From the NCBI RefSeq assembly GCF_032484785.1, contig NZ_JAUETR010000001.1:372001-436000 (forward strand): 64,000 bases of DNA. Reading direction: 5' to 3'. Positions within the stretch are counted from its first letter, which is position 1. The number at the start of each line of letters is the position of its first letter. This stretch comes from Bradyrhizobium sp. SZCCHNS1050. Lineage in GTDB: Bacteria; Pseudomonadota; Alphaproteobacteria; Rhizobiales; Xanthobacteraceae. The position numbers and the translations under genes were made by a program. Positions 1 to 64,000 of the stretch are shown here, piece after piece. The notes below the pieces were generated by a model. The model made no database searches. It worked only from the letters and a program-made list of their open reading frames with translations, and was not told the DNA's origin.

Positions 1-114
1 CAGAGCACCTTCTTCCGCGCATCCAATCGGTGGTTCGGCGAATCACCGGGCGAATACCGCTCGCGGCTGATGGAGGGCGTGCGGCGGGAAGTCGCTGTCG
101 CGCGCGGACCATGA
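1..114 (+). CDS. AraC-family transcriptional regulator, C-terminal end only (partial)
   Basis: The window opens inside a reading frame whose first base is codon position 1 and which ends at a TGA at 112-114, giving 37 residues. It contains STFFRASNRWFGESPGEYR, which is the second helix-turn-helix and exit signature of AraC/XylS regulators (phenylalanine-rich helix, then a G.SP.EYR element), followed by a short basic tail. The N-terminal sensor and first HTH lie outside the window, so the ligand and target cannot be inferred. The neighbouring NTF2-like gene converges on it. The family call rests on this terminal signature alone, which is distinctive. Confidence 0.75.
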   Translation, partial: QSTFFRASNRWFGESPGEYRSRLMEGVRREVAVARGP

Positions 115-147
115 TCCGCCGGCGGGAGACGCCTTCAGGCGCGTTCT

Positions 148-603
148 TCAGAACATCCCGTTGGGATTGGCCGACTGCTCGGGAACGGGCTGAACCGAAT
201 CCCAATGCTCCTCGATCTTGCCGTCCTTGAGACGGAAGATGTCGACGATGGCGTTGCCGCGTGTGCCGGGCTCGCGGACGGCGTGAACGCGCAGCACGAC
301 GAAGTCGCCGTCGACATGCACCTGCGTGATCCTGCTGTGCGACTGTGGGAATTTGGCCTTCAGAAATTCGATGAACTTGCGAAATCCCTCCGGGCCGTCC
401 TCGGCGTTCGGATTGTGCTGGATGTAGGTGCCGAGATATTTCGACGCCGCCTCGAAATCCTTGCGATTGAGGCCCTGCTCATAGAAGTCGAGCACGATCG
501 CCTTGTTGCGCTCCTCCTGGGCCGAATAGGCCCGCTGAGCCAGCACCGGTGTTGCGACCGTGGCGAACAGCACCGCGGCCACCGCGGCGAAACGCGTCAT
601 CAT
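148..603 (-). CDS. Exported NTF2-like / SnoaL-type protein
   Basis: The 151-residue product starts with a clear Sec signal peptide (MMTRFAAVAAVLFATVATPV, cleavage likely after ALA near residue 22). The mature part reads as a single alpha+beta-barrel NTF2/SnoaL fold: an N-terminal helix with NKAIVLDFYEQGLNRKDFEA, then YIQHNPNAEDGPEGFRKFI and C-terminal strands with IVDIFRLKDGKIEEHWD. The last phrase is characteristic of the SnoaL-like family often annotated as 'nuclear transport factor 2 family protein'. The family has no single reaction; members are cyclases, isomerases or ligand-binding proteins. Export suggests a periplasmic small-molecule role, which is inference. It is monocistronic and converges on the partial AraC gene. 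Confidence 0.8.
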   Translation of the reverse strand: MMTRFAAVAAVLFATVATPVLAQRAYSAQEERNKAIVLDFYEQGLNRKDFEAASKYLGTYIQHNPNAEDGPEGFRKFIEFLKAKFPQSHSRITQVHVDGDFVVLRVHAVREPGTRGNAIVDIFRLKDGKIEEHWDSVQPVPEQSANPNGMF

Positions 604-717
604 TCCGTCATCTCCCCCGGGGCGCAGATATGATGCAGCCGTTGCCCACCCCAGCTATTTCGGCTGTCGCCAGCTAAGCGGACTTCCCACGGGAAGTGAC
701 CTCAAAGATGAGTGACC

Positions 718-1518
718 TCAATAATAGCGGTGGAGATGATGCACCGGGCCGTGGCCGTGTCCGACCGTGAAGCGATCGGCAGCCGCGATCGCGCCGGAGA
801 TGAAGGCCTTGGCGTTGCGTACGGCCGCCTCGAGGCTCTCCCCCTTCGCCAGCCCTGCGGCCACGGCCGACGACAGCGAACACCCCGTGCCGTGGGTGTT
901 CTTCGTGTCGATGCGCGGCGACGGCAATGGGATGCTGGTTGCTGATGTGATCAGGTAATCGGTGCTGTCGGCGCCCTGCCCGTGGCCGCCCTTGATCAGC
1001 ACGGCCGGACAGCCGAGCGCGAGCAGCCGGCGGCCTTGCGCCGCGATCGCCTCGTCCGAGGTCGCGACCGGCTCGTCCAGCAGCGCGGCCGCCTCGGGCA
1101 GGTTCGGCGTGATCAGCGACGCCCGCGGGATCAGCCGGCGGCGCAGCGCGTCGATCGCATCCTCCGGCAACAGCCGGGCGCCCGAGGTTGCGACCATCAC
1201 CGGATCGAGCACCACGTGCCGCGGCCGCCAGCGCGCGAGGCTTGCCGCAATGGCGTCGGCAATCGGCGCCTGCGCCACCATGCCGATCTTGACCGCGCCG
1301 ACGGCGAGGTCATCGAACACCGCGTCGATCTGCGCGGTGACGAAATCGGGCGGCACCAAGTGCACGCCGGTCACGCCCCTGGTGTTCTGGGCGGTCAGCG
1401 CCGTCAGCACCGAGGCGCCATAGACGCCGAGCGCCGCAAAGGTCTTGAGGTCGGCCTGGATACCGGCTCCCCCGGAGGAATCCGAACCGGCGATGGTAAG
1501 TGCGACGGGGGTGCTCAT
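718..1518 (-). CDS. thiD: Hydroxymethylpyrimidine/phosphomethylpyrimidine kinase
   Basis: ThiD phosphorylates 4-amino-5-hydroxymethyl-2-methylpyrimidine and then its monophosphate, giving HMP-PP for thiamine phosphate synthase. The 266-residue length is normal for the family. The N-terminal substrate loop is present ([18 protein letters not shown]), as are [15 protein letters not shown] in the middle and the C-terminal ribokinase-fold anion hole [20 protein letters not shown], whose GTGC cysteine is the ThiD-type residue. The protein is cytosolic. It stands alone; no other thiamine genes and no recognisable TPP riboswitch are next to it. The ATG at 1518 directly precedes the first beta strand, so the start is secure. 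Confidence 0.95.
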
Positions 1519-1640
1519 GCCCCCTTCCTAGCGCGGGCCGGCCGCGCCCGGCAAGCAGGCCGGCCCACCGGAGAAAGCGTATCGACTTCGTCGGAAAACG
1601 CTATATTGAGGCGAAAGATGCCTTCCGGAGACAGCCCGCA

Positions 1641-1886
1641 ATGGTTCCCTTCTTCGTCCAGATCAAGTGCAAGCTTGGCCAGTCCTACACGGTCGCCAAT
1701 GCGCTGGCGGAAGCCGAGATCGCCTCCGAGATCTACTCGACGGCGGGAAATTACGACCTGCTGGTGAAGTTCTACGTCGACAATGCCACCGACATTGGCC
1801 ACTTCGTGAATGAGAAGGTCCAGGTCCTGCCCGGCATTCAGGACACCCACACCATCATCACGTTCAAGGCCTTCGGCGCCACCTGA
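1641..1886 (+). CDS. Stand-alone Lrp/AsnC ligand-binding (RAM) domain protein
   Basis: The 81-residue protein is a single alpha/beta ferredoxin-like RAM domain with no DNA-binding half. The pattern VPFFVQIKCKLGQSYTVANAL, then IYSTAGNYDLLVKFYV and a final strand HTIITFKAF matches Lrp/AsnC effector domains. The usual Lrp HTH of about 60 residues is absent, as in the small stand-alone RAM proteins common in alphaproteobacteria. Such proteins form rings that bind amino acids; regulation through a partner Lrp is inference. The ATG at 1641 was chosen because GGAG lies about ten bases upstream and the fold begins there; the longer open frame upstream has low-complexity composition. Confidence 0.85.
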   Translation: MVPFFVQIKCKLGQSYTVANALAEAEIASEIYSTAGNYDLLVKFYVDNATDIGHFVNEKVQVLPGIQDTHTIITFKAFGAT

Positions 1887-1954
1887 CGAGGCGCTTTCTC
1901 ACCCGGCGCGGCCTGCCCGTCGGGGGCCTGCCTCAACACCTGCCTCACGACAAA

Positions 1955-1980
1955 GGCGCCCGTCGTGACCGACGGGCGCC
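1955..1980. terminator. Perfect 10-bp hairpin, probable transcription terminator
   Basis: GGCGCCCGTC at 1955-1964 and GACGGGCGCC at 1971-1980 are perfect reverse complements around a six-base loop. The hairpin lies 70 bases after the stop of the RAM-domain gene, where a terminator would be expected. There is no clear T-run on either side, so it could be an attenuator or RNA-stabilising stem instead. The rest of the 1887-2255 gap shows no gene I can support; it should carry the promoter of the AraC gene. Confidence 0.5.
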
Positions 1981-2255
1981 GAGGTCCTGAAAATGGGTCA
2001 AGCATGGTTTCGTCATGAAAGACGGTGGCGGCCGGAGACCGTTGTCCGCCAATTCGCACCAGTGGGCCGGAAAGCCGGACCTTTCGATCGTGAGGGGCAA
2101 TGGGGGGACCGTCGAACGGCCCGGCTTTCCCTTCGGCAACTTGGCGACAGGCGTTCTATAGCGGGTACGCGGAGCACCGGGTCAAGGCGGGCGGCCGATC
2201 CGATACGGTCGATCAAGAAGTTGAGACGAAAACTCAAGAATGACTGCGGCGCCGC

Positions 2256-3332
2256 GTGAAGAGTGAGATCAAAGCCGTTTCGTCCCTGCTGCCGAGCTAC
2301 GGCTTTTGCGCCGAGCAGATGGACACCGAGGCGAACATTGCGGCGTGGCGCGAGGCCACGTCGACGTTCTTCGAGGTCGACCAGCTCGCGGCCGGCGAGG
2401 CCGCTCCGTTCAGCGCGGACGTGCTGTCCTATGCGCTCGGCTCCGTGCTGCTGGGATCGGCCCGTGCGAGCGGCCAGCGGTTCCGGCGATCGGCCGAAAC
2501 CGTCGCCCGCAGCGGCGTGGATCACATCATCCTGCAGCTCTACGTGAACGGCAGCTATGAGGGCGTCGCGGGCGCCTCGCCGATCCGGGTCGAGGCCGGC
2601 GACCTCTGCGTGCTCGATCTCGCCCAGACACTCGAAACGCGCGCGACACCGTTCGAGAACGTCACGTTGGTGGTGCCGCGTCCGATGTTCGATGCGCGCC
2701 TGCTGCAGCTCGACGACCTGCACGGCCTGGTGCTGCCGCGCAGCGGCGCGCTGGCGCCGCTGTTGGCGCGGCATTTCGGCGCGCTGCTCGACTGTGCGCC
2801 GCGCATGAGTTTCGACGAGTGCCAGGCCGCGGTCGAGGGCACGATCGCGCTGATCTCGGCGTGCCTGCGCGGCGAGCTCGAACGCCGCGATGCCGACCGC
2901 AGCGTGACGCCGGACGCCTCGCTCCTCCGCGTCCGCCAATATATCGAAGCGCGGCTGTCGAGCCCTGAACTCAGCGCCGACGCGGTGGCGCTGCATTTCG
3001 GGATGTCTCGCGCGTCGCTCTATCGCCTGTTCGCGCCGATCGGCGGCATCGCCGACTACATCCGCAGCCGCCGCCTGCACCGCGCGTTCTTCGATCTCGC
3101 CGGGACGGGATCGCGGACGCAGCGCATCAGCGAGGTCGCGCGGCGCTGGCAGCTCGGGACCGATGCGCATTTCACGCGGCTGTTCAAGGCCGCCTACGGC
3201 ATCACGCCGAGCGCCGCGCGCGAGGCCGCCATGCTGGGCTCGCCACGCCTGCCGGTCGACGCGGACGCCGAAACCGCCTCGCCGCTCAGCCGTTGGATGC
3301 GAGGGATAGCAGCGCCCCGGACCGGGGAATGA
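2256..3332 (+). CDS. AraC-family transcriptional regulator with AraC-binding-like N-terminal domain
   Basis: The 358-residue protein has an N-terminal cupin-like ligand domain of the AraC_binding_2 type (about residues 30-200) and a C-terminal double helix-turn-helix (about 225-330). In the HTH part, LSADAVALHFGMSRASLYRLF is the first recognition element, and LGTDAHFTRLFKAAYGITPSAAR is the second with the canonical exit signature. It should be a cytosolic activator or repressor; the effector is unknown. The start shown is a GTG without a strong ribosome site; an in-frame ATG 21 codons later is an alternative. Its last 47 bases overlap the end of the convergent GGDEF-EAL gene, so the two genes may interfere transcriptionally. 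Confidence 0.88.
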   Translation: MKSEIKAVSSLLPSYGFCAEQMDTEANIAAWREATSTFFEVDQLAAGEAAPFSADVLSYALGSVLLGSARASGQRFRRSAETVARSGVDHIILQLYVNGSYEGVAGASPIRVEAGDLCVLDLAQTLETRATPFENVTLVVPRPMFDARLLQLDDLHGLVLPRSGALAPLLARHFGALLDCAPRMSFDECQAAVEGTIALISACLRGELERRDADRSVTPDASLLRVRQYIEARLSSPELSADAVALHFGMSRASLYRLFAPIGGIADYIRSRRLHRAFFDLAGTGSRTQRISEVARRWQLGTDAHFTRLFKAAYGITPSAAREAAMLGSPRLPVDADAETASPLSRWMRGIAAPRTGE

Positions 3333-5826
3333 GCGCGACGACGGCCGCCGAGTGCGGGTCGTCGTCCTCAGATGCGTCTTCGGCCGGCTGCGGCTCGTCG
3401 GCATCGGACGCAGCGCGCGCGATCTCCAGATGCTGCTCGAGCTGCTCGACCGGCATCGGCCGGCCCAGCAGATAACCTTGCGCGAAGTTGACGCCGAGGG
3501 CGCGCAGTTGCACCAGCTGCTCTTCGGTCTCGACGCCTTCGGCGGTGATCTGGATGCCAAGCCCCCGCGCCAGCGTCACGACCGAGGAGATGACGGCGGC
3601 ACTTTCGTCGCGCACGCTCAGATTGGCGACGAAGGACTTGTCGATCTTGATCTTGTTGAACGGGAACGCCGTCAGCGAACGCAGCGACGAATAGCCGGTG
3701 CCGAAATCGTCGAGCGCCAGCGAGATGCCGAGGCCCTTCAGCCGGTCGATGAAGCTCTCGTTCTCGGCCGCGCGCTCCAGCAGCACCGACTCCGTGATCT
3801 CGATCTCGAGACGCTTCGGATCGAGGCCGGACCTCGCGAGCGCCGACTGGATGACGTCGAACAGTTCGGCCTGCTTGAACTGGACGGGCGACAGATTGAC
3901 GGCGATCTTGACGTCGTCCGGCCATGCGGTGGCGTCGTCGCAGGCGCGCCCGATGATCCATTCGCCGAGCGGCACGATCAGGCCGGTCGACTCCGCAAGC
4001 GGGATGAACTTGTCCGGCGGCACCAGCCCCTTGACCGGATGACGCCAGCGCACCAGCGCCTCGACGCCGCGGCGCTCGCGCGTCGCGGCGTCGTAGAACG
4101 GCTGATAGTGCACCTCGAACTGGCACTGCGCGATGGCGTCGCGCAGATCACCCTCGAGCGTGTTGCGCGCCTCGAGCTCGGCCGACATCGCATCGTCATA
4201 GAGCGTGTAGCAGCTGCGGCCGGCGGATTTCGAGCGGTAGAGCGCGAGGTCGGCCTTCTTGAGCAGGTGCTCCTGGTCGCGGCCGTGCTGGGGCGCGAGC
4301 GAGATGCCGATGCTGGTGCCGATCTCGACCCGTTGCCCGCCGAGCTGGAACGGCTCGGCGATCAGCTTGGTGATGCGCTGCGCAAGCTCGATCGCGGCGG
4401 CGCGCTGGTCGGCGGATCCGGCCTGGATCAGGGCGAACTCGTCGCCGCCGAGCCGGGCCAGCACGTCCTCGTCGCGCAGCTGCGATCTCAGCCGCTGAGC
4501 GACCTGCACCAGCAGTTCGTCGCCGGCGCCATGGCCGAGCGAGTCGTTGACATTCTTGAAGCGGTCGAGGTCAAGCAGGAAGACGGTGAAGCGGCCGCTC
4601 TTCTCGTCGTTGATGCGCTCCATTTCCTCGAGGAAGAAGGCGCGGTTCGCAAGGCCCGTCAGCGCGTCGGTCTGCGCCAGCTCGAGCACGCGGCGATTGG
4701 CGAGCGCGAGCTGCAGGGCGTTGCGGCTCGACAGCGCGAGATACACGGCGAGGAAGATCGTCGTCGCCATGCCGGCCGCGTACAGCGCCAGCGCGCGGTT
4801 GTGGCTCGCCATCAGGCTGCCACCGGCGGGCGCCGCCTGGAACACCCAATCGGCATCGCCGATGCGCAAGGTCGTCGACCAGATGCTGGGGTCCGCGGGC
4901 CAGCGCTGCGGGTCCACGCCGGAGGCGTTGATCACGCGCTCGGGCGGCAGAAGGTTGATCGCGAGCGCCGGGCTGTTGGGATTGTTCGCGCGCACCGACT
5001 GCAACAGCGTCGGCAGGTCGAACACGCCGATGATGAAGCCGCTGAGATTGCGGCGGCGGTCGGCGACCGTCGTGCGCGACGTCCCCTTGGCGTAGACGGG
5101 GATGCCGATCATCACGGCGTTGTTGCGCTCGTTCTGATTGATCAGGTTCTGACGCGTGCGCAATGCGCCGATCACGTCGTAGTCGCGCGACTGTTCCAGC
5201 ACGGCGCGATGGTCGGGAATGCTCCAATAATCGAGACCGTAGACCGGCGAGGTCTTCGCCTCGGTGGAGAAGTAGACCGGATAATATTCGTCGCTCTCCG
5301 GCGCGACCGTGCCGTCGGGATAGGACTTGATGCGAAAGGCGGGCACGCCATCGGTGATCGCTGCCGCCTCGTATTCGCCACGCTCCTTGCGCTTGATCCG
5401 CGGCAGCCAGGCGAGGCGCAGCATGCCGCGATGCGCCTCGAACAGGCGCGCGCTGAAGGTCTGGTACTCGCTGCGGGTGATGTCGTCGTTGGCGGATTCG
5501 AAGCGGGTGCGCAGCGCGGTCAGCCGGCTGACATATTCGTTGACGCCGTTCTGGACCAGGATCGCCTGAGCTTCGGCCACGCCTTCGAAATCTGTGCGCG
5601 CCAGCCGGTTTTCCCAGCGTCCCACGGCAACCGTCCCGACGACCGACAGCACGACGCCGACGCATGCCGCGATGATCGCAGGGCGATAAAGCCGGTATCG
5701 CGATAGCGACGCGCGCAGCCTCTCGCGCCCGCTACCGCTGCGAGCATCATCCTTTTCCTGCAGCGTCGGTGCGCTGTACTCTTCAACCTGCAATATGGCC
5801 CCCGCCAAACGGCTGCCCCTCACCAC
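3286..5826 (-). CDS. Membrane-bound CHASE-type sensor GGDEF-EAL protein (c-di-GMP turnover)
   Basis: The 846-residue product has two membrane helices (about residues 48-70 and 345-368) enclosing a roughly 275-residue periplasmic domain with CHASE-like sequence (SARLFEAHRGMLRLAWLPRI, YWSIPDHRAVLEQSRDYDVI). The cytoplasmic part has a diguanylate cyclase domain with an intact GGDEF and an RDED inhibitory I-site exactly five residues upstream. A complete EAL domain follows, with EALVRW, NLSPVQF, EITES, DDFGTGYSSL, KIDKSFV and AEGVETEEQ, i.e. all residues needed for magnesium binding and phosphodiester hydrolysis. Both activities could therefore work. The ligand is unknown. The gene is monocistronic, and its 3' end overlaps the AraC gene by 47 bases. 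Confidence 0.93.
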   Translation of the reverse strand: MVRGSRLAGAILQVEEYSAPTLQEKDDARSGSGRERLRASLSRYRLYRPAIIAACVGVVLSVVGTVAVGRWENRLARTDFEGVAEAQAILVQNGVNEYVSRLTALRTRFESANDDITRSEYQTFSARLFEAHRGMLRLAWLPRIKRKERGEYEAAAITDGVPAFRIKSYPDGTVAPESDEYYPVYFSTEAKTSPVYGLDYWSIPDHRAVLEQSRDYDVIGALRTRQNLINQNERNNAVMIGIPVYAKGTSRTTVADRRRNLSGFIIGVFDLPTLLQSVRANNPNSPALAINLLPPERVINASGVDPQRWPADPSIWSTTLRIGDADWVFQAAPAGGSLMASHNRALALYAAGMATTIFLAVYLALSSRNALQLALANRRVLELAQTDALTGLANRAFFLEEMERINDEKSGRFTVFLLDLDRFKNVNDSLGHGAGDELLVQVAQRLRSQLRDEDVLARLGGDEFALIQAGSADQRAAAIELAQRITKLIAEPFQLGGQRVEIGTSIGISLAPQHGRDQEHLLKKADLALYRSKSAGRSCYTLYDDAMSAELEARNTLEGDLRDAIAQCQFEVHYQPFYDAATRERRGVEALVRWRHPVKGLVPPDKFIPLAESTGLIVPLGEWIIGRACDDATAWPDDVKIAVNLSPVQFKQAELFDVIQSALARSGLDPKRLEIEITESVLLERAAENESFIDRLKGLGISLALDDFGTGYSSLRSLTAFPFNKIKIDKSFVANLSVRDESAAVISSVVTLARGLGIQITAEGVETEEQLVQLRALGVNFAQGYLLGRPMPVEQLEQHLEIARAASDADEPQPAEDASEDDDPHSAAVVALIPRSGALLSLASNG

Positions 5827-6029
5827 GATGCGGCCGATGCTGGCCGCGGTAAGTTAAGGACGGTCAAAGATGATCCGTCGTGGCGTACCAGAAACCGGGC
5901 TTGGTTAACGGCTGACTGTTGAGGGCCGCCCAAAACGCGATCAAGCGCGGGCCACGTCTTTAGCGAGGTCTTCATTCAACACGCCTAGACTGAGTTGTCA
6001 TCAAGCGTACTCGTGCATCGAAGATCGCA

Positions 6030-7190
6030 ATGAACTGGTTTTCAAGCCTTCGGATCTCCATCGTTCTCGTCCTGATCGCCGGCGTGCTGCCGCCCGGGTC
6101 TGCGCGCGCCGACGAGCTCGGCGTCACCAACGACTCCATCATGTTCGGCCAGGTGGCGGCGCTGGAGGGCCCGTCGGCCGCACTGGGCCAGGCGGCACGC
6201 CAGGGATTGCTGGCGGCCTTCAACGAGCTCAACGCCAAGGGCGGCGTCTACGGCCGCAGGCTGAAGCTGGCGAGCCGCAATGACGGCTACGACCCCGATC
6301 GCTCGGTGGTCGAGACCATCAAGCTGATCTACGAGGACAAGGTGTTCGCGCTGATCGGCGCCGTCGGCACCCCGACCGCGATGGCCACCGCGCCGATCGC
6401 GGCGTCGAACGACGTCCCCTTCATCGGGCCGATCTCGGGCGCCGAATTCCTGCGGGCGCCCGAATTCCAGAACGTCGTGAACATCCGCGCGAGCTACGCG
6501 GCCGAGGCCGAAGCCACGATCAAGTATCTCACCGAAGAGCTTCACCTCACCCGCATCGCCATTTTTTATCAGGATGACTCGTTCGGGCGCGACGTGCTGG
6601 CCGGCGTGAAGACGCATCTCGATCGCCGCGGCCTCGAGCTCGCGGCCGAAGGCACGTTCGAGCGCAACACGCGCGCGGTCGGCGCGGCGCTCAAGGTCAT
6701 CCGGCGCGCGGAGCCGGAAGCGGTGATCCTGGTCGGCACCTACGGCCCGTGCGCCGAGTTCATCAAGATGGCGCATCGCAGCGGCTTCAATCCGACCTTC
6801 ACGGCGGTCTCCTTTGTCGGCGGCAATGCCCTTGCAAAGGAGCTCGGTCCGGAGGGACGCGGCGTCATCGTCTCCGAGGTGGTCCCGTTTCCGTGGGACA
6901 CCGACCTCCGCGTCGTCGCCGACTACCAGGCCGCGATGAAGACGCTCGATCCGAGCCAGACGCCGGATTTCATCGGGCTCGAGGGCTACATCACCGGCCG
7001 CCTGGTGGCCCGCGCCCTGGCGATGACCGGGCCGAACCCGACCCGCACCGAGCTGCTCCGCATCATCAACGAGGTCGGCCAGTTCGACATCGGCGGACTG
7101 GTGGTCAGCTTCGGCAACGCGCGCAAGGAGAATCCACCGCCGGTATCGCTGACGGTGATCCAGAGCGACGGCAGCTTCAAGCCGATCTGA
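6030..7190 (+). CDS. Periplasmic ABC-transporter substrate-binding protein, branched-chain amino-acid (LivK/Peripla_BP_6) type
   Basis: The 386-residue protein begins with a Sec signal (RISIVLVLIAGVLPPGSARA, cleavage before DEL). It continues with the type I periplasmic-binding fold of the Leu/Ile/Val family: IMFGQVAALEGPSAALGQAA near the N-terminus, YGRRLKLASRNDGYDPDRSV in the first lobe, and VIRRAEPEAVILVGTYGPCA in the second. Substrates of this family include amino acids, amides, urea and aromatic acids, so the ligand is left open. No permease or ATPase gene is adjacent, so it is an orphan receptor, as is frequent in Bradyrhizobium. It is divergent from the GGDEF-EAL gene; the 203-base gap must hold both promoters. 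Confidence 0.9.
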   Translation: MNWFSSLRISIVLVLIAGVLPPGSARADELGVTNDSIMFGQVAALEGPSAALGQAARQGLLAAFNELNAKGGVYGRRLKLASRNDGYDPDRSVVETIKLIYEDKVFALIGAVGTPTAMATAPIAASNDVPFIGPISGAEFLRAPEFQNVVNIRASYAAEAEATIKYLTEELHLTRIAIFYQDDSFGRDVLAGVKTHLDRRGLELAAEGTFERNTRAVGAALKVIRRAEPEAVILVGTYGPCAEFIKMAHRSGFNPTFTAVSFVGGNALAKELGPEGRGVIVSEVVPFPWDTDLRVVADYQAAMKTLDPSQTPDFIGLEGYITGRLVARALAMTGPNPTRTELLRIINEVGQFDIGGLVVSFGNARKENPPPVSLTVIQSDGSFKPI

Positions 7191-7217
7191 CCTGAGTGCG
7201 CGCGCTCGCCGAACTGA

Positions 7218-8138
7218 TCAGCTTGCCGGCTTCTTCGGCTTCGGCGGGCCTTCCACCGGCGGCAGCGATTTCAGATAGACCGCCATCGCCTTGCGATTCT
7301 CGGGCGTGAGCTGCGAGGTGTTGCGGATCACCCGCGCCATCGAGCCGCCGGCGCTGTCGCCATCGGGCAGCTGTCCGGTCTCGAGGAAATAGCTGATGTC
7401 GCTCTCGCTCCAGTCCGCCAGGCCCTTCTGGGTGATGTTCGGCACGAAGCCCTGACCTTCGGGATCCGGCCCACCCGCCAGACGCTGCGCCGAAACGATG
7501 CCGCCGAGCGCGTTGCGCGGGCTGTGGCACTCGGCGCAATGGCCGAACGTATTGACCAGATAGGCGCCGCGATTCCACTCCGCCGGGCGCGAGGCGTTGG
7601 CGGCAAACGGCCTGTCGTCGAAGAACAGTAGCTTCCAGACCCCAACGGTGCGACGGATGTTGAACGGGAATGGCATGTCGTGCGCGCGCGAGGCGCCGGC
7701 GACCGGCGGCAGCGTCTTCATGTAGGCGAAGAGATCCCGGACGTCGTCGATCTTCGCCGCAGCGTAGGAGGGATAGGGAAATGCCGGGTAGTAGTGGCTG
7801 CCGTCCGGCGACACGCCCCTCACCACCGCATTGACGAACTCGGCCTCGCTCCAGCGCCCGATACCGTCAGTGGGGTCGGGCGAGATGTTGGGCGCATAGA
7901 AGGTGCCGAACGGCGAGCTCAGCGGCAGACCGCCGCCGAGCTTCAGTCGATCCGGCTGGTTCGGCACCGCGTGACAGGACGCGCAGCCACCGATGTTGAA
8001 CATTTCCTGCCCGTTGGCGAGATCCGGCGCGCGCGTCGCCGCTGCGAGCGTGATCGTCGACGGTTGGGTCAGCCACCAGAACACCGCCAGGCCGGCGGCG
8101 CCGAGCACGCAGAGAGCAAGCAGGAGGCGGCGTAGCAT
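7218..8138 (-). CDS. Membrane-anchored di-haem cytochrome c
   Basis: The 306-residue product has an N-terminal hydrophobic anchor (LLLALCVLGAAGLAVFWW) and two cytochrome c domains, each with one haem attachment site: CASCH at about residue 52 and CAECH in the second half. It resembles the cytochrome subunits that accept electrons from periplasmic dehydrogenases (alcohol or aldose type), but no dehydrogenase gene is next to it. The ATG at 8138 was chosen because it directly precedes the anchor; the open frame continues upstream without coding character. A separate cytochrome c' gene follows upstream on the same strand, with a terminator hairpin between them, so the two are probably transcribed separately. 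Confidence 0.88.
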   Translation of the reverse strand: MLRRLLLALCVLGAAGLAVFWWLTQPSTITLAAATRAPDLANGQEMFNIGGCASCHAVPNQPDRLKLGGGLPLSSPFGTFYAPNISPDPTDGIGRWSEAEFVNAVVRGVSPDGSHYYPAFPYPSYAAAKIDDVRDLFAYMKTLPPVAGASRAHDMPFPFNIRRTVGVWKLLFFDDRPFAANASRPAEWNRGAYLVNTFGHCAECHSPRNALGGIVSAQRLAGGPDPEGQGFVPNITQKGLADWSESDISYFLETGQLPDGDSAGGSMARVIRNTSQLTPENRKAMAVYLKSLPPVEGPPKPKKPAS

Positions 8139-8236
8139 GGTGGCTCCGTCACAGCAGGAGGATATCGTCGGCCCGGCGATCATCACCGGAGCTCGGCGGC
8201 GCCGTGATACGTCAGGACGCCCGCGCGGCGCAAACA

Positions 8237-8272
8237 AACGGGGGCGGACGCCATGTCGCGTCCGCCCCCGTT
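8237..8272 (-). terminator. Rho-independent terminator downstream of the cytochrome c' gene
   Basis: AACGGGGGCGGACG (8237-8250) and CGTCCGCCCCCGTT (8259-8272) form a perfect 14-bp stem with an eight-base loop. Read on the minus strand, the stem is followed by a T-rich TTTGTTTG tract, the layout of an intrinsic terminator. It lies 15 bases after the stop codon of the cytochrome c' gene. Confidence 0.8.
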
Positions 8273-8286
8273 GATGGCTGGTCAGA

Positions 8287-8736
8287 TCAACTGTTCTTGA
8301 GACGGAAGGTCTCGTGACAACCGCCACATTCCTTGCCGATGCCCGGCGCGGTCGCCTTCAGGCTGTCGAGATCCTTGATCTTGGCCTTGGCCTCGGTGAC
8401 GACCTTGCCGAAGGTCTCGATCTTGGCCTTGAAGCCGGCCTGGTCTTCCCAGATCTTCGGCGACGGACCGTAGTCGCCTTCGAACTTGGCGCCCTTCAGG
8501 CTCGCCGGATACATCGTCGGCAGCTTCTTGGCGGTCTCCTCGAGCTGCGCCAGAGCGGCATTGACGGCGGCCTGATCATACGGCTTCTCGCCCTTGACCA
8601 TCGCGATCAGGACACCGCCGAGGTTCTTGGCGTTGGCCTTCATCGTGTCCTGGCTATGCTTGACCAGATCCTGCTGTGCCATCACGGCGCCGGCCCCTAG
8701 CAGCAAAGCTGCGACAGCCACGACAGTCCGCTTCAT
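8287..8736 (-). CDS. Cytochrome c' (class II cytochrome c), periplasmic
   Basis: The 149-residue protein carries a Sec signal (RTVVAVAALLLGAGAVMA, cleavage before QQD). Its mature part is helical, with the haem-binding CGGCH only about ten residues from the C-terminus (GKECGGCHETFRLKNS). A C-terminal CxxCH on a four-helix bundle is diagnostic of cytochrome c'. These proteins bind NO or CO or carry electrons in the periplasm; which applies here cannot be told. The ATG at 8736 is preceded by AAGGAG with good spacing; the frame opens one codon earlier at a TTG that is less likely to be used. A strong terminator follows. Confidence 0.92.
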   Translation of the reverse strand: MKRTVVAVAALLLGAGAVMAQQDLVKHSQDTMKANAKNLGGVLIAMVKGEKPYDQAAVNAALAQLEETAKKLPTMYPASLKGAKFEGDYGPSPKIWEDQAGFKAKIETFGKVVTEAKAKIKDLDSLKATAPGIGKECGGCHETFRLKNS

Positions 8737-8865
8737 CAATTCGCTCCTTTGTTGTCACAATCCCGTCCAGCCCACCTGGACGGGTCGCTTGGGTGGTCAA
8801 CCCCTCAGCCGGCGGGTTATTCCGGAATTGAGGCGGATATCGGAGGAGATCCGGAGGGAGAGTAC

Positions 8866-11175
8866 TCAGAGACTATGACGGCGATGCTGCTCCCGGATCG
8901 CGATCCAGACGCGCTCCGGGGTCGCCGGCATGTCGATGTGATCGATCTTGTACTCGCGCCAGAGGGCTTCGACGATCGCATTGACGACGGCCGGACAGGA
9001 GCCAATCGCGCCCGCTTCGCCGGCGCCCTTGACGCCCATCGGATTGGTCTTGCAGGGCACGTTGTGGGTCTCGAAGGTGAAGGACGGCGCGTCGGCGGCG
9101 CGCGGCAGCGCGTAGTCCATGAAGCTGCCGGTGACGAGCTGAGCGTCGGAGTTGCTGTAGACCACCTGCTCCATCAGCGCCTGACCGATGCCCTGCACCG
9201 CACCGCCATGCACCTGGCCGGCCAGCAGCAGCGGATTCAGCGTCACGCCGAAATCGTCGACGATGACGTAGTTGACGATCTTGATGATGCCGGTCGCCGG
9301 ATCGATCTCGACCTCGGCCACATGCGTGCCGTTCGGATAGGTGCCATCGGCGCTGGCGAAGGTGGCGCTGCCGTTGAGCTTGGCGGGATCTGTGCCCGGA
9401 CGCTTGGCGAGATCGGCGAACGAGATCGCGCGGTCGGTGCCGGCGACGCGGATCACGCCGTCGGCGATCTCGAGATCGCCGAGGCCGGCCTCGAGCGCTT
9501 CGGCGGCGATCTGCTTGAGCTTGTCGCCGAGCTCATGGGTGGCGCGCTGCACGCTGACGCCGCCGGAGGGAATCGAGGCCGAGCCGCCGGTGCCGAGGCC
9601 GGTCGCGATCTCCTGGGTGTCGCCCTGGTGGATGTGGACCCGCTCCGGCGGCAGGCCGAACTGCTCGGCGACGATCTGGGCATAGGCGGTCTGATGGCCC
9701 TGCCCGCTCGACTGCGTGCCGATCAGGATGGTGACGTCGCCATTGGGGTCGAGCCGCACATTGGCGGTCTCCTCGCCCATCACGCCGCAGACCTCGACGT
9801 AGCTCGCGAGCCCGATGCCGCGGATCAGCCCGTGCTTCTTGGCGGCCTTGGCGCGCTTCGGAAACTCCTTCCACTGCGCGATCTCCATCGCGCGCTTGAG
9901 ATGCGCATTGAAGTCGCCGGAATCATAGACCTTGCCGGTCGCGGTCTTGTAGGGCAGCGCGCGCGGCGGAATGAAGTTCTTGCGCCTGATCGCATCGACG
10001 CTCATGTCGAGCTTGCGCGCGCAGGCATCGACCAGGCGCTCGATGACGTACGCTGCCTCGGGGCGGCCCGCGCCGCGATAGGCGTCGACCGGAACGGTGT
10101 GGGTGAAGATCGTGCGCACCCGGCAGTGGAACGCCTGGATGTCGTAGAGGCCCGGCAGCATGCCGGCGCCGCCATGCGGGATGTACGGCGCGAAGGTCGA
10201 GAGATAGGCGCCCATGTCGCCCATCAGGTCGACGTCCATGGCGAGGAACTTGCCGTCCTCGGCCAGCGCCATCTTCGCCGTGGTGACGTTGTCGCGGCCC
10301 TGCGCGTCGCCCATGAAATGCTCGGAGCGGTCGGCGGCCCAGCGCACCGACTTGCGCAGCCGCTGCGCGGCGACCGCGAGCAGCGCATACTCCCGGTAGG
10401 GAAACAATTTTGTGCCGAAGCCGCCGCCGACGTCGGGGCAGATCACCCGCATCTTCTCGGTCGGGATCTTCAGCACGTTCTGGCAGAGAATGTCGCGCAG
10501 CCGGTGGCTGCCCTGGCTGCCCGCCGTCAGGGTCAGATGATCGCGCTTGGTGTCGTATTCGCAGACCGCGGCGCGCGTCTCCATGAAGCTCGCGACCACG
10601 CGCGGATTGACGATGCGAATCTCGGCCACCGCATGCGCTTTCGCGAAGGCCGCCTCGGTCGCGGACTTGTCGCCGATCGAGACGTCGAACAGCACATTGC
10701 CCTTGTGTTCGGCCCATACCTGCGGCGCATCCGGCTTGATCGCGTTCACGACGCCGGTCACGGCCGGCAAGGTCGTCCACTCGACCTTGATCGCCTCCAG
10801 CGCGTCGCGCGCGTGATCCAGCGTATCGGCGACGACGAAGGCGATGGCATCGCCGACGTGGCGCACCTCGTCCTTGGCGAGGATCGGATAAGGCGGCGCG
10901 GTGAAGGGATCGGTCTCGAGATTGAACAGGCAGGGCAGCCCACCGAGCTCCGCGGTGTCGGCGGCGGTCAGGATCAGCGCCACGCCCGGCAAGAGCCGCG
11001 CCTGGGTGACATCGAGGGTGAATTTGGCATGGGCATGCGGCGAGCGCAGCACCAGCGCATGCAAGGCGGCAGCCGGCGCCAGATCATCGGTATAGCGGCC
11101 CTTGCCGCGAATCAGCGCGTCGTCCTCTTTCCGGAGAACGCTTTGTCCGACGCCGAACTTGATAGGAGCTGCCAT
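8866..11175 (-). CDS. Xanthine dehydrogenase-family molybdopterin-binding large subunit (form II CoxL-like)
   Basis: The 769-residue protein matches the large catalytic subunit of molybdenum hydroxylases. It begins with [24 protein letters not shown], has the substrate-channel motif [14 protein letters not shown] and the C-terminal [19 protein letters not shown] carrying the conserved catalytic glutamate. AYRGAGR is the form II (putative CO dehydrogenase) motif; true form I CO dehydrogenase has AYxCSFR, which is absent, so CO oxidation should not be assumed. The partner FAD and 2Fe-2S subunits normally sit beside this gene, but here the neighbours are a cytochrome and murJ. It must therefore borrow partners encoded elsewhere or act differently. 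It is a cytosolic or membrane-associated enzyme. Confidence 0.88.
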
Positions 11176-11327
11176 CTGGTTTCACTTCCCGCTTGCATTG
11201 TCGCGACTATTGGACGGCATATTGCAGCGGAACGAAGACTCGCGCAAACGCCATATGGCCGCCCCTGGACCCACGCGCGGTCAACTCTCGGCAGGCATGC
11301 CACCAGCTCGATGCTGCAGCGCAAACA

Positions 11328-12857
11328 TCAGCGCCGCACCAGCGCCTTGAGCCAGCGCGGGCCGAACAGCACCAGAATGGCGCCGGCATAAATGACGGCC
11401 CCCGCCACGATCAACAGGCCGAGAACGGCTTCGTCCTGCAAGCGGCCGAGCGAAGCGAGATGGGCCGATGCCACCAACGCCGTCGCCCACAGCGCCGCCG
11501 CGAGCACCACGCCGGTTCCGGCAAATTTCAGCAGCGACATGGTGAGCCGCCGATCGAACCGCAGATAGCCCTTGTGCACGGCGAAGCCGAGCACGAGCAG
11601 CAGGTTGATCCAGGCGCCGACGGCCGTCGCCAGCGCGAGGCCGACCTGGGCGAGCGAGCCCATCAGCAGCACCTTCAGCACGACGTTGGCGGTCAGCCCG
11701 GTGAGCGAGGCCTTCACCGGCGTGGCGGTGTCCTTGCGCGCGTAGAAGGTCGAGACCGCGCTGCGGATCATCACGAATGGAATGAGGCCGACGGCATAGG
11801 CGGCGAGCGTCGCCCCCGCCGCCGCCGCATCGCCCTTGGTGAAGGCGCCGCGCGCGAACATCGCCCGCGTGATGACGTCGGGCACCGCGAGAAAGGCGGC
11901 CACGAACGGCACCGAGAACAGCAAGGTGAACTCGAAGGCGCGGCGCTGCTGCTCCATGGCCCCCTCATGATCATTCGCCGTCAGCCGCCGCGACATTTCC
12001 GGCAGCAGCACGGTGCCGATGGCGATGCCGATCACGCCGATCGGCAATTGGTTGAGACGGTCGGCATAATACAGCGCCGAGATCGCGCCGGCGGGCAGGA
12101 AGGTCGCGATGATGGTGTCGGCGAACATCGCGACCTGCGTGCCCATCGAGCCGAGCGTGGCCGGCCCCAGCGCGCGGAAGAAGGCGCGGATGTCGTCGTC
12201 GAGCTTGAGCGGCGCAAAGCGCGGCAGCCCGCCATGGCGGGCGAGGTCGCCGGCCAGCAGGAAATATTGCAGGAAGCCCGAGATCAGCACGCCCCAGGCG
12301 GCGGCATGTCCGACGCCGGGAAAGAACGCCGCCAGCGCCAAGGTCGCCATCATCGCGAGGTTGAGGAAGATCGACGCCGCCGCCGCGCTGGCGAAGCGCT
12401 GCATCACGTTGAGCATGCCGCCATAGAGCGTCACCAGCGTGATCAGCAAGAGATACGGAAAGGTGATCCGGGTGAGCGTGATCGCGAGCTCCCGCTGCCC
12501 CGGATCGTCGGTGAAGCCGGGCGCCAGGATCGTCATCGCCTGCGGCATGAACACCCAGGCGAGGATCAGCAGCACGACCTGCGAGGCCAGCAGCAGGGTG
12601 AAGATGCGGTCGGCAAACAGGCTCGCGGACGCCGGCCCCTTCTCGCCATGGACATGCGCATAGGCCGGCACAAAGGCCGCGTTGAACGCCCCCTCGGCAA
12701 AGATCGCCCGGAAATGATTCGGCAGTCGGAACGCGATGAAGAACGCGTCGGCGACCGGCCCGGCGCCGAGGATCGCCGCCAGCATGATATCGCGGGCAAA
12801 ACCGGTGAGGCGCGACAGCAGCGTATAGCCGCCGACGGTGAAGATGCGTCCGAGCAT
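11328..12857 (-). CDS. murJ: Lipid II flippase MurJ (MviN family)
   Basis: MurJ flips the lipid-linked peptidoglycan precursor lipid II across the inner membrane and is essential. The 509-residue length and dense hydrophobic segments (about 14) fit the MOP superfamily. The N-terminal signature TVGGYTLLSRLTGFARDIM and the segment GPVADAFFIAFRLPNHFRAI are those of MurJ/MviN. Conserved arginines of the central cavity are seen in SRLTGFARD and in AFRLPNHFR. The gene stands alone on the minus strand. The ATG at 12857 starts immediately before the first conserved helix. Confidence 0.94.
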   Translation of the reverse strand: MLGRIFTVGGYTLLSRLTGFARDIMLAAILGAGPVADAFFIAFRLPNHFRAIFAEGAFNAAFVPAYAHVHGEKGPASASLFADRIFTLLLASQVVLLILAWVFMPQAMTILAPGFTDDPGQRELAITLTRITFPYLLLITLVTLYGGMLNVMQRFASAAAASIFLNLAMMATLALAAFFPGVGHAAAWGVLISGFLQYFLLAGDLARHGGLPRFAPLKLDDDIRAFFRALGPATLGSMGTQVAMFADTIIATFLPAGAISALYYADRLNQLPIGVIGIAIGTVLLPEMSRRLTANDHEGAMEQQRRAFEFTLLFSVPFVAAFLAVPDVITRAMFARGAFTKGDAAAAGATLAAYAVGLIPFVMIRSAVSTFYARKDTATPVKASLTGLTANVVLKVLLMGSLAQVGLALATAVGAWINLLLVLGFAVHKGYLRFDRRLTMSLLKFAGTGVVLAAALWATALVASAHLASLGRLQDEAVLGLLIVAGAVIYAGAILVLFGPRWLKALVRR

Positions 12858-13214
12858 GGGGGGCTTCTAGAGCATTGCGGGGGGAGTTTGAAGCGGGGAA
12901 CGTGCTGACTGGCCGCTTGCGGCCAAAATACGGCAGCCTGGTCGCGCCCCTTCCCCGCTGGAGGAAACGAATGCACGGATTTCCTGGGCAAGGACAGCGA
13001 CAGCTCAAACCCATCCCCGCTTACGGCAGAGCACTTGCACAGGCCGCCCGACATTTCGCGCCCGTCTGCGTCCCCGTCGTCGTGGCCGGGCTTGTCCCAG
13101 CCATGACGGGATAACTAATTGGGCACTACATGCGACGAACAAGCGAAGTGTCATCCGTCGCGCCCGGCGCGAACACCGACAGATGCCGCATCTCCAAACC
13201 GGCGCTGGTTGGCT
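12858..13214. other. Intergenic region without a supported gene
   Basis: About 357 bases between murJ and the small protein gene at 13215. Open frames here have no family resemblance and unconvincing composition. A phrase GGCCGGGCTTGTCCCAGCCATG near 13085-13107 resembles part of a dispersed repeat common in Bradyrhizobium intergenic DNA. The murJ promoter should lie in the first part. Confidence 0.5.
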
Positions 13215-13484
13215 TTAACGAACGTCCGCCAACCACGGCACAAGCCGTCGCGCCTCGTTTTCGGCTGTCTCTACCGTGTCATAGATTCCGCAATCGGGAC
13301 CTGGCGGTCCCCATTCGCCTTCGAGTTGCTCGCCTGCAAGGATGATGGGGCAATCCGGATCGTCGTTGGGCAAGCTCGCCGACAACCACTGCCTTTGATA
13401 CGTATAAGCTCCATCTGGTCGGCGCAAAATTAGCACGCGCTCGCGGCCATTGATGCTTTCAAGCGTCTTGATCGTCGAATACAT
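13215..13484 (-). CDS. Small hypothetical protein
   Basis: This 89-residue ORF has plausible coding composition and a sensible ATG, but I do not recognise a named domain. It starts MYSTIKTLESINGRERVLIL and contains a tryptophan/proline/glycine-rich centre (GEWGPPGPDCGIYDT) followed by an acidic helix. No signal peptide or membrane segment is visible, so it is probably cytosolic. It has the look of the short conserved hypothetical proteins found across Bradyrhizobium. It lies 81 bases downstream of the zinc-ribbon protein on the same strand, so co-transcription is possible. Confidence 0.55.
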   Translation of the reverse strand: MYSTIKTLESINGRERVLILRRPDGAYTYQRQWLSASLPNDDPDCPIILAGEQLEGEWGPPGPDCGIYDTVETAENEARRLVPWLADVR

Positions 13485-13565
13485 TGCGCGTTGCGCTCAT
13501 TCTGAAATTATGATGCGGATGGCAGCCGGTGGAAGGATCAGCACGGCCTAATCCGCCGCGCGCGG

Positions 13566-13922
13566 TCACCAATCCAGATTGACCGCCATGCACCGACTGC
13601 AAAGCAAGGCCCCTCTTGGAATCTCTTGCTTGCAGTTGTGACACCGTGACTCGGCGTCCCGTATATGAAGAACGTTGGCCTTCGCCTGATGAACATCACA
13701 CCCCGACACGCGCGTGAGCATCTTGATCGCCTCGATTGAATCTGAATGCCGCAAGCGCGCGATCTCGCTCCTGTCCACCGACGACAGGCCCTCGAGCAGC
13801 AGAACGATCGCGCGACAATGCGGGCAGACCAGATGCCATCGGCCGTCGGGCGAGAAGGCCTCATAGGACCATGATTGATCTGCGAACGTATCGAGCAGCT
13901 TCTGCGTCATTCTCTTTGGCAT
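13566..13922 (-). CDS. Hypothetical protein with L7/L12-C-terminal-like segment and C-terminal zinc ribbon
   Basis: The 118-residue product has two recognisable pieces. Around residues 60-90, DSIEAIKMLTRVSGCDVHQA resembles the helix pair of the ribosomal L7/L12 C-terminal domain (KIEVIK..REITGLGLKEAK-like). At the end, CHNCKQEIPRGALLCSRC spaces four cysteines as a zinc ribbon, and a CPHC pair lies near residue 38. Such small Zn-ribbon plus L7/L12-like proteins occur in bacteria without a defined role; binding to ribosome-associated factors would be speculation. The ATG at 13922 has GGGGA upstream at good spacing and is preferred over a TTG four codons earlier. Confidence 0.65.
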   Translation of the reverse strand: MPKRMTQKLLDTFADQSWSYEAFSPDGRWHLVCPHCRAIVLLLEGLSSVDRSEIARLRHSDSIEAIKMLTRVSGCDVHQAKANVLHIRDAESRCHNCKQEIPRGALLCSRCMAVNLDW

Positions 13923-14279
13923 GATCGTCCCCAAATTTGGCTGCAGACGATAGACTGGATTTGCTCAGCAAGAATGGCCCTGGCTCATTCGACTTTGTTG
14001 GACCGACCTCGCTACGGCCGCGACAGCGCAAGACACGAGAAACCGCGACAAGCGAACCGCCTTGTCGTGCAACTCAGGAATGGCGCGATGAGGCCATTCT
14101 CGCGGCAGTTGCTGTCGGGCGTGCTTCGCGCCGTCAGTATTGCCTGCTCCAAGAAACCTATTTCGCGAGCCGCTTCAAGCCCATCCCTCGATCCAGCCCG
14201 CCTCGGAAAAATATTCTTCTTTCTTTTTATCAGAAATCATGATTGTATGTCGCCGTCCCGTCTCGATCAGAGGGGCGCT

Positions 14280-14670
14280 TCGCGGTCGTCACGGACGTTG
14301 AGGCGGGATGCGGTGGGCGTGTCGATGTTGCAGCGTGGTTCTCCATGCCGACGAACGACGTCGATGCGCACGGTCAAGTCGCGTGGTCCTGGCATCCCGA
14401 CGCTGATGCCAAGTTGGTGCTGATGCGCAAAGCGCAGTGCCGATGACGGTGGCCAAAAAGCCCGGAGCACCGGGGAGAACGCGAAGCAGCCGTTCCATCC
14501 ATCGCGCGGGGAATGCCGGGATGTCTCGGCTGAACCTGTGGTTCCTGCCGCCTGCATTTTTTTCGCAGGCGGGCCATGGGTGCGGCCAGCGCCCGGCATT
14601 CCCCGTGCCCTCTTCGAGGAGAGGGCAGGACGAACAGCAAAGCTCGGACGCCAGATGCGCCGCGAGAAGG
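14280..14670. repeat. Dispersed intergenic repeat with nested inverted repeats (often mis-called as an ORF)
   Basis: CGGGGAATGCCGGG (14507-14520) and CCCGGCATTCCCCG (14592-14605) are perfect inverted repeats. They enclose a second stem CCGCCTGC/GCAGGCGG (14548-14555 and 14565-14572) with a T-run in its loop. The minus-strand frames through this DNA translate to phrases such as AGTTGSAETSRH and KKCRRQEPQVQP, which I recognise as spurious 'hypothetical proteins' recurring in Bradyrhizobium annotations. This is a non-coding repeat family, not a gene. The outer limits given are approximate. Confidence 0.6.
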
Positions 14671-14690
14671 TGAACACATGTCTCACCACC

Positions 14691-14804
14691 GTCATTGCGA
14701 GGAGCGTCAGCGACGAAGCAATCCAGAGTCGCACCCGGGGCTCTGGATTGCTTCCGCCGTCGCCCTTCGGGCTATGGCGGACAAGTCACTTCGCTCGCAA
14801 TGAC
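14691..14804. repeat. Palindromic REP-like element (GTCATTGCGAG...CTCGCAATGAC)
   Basis: Outer arms GTCATTGCGAG (14691-14701) and CTCGCAATGAC (14794-14804) are perfect reverse complements. Inner arms AAGCAATCCAGAG (14716-14728) and CTCTGGATTGCTT (14741-14753) form a 13-bp perfect stem. This layout is a highly repeated intergenic element in Bradyrhizobium and related genomes. Confidence 0.8.
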
Positions 14805-14875
14805 GATGAGTATGCCGGTCGCACGTCTGCACTTGCGACGCTGGCGGGGAGGCGAGAGGCGCACCACGCACTCCG

Positions 14876-15026
14876 CTGTCGTCCCGGACAAGCCTGCCGA
14901 CGCGAAGCGGCGGCGGGCGCTGATCCGGGATTCATACGCCGTGCGGCCGATGGGGCGCGTGGAACGGGCCGCCTGCCCGTTTCAGAGATCACGCGGTATG
15001 GGTCCCGGCGTTCGCCGGGACGACAG
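14876..15026. repeat. Palindromic intergenic repeat (CTGTCGTCCCGG...CCGGGACGACAG)
   Basis: A 12-bp perfect inverted repeat at 14876-14887 and 15015-15026 bounds about 150 bases of internally structured sequence including GGGTCCCGGCGTTCGCCGGGA. This is another dispersed alphaproteobacterial repeat type, lying immediately upstream (in window coordinates) of the aminotransferase stop codon. Confidence 0.7.
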
Positions 15027-15117
15027 TGTGATTTGGGGCTGCCAACGGGGCAGATCGCCCGCCGGCGCTGTGAGCCGCGCCGCAGCAAGCGGCGTGACGT
15101 CAAGGATGCGTAGCGCC

Positions 15118-16269
15118 TCAGGCCCGGACCGCGCCGCGGACGACGTCAATGATACGCGCCTGCGTCGGCTCGTCGAGATAGGCGTGCATCGGCAGGCTGA
15201 TGACATCGCTAGACAGCTGCTCGCTGACCGGCAGGCCGCCATCGGCGCTCGGGAAGATGCGGTAGGCGGTCTGCTGATGCATCGATTTCGGATAGTAGAT
15301 CGCGGTCGGGATGCCCTGCGCCTTCAGCGCGGCAGCAAAAGTGTCGCGGTCGACGCCCTTGGGCAGGCGGATGGTGTATTGCGCCCAGACCGAGGTGCAG
15401 CCGTCGACGAGGCGCGGCACCTTCACGACGTCGGCCAGCGCCGCGGTGTAGCGTTCGGCAACCGCGTTGCGCGCGGCGATCTCGTCCTCGAAGATCCTGA
15501 GCTTCTCGATCAGCACCGCGGCCTGGATGGTGTCGAGCCGCGCGGTGAGGCCGAGGCGGACATTGTCGTATTTGTCGCTGCCGCCGCCATGGGCGCGCAC
15601 GCTGCGCAGGCGCTCCAGCAGGCCGGCATCGTCGGTGAGGATGGCGCCGCCGTCGCCGAAGCAGCCGAGCGGCTTGGCCGGATAGAAGCTGGTGGCGGTG
15701 GCGAGGCCGAAGGTGCCGATGCGGCGGCCCTTGTAGCTGGCGCCAAAACCTTGGGCTGCGTCGTCGAGCACGAACAGGCCTTCGTCCCCCGCGATCGCGG
15801 CGACCGCATCGTGGTCGGCGCTCTGCCCGAACAGGTCGACCGGGATGACGGCCTTCGGCTTCAGGCCGAGCCGCTTCGCGGTGGCGATGCCGCGGCGGAG
15901 CGAGGCCGGATCGATGTTGAAGGTGTCCTCCAGCACGTCGACGAACACCGGCGTGGCGCCGGTCAGCGCCACCGCTTCGCCGGTGGCGCAGAAGGTGAAG
16001 GACGGGCACAGCACCGCGTCGCCGGGGCCAATGCCCTGGGCCATCAGCACCATCAGCAGCGCGTCGGTGCCGCTGGAGCAGCTCACGGCGTATCTGGCGC
16101 CGCAGAATTCAGCCAGCTCCTTCTCGAGCTGGATGATTTCGGGGCCGCCGAGAAACTGGCAATGCGCGAGCACGCGGGCGACGGCGTCATCGAGCGACTT
16201 GCCGAGCCGCTGGCGCTGCGCGGCGGTGTCGATGAACGGAATGGGCTGATGACGCAGGTGCTGGTTCAT
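15118..16269 (-). CDS. DegT/DnrJ/EryC1/StrS sugar aminotransferase (WbpE-like)
   Basis: The 383-residue PLP enzyme transfers an amino group to a nucleotide-linked keto-sugar. Family signatures are visible: VSCSSGTDALLMVL for the phosphate site, DDAAQGFGASYKGRRIG for the cofactor aspartate, and SFYPAKPLGCFGDGGA with the Schiff-base lysine. The close match in style is to WbpE, which aminates UDP-3-keto-GlcNAcA. That fits the gene 55 bases upstream on the same strand, a Gfo/Idh dehydrogenase (WbpB type) that would make the 3-keto substrate. The start is the ATG at 16269 (MNQHLRHQPIPF); the longer open frame upstream overlaps the dehydrogenase gene and is not coding. The exact substrate is inferred. 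Confidence 0.88.
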   Translation of the reverse strand: MNQHLRHQPIPFIDTAAQRQRLGKSLDDAVARVLAHCQFLGGPEIIQLEKELAEFCGARYAVSCSSGTDALLMVLMAQGIGPGDAVLCPSFTFCATGEAVALTGATPVFVDVLEDTFNIDPASLRRGIATAKRLGLKPKAVIPVDLFGQSADHDAVAAIAGDEGLFVLDDAAQGFGASYKGRRIGTFGLATATSFYPAKPLGCFGDGGAILTDDAGLLERLRSVRAHGGGSDKYDNVRLGLTARLDTIQAAVLIEKLRIFEDEIAARNAVAERYTAALADVVKVPRLVDGCTSVWAQYTIRLPKGVDRDTFAAALKAQGIPTAIYYPKSMHQQTAYRIFPSADGGLPVSEQLSSDVISLPMHAYLDEPTQARIIDVVRGAVRA

Positions 16270-16324
16270 GAGCTCTGACACATGTTCGCAAACGGAAATG
16301 AGGATGAAGCGAAGGCCGGGCCGG

Positions 16325-17332
16325 CTAGCCGGCCGCGCGCAGCTTGGTGGCGGCGGCCTCGGCCGGGCGATGGCTCGAGGTTTCCAGGCACTGCGTGGCG
16401 ATCGCCAGACTCGCGACGCCCTCGTCGCCGGTGACGGCGGGCGACGTGCCCGAGCGCACCGCATGCAGGAACGCGATCAGCTCGGCGCGCAGCGGCTCGT
16501 CATGGCCGACCGGCAGATGGCGCATCGAGTAGCTGCCGTCCGGCTTGAAGCCGAAGCATTCGGTGACCTGGCGGGTGAGCAGGTCGCCCATGATGTACTT
16601 GCCGCGCGTCGCCACGGTGACGTTGCGCGCCTTGAACGGCGTCAGCCAGTTGGTGTTGATGTGGGCCAGCACGCCCGAGGCGGTGCGGAACTGCAGAAGC
16701 GCGATGTCCTCGCGCTCGGCCACCGCGCTGGAGAGTTGCGGCTGCACCTCGATGATGTCGGACTCGGTGAACCAGCGGATCAGGTCGATGTCGTGCACGG
16801 CGAGGTCGATGACGACGCCGACATTCGACATGCGCGGCGGGAACGGGCCGACGCGGGTGATCGCGATCGACAGGATGTCCTCGCCCGCGATCGCCTTCTT
16901 GATCGCGGCGACCGCCGGATTGAAGCGCTCGACATGGCCGATCATCAGGGTGACGCCGGCGCGGTGCGCGGCCGAGACGATCTCCTTGCCTTCCTCGACC
17001 GTGGAGGCGATCGGCTTCTCGACGAGCAGATGCACCTTGCGGGCGATGCAGGCGAGCGCGAGCTCGTGATGCAGATGGGTCGGCGCGGCGATCGTCACGG
17101 CATCGACGCCCTCGGCGACGAGCTCATCGAGCGTCTCGAAGGTCGGGCAGTTCGCAAGCTCGGTGACGCGGCTGCGATGCGCCGGCAGCGGATCGACGAC
17201 GCCGACGAGGTGCACGTCGGGCAGACCGGCGAGCACGCGGGCATGGTTGCTGCCCATCACGCCGGCTCCGATCACGCCGACTCGCAGCGCCTGCCTCAGC
17301 TCGGCCTTGTGGCCCGCCCCCTTGGAACTCAT
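16325..17332 (-). CDS. Gfo/Idh/MocA-family NAD-dependent sugar dehydrogenase (WbpB-like)
   Basis: The 335-residue protein opens with a Rossmann fold (LRVGVIGAGVMGSNHARVL), then the family motif LLVEKPIASTVEEG containing the catalytic EKP lysine. The C-terminal alpha/beta domain has DLAVHDIDLIRWF, the usual histidine-bearing active-site helix. It would oxidise the 3-hydroxyl of a nucleotide-linked uronic acid for the following aminotransferase, by analogy with WbpB-WbpE of Pseudomonas; the analogy rests on adjacency and family only. It reads first in a two-gene operon with the aminotransferase. The ATG at 17332 (MSSKGAG) is preferred over one 23 codons upstream. Confidence 0.87.
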   Translation of the reverse strand: MSSKGAGHKAELRQALRVGVIGAGVMGSNHARVLAGLPDVHLVGVVDPLPAHRSRVTELANCPTFETLDELVAEGVDAVTIAAPTHLHHELALACIARKVHLLVEKPIASTVEEGKEIVSAAHRAGVTLMIGHVERFNPAVAAIKKAIAGEDILSIAITRVGPFPPRMSNVGVVIDLAVHDIDLIRWFTESDIIEVQPQLSSAVAEREDIALLQFRTASGVLAHINTNWLTPFKARNVTVATRGKYIMGDLLTRQVTECFGFKPDGSYSMRHLPVGHDEPLRAELIAFLHAVRSGTSPAVTGDEGVASLAIATQCLETSSHRPAEAAATKLRAAG

Positions 17333-17692
17333 GTCATCGACCCCATCAATGTCCCCGGATTGCGACGTCACGGATTGGCCGCAACGGTTAACGAACGGCA
17401 AATCACCGGTCGAAGCTCTCCTAGCATGCCGCTTGAAGCGAGGCGAATGCGGAAACCCTTTTCAGGACACGATTTGATTCAGAAAGTTACATCGGGTGCG
17501 GACGAAAAGCGCTGTCTTTTGAACGGCGTGCACGATGCCCCTCACGTGTGGCGAGCGCCCTGCTCACGCGTCACGACAGGCCGCGAAGGTCACGGTCGAT
17601 GCGTCTTCACGCCTGCGTGTTGGCTACGGCAGGAGGTAACATGGTGGATCCCGCCGGCGAAGGAGATCACGTCACATCGCGGGAGAACACCC

Positions 17693-18403
17693 ATGACCCT
17701 CTGCCTCGCCTCGCTCCGCTACGCCTCATCCTTCGCCGTGCTGCTCGCCTCGCTTGCCCCGTGGTCGCCGTCGGTGGCCGCGGTGGATCGGCCTGTCGTC
17801 ATCGAGCTCTTCACCTCGCAGGGCTGCTCCTCCTGCCCGCCTGCAAACGCCTATCTGAACGAGCTGGTGCGGCAGCGCCGCGACGTGCTGCCGCTCGCCT
17901 TTCACGTCACCTATTGGGACCGGCTGGGCTGGAAGGACCCGTTCTCGTTGCCGGCCGCCACCGATCGCCAGGCCCGCTACGGCAGCCGCTTCGGCGACGG
18001 CTCCTACACGCCGGAGATCGTCGTCGACGGGGTGACGGGTCATGTCGGCTCCAACAGGGCCGAGGTGGGAGCCGCGATCGATCGCGCCAGGGGCGCGAGC
18101 GCGACGGCGGCGCGGCTCAAGCTCGCGCGCGATGGCGACAGGCTCACGGTCGAGGTCGGCGGCGGTGAAGGACGCGGACGCCTTCTCCTGGTCGGCTTCG
18201 ATCATCGGCACGAAACGGCGATCCGCCGCGGCGAGAATGGCGGCCGCACGCTGGAGGAGCTCAACGTGGTGCGCTCGGTGCGTCCGCTGGCAGATTGGAG
18301 CGGCACCGCGCTGCACCTCACCGAACCCATGCCGGAGGGCGAGGATGCCGCCGTGATTCTCGAAGCGGAGGACGGGCGCATCGTCGGCGCGGCGCGGCTG
18401 TAG
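17693..18403 (+). CDS. DUF1223 thioredoxin-like exported protein
   Basis: The 236-residue product has an N-terminal hydrophobic signal (ASSFAVLLASLAPWSPSVAA) followed by VIELFTSQGCSSCPPANAYL, the hallmark of DUF1223, a thioredoxin-fold family with a CxxC pair. GSYTPEIVVDGVTGHVGS later in the protein is also typical. The family is widespread in alphaproteobacteria; a periplasmic thiol role is likely but undefined. The start at 17693 is an ATG just before the signal; a much longer open frame covering the two preceding genes on the opposite strand is a GC artefact. It ends nine bases from the convergent TPR-transferase gene. Confidence 0.85.
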   Translation: MTLCLASLRYASSFAVLLASLAPWSPSVAAVDRPVVIELFTSQGCSSCPPANAYLNELVRQRRDVLPLAFHVTYWDRLGWKDPFSLPAATDRQARYGSRFGDGSYTPEIVVDGVTGHVGSNRAEVGAAIDRARGASATAARLKLARDGDRLTVEVGGGEGRGRLLLVGFDHRHETAIRRGENGGRTLEELNVVRSVRPLADWSGTALHLTEPMPEGEDAAVILEAEDGRIVGAARL

Positions 18404-18412
18404 CTGCCGAGG

Positions 18413-20632
18413 TCAGGACGAGGCGCAATGGCGACACCAGAACAGCCGATAGCCCTCCTCCACCCTTCTTGTGTAGGTCTCGACGTTGCCGGCGGCGGAG
18501 TTCGCGACCATCGCCGGCAGCTCCGTCCGCAGCTTCGCCAGAGCTTCGGGCTGGGCGGCGTATCTCAGGGCGATGGCGATATAGCCGTCATCGTCGGTCG
18601 CTACGAACTCATCGAGCCCGACCGCCGTGTTGATCGCCGCGGCCGCGCGCGCCGCCGCGCCGTGGCCGAGCTTGGCGATCACCGGGACGCCGGCCTGCAG
18701 CGACTCCCAGGTGCTGACGCCGCCGTTCTGCGGGAACGGGTCGAGCGACATGTCGATGCCTGCGAACTGCGCGATGTGCTGGTCGCGCGTCGACAGGCCG
18801 AGGCAGGTGATGCGCTCCTGCGCGATGCCATGCGCCACGAACCGCGCGACGAGGCCGTCGCGCAGCAAGGGCGCATCGAGCGCGCCGTTCTTGATGACGA
18901 TCCGCGAGCCCGGCAGCGCGCCCATCAGGCGGGACCAGAGCGCGAGCGCAGGCTCGGAGATCTTGTCGATCCGGTTGAAGACGCCGAACGTGACGGTGCC
19001 GTTGCGCAGCATCGGCAGCGGTGTCGGCTGCCATCCCGGCAAGGGATCGGTGGTGATCACGGCCGGCAGATCATAGACCTGCTCGGCAAACAGCGGACGC
19101 ACAGCCTCCGGCACGGTCACCGGATCGGCGAAGAAGTAGTCGATGGTCGGAAGCCCCGTGCCGGTGCCGCTGCCCCACGCCGTGACCTGCACCGGCGCCG
19201 GCTTGCGCGCGAACACCGGCAGCCGGTTGCCGGCGGAATGGCCGGAGAGGTCGACGAGGATATCGACCTGATCGGCCTCGATGCGATCGCTCAGCTCCTC
19301 ATCGGACATCTGCCAGGCGTCGACCCAGAGGTCGGCGGCGGAACGGCATCGCTCGGTCATGCCATCCTGCAGCGGCGAGCAGGAATAGCAGACGACCCTG
19401 AACGCCCGATGGTCGTGGTGGCGCAGGACCGGCAGGAACACCAGGGCAGCCGAGTGATTCCTGAAATCGGACGAGACGTAGCCGATGGTGAGCCGCCGCT
19501 CCGGATCGCGGTCGCGGACCGGCGGCGGCCGGCGCGTGATCTTGCTGCCGATCCTGGTCCACCATTCCCGGCGTACCGCCTGGTGCTGAGCGAAATCAGT
19601 ATCCGGCATGAAGTCGAGCAGGAAGATCTTCGCGGTGATCGCATCACCGAAATCCGGCTTGATCTCGAGCGCACGCTCGAAGTGCTGCAAGGCCGTCGCG
19701 AGATCGCCCTGCTTGCAGAAGCATTCTCCGAGCCAGGTCCAGGCAACCTCCGACTGCGGGTTCTGCTCCAGCACCTTGCGGCAGGCATCCATCGCCGGCG
19801 CGATATTGTCCTTGATGGCGCTGAGCTGCGCGAAGCCCAGAAGCGCGACGTCCAGCCGCGGATCGAGCGCCAGCGCGGCCTCGAAATCGGGCATCGCCTT
19901 GTCGAAACGTCCGGCCTGCTGATGCAGCCGGCCGCGTTGCGCCAGCACCTGCGCGGCGTTGGGTTTGATCGCAAGCGCGGCGTCGAATGCCGCGAGCGCC
20001 TCGTCGGAATGGCGCAGATTGATGCTGGCGAGTCCCTTGCCGAACATCGCCTCCATGTGACGCGGGTTGAGCGACAACGCGCGATCGAAGCTCTGATTGG
20101 CCTCCGCATTGCGGGCGAGCGGAAGCAGCGCCATGCCGCGATTGCAATAGGCGTCGGCATAGTCGGGCTTGAGCGCGATCGCCCGGTCATGCGCGGCGAT
20201 CGCCTCCTCCGGCCGCCCCAGGCGCATCAGCGTGTTGCCGAGGCCGGTGAGCGCCACGAGCAGATTCGGTTTCAGCGCGATGGCGCGCTCCTGGCATTTG
20301 CGCGCCTCGTCGAAGCGCTTGCGGTTGAACAGCGCGAGACCGAGATTGGAGAGCGCCTCGGCATGCCGCGGCTCGATCTCCACGGCCCTGGTCAGGGCCT
20401 GCTCGGCGAGGTCGAGCTGGCCGCCGTCGAGCGCCGTGACGCCGAGCAGGTGCAGCGCATCGAAATGGTCGGGAAGCAGTGCCAGAATCTGGCCGCAGAT
20501 CGCCTGCGTCTCGGCGTGACGGCCGGCACGATACGCCGCCACGGCGCGCGGCATGAGCTCATCGGCCTGCTTACGATGCTTCTTCTGCAATCTCGCATTC
20601 TGGAAGGCACGAGAGCCGACGTCACTTGCCAA
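18413..20632 (-). CDS. TPR-containing O-GlcNAc transferase-like glycosyltransferase (GT41/SPINDLY family), copy 1
   Basis: The 739-residue protein has eight or so tetratricopeptide repeats (about 30-330) and then a GT41 catalytic region. The histidine loop IGYVSSDFRNHSAALVFLPV matches human OGT's GYVSSDF.NH. FGVFNRIDKISEPALALW keeps the lysine equivalent to the UDP-binding Lys842, and VIAKLGHGAAARAAAAIN matches the nucleotide-sugar motif. It should glycosylate serine or threonine of cytosolic proteins; the donor and targets are unknown. The start is a TTG at 20632 with GGAGG six bases upstream (20639-20643), supported by alignment to copies 2 and 3. It lies third in a tandem family and at the end of a sugar-nucleotide gene run. 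Confidence 0.88.
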   Translation of the reverse strand: MASDVGSRAFQNARLQKKHRKQADELMPRAVAAYRAGRHAETQAICGQILALLPDHFDALHLLGVTALDGGQLDLAEQALTRAVEIEPRHAEALSNLGLALFNRKRFDEARKCQERAIALKPNLLVALTGLGNTLMRLGRPEEAIAAHDRAIALKPDYADAYCNRGMALLPLARNAEANQSFDRALSLNPRHMEAMFGKGLASINLRHSDEALAAFDAALAIKPNAAQVLAQRGRLHQQAGRFDKAMPDFEAALALDPRLDVALLGFAQLSAIKDNIAPAMDACRKVLEQNPQSEVAWTWLGECFCKQGDLATALQHFERALEIKPDFGDAITAKIFLLDFMPDTDFAQHQAVRREWWTRIGSKITRRPPPVRDRDPERRLTIGYVSSDFRNHSAALVFLPVLRHHDHRAFRVVCYSCSPLQDGMTERCRSAADLWVDAWQMSDEELSDRIEADQVDILVDLSGHSAGNRLPVFARKPAPVQVTAWGSGTGTGLPTIDYFFADPVTVPEAVRPLFAEQVYDLPAVITTDPLPGWQPTPLPMLRNGTVTFGVFNRIDKISEPALALWSRLMGALPGSRIVIKNGALDAPLLRDGLVARFVAHGIAQERITCLGLSTRDQHIAQFAGIDMSLDPFPQNGGVSTWESLQAGVPVIAKLGHGAAARAAAAINTAVGLDEFVATDDDGYIAIALRYAAQPEALAKLRTELPAMVANSAAGNVETYTRRVEEGYRLFWCRHCASS

Positions 20633-20709
20633 AGCTGGCCTCCAAGATGCAAAATCTGAACGCGGATGCACTCGACTGCGGCATGGCGCCATGCCGGACA
20701 AAACCGGCC

Positions 20710-22929
20710 TCAACCCGAGGCCGCGCAATAACGCCGCCAGATGACGCGGTAGCCCTCCTCGACCTTGCGCGCGTAGGTCGCCACATTACCGGCGGCGGAG
20801 CTCGCAACCTGCATCGGCAGCTCTGCCCGCAGCTTGGCCAGCGCGACCGGCTGGCTCGACTGCTTCAACGCGATCGCGATGTAGCTTTCGTCGTCCTCGG
20901 CCACCCAGTGGTCGAGCCCGACCGCCGTGACGATCGCGGCGGCGACGCGCGATGCCGCGCTGTGTCCGAGCTTGGCTACGACGGGAACGCCGGCCTGCAG
21001 CGATTCCCACGTACTGACGCCGCCATTCTGCGGGAATGGATCGAGCGAGATATCGACTTGCGCAAATTGCTCGATCTGCTGCTCGCGCGTCGACCAGCCG
21101 AGGCAGCTGATGCGGTCCTCCGTCAGGCCCTGAGCGGCGAAGCGCGCCAGCAGCCGGTCGCGCAGCAAGGGGTCGTCGAGCGAGGCGCTCTTGAGCACGA
21201 TGCGCGAGTCCGGCAGCGCGTGCATCAGCCGCGCCCACACCGCGAGAACCGGGTCAGTGACCTTGTCCAGCCGGTTGAAGACGCCGAAGGTGACGAAGCC
21301 ATTGCGCAGCATCGGCAGCGGCGTCGGCTGCACGCCCGGCAGCGCGTCGGTGGTGATCACCGCCGGCAGGTCGTAGACCTGCTCGGAGAACAGATGCCGC
21401 GCCGCCTCGGGCACCGTGACGGGATCGGCGAAAAAGTAGTCGATCGTCGGCAATCCGGTGCCGGTGCCGCTGCCCCAGGCCGTGACCTGGATCGGCGCCG
21501 GCTTGCGGGCAAACAGCGGCAGCCGATTGCCGGCGGAATGGCCGGAAAGATCGACCAGAATGTCCACGCGATCGGCCGCGACTCGATCGGCGAGCTCGTC
21601 GTCGGACATCTGGGAGGCACCGACCCAGACCTCGGCGCAGGCCCGGAACTGGGCGGTCACCGCATCCTGCACCGGTGAGCAGGCGTAGCAGCAGATCTGG
21701 AACTCGTCGTGGGTGGCATGCTTCAGCAAGGGCAGATAGGCCAGCGCCGCCGAATGATTCCTGAAATCGGACGACACGTAGCCGATGACGAGGCGTCGCT
21801 CCGGATCGAGGTCGCGCGGCGGCAAAGATCGCTGCGCGATGTGGCGGCCGATGCGCTGCCACCACTCGCGCCTGATGGCCTGATGCAGCTCGAAGTCAGC
21901 GTCCGGCTTGAAGTCGAGCGTGAAGATCTTGGCGGTCATCGCCTCGGCGAAATCGGGCCTGATCTCCAGCGCGCGCTCGAAATGCACGACGGCCGCATCA
22001 ACCTCGCCCTGCTTGGCATAGCATACACCGAGCCACAACCAGGCATCCTCGCAACGGGGGTTGCGCTCCAGCACCTTGCGGCAGGCATCGACGGACCGGG
22101 CCACGTCCTTGAAGTGGCCGAGCTGGGCCTTGCCAAGCAGCGCGATCTCGAGCCAGGGATCGCAGGCCAAGGCCGCCTCGTAGTCCACCTTGGCCTGATC
22201 GAACCGCCCCGCCTGCTGGTGCAGCCGGCCGCGCTGCGCCAGCACCCGCGGGGCGTTGGGCTTGATCGACAGCGCGGCGTCGAACGCCGCCAGCGCAGCG
22301 TCGACGTGATGCAGGTTGAGGCTCGCCAGGCCCTTGCCGAACATCGCCTCCATGTGGCGCGGGTTGAACGACAGCGCACGATCGAAGCTATGATTGGCGT
22401 CGGCGTTGCGACCGAGCGGAAGCAGCGCCATGCCGCGGTTGCAATAAGCGTCGGCGTGATCGGGCTTCAGCGCAATCGCGCGGTTATGGGCGGCGATCGC
22501 CTCCTCCGGCCGGCCCAACCGCATCAGCGTGTTGCCGAGGCCGGTCTGCGCGACGACCAGCGACGGCTTACTCGCGATCGCGCGCTCCTGGCATTTGCGC
22601 GCCTCGTCGTATCGCCCGAGATTGAATAGCGCGAGGCCGAGGTTGGAGAGCGCCTCGGCATGGCGCGGCTCGATGTCGACCGCCTTGGTCAGCGCCTGCT
22701 CGGCGAGCTCGACCTGGCCGCTGTCGAGCGCTGTGACGCCGAGCAGATGCAGCGCGTCGAAATGATCGGGCAGCAGCGCCAGGATCTGGCCGCAGTCCGC
22801 CTGCGCTTCGGCCCTGCGGCCGGCGCGATAGGCGGCGACGGCCGTCTGCATCAGCGCATACGCCTGCTTGCGTTGCTTCTTCTGCAGCCGCGCATTCTGA
22901 AACGCGCGGGACCCGACATCGCTAGCCAC
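20710..22929 (-). CDS. TPR-containing O-GlcNAc transferase-like glycosyltransferase (GT41/SPINDLY family), copy 2
   Basis: At 739 residues it has exactly the length of copy 1 and the same architecture: N-terminal GSRAFQNARLQKKQRKQA, TPR array, then GYVSSDFRNHSAALAYLPLL, FGVFNRLDKVTDPVLAVW and VVAKLGHSAASRVAAAI. All catalytic landmarks seen in copy 1 are kept, so it should be active. The start is a GTG at 22929 with GGAG at proper spacing; the frame extends upstream but without homology to the other copies. Sequence between the copies differs most in the TPR concave faces, which would suit different protein targets (inference). It is 77 bases upstream of copy 1. Confidence 0.88.
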   Translation of the reverse strand: MASDVGSRAFQNARLQKKQRKQAYALMQTAVAAYRAGRRAEAQADCGQILALLPDHFDALHLLGVTALDSGQVELAEQALTKAVDIEPRHAEALSNLGLALFNLGRYDEARKCQERAIASKPSLVVAQTGLGNTLMRLGRPEEAIAAHNRAIALKPDHADAYCNRGMALLPLGRNADANHSFDRALSFNPRHMEAMFGKGLASLNLHHVDAALAAFDAALSIKPNAPRVLAQRGRLHQQAGRFDQAKVDYEAALACDPWLEIALLGKAQLGHFKDVARSVDACRKVLERNPRCEDAWLWLGVCYAKQGEVDAAVVHFERALEIRPDFAEAMTAKIFTLDFKPDADFELHQAIRREWWQRIGRHIAQRSLPPRDLDPERRLVIGYVSSDFRNHSAALAYLPLLKHATHDEFQICCYACSPVQDAVTAQFRACAEVWVGASQMSDDELADRVAADRVDILVDLSGHSAGNRLPLFARKPAPIQVTAWGSGTGTGLPTIDYFFADPVTVPEAARHLFSEQVYDLPAVITTDALPGVQPTPLPMLRNGFVTFGVFNRLDKVTDPVLAVWARLMHALPDSRIVLKSASLDDPLLRDRLLARFAAQGLTEDRISCLGWSTREQQIEQFAQVDISLDPFPQNGGVSTWESLQAGVPVVAKLGHSAASRVAAAIVTAVGLDHWVAEDDESYIAIALKQSSQPVALAKLRAELPMQVASSAAGNVATYARKVEEGYRVIWRRYCAASG

Positions 22930-22942
22930 AGAAAATCTCCAA

Positions 22943-23395
22943 CTAACAGCCTCGACTGGTTCGTTGCATGTGCCTGCTGCCGACCGCCACACTCAAGCGG
23001 TGCTGGCGCAGTAGCGTCGCCAGAGTTGCCAAAAGCCCTCTTCGACCTTGCGCGTATACGTTTTCGACGTTGCCCGCTGCAGAGCTTGCGCCCCGCGTCG
23101 TCAGCTCGGCTCTGAGCTGAGCCAGCCTGGTCGGCTCGGCCGCGTGCTTCAAGACCACGGCGATATAGCCGTCGTCGTCCTCTGCCACCCAGTCGTCGAG
23201 CCCGATTGCGGTGTTGATCGCGCCAGCGTCGTCCGGTAGCAGCCCCAGGACCAGGGCACGGAGCGCGCGCGCCTCCGCCGGCCGCCGCGCGTGATATTCG
23301 GCCGTTGCGGTCGATAGCAACCGCTCCGCCTGCTTGCGATGCTTCCTTTCGAATCGGGCGTTTTGAAATGCACGCGAGCCGACATTGCCAGCCAA
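22943..23395 (-). pseudogene. Internally deleted GT41/SPINDLY copy (remnant)
   Basis: The first about 55 residues (VGSRAFQNARFERKHRKQAE through LVLGLLPDD) match the start of the neighbouring TPR-transferases. They run straight into AGAINTAIGLDDWVAEDDDG, which matches the last about 90 residues of those proteins. Roughly 600 residues, i.e. most of the TPR array and the whole catalytic centre, are missing. Near the end, the family sequence (VETYTRRVEEGYR in copy 1) is replaced by VENVYAQGRRGLLAT, showing an additional frameshift. It keeps the TTG start at 23395. It cannot be a working transferase; it looks like a deletion product of a fourth family member. Confidence 0.85.
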
Positions 23396-23555
23396 GGATC
23401 GTCTCCAGATCAGATGAGCCGAATGATAAGACGCAACCTAGGCGGCCGGTGACACCGGCCGGACAAGCAAGCCGGCGTGGGGACGGCCGCTCGCGAACGC
23501 CGCGCGCGAGGCTAGCACGATACGCTTGATTCGCGCGAAACGCCGCCGGCAGTGC

Positions 23556-25778
23556 TCAAGCTCCAGCCGCGCAATGGCGCCGCCAGAACGTGCGGTAGCC
23601 TTCCTCGACCTTCCGCGTGTAGGCCATGACGTTGCCGGCCGGCGAGCTCGCCACGCGCGCCGGCAGCCCGGCCCTGAGTTGCGCCAAGGCAACGGGGTCT
23701 GCGGCGTGCTTGAGGGCGATCGCGATGTAGCCGTCATCGTCCTCGGCCACCCAGTCGTGGAGGCCGACCGCCTTGACGATCGCGCCGCCGAAGCGCGAGG
23801 CCGAGTTGTTGCCCAGCTTGGCCACGACAGGCACGCCGGCCTGCAACGACTCCCAGGTGCTCACGCCGCCGTTCTGCGGGAAGGGGTCGAGCGAGATGTC
23901 TATCCGGGCGAAAGCGGCGATGTGCTCATGCCGCATCGAGGAACCAAGGCAGGTCAGCCGCTGCTCCGCGGTGCCATGAGCCACGAACCGCGCGATCAGC
24001 CCGTCGCGCAAGAAACTGTCGTCGAGCGCACCATTCTTCACCACGATGCGCGCATCAGGCAATGCGCGCATCAAGGCAGACCAGACGCCCAACACCTGAT
24101 CGGAGATCTTATCGACGCGGTTGAAGACACCAAACGTGACGTAGCCGTTTTGCACCATCGGCAACGGCGTCGGCTGTGCATCCGGGAGCGGTTCCGTCGT
24201 GATCAGGGCCGGCAGGTCATACACCTGCTCGGCGAACAGCGGCCGGACCGCCTGAGGCACCGTGACCGGATCAGCGAAGAAGTAGTCGATGGTCGGCAGG
24301 CCGGTGCCGGTCGCATAGCCCCACGCCGTGACCTGGATCGGCGCGGGCTTGCGCGCGAACAAGGTGAGGCGGTTGCCGGCCGAATGTCCGGACAGGTCGA
24401 CGAGGATGTCGACGTGGTCCGCCTGGATGCGGTCGGCAAGCTCGTCGTCCGAGAGCTGCCAAGCATCCACCCAGACGCCGGCGGCGGCCTTGCACTGGTC
24501 AGTGACCGAGTCCGCCAGCGGCGAGCACGAGTAGCAGATGACCTTGAAGGCCGCCTGGTCGTGATGGCGCAGCACCGGCAGGAAGGCAAGCGCCGCCGAA
24601 TGGCTGCGGAAATCGGACGACACGTAACCGACCGTGATGCGGCGATCCGGATCGCGGTCGAGGGCGGCAAGCTGGCGCTGCGGGAGGTGCACACCGATCC
24701 GCTCCCACCATTGGCGCCGGACCGCCTGATGCGCGGCCACGTCGGCGTTGGGATCGAAATCGAGCGCGAAGATCTTCTTCAGGATGGCATCCTCGAAATC
24801 CGGCTTGATCTCGAGCGCGCGGTCGAAATGCTGGATCGCGGCGGCGACATCGCCCTGCCGGGCGAAGCAGGCGCCGAGCCAGAGCAACGCGACCTCCGAC
24901 GACGTGTTGGTCTCCAGCACGCGCTTGCAGGCGAGCATCGCCGGCGCAATCCGATCGGTGAGCACGCCAACATGCGCCTTGCCGAGCAGCGCGGCTTCCA
25001 GCCTCGGATCGATCGCCAGCGCCGCCTCGAAATCCACCTCGGCCTCGTCGAACCGGGCCATCTGGACGTAGAGCCGGCCGCGCTGGGCGATAACGGCCGC
25101 CGCCCCCGGCTTGAGGGCGAGCGCCGCGTTGAAGGCGGCGAGCGCCTGATCGAGATGACGCAGATTGACGCTGACGAGCCCTTTGCCGAACATCGCCTGC
25201 ATGTGGCGCGGCGAAAGCCCCAGCGCGCGGTCGAAGCTCTGGTCGGCGTCCTCGTTGCGCTGGAGAAGCAGCTGCGCCATACCACGGTTGCAATAGGCGT
25301 CGGCATAATCCGGCTTGATGGCGATGGCCCGGTCGTGCGCCGCGATCGCCTGGTCGAACAACCGCATGTTCATGAGCGTATTGCCGAGGCCGGTCCATGC
25401 GGTCGCAAAGACGGGCTTCAGCGCAACGGCGCGCTCCTGGACGGCGCGGGCTTCCTCGTAGCGTTTCAAGCTGGCCAGCACGAGGCCGAGATTGGCCAGG
25501 GCCTCGGCATTGCGCGGCTCCACCGCGACCGCGCGGGTCAGGGCCTGCTCGGCGAGGTCGAGCCGACCGCTGTCGAGCGCGGAGGCGCCGAGAAGGTGAA
25601 GAGCGTCGAAATGATCGGGCACGAGGGCCAGCGCCTGACCGCAGATGGCCTGGGCATCGGCATGCCGGCCCGCCCTGTAGGCCTCGACGGCCTTCGGCAG
25701 CAGGCCGTCGGCCTGCTTGCGGTTCTTCTTCTGCAGGCGCGCGTTCTGGAACGCGCGCGATCCGATCGTGCTTTGCAA
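23556..25778 (-). CDS. TPR-containing O-GlcNAc transferase-like glycosyltransferase (GT41/SPINDLY family), copy 3
   Basis: The 740-residue protein has the same layout as copies 1 and 2: TPRs from about residue 30 to 330, histidine loop GYVSSDFRSHSAALAFLPVL, lysine motif FGVFNRVDKISDQVLGVW, and VVAKLGNNSASRFGGAIVKA near the C-terminus. The nucleotide-sugar motif has NNSAS where the others have GHGAA or GHSAA, a possible donor-site difference. The start is a TTG at 25778 preceded by GGAGAG. It is the first family member after manC on the same strand, with a gap of 70 bases, so it is likely co-transcribed with the sugar-nucleotide genes. Confidence 0.88.
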   Translation of the reverse strand: MQSTIGSRAFQNARLQKKNRKQADGLLPKAVEAYRAGRHADAQAICGQALALVPDHFDALHLLGASALDSGRLDLAEQALTRAVAVEPRNAEALANLGLVLASLKRYEEARAVQERAVALKPVFATAWTGLGNTLMNMRLFDQAIAAHDRAIAIKPDYADAYCNRGMAQLLLQRNEDADQSFDRALGLSPRHMQAMFGKGLVSVNLRHLDQALAAFNAALALKPGAAAVIAQRGRLYVQMARFDEAEVDFEAALAIDPRLEAALLGKAHVGVLTDRIAPAMLACKRVLETNTSSEVALLWLGACFARQGDVAAAIQHFDRALEIKPDFEDAILKKIFALDFDPNADVAAHQAVRRQWWERIGVHLPQRQLAALDRDPDRRITVGYVSSDFRSHSAALAFLPVLRHHDQAAFKVICYSCSPLADSVTDQCKAAAGVWVDAWQLSDDELADRIQADHVDILVDLSGHSAGNRLTLFARKPAPIQVTAWGYATGTGLPTIDYFFADPVTVPQAVRPLFAEQVYDLPALITTEPLPDAQPTPLPMVQNGYVTFGVFNRVDKISDQVLGVWSALMRALPDARIVVKNGALDDSFLRDGLIARFVAHGTAEQRLTCLGSSMRHEHIAAFARIDISLDPFPQNGGVSTWESLQAGVPVVAKLGNNSASRFGGAIVKAVGLHDWVAEDDDGYIAIALKHAADPVALAQLRAGLPARVASSPAGNVMAYTRKVEEGYRTFWRRHCAAGA

Positions 25779-25848
25779 GGAAGCTCTCCGGCGGACGACG
25801 TCCGGGGCTATCTAGCACGGCTCGCGTGATTCGCGGCGAGACCCCGCC

Positions 25849-27261
25849 CTACTCGCGGCGGTAATCGTCCTCGATGCGGATGATGTCGTCCTCGCCGAGA
25901 TAGGACCCGGTCTGGACTTCGATCAGTTCCAGCAGGATCTTGCCCGGGTTTTCCAGCCGGTGCACCGCGCCCATCGGAATGTAGATCGATTCGTTCTCGT
26001 GCACGGTCTTGACCGTCTCGTTGATGGTGACCCGCGCCGCGCCGCGCACTACGATCCAGTGCTCGGAGCGGTGATAGTGCTTCTGCAGCGACAGCCGCTG
26101 GCCGGGCTTGACGATGATGCGCTTGACCTGATGACGCTCGCCATTGTCGACCGACTGATAGCTGCCCCAGGGCCGATGCACCTTGATGTGCGCCTCGGTC
26201 ACTTCGGGCGCGACGGTCTTGAGCTTGGCGACCAGCCGCTTCAACCCGTTGGCATCGCGCTGGCGCGACACCAGCACGGCATCCTGCGCCGCCACCACGA
26301 CGAGATCATCGACGCCCTCGAGCGCGACCAGCGCCTTGTCGGTGACCACGTTGCAGTTGCGGGAATCCTCGAACACGGCGGTGCCGCGCGCGGCATTGCC
26401 CTGCCCGTCCTTATCGGACAGTTCCCAGACCGCATGCCAGGAGCCGACATCAGACCAACCGCACGACACCGCCACCACGGCGGCACGTTCGGTCTTTTCC
26501 ATCACGGCATAGTCGATCGAGATCGGCTTGGCCGCCGCGAAGGCATCGGAGTCCAGGATGATGAAGCCGAGGTCGCGGCCGGCCTTGGAGACAGCGTCGA
26601 TCACCGTCTGCACGCTGCCCGCATCGAACTTGCGGTATTCATCGAGCAGGACCGACGCGCGGAACATGAAGTTGCCGCTGTTCCAGAGATAGCCTTCGCG
26701 AATGTAGCGCTCAGCGGTCGGCTGATCCGGCTTCTCGACGAATTTCGCGACGGCCCGCACTTCCCCGGATACCGATGCACCCGGGCTGATATAGCCATAT
26801 TCGGTGGCCGCGCGCTCCGGATTGACGCCGAAGGTGACGATGCGGCCGGCCTCGGCGGCCGCGAGCCCCTGCCGGCACGCCGCGAGGAAGGCCGCGGTGT
26901 CGCGAACGACGTGATCGGCCGCGAGTGCCAGCACGACAGCGTCCTGATGGCGCGACTGGGCGAAGGCAGCTCCGGCTGCGATGGCCGGGCCAGAATCACG
27001 CCGCATCGGCTCCAGCAGCACGTCCGCCTCGATGCCGATCTCGGCCAGTTGTTCCAGCACCATGAAGCGATAGGCCAGGTTGGTGATGATGATCGGCCGT
27101 TCGAAGAGATCGGCATCGGATACGCGCAGCAGCGTGTCCTGGAACGTGGAACGGGCGCCGAACAGCGGCAGGAACTGCTTTGGGCGAACCTCCCGCGATG
27201 CCGGCCACAGCCGGGTCCCGGCGCCGCCGCACATGATGAGAGGAATGATGCGTCCGGTCAT
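25849..27261 (-). CDS. manC: Mannose-1-phosphate guanylyltransferase / mannose-6-phosphate isomerase
   Basis: This is a bifunctional type II enzyme making GDP-mannose. The N-terminal nucleotidyltransferase has the signature LIMCGGAGTRLWPASREVRP followed by KQFL. FVEKPDQPTAERYIREGYLW is the sugar-binding region. The C-terminal cupin (EHWIVVRGAARVTI, then IPMGAVHRLENPG) is the phosphomannose isomerase part. At 470 residues it matches the AlgA/CpsB/ManC length. It follows the epimerase gene by 11 bases on the same strand, so they should share a transcript. Its GDP-mannose could feed mannose, fucose or rhamnose-type sugars; no GDP-mannose dehydratase is visible nearby. Confidence 0.94.
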   Translation of the reverse strand: MTGRIIPLIMCGGAGTRLWPASREVRPKQFLPLFGARSTFQDTLLRVSDADLFERPIIITNLAYRFMVLEQLAEIGIEADVLLEPMRRDSGPAIAAGAAFAQSRHQDAVVLALAADHVVRDTAAFLAACRQGLAAAEAGRIVTFGVNPERAATEYGYISPGASVSGEVRAVAKFVEKPDQPTAERYIREGYLWNSGNFMFRASVLLDEYRKFDAGSVQTVIDAVSKAGRDLGFIILDSDAFAAAKPISIDYAVMEKTERAAVVAVSCGWSDVGSWHAVWELSDKDGQGNAARGTAVFEDSRNCNVVTDKALVALEGVDDLVVVAAQDAVLVSRQRDANGLKRLVAKLKTVAPEVTEAHIKVHRPWGSYQSVDNGERHQVKRIIVKPGQRLSLQKHYHRSEHWIVVRGAARVTINETVKTVHENESIYIPMGAVHRLENPGKILLELIEVQTGSYLGEDDIIRIEDDYRRE

Positions 27262-27272
27262 GAATCAACCCG

Positions 27273-28289
27273 TTAAATTCGGTGATAGTCGCGGTACCAT
27301 TTCGCAAAACGTCCGATGCCGTCGGCGATCGAGGTCGCCGGCCGGAAGCCGATGTCGCGTTCGAGGTCGCTGACATCAGCATAGGTCGCCTCGACGTCGC
27401 CGGGCTGCATCGGCAGCATTTCCCTGATGGCCGGCCGCCCGAACTCCTTCTCTAGTAATGTTATCACGTCCATCAGCTGTTCGGGATGATTGTTGCCGAT
27501 ATTGTAAATCCGCCATGGCGCCCGGCTGCTCGACGGATCGGGCCTGTTTCCATCCCAATCCGGGTTTCCCTGGGGCGGGCGGCCGATCAGGCGGACGATG
27601 GCCTGCACGATGTCGTCGACATAGGTAAAATCACGCCGCATCCGGCCTTGATTGAACAGCTTGACCGGCTGCCCGGCGAGGATGGCCTTGGCAAAGATGA
27701 ACATCGCCATGTCGGGACGGCCCCAGGGGCCGTAGACGGTAAAGAAGCGCAGGCCGGTTGACGGCAGCCGGTACAGATGGCTGTAGGAATGCGCCATCAG
27801 CTCGTTGGCCTTCTTGCTCGCCGCATAGAGGCTGATCGGATGATCGACATTGTCCTTGACCGAGAACGGCAGCTTGGTGTTGGCGCCATAGACCGATGAG
27901 GACGAGGCGAACAGCAGGTGCTCGCAGCCGTGATGGCGGCATCCTTCGAGGACGTTGATGAAGCCTTCGAGATTGGCGTCGACATAGGCGTGCGGATTTT
28001 CCAGCGAGTAGCGCACGCCGGCCTGGGCCGCGAGATGCACCACGGCGGGAAAGCGATGCTGGGCAAACAGCGCCTTGATGCCGGCGCGGTCGACGAGATC
28101 GAGCTTGTGGAAGGTGAAGCCGGGCTGCCTCTTGAGAATGTCGAGGCGCGCTTCCTTCAGCTTCGGATCGTAATAAGCGTTGATGTTGTCGATGCCGACC
28201 ACCTGCCGTCCCTCGGCGAGCAGCCGCTGCGATAGGTGAAATCCGATGAAGCCGGCGGCGCCGGTCACGAGGATGGGATGATCTGCCAT
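27273..28289 (-). CDS. UDP-glucuronate 4-epimerase-like NAD-dependent epimerase
   Basis: The 338-residue short-chain dehydrogenase-type epimerase carries GAAGFIGFHLSQRLL for NAD binding. It continues with DNINAYYDPKLKEARL, a hallmark of the LpsL/CapI/WbnF UDP-glucuronate epimerases, then FASSSSVYG and the YAASK catalytic YxxxK. It should interconvert UDP-GlcA and UDP-GalA, or the N-acetylated uronic acids produced by the dehydrogenase encoded just upstream. Gene spacing is 10 bases from that dehydrogenase and 11 from manC, indicating an operon. It is cytosolic. The substrate is inferred from subfamily resemblance. Confidence 0.9.
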   Translation of the reverse strand: MADHPILVTGAAGFIGFHLSQRLLAEGRQVVGIDNINAYYDPKLKEARLDILKRQPGFTFHKLDLVDRAGIKALFAQHRFPAVVHLAAQAGVRYSLENPHAYVDANLEGFINVLEGCRHHGCEHLLFASSSSVYGANTKLPFSVKDNVDHPISLYAASKKANELMAHSYSHLYRLPSTGLRFFTVYGPWGRPDMAMFIFAKAILAGQPVKLFNQGRMRRDFTYVDDIVQAIVRLIGRPPQGNPDWDGNRPDPSSSRAPWRIYNIGNNHPEQLMDVITLLEKEFGRPAIREMLPMQPGDVEATYADVSDLERDIGFRPATSIADGIGRFAKWYRDYHRI

Positions 28290-28299
28290 GGTCGCTCCG

Positions 28300-29583
28300 T
28301 CAGGGTCGCCACAGTTCGATGGCGGCGGGTTTGCTCGCGCGGTCGAGCTTCATCTTCACGTCGAGCACGAGGCCGCCTGCGTCGCGCAGAAGCCCCTGCA
28401 CCAGGGGCCAGCCGCCGGCGAGATAGGCGTCGTGCGACACCGCCAGCACGACCGCATCGGCCGGACGCAGCGCCTCAATCGCGGTCAGGTCGATGCCGTA
28501 CTCCTCGTGCACGGCGGCGCGATCTGCCAGGGGATCGGCCACCTGCACCTCGATGCCGAACGACTGCAGCTCGCTGATGATGTCGATCACGCGGGAATTT
28601 CGGATGTCCGGCACATTCTCCTTGAAGGTCATGCCGAGGATGGTGACGACACCGCTGCGTCCTTTCCGCTTCAGCAGCCCGCGAATGCATTCGCGCGCGA
28701 TGCGCCGGCCCATCTCGTCATTGATGCGGCGGCCCGCCAGGATCACCTCGGGATGATAGCCTGCTTTCTCGGCGCGGTAGGTCAGATAGTATGGATCGAC
28801 GCCGATACAGTGGCCTCCGACCAGCCCCGGCGAGAACGGCAGGAAGTTCCACTTGGTGGCGGCGGCGGCCAGGACGTCTCCGGTATCGATGTTCAGCGCC
28901 TGGAAGATCAGCGACAGCTCGTTCATGAACGCGATGTTGAGATCGCGCTGGGTGTTCTCGATCACCTTGGCGGCCTCTGCGACCTTGATCGACGGCGCAC
29001 AATGGATGCCGGCGCTCACGACCGAGCCGTAAACTTTGACGACGATGTCCAGCGTCGCAGGATTCTGCGCCGCCACGACCTTGGTGATGCTCTCGAAGCG
29101 ATGGGTCCTGTCACCTGGGTTGATGCGCTCCGGCGAATACCCGACGTTGAAATCGACTCCGGCCTTCATCCTGGAGCCGTCTTCCAGGATCGGAATGCAG
29201 TCCTCCTCCACGGCGCCAGGGTATACGGTCGATTCGTAGACGACGATATCGCCTTCCTTAAGAACCGCCGCCACCGTGCGAGTGGCCGCGAACATCGCAC
29301 TCAGATCCGGCCGGCGTGCGGCATCGATGGGAGTCGGCACCGTGACGATGAAGAAGTCGGCTTCGGCAAGGTCCGCAGCGGCGCTGGTGAATGTCAGACC
29401 CGGCTGCGAAAGATCGGCTGCATCGACCTCGCAGGTCCGATCCTGGCCGGCCTTCAGCTCGGCAACGCGCGAGGCATCGATGTCGAACCCCAGGACTCGA
29501 CGGCCTACCCGCGCGAACGCTGCCGCGACTGGCAGGCCCACATAGCCGAGGCCAATCACTGCGATCTTCCTACCATGAGACAT
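28300..29583 (-). CDS. Nucleotide-sugar dehydrogenase (TviB/WbpA-like UDP-GlcNAc 6-dehydrogenase type)
   Basis: The 427-residue protein has the UDP-glucose/GDP-mannose dehydrogenase layout: KIAVIGLGYVGLPVAAAFAR for NAD binding, VYESTVYPGAVEEDCIP, and the catalytic-cysteine segment SPGLVGGHCIGVDPYYLT. ERINPGD and WNFLPFSPG are features of the TviB/WbpA branch, which oxidise UDP-GlcNAc or UDP-GalNAc to the uronic acid rather than UDP-glucose. That would supply N-acetylated uronates for the downstream epimerase and possibly for the WbpB/WbpE-like pair at 15-17 kb. The ATG at 29583 is preferred over a start ten codons earlier because the fold begins there. It is the first gene of the minus-strand run. 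Confidence 0.9.
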   Translation of the reverse strand: MSHGRKIAVIGLGYVGLPVAAAFARVGRRVLGFDIDASRVAELKAGQDRTCEVDAADLSQPGLTFTSAAADLAEADFFIVTVPTPIDAARRPDLSAMFAATRTVAAVLKEGDIVVYESTVYPGAVEEDCIPILEDGSRMKAGVDFNVGYSPERINPGDRTHRFESITKVVAAQNPATLDIVVKVYGSVVSAGIHCAPSIKVAEAAKVIENTQRDLNIAFMNELSLIFQALNIDTGDVLAAAATKWNFLPFSPGLVGGHCIGVDPYYLTYRAEKAGYHPEVILAGRRINDEMGRRIARECIRGLLKRKGRSGVVTILGMTFKENVPDIRNSRVIDIISELQSFGIEVQVADPLADRAAVHEEYGIDLTAIEALRPADAVVLAVSHDAYLAGGWPLVQGLLRDAGGLVLDVKMKLDRASKPAAIELWRP

Positions 29584-29772
29584 AAATTGACGTTCCGGTG
29601 GTTTCGAAGGCATTGACGCCGCCCTGACGACTGTTTAGCCACCGGGGCCAAGGTCCCGCAAGGGGTGGGCGGAACTCGCCGCCGCCACTCCGCGTCAGGG
29701 AACGCTCCAGGACTGGGCTCGCAGCTTGCGCTCGGCCTGGATTTATCTTCAGCAGGGGCCAGCCGAGCTGCC

Positions 29773-30732
29773 ATGCGCGCTTTCTTGATTTTGGTCATTC
29801 GCATCGTGTTGTCGCTGGCGCTGCTTTATTTGGCGCTTCGTGACATCAACTTCGCGGCCATCCGCGAACGTCTCAGTCAGATCCAGATCAGCTGGCTCGC
29901 GCTTGGCCTGGCCGTCGGGCTGTTGCAGGTCTTCATCGGCGCGCTGCGCTGGCGAGAAATCTCGACATTTTGCGGTGCGCCGCTTAGCGGCCTGAGAGCA
30001 TTCCGCTACAATATGATTGGCGCATTCTTCAATCAGACATTGCCGTCCTCGATCGGGGGCGATGCCGTACGTCTGTGGCTGCTTGGCCGCACCGACGCCG
30101 GCTGGCGTGCCGCCAGCTACTCGATCCTCACAGATCGCGCCGTCGGGTTTATCGCTCTGGCACTGATCATCGTCGCGAGCTTACCCTGGAGCTACGGGAT
30201 GATCGGCAACGACAAGGGCCGGGTTGCCCTGGTCCTGGTCGATGCAGCCGCATTGGCGGCCGGGCTCGGCTTTCTCGCCATGGCTTATTTGCCCGCGCGT
30301 TGGATGAAGGCGTGGTGGCCGACGCGCCACATCCACGCCTGTTCGATTATCGCCAACCAGGTGATCTTCAGTCCGACGACGGGCCCCAAGATCTCGGCGC
30401 TTTCGCTGTCGATCCACGTTTTAGCCGTGACCATCGCCTGGTGCGCGGTACGTTCGATCGGCGCTCCCGGCGCATTCACGCAGATCTTCATGTTGACCCC
30501 CCCCATCATGCTGATCACGATGTTGCCGATCTCGATCGCCGGCTGGGGCCTTCGCGAGGCCACCATGATGGTGGCATTCGGCTATGCCGGACTGGCGCCT
30601 GCCGACGGCACCGTCGTTTCGATTCTGTTCGGTGCCGTCTATTTCATGCTCGGAGGCATTGGCGGGCTGGTCTGGATCTTTAGCAGCGAGAAGGCTTTTG
30701 GCGCCATCGGCCTCCCGAAGACGATCGGTTAG
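29773..30732 (+). CDS. YbhN / lysylphosphatidylglycerol-synthase-TM family membrane protein
   Basis: The 319-residue protein is strongly hydrophobic with about eight membrane helices. It has the family motifs NQTLPSSIGGDAVRLWLLGR in the middle and LPISIAGWGLREATMM near the C-terminus (the G.G.RE element). This family is the transmembrane flippase part of MprF (PF03706), found alone in many bacteria beside glycan or lipid genes; alone it has no aminoacyltransferase domain. A role in moving a lipid-linked sugar or hopanoid-like lipid is inference. It is divergent from the nucleotide-sugar dehydrogenase, sharing a 189-base promoter gap. The ATG at 29773 precedes the first helix. Confidence 0.85.
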   Translation: MRAFLILVIRIVLSLALLYLALRDINFAAIRERLSQIQISWLALGLAVGLLQVFIGALRWREISTFCGAPLSGLRAFRYNMIGAFFNQTLPSSIGGDAVRLWLLGRTDAGWRAASYSILTDRAVGFIALALIIVASLPWSYGMIGNDKGRVALVLVDAAALAAGLGFLAMAYLPARWMKAWWPTRHIHACSIIANQVIFSPTTGPKISALSLSIHVLAVTIAWCAVRSIGAPGAFTQIFMLTPPIMLITMLPISIAGWGLREATMMVAFGYAGLAPADGTVVSILFGAVYFMLGGIGGLVWIFSSEKAFGAIGLPKTIG

Positions 30733-31013
30733 GCCGCAGCGACTGGTCCGGGCGATAGGACCTTCGTCAACGACCAAAATCGAGAATCAGCCGCTTCTCC
30801 TCTGGTCGCAAGTTCGCTTCCCCTCACGCGTGTAGCCTTTTCTTTTGGCCCGCTCCGGCCCTGCCCGACAGTTCGCTGCTGGATCTGCTTCCAAGGCTCA
30901 TCCCCACAGCAGGTGCCACAACTTCGCTTGGCCGCTCTGGCTCTTGAGCGCGCCCGGGAGAGGTCCGGCTTCAGCCGCTGTCGGAAGGCAGAGCGGACAT
31001 TGGGCGACCAAAC

Positions 31014-31880
31014 CTAGTTCAGCGGATTGACCGTCAGCGTGCCACCGGAGATGTTGGAGGTGAAGTTGCCGTTGATCTCGTTGGTCTGGAAGGTCAGGAT
31101 CGTGGCACCGTTGGAGATGCTGACGCCTGTGCCGTTGAACTCGACCATCGAGTTGCCGAGCAGAACCGAGAGGTTGTTGCCGCTCGCAGCGAGCCCGGTG
31201 CCATTGTGGGTGGTCACTAAGCGATCGATCCCCATCAGCGCCCCGGGCTTTCCGGCCGGAGTGAGCGCGGAGGCGCCGATTCCGGTATTGTGCGCCACGA
31301 TGCTCCGCGAGATTGCCATGGACACCACCGTCGTGGCGTTGGCTGTCGAGAGCAGGATCCCGGTCACATTGTTCTCAATCGTCGAATCCCGAACGCTGGC
31401 CTGAGCGTTCGTCGTCGATGGCGCGGCATTGATGCCGTTTGCCGTGAAACCGGTGATGAAGCAGTGTTCGACGATCAATCTGGCTCCCGTTAGGAAGTTG
31501 ATCCCATTCGTGCCGGTCCCTGCTCCGTTGATGCTGAGGTTGCGCAAGATGACGGTATCGCCTGCGCCTGCGGAAACATTGATACCGTTGGTACCGGACG
31601 CCAGGATCGAGGCCAGCGTTGCGTCACCGTCTATCGTGATCGCCTTGGTGATCGTGACCGCACCGTAGCCGCCGGGATCGAGGGCGTCGATTTCGCCGCC
31701 GGAGGCCGTCTTCGAGATCGCGCCCGCAAACGTCTTACATGGGGCTGTTCGACTGCACGGATTGGCGTCGTCGCCGACGCCTGAAACCCACGTCCGGGTG
31801 GCTTGGGCGGATGCGGGGTTGGCTGACATCACAAACGCCGCAAGGAACAGGAATGCAAACCGATTGAACAGTTTCAGCAT
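31014..31880 (-). CDS. Secreted right-handed beta-helix protein
   Basis: The 288-residue protein has a Sec signal (FAFLFLAAFVMSANPASAQA) and then a repetitive parallel beta-helix pattern. Rungs such as AVTITKAITIDGDATLASIL, VILRNLSINGAGTGTNGINF and RLIVEHCFITGFTANGINAA show the asparagine/glycine-rich turns of pectate-lyase-like proteins. CSRTAPCKTFAGAISK near the N-terminus is common to these alphaproteobacterial exported beta-helix proteins. No catalytic triad of a known polysaccharide lyase can be assigned, so binding or structural roles are equally possible. It sits between the flippase-like gene and a gene-poor stretch, and is monocistronic. Confidence 0.8.
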   Translation of the reverse strand: MLKLFNRFAFLFLAAFVMSANPASAQATRTWVSGVGDDANPCSRTAPCKTFAGAISKTASGGEIDALDPGGYGAVTITKAITIDGDATLASILASGTNGINVSAGAGDTVILRNLSINGAGTGTNGINFLTGARLIVEHCFITGFTANGINAAPSTTNAQASVRDSTIENNVTGILLSTANATTVVSMAISRSIVAHNTGIGASALTPAGKPGALMGIDRLVTTHNGTGLAASGNNLSVLLGNSMVEFNGTGVSISNGATILTFQTNEINGNFTSNISGGTLTVNPLN

Positions 31881-32594
31881 GGAAAGAACATCCTCTTTGG
31901 GACCCAGCGCGATCGATCCGTCGTGCTTACGCGGAAGCCAGAGTGGTAGTTTATGAACTAGATTACACCCTCGGCGAGAAATTGTATGTGGAATCAGATG
32001 CCTGGACTTGCAGCACAGCCGGGATGCAATCGGCTGTCATTGAGCGCGCAATTGGCGACCCTACGCAACCACGGCGAGATCAAGGTGCCTGTTATCGGTC
32101 GTCTCGGTCGCTTTGAGAGCCGAGCATGATCTCGGGCGGCGCCGCGAGACGGGCCATTTCGGTGTGCTGGACGGCCTGCTGGAAGGCCACGAACAGCTTG
32201 TCACCAGCCTCTCGCCTAAAGATCCACTTTTGGTTGCAGCGACGAAATGCTTGGGCCGATGTCGAGAAACCTATGGTCCTCAAGCTCAAAGCAACGCTGT
32301 GTTGAGGTAGCCGGCATTTCGGCGTGTGAATGCGGGGAAAAGCGAGGGAGGGACCAGAAAGGAACAGAACCGGCCTCCGCTCACTCGGCCGCGCCGTAAG
32401 GCTTAATGCGTTGATATTGCAACACTTTATCTGCTCGGCCGCGCTCAAATTTCAGATATGTTCAGACTGGCACTTAGCCGTATACATATCGAGAGTTACT
32501 GGACCGAATCGGCCGCTCGTCGGGGGTCGTGATCCCAATCATCACGCAGTGTGTGTGTTCATTCGTCTCTGGAAGGCACATCAGGGGAAATACC
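31881..32594. other. Intergenic region without a supported gene
   Basis: About 700 bases. A minus-strand open frame at 32092-32448 (118 codons) ends in DKLFVAFQQAVQHTEMARLA, which looks helix-like and protein-like, but its first half is poor. It may be a degraded gene or chance. A GGGGA ribosome site for the next gene lies at 32583-32588. Confidence 0.4.
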
Positions 32595-32972
32595 GTGATT
32601 CCGCTCGAACTTAAGCTCTATCAGTTCATCGGCCAGATCAGGCTCCCCATATTAATCAAGGGGCTGATCTCGGCAGGCATGATCTATTTCGCCATCAACG
32701 TCCTTACGGGCTCACAGGACAAGGCACTCGGAATCGGCCTTAGTGGGTTGCTGCTCGCGCTGTTCTCGACGTGGCGTCGCTTTGTCGAGTCACTTTCATT
32801 TCTCATCTTCATAATCAGCCTGATCGCATTTTGCGGCGGGCCGGAACTGGCGGAGAGGCTCTCCAGGCTGCCGCCAAACACCCGCGTTGCCGGCTCGTCC
32901 CCAGACCCTCATGCGTCCATGCTGGTGGTGGGTGGCAAGGTGGGAGGAAAGTCCCCCACCACAGGGGAGTAG
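32595..32972 (+). CDS. Small membrane protein of unknown function
   Basis: The 125-residue ORF starts at a GTG with GGGGA about seven bases upstream. It contains a basic N-terminal helix (LELKLYQFIGQIRLPILIKG) and two or three hydrophobic stretches (LISAGMIYFAINVLTG, IGLSGLLLALFS, SLSFLIFIISLIAFCGG), then a soluble tail of about 45 residues rich in proline, glycine and serine. No family is recognised. The arrangement suggests a small inner-membrane protein with a C-terminal tail. It lies upstream of the TylF-type methyltransferase gene with an approximately 490-base gap, so co-transcription is doubtful. Confidence 0.5.
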   Translation: MIPLELKLYQFIGQIRLPILIKGLISAGMIYFAINVLTGSQDKALGIGLSGLLLALFSTWRRFVESLSFLIFIISLIAFCGGPELAERLSRLPPNTRVAGSSPDPHASMLVVGGKVGGKSPTTGE

Positions 32973-33459
32973 GAAGGGGAGCAGCCGCAAGCTGTCGGCC
33001 TGCAAGCGATTGCCCGCTCAGACACCTCATGAACCGTGACATGACCGAGCACCCGATTGCCTCGCTCGACGAGTCTGGTGCCGAATTTCGGCGAAGGCCT
33101 GTCCAGAGGTGATGCTGGCGCCCGCTAAGCCCAGTTGCCTTGCGATGGGGCGATGGGGCAATGGAGCGACACCGCCTCCGACAGTTGATCCCTCGCCCTG
33201 CTAGATCGGCCGCAACACGAGCCAACCGCTATCGTCGTGTCGATTGCTCAGGAAGCGCCGGTCCGGCGACAGCAGATCTCGTATTTTTCTTCAGCTAGCG
33301 ATCGAAATGCAAGGCATGCAGGCTCCCCGACGGGCAACTACCGGTGGAACATCAGAAGGTTTGACAAGTTCGCGGTTGAGAAAGCAGAGTGGGTTTGCCT
33401 ATCATCGAGGTCACACAGCCCGCCCCTCATTCTCGCTCTCTGTGCCGGACATAAACTGC
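32973..33459. other. Intergenic region without a supported gene
   Basis: About 490 bases between the small membrane protein and the first TylF gene. Frames are open on both strands but show no family likeness. Short direct repeats of the type GATGGGGCGATGGGGCAATG occur near 33145-33165. The promoter for the methyltransferase group is expected in the second half. Confidence 0.4.
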
Positions 33460-34269
33460 ATGACCTCAGCCGACGACATCAGCTCGCATGCCCCCGTCGA
33501 GGAAACTCCAGCGGTCAGGTTCGACATGGCGATCGCCGCGATCGCATCTCAGCACTCCTCGGTGTTCTGGGGCGACCGATTGCTTACACTGGACAAGACG
33601 GTTTCGTTTCGCGATGACCCCAAATTCAAGGCGGCGACCCGGACCACGGACAGCAGCACCGGCGAAAACCAGTACGCCTCCCCTGACGGCGTGTCGTGGC
33701 GCTACAACACCCTGATCTGGGCGGCGCGCCAGGCCATGCTGATCGAGGGGGACTTCGTCGAATGCGGCGTCTATCGCGGCGACATGTCCTGGGTCATCAC
33801 GGAGATGATCGATCTCCCGTCACGCGGGCGGACGATATACCTCTACGACACGTTCAGCGGTTTCTCGGACAAGTATTCCTCGTCAGAGGATTACCCGGAC
33901 GCGCCTCAGTTCTTCGATTTCGCCAACGCCAGCTACGGCCAGCAGGGCCTCTACGAGGAAGTGGTCGATCGTTTCAAGGGCAAGGCGTACGTCAAAGTCA
34001 TTCGCGGCGTCGTGCCGGACGCTCTGGTCGGGACCGCCCCCGCGAAGGTCGCGTTCCTGCACCTCGACCTGAACTCGCCGGGACCCGAGCGGGCAGCGCT
34101 TGCTCACCTTTACGATCGCATCAGCCCCGGCGGCGTCATCGTATTCGACGACTACGGCTGGTCGATCTTTCGGAAGCAGAAGGAAGCTGCGGATCAGTTC
34201 ATGGCCGAGCGCGGTCAGACGATCCTGGAATTGCCGACGGGGCAAGGGCTGGCGGTCAAGACCGGCTGA
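33460..34269 (+). CDS. TylF/MycF-type SAM-dependent O-methyltransferase, copy 1
   Basis: The 269-residue protein resembles the TylF/MycF family, metal-dependent enzymes that methylate hydroxyls of sugars in macrolides and surface glycans. GDFVECGVYRGDMSWVITEM is the SAM-binding first strand and loop. YLYDTFSGFSDKYS is the conserved acidic-FxG segment. AFLHLDLNSPGPERAALAHL and GGVIVFDDYGWSIF carry the metal-binding aspartates. The ATG at 33460 was chosen because homology begins soon after it; the longer open frame upstream is low complexity. It is followed 161 bases later by a second member of the same family and then a glycosyltransferase, which supports a sugar O-methylation role. Confidence 0.85.
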   Translation: MTSADDISSHAPVEETPAVRFDMAIAAIASQHSSVFWGDRLLTLDKTVSFRDDPKFKAATRTTDSSTGENQYASPDGVSWRYNTLIWAARQAMLIEGDFVECGVYRGDMSWVITEMIDLPSRGRTIYLYDTFSGFSDKYSSSEDYPDAPQFFDFANASYGQQGLYEEVVDRFKGKAYVKVIRGVVPDALVGTAPAKVAFLHLDLNSPGPERAALAHLYDRISPGGVIVFDDYGWSIFRKQKEAADQFMAERGQTILELPTGQGLAVKTG

Positions 34270-34430
34270 TCAGGAGCCCCGAAGCTCCGAGACGGCCTGC
34301 GCTCGACAGGAATGAGGCGGCTGTTCGAACGCGCAACCATGAGCTTCGTCGGGTTGTCCTTGCTCACGGTAGTGTCTATAACGTTTCAACTTGCCCCTCC
34401 GTCTGTATTCTCGAGAGCACTCCTCCCCCT

Positions 34431-35147
34431 ATGCTCGTCACAAACTTTCATGTGAAATACATCCTGTATCGGATTGTGCTCGCTGGATACCAGCTGCTCG
34501 ATACGGGGCGCATGCATCCGGTCCGCGAACGCGCGATCCGTGCTCTGAACAGCAGCGTCGACTATATCGAAAGCAGCATGCCGGATGCGCTCGGCTTCGA
34601 CAGCCAGAGAGAACTGATCGACTACGCCCTCACACAGGCCCCGGCCAGCGGTCATTACCTGGAATTTGGTGTGTTCTCGGGCGGTACGATCCGATACATC
34701 GCGAAGCGCAAGCCGTCGGTGACTGTTCATGGGTTCGACAGCTTTGAAGGACTGCCGTCGGCGTGGGGCGGCTTCAATCTCGGCACCGGCGCGTTCTCGC
34801 GCGGCGGCGAGCTTCCCAAGGTGCCCGGCAACGTGGTGCTGCATAAGGGATGGTTCAGCGATACGATCCCCCCCTGGAGCCGCCAGTCCGGCGGCGCGAT
34901 CGCCTTCATCCACATCGACTGCGACCTTTACAGCTCGACGGTCGATATTCTAACCGGCCTCGCCGCCCATATGCGCCCTGGAACAGTGGTGCTGTTCGAC
35001 GAGTACTTCAACTATCCCGGCTGGGAACGTCACGAATTCAAGGCCTGGAAGGAATTCGTTGCATCGCATGGGGTGAAGTATGAGTACCTCGCCTACGCCC
35101 GGCAGCAGGTCCTGGTTCGTATTCTGAGTCTGGAAATGAAGTCGTGA
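34431..35147 (+). CDS. TylF/MycF-type SAM-dependent methyltransferase, copy 2
   Basis: The 238-residue protein has SGHYLEFGVFSGGTIRYIAK (SAM-binding), VHGFDSFEGLPSAWGG (the acidic F.G.P motif), FIHIDCDLYSSTVDILTGL and GTVVLFDEYFNYPGWERHEF (metal-binding aspartate and the DE.. pair). It is distinct from copy 1 in most positions, so the two probably act on different hydroxyls or sugars. Its stop codon overlaps the start of the following GT2 gene by four bases (GTGA), a strong sign of translational coupling. The ATG at 34431 is the first in good context before homology starts. Confidence 0.85.
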   Translation: MLVTNFHVKYILYRIVLAGYQLLDTGRMHPVRERAIRALNSSVDYIESSMPDALGFDSQRELIDYALTQAPASGHYLEFGVFSGGTIRYIAKRKPSVTVHGFDSFEGLPSAWGGFNLGTGAFSRGGELPKVPGNVVLHKGWFSDTIPPWSRQSGGAIAFIHIDCDLYSSTVDILTGLAAHMRPGTVVLFDEYFNYPGWERHEFKAWKEFVASHGVKYEYLAYARQQVLVRILSLEMKS

Positions 35148-35962
35148 GCATCGGACGGGAGTTCTGGGCGGCGGACGTCACACTCAGCAAGGCCGCCGAA
35201 GCTTTTCACACGGTTCCCACCATTATTTCGCCGTACGACGTCGACCCGCTCGACCTCACGCTGTTCGTCTCCTGCTACAACGAGCAGGCCTACATTGCCC
35301 ACACGCTCGATATGATCACCGAGATCGCGGAACGCGCCGATCTCCGCTACGAGGTGATCGTGATCGACGATACGTCGCGCGACGGCTCGCGGGACGTGGT
35401 CATCGATTATATCCGCAGGAATCCGACCAAGAACATCCTGCTGCGTGCGAATAAGACCAACAAGGGTCTGGCGCAGAATTACATGGATGGCGCATTTCTC
35501 GGCCGCGGCAAGTATTACAGGTTGATCTGCGGCGATCATGCGGAAACGCCCGAGAGCACGCTGGCCGTCTTCAAGGCCGTCGGGCAGGCCGACATCATCG
35601 TGCCCTACTATACCGACATCGAGGGCAAAAACCTTCCGCGGCGGCTCATCTCTAATTTCTTCACCGGTCTGATCAACACGCTGACCGGCAACAAGCTTCA
35701 CTACTACAATGGGCTCGCCGTTCACCTCCGGCGCAATGTCATGCGGTGGCATTCCGATTCACGCGGCTTCGGATTTCAGGCCGACATCCTGTGCCGGCTC
35801 ATCGACCTCGGCTTCAGCTATCAGGAGGTCGCGATGGTCGCCATCGAACGCCGCGAGGGCAAGTCAAACGCGCTGACCTTCCGGAATCTGCTGTCCGTCG
35901 CCCACACCCTGCTCGAGATCGGCATCCGCAGAATCTCCAACCGGGTTTACCGCAAGCGCTGA
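35144..35962 (+). CDS. GT2-family glycosyltransferase
   Basis: The 272-residue enzyme begins with a GTG overlapping the stop of the upstream methyltransferase. The GT-A core is clear: LTLFVSCYNEQAYIAHTLDM, YEVIVIDDTSRDGSRDVVID, and a substrate loop YYRLICGDHAETPESTLAVF. The end RISNRVYRKR is basic. No membrane helix is obvious, so it is a cytosolic or peripheral transferase using a nucleotide sugar. Close coupling to TylF copy 2 suggests that it adds the sugar that is methylated, or the reverse order. The acceptor is unknown. Confidence 0.88.
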   Translation: MSIGREFWAADVTLSKAAEAFHTVPTIISPYDVDPLDLTLFVSCYNEQAYIAHTLDMITEIAERADLRYEVIVIDDTSRDGSRDVVIDYIRRNPTKNILLRANKTNKGLAQNYMDGAFLGRGKYYRLICGDHAETPESTLAVFKAVGQADIIVPYYTDIEGKNLPRRLISNFFTGLINTLTGNKLHYYNGLAVHLRRNVMRWHSDSRGFGFQADILCRLIDLGFSYQEVAMVAIERREGKSNALTFRNLLSVAHTLLEIGIRRISNRVYRKR

Positions 35963-35975
35963 AGCGGACAGATCG

Positions 35976-38366
35976 TTACCAGGGAAGCTTGAAGGAGTGC
36001 CACGGGTGTGGCGTGGCGCGCAGGCTGCGGAAGATCGGCTCCATCTGGGCCGACGCCACGGGCGGTGTCTGCTCGAGTGCCCGCTTGTAATCCGCGATCC
36101 AAGCCTGGTCGAGGGGCTCAATGCCGGGCGCCAACCACGTCAGCAGCACTGTATCGCCATCCGTCCATTTCACGCCGAGAATGGACGCGATATTTTCTGG
36201 CCGGAACAGGGATGCGTTCGGGAGCACGTCCGGCACACTCAAGATCTTTGCCAAGCTTCGCGAGAACAGGAAGTAGTTCAGCCCTGCTTGCTGCAGCACC
36301 TCCCGTCCCTGCTCCGGCGTTCCGAAGGTCAGGACGTCCCAGTCACGTCCCGTCGTGAAGGCCGGGAAGGTCTGCATGCGGCAATCCGGCAACATGCAGT
36401 AGCTGTGGGCGTGCATGGACCGGATCGGTACCCCAGGGCCAACCGCGGAATACGCCCCTCGAGCGCCGGGGTGGATGCCGCCCCATGGCAGGCGGCCGGG
36501 CCATCCGGTCTGGGCGACGTAGGCTTGATCGATGCTGTAGGCCCCCCGGGCAAACCGCCAAGCCTGCGACGCAACCGCGGAAAATGCGCCAGGTTGGTAG
36601 CTTTTGGCGGCGCCGTGCCACGTCGCCCACAGCACCAGCGCCGGCAGAACGAGCCCCAGCGCTTGTCGCCGACCGAAATGGCGCGACGACAGGTTGCCCC
36701 AACAGCAGGTGCCGAACGCGATCGAGACGATGCAGGTGAAGCTCGCGTAGCGGAAGAACGAGATCGGCTGCGCGCGCCCGGCTGTCGAGGTCAGCACTAG
36801 GCAGGCCAGGATCGAAATGAGGAGGAAGGCGAGCAGGACCGGGTCGCGAACAACAGCACGGCGGACTAGGAGTGCCAACGCAAAAAGGAGCACCCCACCG
36901 CCGACCAGGGGGTAGAGCAGATCCAGCCGGAGCGAATTGATCAGGAGGTCGACCAGGGGCATGCCGAACGGCATGCTGTTCGCCAGCATGCCGGTGGTGC
37001 CTTGGTGAAGGTAGATGACCCACGGCAACGTGCCGAGCTGATACAATTTCTCGACATCGGCATACTTCCAAAGAGTGAGAACGCCCTGATCGTTGATCAG
37101 ACCTGTCACGGCATAATTGATGCCGAGCAGGGAGAGCAAAGCCAGCCCGGCCGTAACCGTAAGCAGCAGACAATTGCGCGAAAGCCGCCACCTCCGCCGG
37201 AACAGCAGCAATGCGGAAAGAGTAGCAAAGACGGCGCCAAAGTAGATCGATATGGTCACGTTGATGATGACTGCGGCAACGATCGCGCAGGCCGCAGCGA
37301 CCCACCAGACGCGCTCGCCTCGCGCCAACGCGTTCGCGGTCAGCCAGATGACGGCTGCGACCAGCGCCGCGTTCAGTTCATGCAATTTTTCGAAGTCGCC
37401 CCACCCGCCATTGAGACGGTATTCGCCTTGCCCGGGCGTATGGATGTAGAGCGCGAGCCAGAGGATGACGCCGACGTGAGGCCACCAGGTCTCCGGCGCC
37501 AGTCGAGACAACAATTGGAACAAGGCAATTGACGCGACGGCAACCAGGCAGAACGTCACGAGCTGAGGCGCCAGCGGATCCGTCAGCAGCATACCGAGGA
37601 AATAGAGTCCGGCGCCCTTGGAATAATAGAAGTGGTACCAGACCTCGTTCGGCCAAAGATTGCCGCGGGCAATGACGCTTTGGAGATACGGAAAGTAGTG
37701 CAGGAAATAGTCATGGCCGCCTGCTGGATAGAGCCCCTTGACCAGCAGCAGCATCAGCAGGCTTGCACCGAGCACTGCGGTGAGACATTTCGCGACAACG
37801 GCCTCGACGCTGGTTGCGGGCGAAGGCAGCGAGCCCGGCTGCAGCGGGGCGAGACGGATCGCAAGCTCGCTCCAAGCGCAGCGAACATGTGACGTCGACA
37901 GGACAACGAGCGGCAATGTCAGCAGGACGGCGACGTACGGCGTGTACAGGCTGAGAAACCCGAGACCGAGCATCCCGAGATGCCAGACACCAGCCCCGGC
38001 GAAGAAGCCGACCGCGAGCCATTCGAGCGTGCCTGTGCCGGCCGGCCTTTCACAGCGCAACAGGCTGAGGGCCAGGCTGCCTGCGGCATGCACGATCCAG
38101 AACAGATAGAAGATGAAGACGACACGGCAGAGGTTGTAGAGGACGACAAGCGGCCCGCTGGTCGCAAAATGGGCGTGATAGACGTCGATCCACCTGAAGA
38201 AGAGAATCAGCGCCGCGTAACCGCCGACATGCAGAAGAGCGGGAGGGGACAGCCAGCGCCCGCGGACCGATGAGGGGCTCGGGGGCGAGGACGCATGCGG
38301 ATCGCGCGCCCGGCCAAGACCGGCCCAGGTATGAATCGGAACAAATAAGGTCCAACGCCTAAACAT
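35976..38366 (-). CDS. Large polytopic membrane protein of unrecognised family, paralogue A
   Basis: The 796-residue protein has about 12 or more hydrophobic segments in the first 560 residues and a soluble C-terminal part. Shared landmarks with the divergent paralogue at 38850 are LYP(A/G)GG.DF..HYFPY, EVWYHFYYSKGAGLYFLGML followed by LTDP, and C-terminal LQQAGLNYFLFSRS and GVKWTDGDTVLLTW. Aspartates and histidines in the first periplasmic-type loop resemble the GT-C glycosyltransferase plan (acidic residue plus HYFPY), so a lipid-linked sugar transferase is a possibility, but I cannot assign a family. It lacks the C-terminal cysteine-rich domain of its paralogue. It converges on the GT2 gene. 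Confidence 0.75.
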   Translation of the reverse strand: MFRRWTLFVPIHTWAGLGRARDPHASSPPSPSSVRGRWLSPPALLHVGGYAALILFFRWIDVYHAHFATSGPLVVLYNLCRVVFIFYLFWIVHAAGSLALSLLRCERPAGTGTLEWLAVGFFAGAGVWHLGMLGLGFLSLYTPYVAVLLTLPLVVLSTSHVRCAWSELAIRLAPLQPGSLPSPATSVEAVVAKCLTAVLGASLLMLLLVKGLYPAGGHDYFLHYFPYLQSVIARGNLWPNEVWYHFYYSKGAGLYFLGMLLTDPLAPQLVTFCLVAVASIALFQLLSRLAPETWWPHVGVILWLALYIHTPGQGEYRLNGGWGDFEKLHELNAALVAAVIWLTANALARGERVWWVAAACAIVAAVIINVTISIYFGAVFATLSALLLFRRRWRLSRNCLLLTVTAGLALLSLLGINYAVTGLINDQGVLTLWKYADVEKLYQLGTLPWVIYLHQGTTGMLANSMPFGMPLVDLLINSLRLDLLYPLVGGGVLLFALALLVRRAVVRDPVLLAFLLISILACLVLTSTAGRAQPISFFRYASFTCIVSIAFGTCCWGNLSSRHFGRRQALGLVLPALVLWATWHGAAKSYQPGAFSAVASQAWRFARGAYSIDQAYVAQTGWPGRLPWGGIHPGARGAYSAVGPGVPIRSMHAHSYCMLPDCRMQTFPAFTTGRDWDVLTFGTPEQGREVLQQAGLNYFLFSRSLAKILSVPDVLPNASLFRPENIASILGVKWTDGDTVLLTWLAPGIEPLDQAWIADYKRALEQTPPVASAQMEPIFRSLRATPHPWHSFKLPW

Positions 38367-38849
38367 CTACGTCCGTAATGGTCATCGTTCGATAACCTGG
38401 TCCGAAAACCTCGCCATGAACACACGCAAGCCAGCGGCCCAATCCGCCGGTTCCCGGCTGGCGATCAACGCCGAGCTGACCGGACATCAATATTTTGCAG
38501 TGATGCATTGCTGGGTTGAACAGGCAACAACTTTCGGTCGCATCCCGGAAGATTCGCGCCCGGCACCGCTCGGTGCTGGCGATGGCCGCCGCGTTGGTCG
38601 AGGTCGGCATCACCGGCGTCGTGGATACAAAGAGAACAGAGCTGGAAACTGTGGGAACTCCGACCTAACCTGCGAGGCTCAGATCGACGCGTTCGACGTG
38701 ATCCAACGCCATGCGAGCGGCTCCGCATCTCGATCAGCGGGCGCACTCGGCGCCAGCCGCCTTGATGCGCCAGTCATGATTGCCATTCGATCAAGGATCG
38801 GCCATGTGTTTTCCAGGCTCTGAGCGCTAGATGAATTCAGCGGATTGAC
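38367..38849. other. Intergenic region between divergent membrane-protein genes
   Basis: About 480 bases separating the two divergently transcribed paralogues. Several short open frames exist on both strands, but none has convincing composition or family resemblance. It should contain both promoters. No clear operator palindrome was found by eye. Confidence 0.45.
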
Positions 38850-41549
38850 ATGAAGCCCAGCTCGATGGATCTCGAAAACAAGCCATGGTCGCGTACCACC
38901 GCGGTCGCGTTTGCCGTTCTCGCCGCCCTGTTCTGGCTGGAGATCGCCTGGTTCAACCTCGTCGATCCCTATGAAAAGCACTATTTCGATGCGGGCCTCA
39001 TCATGGTGCTGCATCAAGGGGCGCGCCTGGTCTCGATGCTGCTGATGGGGTGGCTGGTCTATGCAACTGGCGCCGGCCTGCTCGCTCTGCTGCCGCCGAT
39101 CAAGTCAGGAACTCGATTGCTGGCGACCGACATCGCCCTGCTCGGCTTTGCCTTCGGATGCTTCATCTGGCACGTCGTCATGCTCGGGCTTGGCCTGGCA
39201 AGCCTGTACTACCGGCCGCTGCTCGCGGCCGTGGCCTTTGTGGTGATCGCCCTGTCCTCGCCGCACGCGGCTGCCGTCGCCGGCAAGTTTCGCGAGGCCT
39301 GGCCGCGGCTGCAGCTCCAGCGGCCCGGACGGCTCGCGGCTGTGATCGTGATGAGCTTCGTCGCCCTGTGGCTGCTGACGCTGAAATCGCTGTATCCGGG
39401 CGGCGGTGGCGACTTCTACACGCACTACTTTCCCTACGCCGTCGCGGTCCTGAAGAATCACGGGCTCGTGCCGAATGACGTCTGGTATCATTTCTACTAT
39501 TCGAAAGGCGACGGGCTGTTCTTCCTCGCCATGCTGCTGACCGATCCGATGGCGCAGCCGCTGGTGACCAGTATTTTCGTCGCCTTCGCAGCGCTCGCGG
39601 TCGGAGATCTGACCAACCGGCTCATCCCAAACTCGCTCTGGCCGCTCTGCGCGATGCTGGCTTATCTGCTCTTGAACGCCGTCAACATGAATCCGACCGG
39701 CGGAGGCGAGTTCCAGAAGTCGCACGAAGTGGTCGCCGCGTTGGTGACCCTGATGGCCTGGGCGCTTTGCCGTCACCGCACCGAGGGCGCGCCGATCTTC
39801 ATCGCGATGGCCTCCGCCTGCGCTGCGACGATCGCGATCGTCAATCTGCCAGTCGGCGCAATCCTGAGCTTCGTGTTCGCGTTACTCGGCGCTCCCGCCT
39901 TGCTGTCCCGCTCCTACCGGCGATTCTGGCAGATGTTTGCGGCCGGTGCCTTCGTGGCACTTACTGCGGCCAGCGTGCTCGCGCTCAATCAGGGGGTAAC
40001 GGGCCTCGCATCCGACCAAGCCCTCGGCGCGACGCTCAAGATCGCGGATTTCGCCCGCCTGGACCGCCGGGGCCTGCTTCCGCAGATCGTGTCCTTGGCG
40101 TGGATGCACGACAACCTCGACGATCTCGCACCGCCCTTCGGATGGGACGACATATCGAGGTTAGCAGAATATATGCGTGTCTTTTTTCTCTGGCCCTTGC
40201 TCGTCGCTCCTGGCGTTGTGCTACTGGGAGCCATCCTGAATTGGCTCCTTTTCCTTCGAAGCCGGCGCGCTCCTCGTGAGCTGGCTCATCTGGTTTTCGA
40301 CTACAACTTCGCCTTAGACTCACGCGGGTCGATAATCCGACTCTGCCTCGTCATTGGCCTTTTTGCTGTCGTTTTGACGATGAGTGGCCGCGCCCAGAAT
40401 ATCTCAGCTTTCCGGGCTAGCTCCTTCTTCGTGCCACTTCTGATTATGTTAGATGTTGCTCTGGTGGCTTGGCTCTTAAGCCTGCCGGTCAAGCAGCTTG
40501 GGGTTAGGTTAGTTCACAAGACGATACTACCCGTCGCTGGTCTCATAGGGTGCCTGATCACTTGGCAGGTTGACTACTATTGGGCACAGCAGTTCCTTGA
40601 GGGCGCCGCCAACGGCTTGCGATTACTGAGTGGTCGCTACAGTCTTGCGACGGCATATGAGCGCCATCCGCTCGGTACACTAGCCGTTGGATTAAGGCTC
40701 GGCGGTATTGAGCCCGGTACGCTCGCGGCGTCGCGGCAGTTGCCGCCCGATACGCGGATTTGGAGCACCAACGTCGATTCCTACTGCATGGTACCGCACT
40801 GCCAAGTCGAGTCCGTGGTTTCTTTCAAGATGTCCGACCGTCTGGACGAAATCCTCGGAGGATCGCCGGACCATGCCAAGCAGCTGCTGCAGCAAGCCGG
40901 CCTCAACTATTTCCTGTTCTCAACCCAGCATCGGCTGCTTGACATGCTGCCCTACAGCCAATTGTTTGATCCGAAGATCATTGGCGACTATCTCGGTCTC
41001 GCATGGACCGATGGGGCGACATTCCTGCTGACCTGGAAATCTCCCGACATCGCTCCACTGGGCGAGGATTTTCTCGAACCCTATCGTCACCGCGTCGCTG
41101 AAAAAGAATCGCCCTGGTTCCAGTTTCGCGATTTGATCCGGTACATGCAGCCGACAGTCGCCCGGCTGCGGTCAGGCAATGTCGATGTGGCTCACGCTTT
41201 CCCCTGGCGCAACGCGCCATCGTCCGGCATCCAGATCGTCGAGGCCACCTACGGCCGAAACTGCCGCTTCTTCAGACCGCCCTACCCTGGCATCAACATG
41301 TTCCGCCGCAACAATGCGGGCATCTTCATGAGAAACGAGTGCCGCGGTCGCGACCATTGCACCGTTCCCGTTTCAGTGTCGGAGATCGGCGATCCTGCCC
41401 AGGGATGCGGTAAGGATTTTTCTGTCGTCTACCAATGCGCCGGAGACTCCAAGCAACGAACCTTTGAACTTCCCGGCGAAGCTAACGGCCAAAATGTCGA
41501 GCTCAACTGTTCGCAAGCCAGCGACGCAAAGCAAAGCCGAGGAGAATAG
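38850..41549 (+). CDS. Large polytopic membrane protein with C-terminal six-cysteine lectin-like domain, paralogue B
   Basis: The 899-residue protein aligns with paralogue A over its length (SLYPGGGGDFYTHYFPY, DVWYHFYYSKGDGLFFLAML, QQAGLNYFLFSTQ, LAWTDGATFLLTWKSPDI). It then continues with about 115 extra residues. This tail has ATYGRNCRFFRPPYPGINMF, NECRGRDHC, IGDPAQGCGKDFSVVYQC and a final VELNC: six cysteines and the YGR/DP/K.F..Y.C pattern of SUEL-type galactose/rhamnose-binding lectins. The membrane part has about 12 helices. I infer an enzyme acting on a lipid-linked or extracellular glycan with a sugar-binding tail. From about 40.1 kb the codon use becomes more AT-rich than in the first part. 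Confidence 0.78.
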   Translation: MKPSSMDLENKPWSRTTAVAFAVLAALFWLEIAWFNLVDPYEKHYFDAGLIMVLHQGARLVSMLLMGWLVYATGAGLLALLPPIKSGTRLLATDIALLGFAFGCFIWHVVMLGLGLASLYYRPLLAAVAFVVIALSSPHAAAVAGKFREAWPRLQLQRPGRLAAVIVMSFVALWLLTLKSLYPGGGGDFYTHYFPYAVAVLKNHGLVPNDVWYHFYYSKGDGLFFLAMLLTDPMAQPLVTSIFVAFAALAVGDLTNRLIPNSLWPLCAMLAYLLLNAVNMNPTGGGEFQKSHEVVAALVTLMAWALCRHRTEGAPIFIAMASACAATIAIVNLPVGAILSFVFALLGAPALLSRSYRRFWQMFAAGAFVALTAASVLALNQGVTGLASDQALGATLKIADFARLDRRGLLPQIVSLAWMHDNLDDLAPPFGWDDISRLAEYMRVFFLWPLLVAPGVVLLGAILNWLLFLRSRRAPRELAHLVFDYNFALDSRGSIIRLCLVIGLFAVVLTMSGRAQNISAFRASSFFVPLLIMLDVALVAWLLSLPVKQLGVRLVHKTILPVAGLIGCLITWQVDYYWAQQFLEGAANGLRLLSGRYSLATAYERHPLGTLAVGLRLGGIEPGTLAASRQLPPDTRIWSTNVDSYCMVPHCQVESVVSFKMSDRLDEILGGSPDHAKQLLQQAGLNYFLFSTQHRLLDMLPYSQLFDPKIIGDYLGLAWTDGATFLLTWKSPDIAPLGEDFLEPYRHRVAEKESPWFQFRDLIRYMQPTVARLRSGNVDVAHAFPWRNAPSSGIQIVEATYGRNCRFFRPPYPGINMFRRNNAGIFMRNECRGRDHCTVPVSVSEIGDPAQGCGKDFSVVYQCAGDSKQRTFELPGEANGQNVELNCSQASDAKQSRGE

Positions 41550-41667
41550 CGAGACAAACCCAACGCGCTTGCCGTCGTTGCGCAACAAGACGTAGCAGCG
41601 AACTGAAGCGGAACGCCCCTTCAGCTGGCCGTACTGACGCTAGGTTCGGTGACCTTGCCCCCAAGTT

Positions 41668-42597
41668 TTATCCAGATCTGAGTTCGTTCGGGCGGTTTGA
41701 TGTGCCCATCTGGGCGGTCGTAGCGGCGGGAGCTGGCGCGGAGCTCTCGGCATAGCGCAGCGCCAGATCCCGACGCGGATTGCAGGTGGCGGCGAACTCG
41801 GATGGCGTCTTCCATCCGAGCTGGGAGTGCGGCCGAGCGTCGTTATAGTCGGTCCGCCAGCATCGGAGCGCGACGCGGGCCTGAGCAAGCGAGGTGAACA
41901 GCGTCTCGTTCAGCAGTTCATCCCGCAGGCGACCGTTGAAGCTCTCGATGAAGGCGTTCTGCATGGGTTTGCCCGGCGCGATGTAGTGCCAGGCGACACG
42001 GCTCTGATCGGTCCATGTCAGGATGGCATTGCTCGTGAGCTCGCTGCCGTTGTCGCTCACCACCATCTTGGGCTTGCCGCGCTCGGCGACCAGCCGGTCC
42101 AGCTCCCGGGCGACCCGGGCGCCCGAGAGTGAAGTGTCGGCCACCAGCGCCAGGCACTCGCGGGTGCAGTCGTCGACCACGGTCAGGATGCGGAAGCGCC
42201 GGCCATCGGTCATCTGATCCGACACAAAGTCGAGTGACCAGCGATCATTCGGGAGCAGCGGCACCGTCATCGGCGCTCGCGTCCCGATAGCGCGCTTGCG
42301 GCCACCTCTGCGGCGCACCGTGAGCCGTTCCTCCCGGTACAGCCGGAACAGCTTCTTGTGATTGACCAGGTAGCCCTCCCGCTTGAGCAGGACGTGCAGG
42401 CGACGATAGCCGAAGCGGCGACGCTCATGGGCGATCGCCCTCATGCGCTCCCGCAGCCCGGCATCATCGGCCCGGCTCGTCCGATATCTGACCGTCATGC
42501 GGCAACAGCCGATGGCTTTACACGCCCGCCGTTCGCTCATCCCGTGAACGCGCACGAGATGTGCGACAGCTCTCCGCTTCGCCGCAGGCGTCACCAC
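41668..42597 (-). CDS. IS3-family transposase OrfB (element A)
   Basis: About 309 residues from the GTG overlapping the end of orfA. It contains the HTH_21-type start ([20 protein letters not shown]) and an integrase core with DDE residues: [27 protein letters not shown] and [19 protein letters not shown], i.e. D, D and the glutamate of the FIESFNG motif. It is expressed as an OrfAB fusion by -1 frameshifting in this family. The reading frame is open and intact, so the element may be active. Confidence 0.9.
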
Positions 42598-42857
42598 TTC
42601 TTTCCCAGGAGATCCTTCAGGGCGGCATTGTCCAGCATGGCGTCCGCCAGCAGCCGCTTGAGCCGCGTGTTCTCGTCCTCCAGCGTCTTCAGCCGCTTGG
42701 CCTCCGAGACGTCCATTCCGCCGAACTTGGCCTTCCACTTGTAAATGCTGGCGTCGCTCACGCCATGCTTGCGGCAGAGATCGGCGACCGGAACGCCAGC
42801 CTCGTGCTCCTTCAAAATCCCAATGATCTGCTCTTCCGTAAAGCGGCTGCGCTTCAT
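42591..42857 (-). CDS. IS3-family transposase OrfA (element A)
   Basis: The 88-residue protein has the HTH_Tnp_1 domain ([20 protein letters not shown], then [20 protein letters not shown]) and a C-terminal leucine zipper ([20 protein letters not shown]). It binds the inverted repeats and ends in GKKW, overlapping orfB in the -1 frame. The coding region is intact. Confidence 0.92.
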
Positions 42858-43145
42858 GCTCTGGTCCTCGTTGGGCCAGAACGAACTTCAAACTGGATTA
42901 AGCCCCAGGGGCAAGGTCACCGACCGACGGCCGGCTGACGATGCTGGATGTGCGCCCGCTGTTCGAGGCGACCGATGGCGAGGCGGCCAGACAGCGGAGC
43001 CCCCCTCGCCGCAGAATGTCAAAGCGATAGCGAGCCCGAGTTGCTGGGAACGGCTCCGACGGAAGGCCCCGTGACCAGACCGGCTTCACAAGGCGTTAAC
43101 GATCTGCCACCAGGGTTGATAGTTGATTCGTGCGGGAGCCGATCG

Positions 43146-44780
43146 ATGGCGAACTACACCTTGGAAGGCGCGAAATGGGGTAACCCGACCTTCGGAACGT
43201 ACGGAGGTACCGTCACCTGGGCAGTGGACGGCACGGTTCCAGCGATCTTCATCAACTATTTGATCGCCGCCTTCGCCGATTGGGCGAAATACACCAATAT
43301 CCAATTCCAGGAAGTCGCTTCGACGGCGACATCGAACATCGACATTTCGCTGGCCAGCATCGACGGCCTCGACCAGATCCTGGCCCAGACCCAGTACTGG
43401 TACTCGGGAACGTCGTTCGTTTCGGCGACCATCACGTTCGATAGCGGAGAAGGCTGGCACTCCTCTTCCAGCAACGTCATCAGCAACGACAATGTGAACC
43501 TTTACCCCGTGGCCCTGCACGAGATCGGCCACGCCATCGGCCTTGGCCACTACAACTCGGTCCCGGCGATCATGAATGCCTATTACAATGCATCCGTGAC
43601 GGACCTGCTCCAGCCGGACATCGACGGCATCGAGGCCATCTATGGCAACGCGGTTGCTCCCTCCTACTCATTCAGCGTCACTGTTACGGCGCCGGCCGGG
43701 AGAATGGGCCCGGAGTGGCATCTGTTGGCCAGCGCGGACTATACGGGAGATGGGAACGCCGATCTCACATGGATGGACACGGCCGGAAACATCGCGCTTT
43801 GGACCATGAAGAGCGGGGCCCTCGCGGCTGCTCAAATCACCCAGGGACACATGGGCACCGAGTGGACGGCGTTTTCGACGAATGCTGATTTCAACAAGGA
43901 CGGAAAGGCCGACCTGCTGTGGACCAGCAATGGTAGTGCGGCGATCTGGGAAATGAACGGAGCGTCCCTCGCCGGTTTTGCAAGCCCCGGTGGACACATG
44001 GGCCCAGAATGGCAACTAAAGGGCGTCGGTGATCTCAATGGCGATGGCAATTCGGATCTGGTTTGGGTGAGCTCGTCGAATCAGGTTGCGCTCTGGTCGA
44101 TGAACGGAGCGGCGCTTGCAAACGCTGAGCTCTCCGATGGTCAAGACGGTAGCGAGTGGACCTTCAGTGGCGTCGGCAACTTCGACAGCAATGGAAAAGC
44201 CGACCTACTCTGGGTGAGCTCCTCCGGGGCTGTTCAGGTGTGGTCCATGAGCGGCTCACATGTGATCGGGGCCTCCACCGTGGGCCAGGCCCCTACGGGA
44301 TCGCACATCGCGGGGATCGCCGATGTGACCAAAGATGGCGTCGATGACATCGTGTGGATCGATGCTTCGAACAACGTCAAGATCTGGCAGATGAAAAATG
44401 ACAGCGTCGCCGAGGTCCTGACGCCGAGCGGCCATATGGGCACGGAATGGCAGCTGTCGAGCATCGGCGATGTGACCGGTGACGGACGTCCAGATCTGGT
44501 CTGGACAAGCGGCGGAGCGACCGCGGTCTGGAACCTGGGAGCGATCAGCTCGGTCGCCGCCGCCGTGACAGCGGACAACTTCCAGTTCGACCCCGCCAAA
44601 CTCGCCTCGCTTGCAAGCCAATCAACCTTTGACGCGGCGGGACCGCACATCGCGATGTCGAGCGATATTGATCCATACTACGCCGCCCCGACGCCGGAGA
44701 TCGGGCAGACTGGGCTTCATGATGCGCTGGACTTCACGTCCGCGTTTCTGAATTCTCACGCCCACGACTTTCTCGTCTAG
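43146..44780 (+). CDS. Metzincin (matrixin-like) zinc metalloprotease with FG-GAP/VCBS-type repeats
   Basis: From the ATG at 43146 the product has 544 residues. The N-terminal protease domain has HEIGHAIGLGHYNSVPAIMN, the HExxHxxGxxH zinc motif with the Met-turn context of matrixin/M10 enzymes. It is followed by about six repeats of about 45-50 residues, each with a D.NGDG.aDlvW-type loop (DLNGDGNSDLVWVSSSNQVA, DVTGDGRPDLVWTSGGAT). Such repeats form calcium-binding beta-propellers. No N-terminal signal peptide is seen, so type I or another non-Sec route is likely (inference). The frame is open 66 codons further upstream, but that part looks non-coding. The gene lies between IS elements and differs in character from its neighbours, suggesting acquisition with them. 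Confidence 0.82.
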   Translation: MANYTLEGAKWGNPTFGTYGGTVTWAVDGTVPAIFINYLIAAFADWAKYTNIQFQEVASTATSNIDISLASIDGLDQILAQTQYWYSGTSFVSATITFDSGEGWHSSSSNVISNDNVNLYPVALHEIGHAIGLGHYNSVPAIMNAYYNASVTDLLQPDIDGIEAIYGNAVAPSYSFSVTVTAPAGRMGPEWHLLASADYTGDGNADLTWMDTAGNIALWTMKSGALAAAQITQGHMGTEWTAFSTNADFNKDGKADLLWTSNGSAAIWEMNGASLAGFASPGGHMGPEWQLKGVGDLNGDGNSDLVWVSSSNQVALWSMNGAALANAELSDGQDGSEWTFSGVGNFDSNGKADLLWVSSSGAVQVWSMSGSHVIGASTVGQAPTGSHIAGIADVTKDGVDDIVWIDASNNVKIWQMKNDSVAEVLTPSGHMGTEWQLSSIGDVTGDGRPDLVWTSGGATAVWNLGAISSVAAAVTADNFQFDPAKLASLASQSTFDAAGPHIAMSSDIDPYYAAPTPEIGQTGLHDALDFTSAFLNSHAHDFLV

Positions 44781-44979
44781 ATCACCCCTAGCGAAGGCGA
44801 GTCGTGGCTCAAGCTGGAAAAAGGCCAGAACGCTTCCCTCCTCCCGCAATGGCTGAAACTCGCGCAATTTGTTGAGAAGCGCAGTCAACTTGCAAGCTTG
44901 CGACCGACGTAGCCTGTGACCTGCCCCTAAGAATTTCCTCCAGAACGATTTAGAGTCCGGCCTGACGAAGGACGGACAG

Positions 44980-45246
44980 ATGAAGCGAAAGCGGTTCACG
45001 GAAGAGCAGATCATCGCGGTTTTGAAGGAGCACGAGGCCGGTGCGAAGACGGCCGATCTGGCTCGGAAGCACGGGATTTCGGAAGCGACGTTCTACAATT
45101 GGAAGGCTAAATTCGGCGGCATGGACGTCTCCGAAGCCAAGCGGCTGAAGGCGCTCGAGGACGAGAATGCCAAGCTGAAGAAGCTGCTGGCCGAGCAGAT
45201 GCTCGATGCGGCCGCGCTGCGGGAGCTGCTCTCAAAAAAATGGTAA
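44980..45246 (+). CDS. IS3-family transposase OrfA (element B)
   Basis: The 88-residue HTH protein ([40 protein letters not shown]) has a leucine-zipper tail (LKALEDENAKLKKLLAEQML). It is parallel in design to OrfA of element A but a different sequence. It ends in TCA AAA AAA TGG TAA, so the stop lies just beyond an A7 slippery run. Confidence 0.92.
   Translation: MKRKRFTEEQIIAVLKEHEAGAKTADLARKHGISEATFYNWKAKFGGMDVSEAKRLKALEDENAKLKKLLAEQMLDAAALRELLSKKW
45234..45240 (+). promoter_or_regulatory. A7 programmed -1 frameshift site between orfA and orfB of element B
   Basis: Seven consecutive adenines are read as TCA AAA AAA in the orfA frame, giving the slippery heptamer A AAA AAA. Slipping back one base enters the orfB frame at ATG GTA AGG, producing the OrfAB transposase. 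This is the standard expression mode of two-ORF IS3 elements. Confidence 0.8.
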
Positions 45247-46166
45247 GGCCTGCCGCCAAGCGCGCCGCGGCGGCGCACCTGCAGGCCAAGCTGGGCCTGT
45301 CGGAACGGCGGGCCTGTTCGATCGTCGGAGCGGACCGGACGATGGTCCGCTACCGGTCCCGCCGGCCCCCCGACACCGCGCTTCGGGGCCGCTTGCGCGA
45401 GCTCGCCAGCGAGCGGCGGCGCTTCGGCTATCGACGGCTGTTCATTCTGTTGCGGCGGGAGGGCGAGCCGTCCGGGATCAACCGCGTCCATCGACTTTAC
45501 CGGGAGGAAGGGCTCACGGTGCGCAAGCGCCGCAGCCGCCGCAAGGCCTGCGGCGTCCGCGTGCCAATCCTGGTCGATGCGAGGCCGAATGCGCGCTGGT
45601 CGCTGGACTTCGTGTCCGATCAGTTCGTAGGCGGGCGGCGCTTCCGCATCCTCAACATCGTTGACGACGTCACCAAGGAGTGCCTGGGCGCGATTGCCGA
45701 CACTTCGCTCTCGGGGCGGCGGGTGGCGCGGGAGCTGACCTCGATCATCGCCCGGCGCGGCAAGCCGGGCTCGATCGTCTCGGACAACGGCACCGAGTTT
45801 ACCAGCAACGCGATGCTGGCCTGGTGCAGGGACAACGCGATCGACTGGCACTTCATCGCACCGGGCAAGCCGATCCAGAACGCCTTCGTCGAGAGCTTCA
45901 ACGGCCGGATGCGCGACGAGTTCTTGAATGAAACGCTGTTCTTCGGTCTCGATGATACCAGGCGCAGGCTCGCCGCCTGGGTTGCCGACTACAACAACGC
46001 GCGGCCGCATTCCTCGCTGAGATACCAGACCCCTGCGGCCTTTGCCGCCAACCTCACCGCAACGGGCGATCGGCTGCGCAACCCCGACCAGCTCCGCCAA
46101 TCGCCCGTTGCTCCACCCGCGCCACTCGGCGTACAACCCACCCGGACTCTAAACGCTGCTGGATGA
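45240..46166 (+). CDS. IS3-family transposase OrfB (element B)
   Basis: The 308-residue integrase-core protein has an HTH_21 part ([20 protein letters not shown]) and DDE residues in [30 protein letters not shown] and [19 protein letters not shown]. The ATG at 45240 overlaps orfA by seven bases within the A-run. The frame is intact to its end near the right inverted repeat. Confidence 0.9.
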
Positions 46167-46181
46167 AACTTCGGTGGCAGC

Positions 46182-46879
46182 TCAATCACAAGAAGCTGTT
46201 CCGGCTGTACCGGGAGGAACGGCTCACGGTGCGCCGCAGAGGTGGCCGCAAGCGGGCCCTCGGCACACGAGCTCCGATGACGGTGCCGCTGCTCCCGAAT
46301 GATCGCTGGTCGCTCGACTTCGTGTCGGATCAGATGACCGACGGCCGGCGATTCCGCGTCCTGACCGTGGTCGACGACTGCACCCGCGAGTGCCTGGCGC
46401 TGGTGGCCGACACCTCACTCTCGGGCGCCCGGGTCGCTCGAGAGCTGGACCGGCTGGTCGCCGAGCGCGGCAAGCCCAAGATGATGGTGAGCGACAACGG
46501 CAGCGAGCTCACTAGCAATGCCATCCTGACATGGGCCGATCAGAGTCGCATCGCCTGGCACTACATCGCGCCGGGGAAACCCATGCAGAACGCCTTCATC
46601 GAGAGCTTCAACGGCCGCCTGCGGGATGAAATGCTGAACGAGACGCTGTTCACCTCGCTCGGCCAGGCCCGCGTTGCGCTCCGATGCTGGCAGGCCGACT
46701 ATAACGACGCTCGGCCGCACTCCCAGCTCGGATGGAAGACGCCATCCGAGTTCGCCGCCCCCTGCAATCCGCGTCGGGATCTGGCGCTGCGCTATGCCGA
46801 GAGCTCCGCGCCAGCTCCCGCCGCTACGACCGCCCGGATGGGCACATCCAACCGCCCGAACGAACTCAGATCTGGATAA
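46182..46879 (+). pseudogene. Truncated element A transposase OrfB
   Basis: The frame encodes [20 protein letters not shown] through the integrase core ([46 protein letters not shown]). It lacks the N-terminal HTH region and orfA. A new ATG contributed by the right end of element B (46163) keeps it open, but no full transposase can be made. A few substitutions against the complete copy (for example WAD for WTD, DEML for DELL) show the copies have diverged slightly. Confidence 0.88.
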
Positions 46880-46897
46880 AACTTGGGGGCAAGGTCA
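46182..46897 (+). mobile_element. Element A, 5'-truncated second copy (opposite orientation)
   Basis: From 46182 the sequence follows the interior of element A orfB (TCAATCACAAGAAGCTGTTC) to its right terminal repeat GGGGCAAGGTCA (46886-46897). The first about 550 bp, including orfA and the N-terminal third of orfB, are missing, and element B lies exactly at the break. Relative to the complete copy at 41650 it is inverted. The arrangement indicates insertion of element B into element A followed by loss of the outer half, or recombination between copies. Confidence 0.9.
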
Positions 46898-48600
46898 CCT
46901 GGATAGTCGAAATCATGCCAGCAGCGGGCATCGCTCATCTTCGGAGTATTAATCACCTCGATAAACTCACCATACAGGCGATGTTCTGGACGATGCACCG
47001 CTCTTTCGAGGTAGTCTGCGAGAGTGTATGCGATATTCTGCAACCTCTCGAAAATTGCGTAGTCAGCATGCATCTCTTCGCAGAAGTCGACGAATGCCGG
47101 CATCTCACGAAAGTTTTCGATCTGGTATGTGAACGAGAACTTCAGCTGAGGCACGACCGTCATACGCAAATGACGGAGGAAGCGCATATTCTCGATGAAC
47201 GGCTCATACCTTCCCAAACGGCGCAATTTCTCGAACGTGACCTTCGTCGCCGCATCGATTGAGATCCGGATTGACTGGACTCGGTTGTGAATCCCTGGGT
47301 ACTTGTTCCATTCCTGCTCGCTGAACAGCGTGCCATTGGAGATAATCGCAAGCTTCACATCCGGCGCAGCTTCGTCGCTGATCATCTCCAATACTTTACG
47401 AGACGGCTTGCTCGCGAATAGCTCTCCCGCAGGATTGATGTGCAAAATTTTGGCTTTCGCCAAAAGCGGTGCAAACTTATCCTCGACGGCACGCGCTTTT
47501 GCGGTTGACTGAGACGGCTTCTCGACAATCCGCTCCGTTCGGCACGAAGGACACGAGAGATTGCACGTCTGGTCGAAAGCAAACATCACCTCCGAAGGAT
47601 GATCGAGGCGAAAGTCCTTCGTCTCCATTGCAGTCCGGATCACTTCAGGCGCATTCTCGACCCTGGTCAGAGTGTCTCTGACCATCGCTCCACAATCGAC
47701 GTGATTGCAGTATTTGTACGTCCCATCTGTCACCGACTTTCGAATATCTAGAGCCACTCGAGAATTGAGCACGCCCTCCACGGACTGGTCCATGAAGTTC
47801 CCGACTGACGTCGGCATCCAATGCCCGCAGCAAAGAAGCACCGTTCCGTCTGGCCCGATGTCGAACCGCTCGAACGGCAAGGTACAAACGAACTGCTTGA
47901 GATAGTCATTGTCATCGCCAAGGAATTTCTCGAGCCTTGGGTGAACGTCCGCACCGGCGGCTTTAAGCGCCAACGCATGCTTCGCTCCCTTGAGCAGAAC
48001 AGATCCCGGCGCTCGCACTATCGCTTGCTGAATGACATCTGCGGCTTCCTCATACCTACTTGCCTTCGCATATATTCTGCATAGTGCTAACGTCATCGCC
48101 TCGAAAATCGCCCAGCGAAACGCATCGTTTCCAGAAGTCGCCTCATAGGCGTCTACGGCGGCACGGAGCAGTCTGGACTTTTGGTCGGCAGACAATGGTG
48201 ACGCCAGATCGCCCAGCCCATACGCTGGATATCCGAAGAACGACGGATGATTAACCTCGCCCGCGCGCCGACATGGATCGTTTCTTGCAGCTCGTTGGCG
48301 CCCGTTGCCCAAGCGTAAAAGCAGCTGCAAGCTTGATAGGTGTCGAGTTGAAGCGCGCGCTCCACCCCCCGAAGCAATTGAGATCCCGCAAACGCCGGAA
48401 GCTCTGACAGCTCCCGCACAAATTGCGCCGGCCTCGTTCTGAGTGGGGCAAGTCAGAAAAGCACCAGCCCCCTCGTTGCCCTCCCCTAGGCGGACCATAA
48501 TAAAGGGGTGAAAGCCGGTTCGCTCTATCTGGTCGATGAACCCTCGATCGAACCGAGTTCCGAGATCGACGCCCCCCCGAGCGAAACTCTGGCCGCACAT
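46898..48600 (-). pseudogene. Radical SAM protein gene, truncated by IS end and with two frameshifts
   Basis: The minus-strand frame encodes a radical SAM domain with AFDQTCNLSCPSCRTERIVE (CxxxCxxC cluster). Upstream of it is a cysteine segment VLLCCGHWMPTSVGNFMDQS with YCNHVDC, SPASM-like but N-terminal. The last native residues are CWHDFDYPG; the frame then runs into the terminal repeat of element A and stops inside it. In the 5' part the protein-like reading switches frame twice: NEAGA continues in another frame as QFVRELSELPAFAG at about 48415, and GARAR returns as GEVNHPSFFGYPAYG at about 48265. The true start is unclear; an ATG at 48600 is one candidate. Likely non-functional unless these shifts are sequencing errors. 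The original substrate is unknown. Confidence 0.75.
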
Positions 48601-48841
48601 CTCGGCCAGACCACGCAAAGCGGGATAAACGGGCCAGAAGGTTCACCGTACAATCTCCGGAACAAAAAATGCCCCGAGGTCAACCCTCAGGCTAGAAAAA
48701 GCTCAACTATTCAACCGTACCAAGCGCTCAACGTCAAGCGGTGCAGGCACAGATCCGCCACTTCCCAGCCCAAATGTTGCCGGCATGCTTCACCCTACGC
48801 GCACGACGCCCTATAGGTAGCACAGCTGGTTTGGGGGAGAG

Positions 48842-50613
48842 ATGCACACGATGAACGCGCCCGCTGTCGATAAACGATTTGCAGGTCAGCCCACGACTAT
48901 AGAGGACCCGCTCATCGACCGGCTCCCCCCTTTACCAGCTTTGACCGGACTACGATTCTTTGCTGCCTTTTTCATACTGTTCGCGCACGCGACAGACTGG
49001 ATTGCAACATTTCAGAATTACAATATTCGGGACAAGCTTTCGTTTGTCGCAATGTACGGCATGCCGCTATTCTTTGTTTTGAGCGGCTTCGTGATCCACT
49101 ACAACTACGCGAGACTTTTTGGTACTGTTGGAACTGCACAAGCCGTGCGTGAATTCGCGACAGCGAGATTCGCACGGCTATTCCCCCTCTACCTTGTTCT
49201 TCTCTTGTTTTCGGTGTTTGCGGACAACTTCCTTGCCAAGACCTATGGTAGGACTGACCTACTCCTTGCCATCTTGGCCCACTACTTCAGCCTCACGCAA
49301 TCCTGCGTGGTACAACATCTATGAAGGGCAGTCCATAATAGACTGGCTGTCTCCACTTTCCTGGTCGATTTCGACCGAGACGTTTTTCTATCTCGCGTAT
49401 ATTGGGGTTGCGTTTCTGAGCTTTCGATTACGGAGTAGCCGCGCCGCCTTCTGGGCTCTCATCACCTTCTGCTGCGCGAGCATTTTGATGCTCGTTGCCT
49501 CCCGCTACTTCCTGGCTGAGCTTCTTGGCTTGGCTCGCAAAACCAAACCGGACTACATCGACTTGAACGATCGTTTCTCAAGTTCGTTCTACCGCTGGCT
49601 TTTTTACTTCTCACCGTATGTGCGTATTCTCGAATTTGTAACCGGCTGCCTCACATCGCATTTGATCATACGTCTGAGGCCGCTCCAATGCTCAGCGGCC
49701 GAAGCCTGGCTTCGGGAGGTCGGACTGGCGGCAGCCTTTCTACTTCTCGTGGGTGCAGGTTTGGTGAAGGTTGGCTATGGTCACGAGACCGTTGTCGCTG
49801 CTTACGTACAGCACCTTTCGAACAATTTCGTTTGCGTCCCTTCGATAGCGTACATCCTCTTTTACGTCGCGCGCTACGATACGCGGTTTACACGATTGTT
49901 GTCCTCCCCGACCCTGGTTGCTCTTGGTGAGGCAAGTTACTCAATCTACCTCGTTCACACCTGGACTTTAAGGGTTTTCCTCAGGCCCGAACCTGCGCTG
50001 AACTGGACCTTTGCTTTGGATACGGTTGGCCGAATTACGTTCGGCATCGCATTTACCCTTGTCGTCTCTTATGCAACGTATCAACTGATCGAGCGTCCCA
50101 GCAGATCCTGGCTGCGGGCGCGTCTTGGAAGAATCAGAGCCACTCAAGCGTTCCCGCCCCGCCAGCCAGGCGTTTCTGGACCTCACATTCCGATTAAGCC
50201 GGCCCTGGTCGTAACTATGCTATTGCTGGCGGTTGTTGTCGGAGGCCAAGCAGCCAAATCTGAAGTACCTTGGAGGATGCTTAGCCGTTTATGGTCCGGT
50301 GACCGCCCGGAGATCGAGGTGCTATCCGCAAGCTACGGATTGAACTGCAAGGGCACAATAGGAGCATCAATCCCGGTCAAACTTGGCAACGTGACCCCAA
50401 GTCTCGCTCGTTCATGCAATCAGCGCACCCGATGTGAGTTTTCGATCTCCACATCGCGCCTCGCGCGATCCAGCGAATGGCTGCGGAAAGGAGTTTTCAG
50501 TTACCTATAAATGCTCTAGATCAGAGACAATCAACTCACTCCTTATAGAAGCTGAGGCCGACGGCAAGCGTGCCATTCTTGATTGCGCTGCATCGAGTCA
50601 AGCTGCTGAGTGA
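48842..50613 (+). pseudogene. Acyltransferase-3 (OafA-type) with C-terminal lectin-like domain, two frameshifts
   Basis: Frame 1 (48842-49324) encodes the start of a membrane O-acyltransferase (LTGLRFFAAFFILFAHATDW, GMPLFFVLSGFVIHYNYARL). The match switches at about 49300 to the frame containing YNIYEGQSIIDWLSPLSWSI and YVRILEFVTGCL, which stops at 50510. After a second one-base shift at about 50465 the sequence continues as DPANGCGKEFSVTYKC and ends ILDCAASSQAAE before a TGA at 50611-50613. This restores a complete six-cysteine domain (YGLNC, RSC, TRC, NGC, YKC, LDC) like that of the membrane protein at 38850. It would acetylate or acylate a surface polysaccharide. GC content is visibly lower than in flanking genes, indicating horizontal origin. 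As read, it is inactivated. Confidence 0.75.
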
Positions 50614-51074
50614 AACTGCGGCTATTCCGGTTGCCCATACGGTTGCCGGAGATCACGTCGAAAGCCGTCATCTGCCAGCCCGGCGCTGTGCTGAACCGCG
50701 CCCGCACATGCGTCGCCGTCGCCACGGCGTTTCCCTGGCGCAACCTGCCCGTCAACGGCATAGACATCATCGAGGCGAGCTACGGTCGGAATTGCCGCTT
50801 CTTCAAACCACCCTACCCCGGCATCAACATGTACCGGCGCAACAACGCGGGCATGTATCTGCGCACCCAATGCCGAGGTCGAAGCCACTGCAGCGTTACA
50901 GTCGAACTGTCCGAGATCGGAGATCCCGTCCAGGGCTGCGGGAAGGATTTTTCCGTTGTCTATCAATGTGAGGAAGACAGCAAACGGCGAACCTTCGAAC
51001 TACCAAGTGAGGCGAATGGCAAGATGGTCGAACTCGATTGTTCGGTGGCCGACGAGGAAACGTCGAAAGAATAG
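50610..51074 (+). CDS. Nearly free-standing six-cysteine SUEL-like lectin domain protein (possible C-terminal fragment)
   Basis: The 154-residue frame opens with a GTG overlapping the acyltransferase TGA. From about residue 40 it matches the tail of the 899-residue membrane protein: AFPWRNLPVNGIDIIEASYG, PYPGINMYRRNNAGMYLRTQ, CRGRSHC, IGDPVQGCGKDFSVVYQC, VELDC. All six cysteines are conserved, with the YGR and K.F..Y.C features of galactose/rhamnose-binding lectins. The first about 40 residues are arginine-rich without a signal peptide, so it is either a cytosolic lectin-like protein or, more likely, the surviving 3' end of another large membrane protein. The start is uncertain. Confidence 0.6.
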   Translation: MKLRLFRLPIRLPEITSKAVICQPGAVLNRARTCVAVATAFPWRNLPVNGIDIIEASYGRNCRFFKPPYPGINMYRRNNAGMYLRTQCRGRSHCSVTVELSEIGDPVQGCGKDFSVVYQCEEDSKRRTFELPSEANGKMVELDCSVADEETSKE

Positions 51075-51231
51075 GATGTCCTAAAGTCGCCAGCGAATGG
51101 CGACAACTCCGTCCCATGCGGCTGCGTGGGAGAGGATGTCGCGAACCAAGCGAGCAGCGCTTCCCAGTCACACGCGGCCCGAACTTCGATGCCCCTTCCA
51201 ATGAGACTGACGGCAGCCAACCTCGACATTC

Positions 51232-52521
51232 TCAGCCGGTCGTCGCAACCTGAAGATCGGGACGCACACGCGGCGAGATCGTCAGCCAGCGCCTGACGAT
51301 CCGCCGCGCTGGCATCTCGATCAGAAACCACAGCACGAGCGACAGGCCGATGATCGCCGCAAGCGTGATCGAGATCTGGGGGAGGACCGCCGCCCAGATC
51401 TGATGATCGGTCACCGCCGGCACCTCGTACCGGAACGCATTGATCACAACCATGTGGCACAGATAGATCGAGTAACTCGCCTCTCCCGCCAAGACGATCG
51501 GTCGGGCCGACAAGACCCTCACGATGACGTTGTTGTATCGGATGCAGCCGAAGATGATCACGGCGAGGAATGGCGCGAAGCCGAAGTTCATGTGCAACGC
51601 TACGATGAGCGCGGACGTGCTGGTCCTCCCGAACATGACGTACTGCAACCCGGCGGCCCCCAGGATGGCTCCGGTCATGAGCCAGAAGCCAAAACGGTTC
51701 TCGCGCTCGTTCGACGGCGGCAGGACCCGCAGCAGAGCCGAGGCCAAGCAGCCCAGGGCGAATTCAAGCACCCGGACATAAGGCGAAAAGTAAGCCAGCC
51801 AGCGGTAGATGCCATCCTGGCTTTCGCCGGCGATCGGGCCGAACTGAGTGACACCATAGGCGGCGATCTGCGGTGCCCGCAGATTGACGAACGTGACGAG
51901 TGCAAACGCTGCAACGCAGAACGCGGCGATGGCGATCAGCAGCGCTCGCGGAGTTCGCAGCAGCGCCATCGCAAGGCAGATCACCGGAAAGCAGAGATAG
52001 AAGAACCACTCGGTACTGATCGACCAGGATACGGCTGGCACCAACCCGTATTGATAGACCAGCGCATTGCCATCAATGGTCTTGTAGAGCCAGGTCTGGG
52101 TCAGCGTCAGGTAATAAGGCAGTGCTTCCAGCCGCTCCAGCTTGAACTGGTGGTAGCCGAGCTTCATCGACAGATCGAGGCAGAGAAAGAAGAGATAAAG
52201 CGGGTAGAGCCTGGCGAAGCGCGCGGCAAAGAAATTCCACAGCCCCGTCGGCGTGGACATCGCGTGGCCATAGTTCATGTGAATGACGAAGCCGCTCAGG
52301 ACAAAGAACAAAGTCATGCCGGCGCCGGACAGGCTTCCGACGACGCTCAGCAGCGTATGCAGAATCGAGCCGCTCCCCGGCACCTTGACCATCATCGCGA
52401 AAATGTGGCTGACGACGACCGTCAACGCCGCGATGAATCGCAGCCCGGTCAGACTCGGTACGTTCTCCTTAATCACTCCGCCCCCCGGCTGGCCCCCTGC
52501 GCCGGACGAGGCGCACACCAT
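51232..52521 (-). CDS. Acyltransferase-3 family membrane O-acyltransferase (OafA/NodX type)
   Basis: The 429-residue protein has about ten membrane helices and the family pattern VPSLTGLRFIAALTVVVSHI, then GAGMTLFFVLSGFVIHMNYG and FAARFARLYPLYLFFLCLDL. The catalytic arrangement (histidine in helix 1, R.aRLYPLY) is intact. WSISTEWFFYLCFPVICLAM is the other conserved segment. It would transfer acetyl or another short acyl group from the cytoplasm to a sugar on the outer side. The ATG at 52521 is used here; the frame opens four codons earlier at a TTG. Unlike the acyltransferase at 48842, it has no lectin tail and no frameshift. Confidence 0.88.
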   Translation of the reverse strand: MVCASSGAGGQPGGGVIKENVPSLTGLRFIAALTVVVSHIFAMMVKVPGSGSILHTLLSVVGSLSGAGMTLFFVLSGFVIHMNYGHAMSTPTGLWNFFAARFARLYPLYLFFLCLDLSMKLGYHQFKLERLEALPYYLTLTQTWLYKTIDGNALVYQYGLVPAVSWSISTEWFFYLCFPVICLAMALLRTPRALLIAIAAFCVAAFALVTFVNLRAPQIAAYGVTQFGPIAGESQDGIYRWLAYFSPYVRVLEFALGCLASALLRVLPPSNERENRFGFWLMTGAILGAAGLQYVMFGRTSTSALIVALHMNFGFAPFLAVIIFGCIRYNNVIVRVLSARPIVLAGEASYSIYLCHMVVINAFRYEVPAVTDHQIWAAVLPQISITLAAIIGLSLVLWFLIEMPARRIVRRWLTISPRVRPDLQVATTG

Positions 52522-52608
52522 ACTTGGTTTCAAGTTAATTCATGGCATGAGGCAGATCAACCGCAAACCGGACGTCAGGCTTCGCGGTAGACCGCCGCTG
52601 TTTTCCGG

Positions 52609-53763
52609 TTACCGGCCGGCCGCCACCTTCACCTGCTCGGTCGCTCCGTAGCGATCGGCATCAGCCTCCTCGGGGCGCTGCTGGTAAGTCGAACGCAGAT
52701 GCAGGAATGGCAACTCGATGAGATGATAGCTGACCAGCGCGATCAGTAGCGTGACGGGCAGCACCAGGAACAACCCAAGCGCGTAGGACGACAACCACAT
52801 CAGCTTGGTCTTCAGCAGCGCGATGACCAGGATGTGCCAGATGTAGGCCGAATAGCTGCACTTGCCGAGATTGGCGAGGATCGCAGATCCCCAGATTTGG
52901 GACCGCGACCTGAGATAGAGAAGAAGGAATACACTCCACATCATGGCCTGCAACAGCGGCCAGATGACCCACTTGTTGCTGCGGCTGACGGAATCGATCG
53001 AGACATGCTGCCAGTCGACGTGAAAGAACGACGGAACGGAAAACATCATCGCGATGACGACACCGATCGCAGCGAGCGTAGCGAGTACCAGCCACGGTTC
53101 GTACTCGACCTTGCGCTGCTGCAGATGCTGATAGATCTCGGCCGCGATCATTCCCCCGATGAATAGATCGATGCTGCCAAACAGGCTGAAGTACGACAGC
53201 GCGTGTGCCGTTCCGGTCAGGGCGTATTGCGCGGCACGAAGCGCGAAGGCGATCCCGAGCACGCCGCCGTAGAACGCAAGTCGGCCGTAGCGGCGTCGGA
53301 ACCGCAGCAGAATCGGCAAGAGCAGATAGAACTGCAATTCGACGGCGATGGTCCACAGATGGCCTCCGAAGCTGCCGTATTGCAGGCGATAGAGATTTGA
53401 GATCGGCAGCAGCGACATCAGGAAATTGATTCCGGCCGCTGTCGGCCGCGGGTCCGGCGTCGTGAAATAGCCGAAACTCACGATCAGGATCAGGAGCGGA
53501 TAGATGCGCAGGGCACGGTTGTAGTAGAATTTCAGCGGCTCGACGTCACGCCCCATGAACATCGTCATCATGATGAACCCGCTGATCACCATGAACAGCC
53601 CGACGCCGACATGGCCCTGGTCGATCAGGGCGATATGGAAGGTCTCTGCCGGCCGGCCCGTGCCTCTGGTCTCGAGCACGGTATGAAATAGGATCACCAA
53701 GCCCGCCGCCAGAAAGCGCAGGTGGTCGAGCAGTGGCATGTAGTGAATGCTTCGACTTTGCAC
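52609..53763 (-). CDS. Acyltransferase-3 family membrane O-acyltransferase
   Basis: The product of about 384 residues is polytopic, with PLLDHLRFLAAGLVILFHTV (helix 1 with the catalytic histidine), VGVGLFMVISGFIMMTMFMG, YYNRALRIYPLLILIVSFGY and WTIAVELQFYLLLPILLRFR. It is an acyltransferase-3 member different in sequence from its neighbour at 51232. The start is uncertain: the GTG at 53763 gives MQSRSIHYMPLLDH, but ATGs at 53739 and 53811 are alternatives. It is 87 bases upstream of the other acyltransferase on the same strand, so they probably act on the same glycan. Confidence 0.85.
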   Translation of the reverse strand: MQSRSIHYMPLLDHLRFLAAGLVILFHTVLETRGTGRPAETFHIALIDQGHVGVGLFMVISGFIMMTMFMGRDVEPLKFYYNRALRIYPLLILIVSFGYFTTPDPRPTAAGINFLMSLLPISNLYRLQYGSFGGHLWTIAVELQFYLLLPILLRFRRRYGRLAFYGGVLGIAFALRAAQYALTGTAHALSYFSLFGSIDLFIGGMIAAEIYQHLQQRKVEYEPWLVLATLAAIGVVIAMMFSVPSFFHVDWQHVSIDSVSRSNKWVIWPLLQAMMWSVFLLLYLRSRSQIWGSAILANLGKCSYSAYIWHILVIALLKTKLMWLSSYALGLFLVLPVTLLIALVSYHLIELPFLHLRSTYQQRPEEADADRYGATEQVKVAAGR

Positions 53764-54110
53764 GTCATGCGCCCGTCCGCGTCGTATTCCGCCCTGCGGT
53801 AAGGGGATCATTGACCGACCAGCACTCAGCCCTCGAGCATGATCGGGAAAAGTGGAAACCGGCTTTCCGAAAAGATCATGCTCAAACAAAGAGACGAGAG
53901 CATAATGCGCTTCCGCGTAAGCGTATTATGCCCTGGGTGTTGGCGCGGGTTAAGGCGCGATTGGGACGAGAAGGCGACCAAGCGCCCGGCCGAAATCCGA
54001 TGGCGGACCGCCATATGAAGGTCCGGCGTCGTCGATGACCTGCGCCGCATCTCCATGCCCCGGCAGAACGCCGCGACGAGCCTGCTGCGACGCTGAGAGG
54101 CGGCCTCAAG
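53764..54110. other. Intergenic region between acyltransferase and asparagine synthase genes
   Basis: About 350 bases. The main content is the palindromic repeat at 53835-53930. Nothing else is recognisable; the presence of the repeat suggests a transcript boundary between the acyltransferases and asnB-like gene. Confidence 0.5.
53835..53930. repeat. Bradyrhizobium-type palindromic intergenic repeat (GAGCATGATC...GATCATGCTC)
   Basis: GAGCATGATC (53835-53844) and GATCATGCTC (53874-53883) are perfect inverted repeats around GGAAAAGTGGAAACCGGCTT. They are followed by a second imperfect palindrome CATAATGCGC/GCGTATTATG (53901-53930). I recognise the first unit as one of the most abundant intergenic repeats of Bradyrhizobium. 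It may act as a transcript end or mRNA-stabilising element. Confidence 0.75.
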
Positions 54111-56081
54111 CTACCGCGCCGGCCCCCAGGCATCATACCAGCCCTCGGCCATCAACACGTTCCACAGCCAGTGCCCATGATTGCGCGCACCGCTCATATG
54201 CTCGCCGAGCCGCTGCTGGACCATGCCTGGATCGAACAGCCCCTGCCCTGCCAGACGTGGCGCCGCGAGCAGGTCCGACGCCCAAGATTTCAGGGGCCCT
54301 CGCAACCAGGCATCGAGAGGAATGCCGAACCCGGTCTTCGGACGGTCCACGAGCCTGGGCGGAACGTGGCGATAGAGCACCTGCCGCAGCAGCCATTTGC
54401 CGCGCCCGTCACGAACCTTCATCGCCGGTGGAACGGTTGCGGCAAACTCCACGACCTCCTTGTCGAGGAACGGCACCCGCGTCTCCAAGGCAACGGCCAT
54501 TGCCGCACGGTCGACCTTTTGCAACACGTCGTCCGGCAGATAGCTCAAGGCATCAGCCAGCGTCATGCGATCCAGTGGATCGAGCTCTCCTGTGATCCCG
54601 GCCATCTGGCGTCCCGACCACGTCTCGCTCTCCTGAGCCTGCAGCACCGTCCGGGATGGTGCGTCGTCCAGCGAGCACAGGCGGCGGTAAAGCTGGTCAC
54701 CCGAATCCGCATCGATGATGCGGGCCAGCTTGGCGATCTGGTCGCCGGCGCGGCGCACGTTGAGCCGGCGGGGAACGAAGGGTTGCGCGAGCCGCGCGAG
54801 CGCGTCGGCGCGCTCCGGAGAGAGCGTCCGCATTGCCAGCGCCAGCGCTGACCTGAGCGTAGCCGGCCACCTGAACAGGCGCGACTGGAGGGCCACGCCC
54901 CAGACGTGGCGATTATAACCGCCGAACAGTTCGTCGCCGCCGTCGCCCGACAGCGAGACCGTGACCTGCTGGCGAGCGAGCTTTGCAACGAGATGGGTCG
55001 GGATCTGCGAGGAGTCGGCAAAGGGCTCGTCGTACATCGTCGGCAGCAGCGGGATCACGTCACGCGCCGTGTGTGGTTCGACATAGAGCTCGGTGTGGGC
55101 TGTTCCGAGATGGGCAGCCACCAGGCGAGCCTCGGCAGCCTCGTCGAACCCGCCTTCCCGAAAGCCGATCGAGAAGGTCCGCACGGGTTGCGCCGCCTGG
55201 GCCTGCATCAGGGCGACCACGGTCGAGGAATCGATCCCACCCGACAGAAAGGCGCCCAGCGGCACGTCCGACAGGCACTGGCGCCGGATCGCCGCCGACA
55301 ACAAGCGTTCGAGCTGCGCGACCGCCTCGGCCTCGTCGGAGACTCGCCTGGTCTGCGCCGCCACCACATGGTCCCGCAGCGACCAGTAGCCGACCGGCTC
55401 TGGAAGCGCGCCGGCACGACTGTCGGCCTGAAAGGTGACGAACGATGCGGGCGACAGCTTGCGGATCCCGGACCAGATCGACAACGGCGCCGGGACGTAG
55501 GCGTAACGCAGGAATGCGGTCAGGGCCGCCCGGTCGAGTTGAGGCGCCCAGCCCGGATGCGCCGAAAACGCCTTCAGCTCCGACGCGAAGACAAGGTCGC
55601 CGCCGCTCCAGCCATAATACAGCGGCTTCTCGCCAAAGCGGTCACGCCCGAGGGTGAGCGTGCGCTCGCGCTCGTCCCACAACCCGAAAGCATACATGCC
55701 GGAGAGGCGCTGGAGCGCTGCTTCCACGCCCCATCGCCTCACCGCGACCAGGAGCGTTTCCGTGTCCGAATGTCCGCGCCAGTTGGGGGCCAAGCCCGCG
55801 GCCTCGAGCTCGGCGCGCAGCTCCAGATGGTTGTAGATCTCGCCATTGAAGGTCACGACGAAGCGGCCGCAATCGCTGCGCATGGGCTGCGCGCCGGCGT
55901 CGGTCAGGTCGAGCACCGCAAGGCGGCGGTGACCGAACGCGACCCCCGTTTCGGGCCGTGCCCAGATGCCGTCTGCGTCTGGCCCGCGATGGGCGAGACG
56001 GTCCGCCATCCCACGCGCTATTGCGGAAAGCTGAGCTTCGTCACCCCCGCCCGGCCGCAGCAGACCCACTATCCCGCACAT
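54111..56081 (-). CDS. asnB: Glutamine-hydrolysing asparagine synthase-type amidotransferase
   Basis: The 656-residue protein starts MCGIVGLLRPGG, where Cys2 is the glutaminase nucleophile of class II amidotransferases. FNGEIYNHLELRAELEAAGL and the second-domain PP-loop LGAFLSGGIDSSTVVALMQA are intact, as is LSGDGGDELFGGYNRHVWG. The length fits AsnB. Members inside surface-glycan clusters often amidate uronic acids on nucleotide sugars or glycans rather than aspartate (known for WbpS-like proteins). With uronate-forming enzymes in this window that is a reasonable alternative, but sequence alone does not separate the two. It lies downstream of the TIGR04372 protein gene with a 255-base gap. 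Confidence 0.9.
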   Translation of the reverse strand: MCGIVGLLRPGGGDEAQLSAIARGMADRLAHRGPDADGIWARPETGVAFGHRRLAVLDLTDAGAQPMRSDCGRFVVTFNGEIYNHLELRAELEAAGLAPNWRGHSDTETLLVAVRRWGVEAALQRLSGMYAFGLWDERERTLTLGRDRFGEKPLYYGWSGGDLVFASELKAFSAHPGWAPQLDRAALTAFLRYAYVPAPLSIWSGIRKLSPASFVTFQADSRAGALPEPVGYWSLRDHVVAAQTRRVSDEAEAVAQLERLLSAAIRRQCLSDVPLGAFLSGGIDSSTVVALMQAQAAQPVRTFSIGFREGGFDEAAEARLVAAHLGTAHTELYVEPHTARDVIPLLPTMYDEPFADSSQIPTHLVAKLARQQVTVSLSGDGGDELFGGYNRHVWGVALQSRLFRWPATLRSALALAMRTLSPERADALARLAQPFVPRRLNVRRAGDQIAKLARIIDADSGDQLYRRLCSLDDAPSRTVLQAQESETWSGRQMAGITGELDPLDRMTLADALSYLPDDVLQKVDRAAMAVALETRVPFLDKEVVEFAATVPPAMKVRDGRGKWLLRQVLYRHVPPRLVDRPKTGFGIPLDAWLRGPLKSWASDLLAAPRLAGQGLFDPGMVQQRLGEHMSGARNHGHWLWNVLMAEGWYDAWGPAR

Positions 56082-56336
56082 GTCGATCTCGGATTCTGGC
56101 TCATGAGCGTTGCGCCGGATGTCCCTCGGGAGCTGGGTCTCGCGCTTCGCAAACGGCGATCAGGCGGCGATCCGGATGCCGGAGCCACCATCCTCGGGAC
56201 GCCAGGACGCACGGCCATAGCGAGCACGACGGCGCGCAGCGAAGTTGCAGAAGCGCGAGCAGGAGATCGATTCCCTTTGTCAATTTCGACCCGAACGATC
56301 CTCGGTTCGAAATCGTCCCCGACTGGGCGCGCAATG

Positions 56337-58238
56337 TCAATTGCGCGCGATCCGGCCCTCGGGCTTCGTGACGTCGGCCGCTGACAGGCCAGCTGGATCG
56401 TCGAGGAGATGCGCGTATTTATTCAGGAAGCGCCGCCCCATTTGGCTGCCGACGTAGGAGCCGTTCGCCGTGGCAATGGCGTTGAAGCGTTGCAGCCGCT
56501 GCTCATCTGCTGCTTCAGCTTCGGCAGCCAGCCCAAACACCTGCTCGTGCAACTCCTCGGCCAGATCGCGCAAGTCTTCCGGCGTGTTGTCTTCAATGAC
56601 GAAATCGGTGTTCTTGAAGTCGCGCATGAACTGGCTCCAGCCGGTAAAGGACGCATACATCTCCTTGAAGCTGAGATGGCGTCCCTCGCTCACCTTGCGG
56701 ACCAGCTTGGGAATATAGAGATCGTCCAGATACCAGTTGGGGATCGCAATCGGACTCCAATTGGTCAGCGCGCACTTCTTGCCGAAGACGGGAGGAATGA
56801 GGCTGAATCCGGAATTGGTTCCGACGAAATAGGCGCATTCCGCACAAAGGTAGATGTCGAGCGCGGGATGCTTATGCGCACCCGTTGCGTAGTCGATCAC
56901 CCCCTCGCGCGGTTCGAGCGGCGTCATCGACGCGTCGCCGCCCCGGATCACCCAGCCACCCTTGCTGCGGACGAAATCGATCACCGCGTCGTAGGACTTG
57001 ATGTCGGCATTCCGCGTCCCCGCATGGAACTCGTGCCAAGTCGAATGAAAGCCCGGCTCGCGCACATGCAGCAGGATGAACCAGGCATCCTCAGGCAGGC
57101 CATAGAGCTGCTTCATGAGCCGGCGAAAGCTCTTGCGTTCGTGTTGGTCCAGGGCGAACAGGGCTTGCCTGCCCTGCTCCTTCCAGGCGGTCTCCACAGC
57201 GGCGCCAAACGGACCGTACCATCTGATCCGGCCGTCACCATCCGGGCCGTACCAGAACGGACGCGTCAGAGCGACGCGCATGCGTTGCAGGCGGTCGTCA
57301 TCGTCCGGCGGGACCCCCTTGAGAACGATGGCGTCCAGCTCCTGGTGCACCTTGCGCTCGGTGGCAACGATCTCGATGTGCTTGGAGAAGAACTTGAATA
57401 GCGGCCAGCCGGCCGGGGGATTGCTCTGCTCGTAGATCAGCAGCGACTTCTTGGCGCTGTACCAGCCGAGCATGCAGGCCTTGATGTAAGTGTCGAGGAA
57501 CGCGACGTGACCGATCGCGGCGAGCCAGGTGCGATCAAGGATCGCATAAGGCGAGTCGGCGACGCCCAAATGGCTGCGTTCAAGCTCCTTCTGGAAGTCC
57601 GCGAAAGTGAAGCTGGATTCGGAGTTGGGATAGAGACCGGTGAGGAATTCGGTGACCCCGATCTGCTCGAGCAGAACCGGGTTGTTGGGACGCTGCAGCA
57701 ACGCCTGCTGGAAGGCATCGAGCCCCAGCCGGTTGCGTCCGATGCCCAGCGCCTTCGATCCGAGCGCCTCCAGTGCCTTGTAGCCGAGACGACCGCGCGG
57801 AATGCCGCCGAAGGCGGCTTCCAGACGGTCCGGATCCCGCTCGATCGCGTTCAGCAGCAGCGCCTTTTCCAGATCGGGCACGACATAGCCCGGCACCGAA
57901 GAGACCGACTTCAAGAGGCTGAAATAGACGTCCGTCTTCAACGGCGTTGCGTTGACGTGCTGAAGCAGGTGCGCACCCGACACCCAACGGCTTTCAGGGT
58001 CCTTGTCGAAAGCCGCCAGGTAGAACTCCAGCGCCCGCTCGATCCGGTTCTGGAACAGGTACTGATTGCCGACATGAAGCAGATGATTGGGCTGGTAGCT
58101 CTTGAGAGAGCCGCCATATTTCCAGCGCGCCAACGGCGGCAGGAGCAGCGAGGTCACCGCATTGGCGGCGAACCTGAGGCCATGCCTGAGCAGTTTCTCC
58201 AGCAGGCCACTCTCCTGTCGTGAAGCTGGGGGCATCAT
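56337..58238 (-). CDS. TIGR04372-type putative glycosyltransferase with N-terminal TPR-like helices
   Basis: The 633-residue protein has a helical first half with repeat-like character (HLLHVGNQYLFQNRIERALE, ALGIGRNRLGLDAFQQALLQ). The C-terminal half carries WFILLHVREPGFHSTWHEFH, NADIKSYDAVIDFVRSKGGW, VIRGGDASMTPL and YLCAECAYFVGTNSGFSLIP, the features of the TIGR04372 family found in polysaccharide clusters. The last motifs resemble a nucleotide-sugar fold of the GT-B kind. Substrate and acceptor are unknown. Its ATG overlaps the stop of the methyltransferase gene (ATGA), which implies coupled translation. No signal or membrane segment is obvious. Confidence 0.8.
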   Translation of the reverse strand: MMPPASRQESGLLEKLLRHGLRFAANAVTSLLLPPLARWKYGGSLKSYQPNHLLHVGNQYLFQNRIERALEFYLAAFDKDPESRWVSGAHLLQHVNATPLKTDVYFSLLKSVSSVPGYVVPDLEKALLLNAIERDPDRLEAAFGGIPRGRLGYKALEALGSKALGIGRNRLGLDAFQQALLQRPNNPVLLEQIGVTEFLTGLYPNSESSFTFADFQKELERSHLGVADSPYAILDRTWLAAIGHVAFLDTYIKACMLGWYSAKKSLLIYEQSNPPAGWPLFKFFSKHIEIVATERKVHQELDAIVLKGVPPDDDDRLQRMRVALTRPFWYGPDGDGRIRWYGPFGAAVETAWKEQGRQALFALDQHERKSFRRLMKQLYGLPEDAWFILLHVREPGFHSTWHEFHAGTRNADIKSYDAVIDFVRSKGGWVIRGGDASMTPLEPREGVIDYATGAHKHPALDIYLCAECAYFVGTNSGFSLIPPVFGKKCALTNWSPIAIPNWYLDDLYIPKLVRKVSEGRHLSFKEMYASFTGWSQFMRDFKNTDFVIEDNTPEDLRDLAEELHEQVFGLAAEAEAADEQRLQRFNAIATANGSYVGSQMGRRFLNKYAHLLDDPAGLSAADVTKPEGRIARN

Positions 58239-59422
58239 TGCGCAGCTTGCAGGACGTCGTAAGGCCGGATCGAGACGACACCATGGGCCCGCAATTCACC
58301 CTCGATGCGGTCTTCCCACTGGGGATAGGGAAAAGCCATTCTCAGCAATGTCCCCTGACGCATCGAAGCCAGGATCTCGGCCGTGGAGCGGATGGGCACT
58401 GGGCGCACCAATGGCGCAAAACGTCCGGCCTTGACGGTGTCGTCGTCCACCAGGACGTCGACCAAATCGCCGAGGCCGGCAAAATTCAGGAAGTTGAGCT
58501 GGATATGGGACGCTCCGATGCCGACCACCGGCTTCGGGCTGGCGCGCAACATGGTCCTGAGGCGGGCCGACAATGCATCCCACCGGGACTGGAATTGCGC
58601 CACGGCTTCGAAATCCGCCTCGTCCTCGGGCAGGCCGCTCTCCGCTGGAGATCCCGACCGCGCCGGCCTGGACCAGCACAGCAGGTTGCGTGTGTCGCGG
58701 AAGCGCTGTCGCTGCAGGTTTACCGGGGCGAGTCCGCAATCCCTGTGGATCCGGGCCAGCGAACGGTTGCGGAAATACGTGATGTGCTCGTCCCAGATCT
58801 CATGCGCGAACAGATTGGTCACGACCCAATCGGCGTCGGGCACCTCGATCAGACTGATCGCATCGTCAGCCAGCACATCGGCGATCGCCTGGGTGAACTC
58901 GCGAATGTCCGGCACGTGTTCCAGCGTGTGGCGGCAGATGACGGCACGCACGGGTCCACGTGTCGCACGAATCTCCGCGGCGAGCCGGCGGTCGAAATAC
59001 GCGTTCAGAATTTCGAGACCGGACTGCCGGGAAAATTCAGCAAGCTGTGTCGAAGGCTCGACGCCGAGAAGATTATGGTAGCCGCGGTTGCGAAGCTCGC
59101 GAAGGAAGGTGCCGTCGTTGGCACCGACCTCGAGAACCAGATCGCCGGGCTGCACGCCATACCCCGGCAGAGCCGACATGATGTCTTCGGCGTAATGCGG
59201 CAGCTGCTTCGCCGTCCCGCGAAAAATGCCGTGGTAGTTGAGCTCGACGACTTTGCCCGGGACCTGCCGGATCAATCCGCAGTCCTTGCAGTATTCGAGC
59301 TCAATCCGGATGGGCTCGTGCGGAACGAGGGGTTCGGACGGGTAGTGTCCGGAAACGGAAGCTTCAGTGACAGAGAAAAACCCGCCGAACGAACCGCCAG
59401 CGCACGCGCCACATCTTACCAT
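58235..59422 (-). CDS. SAM-dependent C-methyltransferase (Methyltransf_13/23/14 architecture)
   Basis: The 395-residue protein has the three-part plan of sugar C-methyltransferases (TylC3, NovU-like). An N-terminal zinc-binding segment has CGAC and EYCKDCGLIRQ. A central SAM domain has GDLVLEVGANDGTFLRELRN and VICRHTLEHVPDIREF. The C-terminal domain has PVVGIGASHIQLNFLNFAGL and ends with a RMAFPYPQWEDRIEGEL element. These enzymes methylate C-3 or C-5 of keto-deoxysugars bound to nucleotide. No dTDP-sugar synthesis genes are in the window, so the substrate must be made elsewhere or differ. Translationally coupled to the following glycosyltransferase; 17 bases separate it from the dioxygenase-like gene upstream. 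Confidence 0.85.
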   Translation of the reverse strand: MVRCGACAGGSFGGFFSVTEASVSGHYPSEPLVPHEPIRIELEYCKDCGLIRQVPGKVVELNYHGIFRGTAKQLPHYAEDIMSALPGYGVQPGDLVLEVGANDGTFLRELRNRGYHNLLGVEPSTQLAEFSRQSGLEILNAYFDRRLAAEIRATRGPVRAVICRHTLEHVPDIREFTQAIADVLADDAISLIEVPDADWVVTNLFAHEIWDEHITYFRNRSLARIHRDCGLAPVNLQRQRFRDTRNLLCWSRPARSGSPAESGLPEDEADFEAVAQFQSRWDALSARLRTMLRASPKPVVGIGASHIQLNFLNFAGLGDLVDVLVDDDTVKAGRFAPLVRPVPIRSTAEILASMRQGTLLRMAFPYPQWEDRIEGELRAHGVVSIRPYDVLQAAQ

Positions 59423-59439
59423 TCAAACGCCCCGGATTC

Positions 59440-60285
59440 TCACGAGGCCGATTTGAACATGATAGTCACTTCGAAGCTGACCCGGCACTGCTCGGACCGG
59501 TTCAGCGCACCGACGTGAAGCGTGCCGTAGTTGAACATGATCGGCTCACCAAGCGCGCCGCAGAAGCGCTGCAGCCCGATGGCGTTGACATCGAAGTCAG
59601 GAACGAAGGCCAGCTTGCCGCTCGTATCGACGTGATACGGCGCCGGACCGGTCTGCGACCGCGGTGCCAGCAGCAATCCGGCGCGCCCCGGCTCGCCCCC
59701 GACAGCCACCCACGTCTTGCCACGGCCCATGCCCGGCGGGACCTTGAAGTCGTAGTAGTCCCAGAACCAGGAATCGCGATGCAGCGATCCAACGTCTTCG
59801 CGCCGGTTGGGACGCACGATCCGGAAACAGATCTGCTCGTGGCCGATACCCTCCTCGTCGGAGAGGTAATATGGTCCGACAGCCTTTTCGACATAATCGA
59901 AGAAGGACATCTGCTTGATGGTGTCGACGATAGCCTTGGGAAGGATCCGGCCCTTTTTCGACAGCAGCTTCGCGTGATCGAGCTCGGTCGAGATCAGGTG
60001 GTATTGCTCGAGCTCGGCATTGGCGATCGCATCGGCCGCTTCGGCCGAGAACGCGTGGGCCGTTTCGACGAGATGCTTGCGAATGAGCCCGCGGATGACG
60101 GAAAGCTCTTCAGCGGTAAATGCAGGTCCCTTCAGCAGACCTTCCGGCCCGCAGAAGGCCTTCTCGCTCGGTCCGGCGCCACCGAACAGACGTTCGGGCG
60201 ACACGGGTCCTTCCGCCTGCAGAACCGGCGGTTCGATAAGCACCGCATCGCGGCGCTCAGCTACAGCGTGTGATGGCAACCCCAT
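59440..60285 (-). CDS. Phytanoyl-CoA dioxygenase-like Fe(II)/2-oxoglutarate oxygenase
   Basis: The 281-residue protein has a double-stranded beta-helix pattern typical of phytanoyl-CoA hydroxylase-like oxygenases. An iron site HxD is seen in SLHRDSWFWDYYDF. The distal histidine and 2-oxoglutarate-binding arginine are probably in FNYGTLHVGALNRSEQCRVS. VGGEPGRAGLLLAPRSQT lies between them. Members of this family in sugar clusters hydroxylate small molecules or sugar-linked substrates. The N-terminal 45 residues are proline- and glycine-rich. The family call is moderately secure; the reaction is unknown. It is cytosolic and co-directional with its neighbours. Confidence 0.65.
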   Translation of the reverse strand: MGLPSHAVAERRDAVLIEPPVLQAEGPVSPERLFGGAGPSEKAFCGPEGLLKGPAFTAEELSVIRGLIRKHLVETAHAFSAEAADAIANAELEQYHLISTELDHAKLLSKKGRILPKAIVDTIKQMSFFDYVEKAVGPYYLSDEEGIGHEQICFRIVRPNRREDVGSLHRDSWFWDYYDFKVPPGMGRGKTWVAVGGEPGRAGLLLAPRSQTGPAPYHVDTSGKLAFVPDFDVNAIGLQRFCGALGEPIMFNYGTLHVGALNRSEQCRVSFEVTIMFKSAS

Positions 60286-60394
60286 AACAATCCCCTATCA
60301 TGCCGCAGTAAGGACCTCAATTTGAGCCGGTCTGACCGCGCGCTGTTCAACCCAGGTTGCGACAAATTTGTCACTTGACTCGTCACTCGGATGG

Positions 60395-62227
60395 CTAGGC
60401 ACGCCCTGCGCCGCTTCTTGCCGTCGCATCCACCCCGGACCGTTGATCAGCCCCGGAGGAACCGATCATCCCCACAGCTTTCGGGCTCTCTGCTCCACGC
60501 CACAACTTCAAGAGCAGGATGTTCGCCTGGTCCGTCGATCTCCGGTTATCCCAGCCGAACAGGTTTGCAACCAGAACTTGACTCAAGGCGAACGCGCTTG
60601 CAAGCGCCAATCTGACTGATCGCAAAGGCATTGTTAGATCAAAATCAGTTGCGAGGCGCCGATTGGAAGCGACTGTTTTGACCTCGATCAAACTCATGAA
60701 AGGCATTGCCGATAATATCTTAAACTTCCGTTCAATAGCTGCCAACGCGACGATCCGTTCGCGAACTTTCAGCTCGTCGGGAACCAGATGCAGATCGTTG
60801 GTCACGATCATGAAGGCGACCTGCCCCGGCCGCGTCGCCTCATAGAGTTTGGTGACCGCGCTTTCCGCACGTTCCCAGTCGTAGCATTCCGTGATCGAGA
60901 CCGGAGCGCCATCTTCACTCCAGCGCGGCGCCAGCATTTCGAGCATGGCGACGGGACCGACCGCCTTCAACGGCCCTAATTCTTTCACGACCTCCTCGGC
61001 GCGGAAATACGGATGCCAGGGCCGTCGGCTGCCGGGTGCGCCCAGCAGCTGCCGCTTGACAAAATCGCGGATGCGCGCGCGCAGAGTAACGGTTGCCGGC
61101 AGCTCCGCAGCGATCGGGGCAATCTCTGCGGGAATCTCGCGATGTCCGAGACGGGCACGGTTGCGAAGATAGGACGCCACCCCCGCCTGCCAATATGGAT
61201 GGTAGCGCACGGGATGAAGCGGCCCGAAGTGCTGCTTCAGCTCTTTGATGAAGCGTCCCGACGTTTCGATGGTTTCCGCAATCGCAGCCTCCGAGCCGTC
61301 ACGAGACCTGAAAACGATCGCGGTATCGGCTTGCTGCGCACTGAAGTCGGTCATCCATGACGACATCCGCAGGGCGCCGTCCTTGGCGCTGGTGCCGCCA
61401 GACCGCACGAAGTCCAACTCCTGCCTCGTAGGCGCGAGCTCGACGATGAAGAGCTCATCCGTGTTGTCGATGATGTCGAACGATGGCGTTTCGGCCATCG
61501 TCGAAATCCACCCGTAATCGCAATAGGTGTCGGCGGGTCCGGGCGGAAGGGTTGGCGCGACCGCAAGGGGAAACAGCAGGAACGCGCGCAACACCAGCGA
61601 ACTGCTGTCCGGCTTCCAGAAGAACTGGTTGGGATGCGCCGATCGTAGCAGCGCCTGGTCTACCCGGCAGGCCAGCACCGTTGGGTGCAAGGCGCCCAGT
61701 GCCAGTGTGACAGCTTCACGGCTCGGCACCACCATGACGCCGCGGCTCCCACGCATTCTCAGGAACTCGTCGCGGACCAATTCCTCGCGGACGCGCACGG
61801 AGGAACACAACAACACCTTCTGGCCGGCCTCGAAGCGTTTTGCGATCGATAACAGCGATCCGTCCGTGAGGAGGAAGTCGCCGTTCAGGAAGATGATCCG
61901 ACGCGCGCTGTCCGCCTGCATCGCGAGATTGACGCCACGTGTGAAAGCAAGCGTGAGCGTGACGGTCGAGATGCCGCCCGGAATGAGATCATCGATCGCC
62001 ACCAGCCTGAGATTGCAGCTCTCGCGCAGCAGCTCCGTTATCGGGCTGCTCTCGATCGCGGCGAAATCCCGCGCCGAAGTCAGCAGCATCAGCTCGACGG
62101 GGCCCCGCCCCGCCAGCGCCGGCAGGTTACGGGGTGACAGCCACGTCGGCAGCGCCCACTCGAGGAACCTGGCGACATGGGCCGCGCCCCAGACCGGGAC
62201 AATGATCGTAAACGATTTGGTTGTCAT
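60395..62227 (-). CDS. Large glycosyltransferase-like (GT-A fold) protein of unknown function
   Basis: From the ATG at 62227 the product has 610 residues. It starts SFTIIVPVWGAAHVARFLEW, a GT-A-like opening, and has ARRIIFLNGDFLLTDGSLLS in the place of the nucleotide-sugar acidic motif (NGD instead of DxD). The remainder (about residues 300-610) is a mixed helical region that I do not recognise; it includes TSAKDGALRMSSWMTDFSAQ and a basic stretch near LRARIRDFVKRQLLGAPGSR. The longer open frame upstream overlaps the preceding GT2 gene and is rejected. It follows that gene by 16 bases, so both should be on one mRNA. Confidence 0.7.
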   Translation of the reverse strand: MTTKSFTIIVPVWGAAHVARFLEWALPTWLSPRNLPALAGRGPVELMLLTSARDFAAIESSPITELLRESCNLRLVAIDDLIPGGISTVTLTLAFTRGVNLAMQADSARRIIFLNGDFLLTDGSLLSIAKRFEAGQKVLLCSSVRVREELVRDEFLRMRGSRGVMVVPSREAVTLALGALHPTVLACRVDQALLRSAHPNQFFWKPDSSSLVLRAFLLFPLAVAPTLPPGPADTYCDYGWISTMAETPSFDIIDNTDELFIVELAPTRQELDFVRSGGTSAKDGALRMSSWMTDFSAQQADTAIVFRSRDGSEAAIAETIETSGRFIKELKQHFGPLHPVRYHPYWQAGVASYLRNRARLGHREIPAEIAPIAAELPATVTLRARIRDFVKRQLLGAPGSRRPWHPYFRAEEVVKELGPLKAVGPVAMLEMLAPRWSEDGAPVSITECYDWERAESAVTKLYEATRPGQVAFMIVTNDLHLVPDELKVRERIVALAAIERKFKILSAMPFMSLIEVKTVASNRRLATDFDLTMPLRSVRLALASAFALSQVLVANLFGWDNRRSTDQANILLLKLWRGAESPKAVGMIGSSGADQRSGVDATARSGAGRA

Positions 62228-62243
62228 CAGCAGACGCCGGCCT

Positions 62244-63299
62244 CTATGCGCCGCGGATCCGGCGCGAAAGCGTGGTGAGAAACAGATCGCGAAGCAGCAT
62301 TGGACGCTCGCGCAGGAATAGCCAGCCGAGCGAAACAACCGAACCTAAACGCTGCCCAAGTGCGCCGGCGATGCGGTAGATCAATCGATCGATCGAACTG
62401 CGTGCGCAGAATTGAGTAAGGACATCCGCTCCGGCTGGCCCTGACTCGACCACCGCAACCCGCCCGACCGAAAAGCGCCAGCGGCGCTCAAGCAGCTCCG
62501 GGTACCAGGGCGGGAACAGCGGATCGGCCGCGATCAGGCGCCGCATGCTCTCGATGGTCTGGCGCGCAACGTCGGCCTGCGAAGTCGCCGATCGCGAATA
62601 CCCTGCGGGATTGACACGCCAAGTTACAAATACCGCCGGAACATAGACGAAGCCGCTCTTCAGCGCGAGGTGGCGCGCGAGCAGTCCGTCCGTGAACGAA
62701 CGCGCGGCGGCAGCGAAGCCGCCGGCCTCCCTGACCAGATTGCGCCGGAACAGGGCCGCACCGGTCAAGATCCAATTGTCAGAGCGCCTGAGCAGCTCGA
62801 CCACTTCGGGCGGCGAGAAAAACCGCTCGGACTGCGACGGCCGCACCGGCGGACGGATTCCGAGGGAACGATCCTCGAGGTCGACGAGCTTCGCCTCGCC
62901 GGAGGCAAACGCAGCCTCAGGATGCCGCGCCAGCGCGCCGGTCAGCCGCGCGAACAGCCCGGGTGCGGTGAGATCGTCGGCCGCGCCGAAATAGACGAGC
63001 TCGTAGCGAGCCTCGCTCAGACCGCGATTGAGCGCGGCAATGGCTCCGGCATTCTTTTCGTGCCTGACGACCCGGAGCGTGCCGATCTGCTGGCTGAGCT
63101 TCGCGAGCACCTCGAGACTGTCGTCGGTCGAGGCATCGTCCACAACGATGATCTCAGCAGGAGGCGGCTGCTGCGACGCCAGAGCACGCACGGCATCCGG
63201 GAGATACCGCGCATGATTGTAATTCGGCAGCACCGCGGAGACGTCGAGACGTTCCGCAATGCGCGTCCGCTCCGGCTGAAGAGCCAGTTCCATCGTCAC
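62244..63299 (-). CDS. GT2-family glycosyltransferase
   Basis: The 351-residue enzyme opens with DVSAVLPNYNHARYLPDAVR, followed by EIIVVDDASTDDSLEVLAKL (the first acidic motif of GT2) and YELVYFGAADDLTAPGLFAR, the second acidic region. The C-terminal part has an amphipathic helix zone, RLIYRIAGALGQRLGSVVSL, compatible with membrane association. The GTG at 63299 overlaps the upstream stop (GTGA), indicating coupling; an ATG two codons later is an alternative. It probably adds a sugar to the growing glycan modified by the downstream methyltransferase and oxygenase. The acceptor is unknown. Confidence 0.9.
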   Translation of the reverse strand: MTMELALQPERTRIAERLDVSAVLPNYNHARYLPDAVRALASQQPPPAEIIVVDDASTDDSLEVLAKLSQQIGTLRVVRHEKNAGAIAALNRGLSEARYELVYFGAADDLTAPGLFARLTGALARHPEAAFASGEAKLVDLEDRSLGIRPPVRPSQSERFFSPPEVVELLRRSDNWILTGAALFRRNLVREAGGFAAAARSFTDGLLARHLALKSGFVYVPAVFVTWRVNPAGYSRSATSQADVARQTIESMRRLIAADPLFPPWYPELLERRWRFSVGRVAVVESGPAGADVLTQFCARSSIDRLIYRIAGALGQRLGSVVSLGWLFLRERPMLLRDLFLTTLSRRIRGA

Positions 63300-63976
63300 T
63301 TCTTGTGAGTGCCGAGTGCAAAAAGATAATGAGCCATCTTGTGATAGCCGGTATGAACCACCTCGTCGTTCATCGAGAACATGAAGACGCTGTGGAAGTA
63401 CTCTTCCATCAGCTTCTTGAAATCCGGCATCGTCTTGCAGTTGATATGCCCGACCTTGCTCTGCGGCGACGCATAGACCTGCGATTCGAGCGAGGGCATG
63501 CCGAAGATCGCCACGCCGTGCGGCCCGAGCGAGCCCAGGGCGTTCTGCAGGAACTGCCGCTCGACCGACGGTTCGATGTGCTCGAGCACGTCGAGAGCGT
63601 AGACCGCATCGAACGTGCCAGGAATGGGACCGGACAGCAGATCATGGACCAGGGTGTCCATCGGCCAGTGCTTGTCCATCCGCTCCCGGACATCCTCGAT
63701 GAACAGCGGGTCGAAATCGGTCGCCGTGATGTGGCCGACGGTCTGCTGCACCAGACGGGTACCGAACGCGTCGGCACACCCGATTTCGAGCACGCGCTGA
63801 CGTCCCTCGAACATCTTCGAAACGAACTTGTAGCGCGCCAGCGTGAACAGCGTACGGCGCGGATCCTTGTTCCAGGACTCGTTGGCCATCAGCCCGAAGC
63901 GGCTGATGCCATGCTCTTCCTTGACGCGAAACAGCAACTCATATTGCGGTTCTTTGGTCTGAGCCTGATCGTTCAC
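63296..63976 (-). CDS. Class I SAM-dependent methyltransferase
   Basis: The 226-residue protein has the Rossmann-type SAM signature QRVLEIGCADAFGTRLVQQT, an acidic second strand HITATDFDPLFIED, and YALDVLEHIEPSVERQFLQN as the motif IV/V region. This is the Methyltransf_11/23 type found in many glycan clusters; its methyl acceptor is not predictable. The initiation codon is a GTG at 63976, close to the right edge of the window, so an earlier start beyond the frame is unlikely but the operon promoter is outside. It is the first gene of the minus-strand run visible here, coupled to the GT2 gene. Confidence 0.9.
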   Translation of the reverse strand: MNDQAQTKEPQYELLFRVKEEHGISRFGLMANESWNKDPRRTLFTLARYKFVSKMFEGRQRVLEIGCADAFGTRLVQQTVGHITATDFDPLFIEDVRERMDKHWPMDTLVHDLLSGPIPGTFDAVYALDVLEHIEPSVERQFLQNALGSLGPHGVAIFGMPSLESQVYASPQSKVGHINCKTMPDFKKLMEEYFHSVFMFSMNDEVVHTGYHKMAHYLFALGTHKK

Positions 63977-64000
63977 GACTGCCTCTCGATTGTTGGCTGT

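Follow-up and report, generated by a model that had tools for sequence, protein, structure and literature searches.

The 64,000-bp stretch of the Bradyrhizobium sp. SZCCHNS1050 genome analysed here (the window) raises the question of what a small cysteine-rich module is, and what it does, at the ends of otherwise unrelated proteins. An initial annotation had placed the module at three positions and read it as a SUEL-like lectin domain. We found it at all three, at 41220-41513, 50304-50589 (in two frames) and 50751-51044, each copy with six cysteines in the same order, as had been described. The module measures 98 residues instead of the proposed 110 or so, with cysteines at positions 15, 41, 47, 63, 73 and 97. 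Of the motif pattern attributed to all copies, the acyltransferase copy lacks the C.G..C spacing (it reads CNQRTRC).

The first copy ends an intact open reading frame for an 899-residue polytopic membrane protein (38850..41549, forward strand), whose residues 791-888 form the module. Hydropathy analysis places 12 hydrophobic segments within residues 17-570, followed by a more polar C-terminal part. SUEL_Lectin is the sole Pfam match at E ≤ 1 (residues 791-863, 21.3 bits), and the enzyme part gave no match in Pfam or PDB searches; by its topology, the protein may be GT-C-like. A 796-residue paralogue on the reverse strand (35976..38366; 33% identity, residues 32-755 against 54-769) has no SUEL match and provides a natural tail-less control.

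The second copy belongs to an acyltransferase-3 gene (48842..50613, forward strand; ORFs 48842-49324 and 49119-50510). This gene, described initially as ending in the module after frame correction, does end in it but has two frame breaks, one near 49.3 kb and a second near 50.46 kb, and thus is not one open frame. Its first piece matches PF01757 (E 6.6e-12), a hydrophobic segment lies upstream of the module, and the second break interrupts the module itself (50304-50466 in one frame, 50464-50589 in another), resulting in two separate module-profile matches. Nearby are an acyltransferase-3 that lacks the module and has a single open frame (51232..52533, reverse strand; PF01757 E 6.9e-26, no SUEL match) and, as a divergent neighbour of the broken gene, a SPASM/radical-SAM-like protein (46792..48618, reverse strand; PF13186, with a weak PF04055 match below the cut-off).

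The third copy, 74% identical to the first, lies in a short forward-strand ORF (50610..51074) and had been taken for a nearly free-standing lectin. No signal peptide was recognisable by eye in this ORF. In blastn comparisons it resembles, as far as base 50717, the flank of a duplicated acyltransferase gene (see below), about 36 of its codons falling in the flank past the acyltransferase's last frame; from base 50727 onwards it resembles the 3′ end of the 899-residue gene (76% over 320 bp against 41196-41513). Since homology to the duplicate ends at 50717 and homology to the 899-residue gene begins at 50727, the ORF is a chimeric junction of two duplicated pieces and a poor example of a free-standing lectin.

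In the source genome as a whole (7.62 Mb, 6 contigs) the module occurs in these three genes and once on a 1.66-Mb contig, inside a near-duplicate of the acyltransferase gene (L001; 94.9% identical to window 48806-50717 over 1,912 bp, blastn). The first frame break is common to both duplicates; the second is found in the window copy only. Both are accompanied by the same divergent radical-SAM/SPASM neighbour (the second at L050:12051-13865) and by insertion sequences of one type, located directly downstream of the duplicate and past the radical-SAM gene in the window; two stretches of the window, 41.7-42.9 kb and 45.0-46.9 kb, hold transposase ORFs, presumably of the IS3 type. A Rosetta-stone link through this neighbour was considered and rejected: the window protein is not similar to the module-fused radical-SAM protein of another locus (L016), and we therefore claim none.

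Two of the three window copies are therefore damaged, the acyltransferase being broken twice and the free-standing copy being a chimeric remnant. We consider it fairly probable that the window modules are partly debris, with the 899-residue gene alone functional and the other two left as duplication remnants among insertion sequences; the break common to the second acyltransferase copy, the 50717/50727 junction and the transposase ORFs all point this way. Such a history is compatible with our main explanation and leaves the 899-residue protein and its relatives unaffected. Against debris as the whole story, four metagenomic proteins (P0016, P0026, P0046 and P0053) have, by eye, the hydrophobic-segment-to-module junction of the acyltransferase but no acyltransferase domain, which lends slight support to an intact fusion. 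A similar junction in P0023 was rejected on rereading.

What kind of domain is the module? In isolation, the first and second modules match SUEL_Lectin (PF02140) with E-values of 8.1e-6 and 1e-5 (26.2-26.6 bits); the whole 899-residue protein has an E-value of 3.6e-4, and the acyltransferase copy, in its first piece, one of 0.24. The E-values of the isolated modules speak for the annotated similarity, yet all window modules (21.3-26.6 bits) fall below the Pfam gathering cut-off of 31.4 bits, which two relatives exceed (L008, 49.4 bits for the whole protein, and G782, 35.2 bits). The sixth cysteine is outside the match because the Pfam alignment stops at module residue 73. A PDB search with the first module placed lectins of the RBL type on top (SUL-I, E 8e-11), and homology is evident in silico. 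Our profile A1 recovers both intact window modules at E ~1e-44 and the broken pieces at 1.9e-14 and 5.8e-13, scores that are not independent, since A1 was built from the intact modules and a 95% identical copy of the broken one. The six cysteines are complete in 91 of 99 related module rows (the 19 of alignment A2 and 80 of 81 short proteins; a few are near-identical) and in 84 of 91 once rows at least 90% identical are removed.

An AlphaFold2 model of the module has the strands (residues 4-11, 46-50, 67-73, 79-84 and 92-96) and the helix (34-41) of the RBL fold, in agreement with the annotation, but their order along the chain is 3-4-5-1-2, not the 1-2-3-4-5 of a standard SUEL domain. In the first copy, the head (41220..41438, forward strand; module residues 1-73, Pfam positions 8-80) comprises RBL strands 3-5 and the helix and carries YGRNC ... 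CRGRDHC ... GDPAQGCGK ... YQC; the tail (41439..41513, forward strand; KQRTFELPGEANGQNVELNC), delimited by the model and by the profile gain described below, holds the relocated strands 1-2, the sixth cysteine and a conserved Glu. The module shares with SUEL/RBL domains (CSL3, 2zx0; SUL-I, 5h4s; latrophilin-1 RBL, 2jx9), a family that includes sugar-binding egg lectins of sea urchins and fish, the five-strand and helix fold, the loop 2 GDP..G..K and YG motifs, the strand 2-strand 5 and helix-strand 4 cysteines, and probably, in large part, the sugar-contact positions. It differs in being bacterial, in starting at strand 3 with strands 1-2 last, in having six cysteines and not eight (the Cys41-Cys71 pair is missing, and a shift of three residues separates the loop-2 cysteine from its RBL position), and in a loop 1 that is shorter in most modules and a strand 1-2 turn that is longer in the main subfamily.

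Relatives show how the module is deployed. A genome-contig scan revealed 12 loci in Rhizobiales, Xanthobacteraceae, Rhodobacteraceae, Maritalea, Prosthecomicrobium, Caballeronia, a gammaproteobacterium, three sources labelled Deltaproteobacteria or Syntrophobacter, a Myxococcales and Sorangium; module relatives span Alpha-, Beta-, Gamma- and Deltaproteobacteria and myxobacteria. Architectures were read from open frames and Pfam, signal peptides and anchors by eye. They include a 719-residue membrane protein that ends in the module (L006); single modules that are membrane-anchored (L007, L011) or else secreted or lipoprotein-like (L012, L013, L017 and L015, the last from Prosthecomicrobium hirschii); a PAN domain (L010) and a large repeat protein (L014), each joined to a module; three modules in tandem (L008); a Myxococcales protein whose chain continues behind the module (L009); and, in a glycosyltransferase cluster, a radical-SAM/SPASM protein whose module has lost most cysteines (L016). 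SGNH-type hydrolases with a module tail were found in metagenomes (P0004, P0005) and in a genome (L028, 35% identical to P0004 over the whole length); their Lipase_GDSL_2 scores are 31.6, 34.8 and 25.8 bits, respectively, with only P0005 passing the cut-off of 32.9. L006 resembles the 899-residue protein significantly in the module only and is 33% identical to a module-less 613-residue protein of the window's own genome. Since this relative and the 899-residue paralogue both lack the module, the tail is separable, and its attachment to unrelated proteins, claimed at the outset, is evident in silico.

Single-module proteins are common elsewhere, but genomes with the module are infrequent. With the source genome included in each count, the PF02140 profile detected it in 3 of 296 genomes at the level of the family and in 4 of 398 at that of the phylum (one of these a hit with internal stop codons), while A1 detected it in 4 of 397 genomes of the order and A2 in 14 of 385 genomes of the class. 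No relative was found in viral contigs (A1 patterns) or phage records; plasmids yielded two, both from Caballeronia.

We then considered what the module may bind. The published disulphides of latrophilin 1 are Cys41-71, 50-128, 83-115 and 96-102. Pairs 50-128, 96-102 and 83-115 map onto C97-C73, C41-C47 and C15-C63 of the module, which has no pair corresponding to Cys41-71; with six cysteines the module can form at most three disulphides, not the four of latrophilin 1. C41 and C47 have the five-residue spacing of RBL 96-102, and the joint loss of both loop cysteines in the weak relatives L037 and L038 fits the predicted C15-C63 pair. We infer the pairing C97-C73, C41-C47 and C15-C63; strand order 3-4-5-1-2 still allows all three bonds (strand 2-strand 5, helix-strand 4, loop 1-loop 2) to close.

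Latrophilin contacts sugar through Glu42, Tyr63, Gly117 and Lys120; when Glu42 or Lys120 is changed, binding is lost or much weakened (PMC2430599). The intact window module has all four residues, E87 being the likely equivalent of Glu42 as judged from the alignment, in a turn that, in the main subfamily, exceeds the animal one in length. Across the 99 rows, in silico conservation of the contact positions is Y 98, G 64, K 87 and E 84 (Y, K and E together 77; all four 57); among the 91 rows left after removal of those at least 90% identical it is Y 90, G 59, K 81 and E 77 (all four 53). Since the sugar-contact residues are largely kept, glycan binding is likely, and from these residues we lean, if only slightly, towards sugar binding as the module's function. 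It is unlikely, though worth weighing, that the permuted fold instead has a protein or lipid ligand and serves as a tail for assembly of surface-glycan machinery, a parallel to the argument made for RBL domains of animal receptors. The incomplete contact set (all four in 57 of 99 rows) and the L016 protein, which keeps the module while losing cysteines, would suit that reading, whereas the high conservation of Y, K and E even across otherwise unrelated carriers favours a sugar.

The strand order itself was examined by exchanging module parts. We compared an alignment of 19 modules in native order (A2) with one in which tail and head were exchanged in all 19 (A3) and one with shuffled tails (A4). 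The un-permuted A3 outscored A2 for 13 of 13 RBL-type PDB sequences, and in the A3 alignments shown the match now starts inside the hairpin with which animal lectin domains open, (C)EG..L.L.C; the module tail reads ..LPGEANGQNVELNC. With A4, 10 of the 12 PDB sequences listed scored below native, 8suf and 6ska gaining 0.3 and 0.8 bits; the rice galactosidase was absent from this list. Un-permuting the first module extended its Pfam coverage from 8-80 (26.3 bits) to 1-80 (29.1 bits). Distant relatives, some with weak profile matches, have canonical tail spacing (for example, REGKYLSLDC): 11 of 11 such tails fit a loose pattern and 7 of 11 a strict one (shuffle means 0.04 and 0.002), with patterns chosen after seeing the tails. 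Tail Glu is present in 84 of 99 rows and tail Cys in 94. On the native tandem chain of 5h4s, a direct test of the permuted profile gave a weak result: it scored 29.9 bits with one repeat and 35.3 with the next hairpin added (500 shuffled hairpins: median 31.0, maximum 35.5).

Natural protein borders agree with this order. A search limited to proteins of 0.55-1.75 times the module length gave 81, with a median of 34 residues before the module and 1 after it (range -31 to 48), and 76 of them end -2 to 8 residues from the module end. A single hairpin pattern matches 64 of the 81 ends and 0 of the 81 upstream stretches. In the tandem array of L008, the first element is strand 3 and the last is strand 2. 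Alignment A6, prepared for model 2, excludes L016, L008:3716-3901 and L008:4001-4189; tails entered as rows of their own misaligned and were left out. The PF02140 hits in open frames of five genomes (G000, G207, G108, G782 and G1344, among 296 + 398) are all permuted by eye; no RBL domain of canonical order was found in these five, a G1159 hit with internal stop codons not being counted.

The module is very probably a circularly permuted RBL (SUEL) fold. An ordinary SUEL domain that has lost its first two strands and gained an unrelated C-terminal extension would explain why Pfam aligns only positions 6-8 to 80, ending ahead of the extension, and why near-canonical turn spacing in the longer turn of the main subfamily is seen in just 2 of 81 proteins; the score, border and structure tests disfavour it, and we regard it as very improbable. 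Convergence of a disulphide-rich beta domain unrelated to lectins is hardly credible, since RBL lectins come first in the PDB search and un-permuting improves the profile, the sub-threshold Pfam score and the lack of any Foldseek match for the permuted model notwithstanding. The PF02140 label is attached to only 9 of the 81 free-standing relatives, all of which a permuted-unit profile does find; permutation may account for part of this low labelling and not all, since the un-permuted window module is still below the cut-off.

How does the module compare with known fusions? According to a review (PMC9558356), a C-terminal SGNH domain after an 11th membrane helix is the commonest acyltransferase-3 fusion, SGNH and alanine racemase being the two commonest, and its main text does not contain the word 'lectin'. 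OafA-type AT3-SGNH surface O-acetyltransferases described there share with the window gene the acyltransferase-3 core and an extra hydrophobic segment before the C-terminal domain. The window acyltransferase, in contrast, carries a permuted RBL module in place of the SGNH domain, and its frame is broken; PF01757 is found on the first piece, and PF01757 and SGNH do not occur together in one open frame. The canonical-phase model (residues 2-93) aligns over the full length with the C-terminal domain of rice beta-galactosidase 1 (5iaz); this domain, from an unrelated enzyme, thus has the canonical strand order, unlike the module. A circular permutation reportedly links two carbohydrate-binding-module families (Montanier 2010), calcium-dependent ones by the title; the likeness is circular permutation in carbohydrate-binding modules, and by title alone those modules are set apart from ours. 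Our literature search for circular permutation of SUEL/RBL domains gave no report among the matches listed: in the available parts, PMC4444583 has the term only in a reference on other modules, and PMC11131199 is unrelated to RBL permutation. As far as these searches show, the circularly permuted RBL domain is new as a variant.

Taken as a whole, the explanation that we regard as probable is a permuted RBL domain acting as an extracytoplasmic glycan-binding tail. Its chain would begin at RBL strand 3 and end with strands 1 and 2, fold outside the cytoplasm and form a small glycan-binding tail on its carrier, which, through the bound surface glycan, would stay close to its acceptor. In the window, such a tail may keep the 899-residue protein, and likewise the acyltransferase where intact, near a surface polysaccharide that contains rhamnose or galactose. 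In other proteins the module may do the same for SGNH-type hydrolases, or act alone in secreted or membrane-anchored form.

Most known RBL lectins come from animals, plants and protists, and bacterial envelopes commonly contain rhamnose. Tentatively, and with rather less confidence, bacteria may have a widespread, largely unannotated permuted-RBL superfamily whose members serve surface-polysaccharide enzymes as interchangeable tails for glycan targeting, with envelope L-rhamnose as native ligand; tandem permuted arrays of this kind could be the origin of the canonical animal and plant order, or the relation could run the other way. The natural ligand of animal RBL domains is disputed because rhamnose is rare in animals (PMC2430599). 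A bacterial permuted form in rhamnose-bearing organisms would give the RBL fold a plausible natural ligand and this lectin class a natural circular permutation, and the module offers a means of testing how surface acyl and glycosyl enzymes locate their polysaccharide.

The two module-bearing acyltransferase genes of this genome, the window copy and its near-duplicate carrying the fourth module (L001), are 94.9% identical in DNA sequence. Transposase ORFs of one type, which we take to be IS3-like, occur at window positions 41668-42919 and 46163-46879 and, on the other contig, at L050:8581-9804 (surroundings of the second copy), where the ORF directly adjoins the acyltransferase-module gene and is 96-97% identical to those in the window. 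An element of this type is a possible vehicle for the duplication. Between the window ORFs lies a Matrixin-type metalloprotease (PF00413) with FG-GAP repeats (42948-44780). The frame break near 49.3 kb (window 49260-49330) is common to both acyltransferase copies, so either the break arose before the gene was duplicated or its site is somehow read through.

Distant, weakly matching secreted relatives (L037 and L038) retain the permuted order and lack both loop cysteines; judged by sequence, this subfamily is a natural version of the module with two predicted disulphides. At L016:3113-4321, within a glycosyltransferase cluster, a radical-SAM/SPASM protein bears a module that has lost most of its cysteines, as if it had switched to a cytoplasmic domain.

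What the first reader, a model, noticed from the sequence alone, without database searches (positions are those of the whole stretch)
38850..51074. A six-cysteine SUEL-like lectin domain appended to unrelated membrane enzymes and free-standing
The same about 110-residue module occurs at the end of the 899-residue membrane protein (about 41.19-41.55 kb), at the end of the acyltransferase-3 gene after frame correction (about 50.32-50.61 kb), and almost alone at 50.73-51.07 kb. All three keep six cysteines in the same order and a YG.NC ... C.G..C ... GDP..GC.K.F.V.Y.C pattern resembling galactose/rhamnose-binding lectins. A mobile sugar-binding tail on surface-glycan enzymes is unusual and could target them to their polysaccharide. 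That function is inference.
Basis: partly seen in the sequence, partly recalled or inferred. Interest (0 to 1): 0.8.

Follow-up and report, generated by a model that had tools for sequence, protein, structure and literature searches.

The report
Rearranged sea-urchin-type lectin tails in bacteria
A small sugar-binding-type domain known from sea urchin eggs and brain receptors occurs in soil bacteria with its pieces in a shifted order, fused to membrane proteins of surface-sugar metabolism, and it may help those proteins hold on to their sugar chains.

Summary
Three copies of one six-cysteine module lie where stated and are homologous to SUEL/rhamnose-binding lectins (RBL): PF02140 E about 1e-5, below its cut-off; a profile of relatives hits sea-urchin SUL-I at 1.5e-19. 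Two details change: the 'free-standing' copy looks like the 3' remnant of a second 899-aa-like gene, and the acyltransferase copy lies in a gene broken across frames. Only the 899-aa copy sits in an intact frame.

The module recurs on acyltransferase-3, SGNH hydrolases, polytopic membrane proteins and secreted tandem proteins. Best reading: an exported glycan-binding tail on surface-glycan proteins. The fold is well supported; the permutation is supported by models and alignments; sugar binding is inferred.

The parts
38850..41549 (+). 899-aa polytopic membrane protein (about 12 hydrophobic segments, then a long soluble C-terminal part); the only carrier of the module in an intact frame in this window
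   Evidence: ORF; hydropathy, crude; only Pfam hit is PF02140 in residues 791-863; found in 1 of 257 genomes of the genus, its own
41190..41549 (+). Copy A: permuted SUEL/RBL-like module at the C-terminus
   Evidence: PF02140 E 8.1e-6 below cut-off; six Cys
35976..38366 (-). 796-aa paralogue of the 899-aa protein without the module (divergently oriented neighbour)
   Evidence: BLASTP 33% identity, E 7e-89; no PF02140 hit up to E 1
48842..50613 (+). acyltransferase-3 gene with a C-terminal module, broken: frame changes near 49.3 kb and within the module
   Evidence: ORFs 48842-49324 (PF01757, 45.6 bits against 31) and 49119-50510; 95% identical second copy L001
50304..50613 (+). Copy B: module split over two frames
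   Evidence: first half PF02140 E 0.0089
50709..51074 (+). Copy C: module, probably the 3' remnant of a second 899-aa-like gene, inside ORF 50610-51074
   Evidence: homology to the 899-aa gene starts at 50709-50712 where the L001-like block ends at 50717; PF02140 E 5.9e-6
41668..42891 (-). IS3-like transposase region between copies A and B (named from recalled motifs, no family search)
   Evidence: ORFs; 96% copy in L001
44980..46879 (+). further IS3-like transposase ORFs and a fragment (named from recalled motifs)
   Evidence: ORFs 44980-45246, 45240-46166, 46163-46879; L001 matches 46182-46739 at 97%
51232..52533 (-). acyltransferase-3 without module
   Evidence: PF01757 E 6.9e-26
52609..53889 (-). 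acyltransferase-3 without module
   Evidence: PF01757 E 9.1e-31
25849..29613 (-). sugar-nucleotide genes: ManC-type guanylyltransferase/isomerase, NAD epimerase, UDP-sugar dehydrogenase
   Evidence: Pfam

Best explanation
The module is a circularly permuted SUEL/rhamnose-binding-lectin domain. In animal RBLs two N-terminal strands (b1, b2, with the sugar-contacting Glu in their turn) precede b3-alpha-b4-b5; in the bacterial module the same two strands follow b5 at the C-terminus. The six cysteines most likely form three bonds: C.G..C as in animals, the b5 Cys (YxC) with the C-terminal LxC (the animal b2-b5 bond), and YG.NC with the re-sited GC.K Cys. Exported as a C-terminal tail, the module most likely binds a rhamnose/galactose-type glycan, or a precursor of it, on which its carrier works (acyltransferase-3, SGNH hydrolase, polytopic membrane proteins that may be glycosyltransferases), holding protein and polymer together. 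In this window only the 899-aa protein carries it in an intact frame. Shown by computation: homology, fold match, order of elements in the models, carriers. Inferred: bond pairing, export of the tail, ligand, role.
Confidence: 0.62

Rival explanations
1. The module has the RBL fold (permuted) but serves protein-protein contact or as a disulphide-stabilised spacer, not sugar binding.
For: Latrophilin RBL binds rhamnose weakly (Kd 1.8 mM) and its authors propose non-carbohydrate ligands for receptor-attached RBLs (PMC2430599, passages). The module is found on very unlike carriers. The Glu is missing from its column in 17 of 94 modules.
Against: Lys is kept in 93, Tyr in 90 and Gly in 79 of 94 modules; several carriers are glycan enzymes and the window neighbourhood is glycan-making.
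Confidence: 0.25
2. An ordinary SUEL domain that has lost its N-terminal strands, with an unrelated C-terminal extension; no permutation.
For: Sequential alignment of the window module covers only b3-b5, and PF02140 matches stop at the YxC Cys.
Against: The extension is part of the module: its Cys is kept in 89 of the 89 modules that reach that column; it is predicted as two strands with confidence (block means 91-93); it aligns with the b1-b2 start of the next animal repeat; cut in the other register the family matches the whole RBL fold.
Confidence: 0.12
3. In this window the modules are mostly debris of an IS-rich, strain-specific island and have no current role here.
For: Copy B is broken and copy C is a remnant; IS-like genes lie between A and B; the 899-aa gene is found in 1 of 257 genomes of the genus.
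Against: Copy A keeps all six Cys and the sugar-site counterparts in an intact 899-codon frame, and a metagenomic relative of the same kind carries two tandem modules (P0035).
Confidence: 0.3

Closest known systems
SUEL / rhamnose-binding lectin domain, PF02140 (SUL-I, CSL3, latrophilin RBL)
   Same: Significant profile homology, RBL fold, C.G..C bond partners, counterparts of Tyr63, Gly117, Lys120 and probably Glu42, occurrence singly and in tandem
   Different: Strand order permuted; six cysteines in place of eight; loop-2 Cys moved three positions on; buried Arg mostly absent; carried by bacterial membrane and exported proteins
Plant beta-galactosidase C-terminal SUEL domain (rice BGal1, 5iaz)
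   Different: Soluble hydrolase in plants; strand order matches the animal register in the alignment
Gal_Lectin next to Glyco_transf_34 in anaerobic rumen fungi (PMC6712302, passages)
   Same: RBL-type domain in one protein with a glycosyltransferase; the paper's tree is rooted with bacterial Gal_Lectin sequences, so bacterial members were already in print
   Different: Animal-like lectin domain, other enzyme family; permutation is not mentioned in the passages seen
Acyltransferase-3 proteins with a fused SGNH domain (OafA/OafB type; recalled, not searched)
   Same: AT3 membrane core plus an extra helix and an exported C-terminal domain
   Different: Catalytic SGNH domain in place of a lectin-type module

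Membership tests
SUEL/RBL (PF02140) | Homology to RBL domains by sequence profile | tested here: met
   phmmer SUL-I 8.9e-12; family profile SUL-I 1.5e-19
SUEL/RBL (PF02140) | Score over the Pfam cut-off (31.4 bits) for the window copies | tested here: not met
   26.6 (A) and 27.0 (C) bits. Of 10 relatives scanned, 5 pass (37.8-51.7 bits, all multi-module) and 5 do not; one genome of 200 has a match over the cut-off (35.2 bits)
SUEL/RBL (PF02140) | RBL fold | tested here: met
   [not shown]
SUEL/RBL (PF02140) | Order b1-b2-b3-alpha-b4-b5 within one domain | tested here: not met
   Model of copy C runs b3-alpha-b4-b5-b1'-b2'
SUEL/RBL (PF02140) | Eight cysteines in four bonds (41-71, 50-128, 83-115, 96-102 in latrophilin-1) | tested here: not met
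   Six Cys in 88 of 94 modules; animal bonds from PMC2430599. Bond pairs of the module not testable here
SUEL/RBL (PF02140) | Sugar-contact residues Glu42, Tyr63, Gly117, Lys120 | tested here: met
   Counterparts Y 90, G 79, K 93, E 77 of 94; all four 67. The Glu alignment is uncertain by one or two residues
SUEL/RBL (PF02140) | Binding of rhamnose or galactose | not testable with these tools
   No binding data
Acyltransferase-3 (PF01757), carrier of copy B | PF01757 match over cut-off | tested here: met
   45.6 bits against 31 for ORF 48842-49324; gene broken
Glycosyltransferase (GT-C type), 899-aa carrier | Match to a known glycosyltransferase family | tested here: inconclusive
   No Pfam hit besides PF02140, no NCBIfam, no PDB sequence relative of residues 1-750

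The most novel reading that the evidence does not exclude
Bacteria hold a widespread, unrecognised, circularly permuted branch of the SUEL/RBL lectins that acts as a plug-in glycan-binding tail for membrane and exported glycan enzymes, and whose tandem forms, which contain both registers in one chain, show how the animal/plant and bacterial forms could have arisen from one another by a shift of domain boundaries in a repeat array.
Probability: 0.45. Interest if true: 0.75.

Novelty: new variant of a known kind. Interest (0 to 1): 0.64.

Why it matters
It extends a lectin fold best known from animals and plants to bacteria in a permuted form with changed disulphides and a largely kept sugar site. 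Tandem bacterial proteins hold both registers in one chain, which makes the origin of the permutation testable. A lectin tail on acyltransferase-3, SGNH and polytopic membrane proteins suggests how such enzymes might stay with their polymer, and the tailed and tail-less paralogues side by side in this window are a ready comparison.

Tried and rejected
Rejected: 'free-standing lectin gene' for copy C (remnant); a SUEL domain in canonical form. No PHROG family for the modules A and C or the 899-aa protein; no NCBIfam family for the 899-aa protein and only a non-significant hit for module C; no PDB sequence relative of residues 1-750 of the 899-aa protein or of the first 604 residues of the 719-aa protein, so calling them glycosyltransferases is a guess from topology and neighbours. 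phmmer with tandem protein P0039 alone gave weak PDB alignments out of register (E 0.00028) and did not help. Foldseek with the window-module model listed no RBL in its 50 rows. A first regular expression for slices returned nothing and was corrected. The protein search with copy C found only the window's own protein. Phage records gave no match. PADLOC was not searched.

Papers, in an open-access library only: 'rhamnose-binding lectin' with 'circular permutation' 0 papers, with 'circularly permuted' 0; among the 10 listed of 38 papers 'circular permut' occurs 0 times; 'SUEL' with 'acyltransferase' and 'lectin' 10 papers, 9 listed, judged by title and abstract start. Searches were read as listings. 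Of three papers I saw more: PMC2430599 (passages; section 6), PMC6712302 (passages), PMC8878817 (passages).

Full report
OBSERVATION. The window lies in a 7.6-Mb, 6-contig genome. Its genus is Bradyrhizobium by inference: a genome that the tool calls same-genus (G042) encodes exactly the protein P0062, which its source names Bradyrhizobium sp. Pear76. Three copies of one module are present as described. Copy A ends the 899-aa ORF 38850-41549; copy B ends an acyltransferase-3 gene in two frames; copy C is at 50733-51074. All have six cysteines in the same order. Copies A and C match PF02140 with E 8.1e-6 and 5.9e-6, under the curated cut-off.

WHAT IS INTACT. DNA and protein comparison shows that homology of copy C to the 899-aa gene starts at 50709-50712, where a 1.9-kb block (48806-50717) shared at 95% with another contig (L001) ends. 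Copy C therefore looks like the 3' remnant of a second 899-aa-like gene, not a lectin gene of its own. The acyltransferase gene is broken near 49.3 kb and inside its module; in L001 the module is in one frame, but the long ORF also starts downstream of the first place. IS-like genes lie between copies A and B (named from recalled motifs). The 899-aa gene was found in 1 of 257 genomes searched in the genus, its own (E <= 1e-20). Beside it, on the other strand, is a 796-aa paralogue (33% identity) without the module. Sugar-nucleotide, glycosyltransferase, methyltransferase and acyltransferase genes nearby point to a surface-polysaccharide locus.

FAMILY. phmmer of copy C against PDB sequences gives sea-urchin SUL-I at 8.9e-12. 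A profile of 35 modules gives SUL-I 1.5e-19, CSL3 2.1e-12, CSL2 5.1e-11, latrophilin chains 1.1e-5 to 1.1e-3 and rice beta-galactosidase 0.019; one unrelated chain follows at 0.12. Genomes with a match at E <= 0.001, the window's own counted: 18 of 265 in the genus, 13 of 385 in the class, 5 of 398 in the phylum; each search scored only the best 11-17 candidates per genome. In 15 of the 18 genus genomes the match lies in an open frame of 544-568 codons, the length of the named AT3 proteins P0062/P0063. In the protein database one query found 51 proteins of 66 candidates, and the 899-aa tail found two SGNH-domain proteins besides itself. Carriers seen: AT3 (P0061-P0064), SGNH (P0008, P0009), an 8-segment 719-aa membrane protein (L004), a protein of the 899-aa kind with two tandem modules (P0035, likeness by eye), proteins with 2-4 modules (P0014, P0015, P0016, P0020, P0039, P0046), a PF14295 protein (P0047), two proteins with an NPP1 domain, and a signal-peptide-plus-module ORF in a phage-like contig (L058). 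Seven plasmids of Caballeronia and Paraburkholderia hold relatives: 'hypothetical protein' in four, no gene listed in three.

CYSTEINES AND SUGAR SITE. 131 domain rows in 118 sequences gave 105 of sufficient length, 94 of them non-identical (many are close relatives, so the counts are not independent). All six Cys are kept in 88; Tyr 90, Gly 79, Lys 93, Glu 77, all four together 67. The animal loop-2 Cys (DPC) is moved three positions on (DP..GC.K), and the animal b1 and loop-1 partner cysteines have no counterpart, so the YG.NC and GC.K cysteines are left to pair with each other: inference, not a test.

MECHANISM. Shown: homology, fold match, order of elements in the models, carriers, neighbourhood. 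Inferred: export (six conserved cysteines; a single N-terminal hydrophobic segment in P0008; the module after the last hydrophobic segment in AT3; the 796-aa paralogue with 11 segments and Lys/Arg 21 against 6; crude hydropathy only, undecided for the 899-aa protein), bond pairing, sugar binding, and the role as a tether that keeps the protein on its glycan. The strongest rival is protein-protein contact, as proposed for receptor RBLs.

NOVELTY. An RBL domain on an enzyme is known in plants (5iaz) and beside a glycosyltransferase in rumen fungi, where bacterial Gal_Lectin sequences served as outgroup (PMC6712302 passages); so bacterial members as such are not new. I found no paper in the searched library that joins rhamnose-binding lectins with circular permutation. 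I rate it a new variant of a known kind.

Noticed in passing
L058:4863-5264 (+): IMG/VR contig: an ORF with a signal-peptide-like start followed directly by one module, next to ORFs that look like an endolysin and phage tail genes (by eye): a possible phage-borne secreted lectin.
   Followed up: partly
L041:1162-1953 (-), L044:1342-2682 (+): A second, more distant subfamily in secreted ORFs with one or two modules: the loop-2 Cys stands before GDP (LCGDP), and the C-terminal segment (such as REGQRLDLGC) is spaced like the animal CEG..L.L.C.
   Followed up: partly
L001 and window 48806-50717: Two 95% identical copies of the acyltransferase gene in one genome; in both the long ORF starts downstream of the same change of frame, so that break probably predates the duplication, unless frameshifting is used.
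   Followed up: partly
P0054, P0057: N-terminal module on proteins with a PF05630 NPP1 domain (precomputed for both, scanned for P0054). Description only.
   Followed up: no
window 42948-44780 (+): 610-aa ORF with a metalloprotease-like HEIGHAIGLGH motif and FG-GAP-like repeats (by eye), between two IS-like elements.
   Followed up: no
window 46792-48618 (-): 608-aa ORF with a CNLSCPSC motif as in radical-SAM proteins (recalled motif, no search).
   Followed up: no
[not shown]
   Followed up: no
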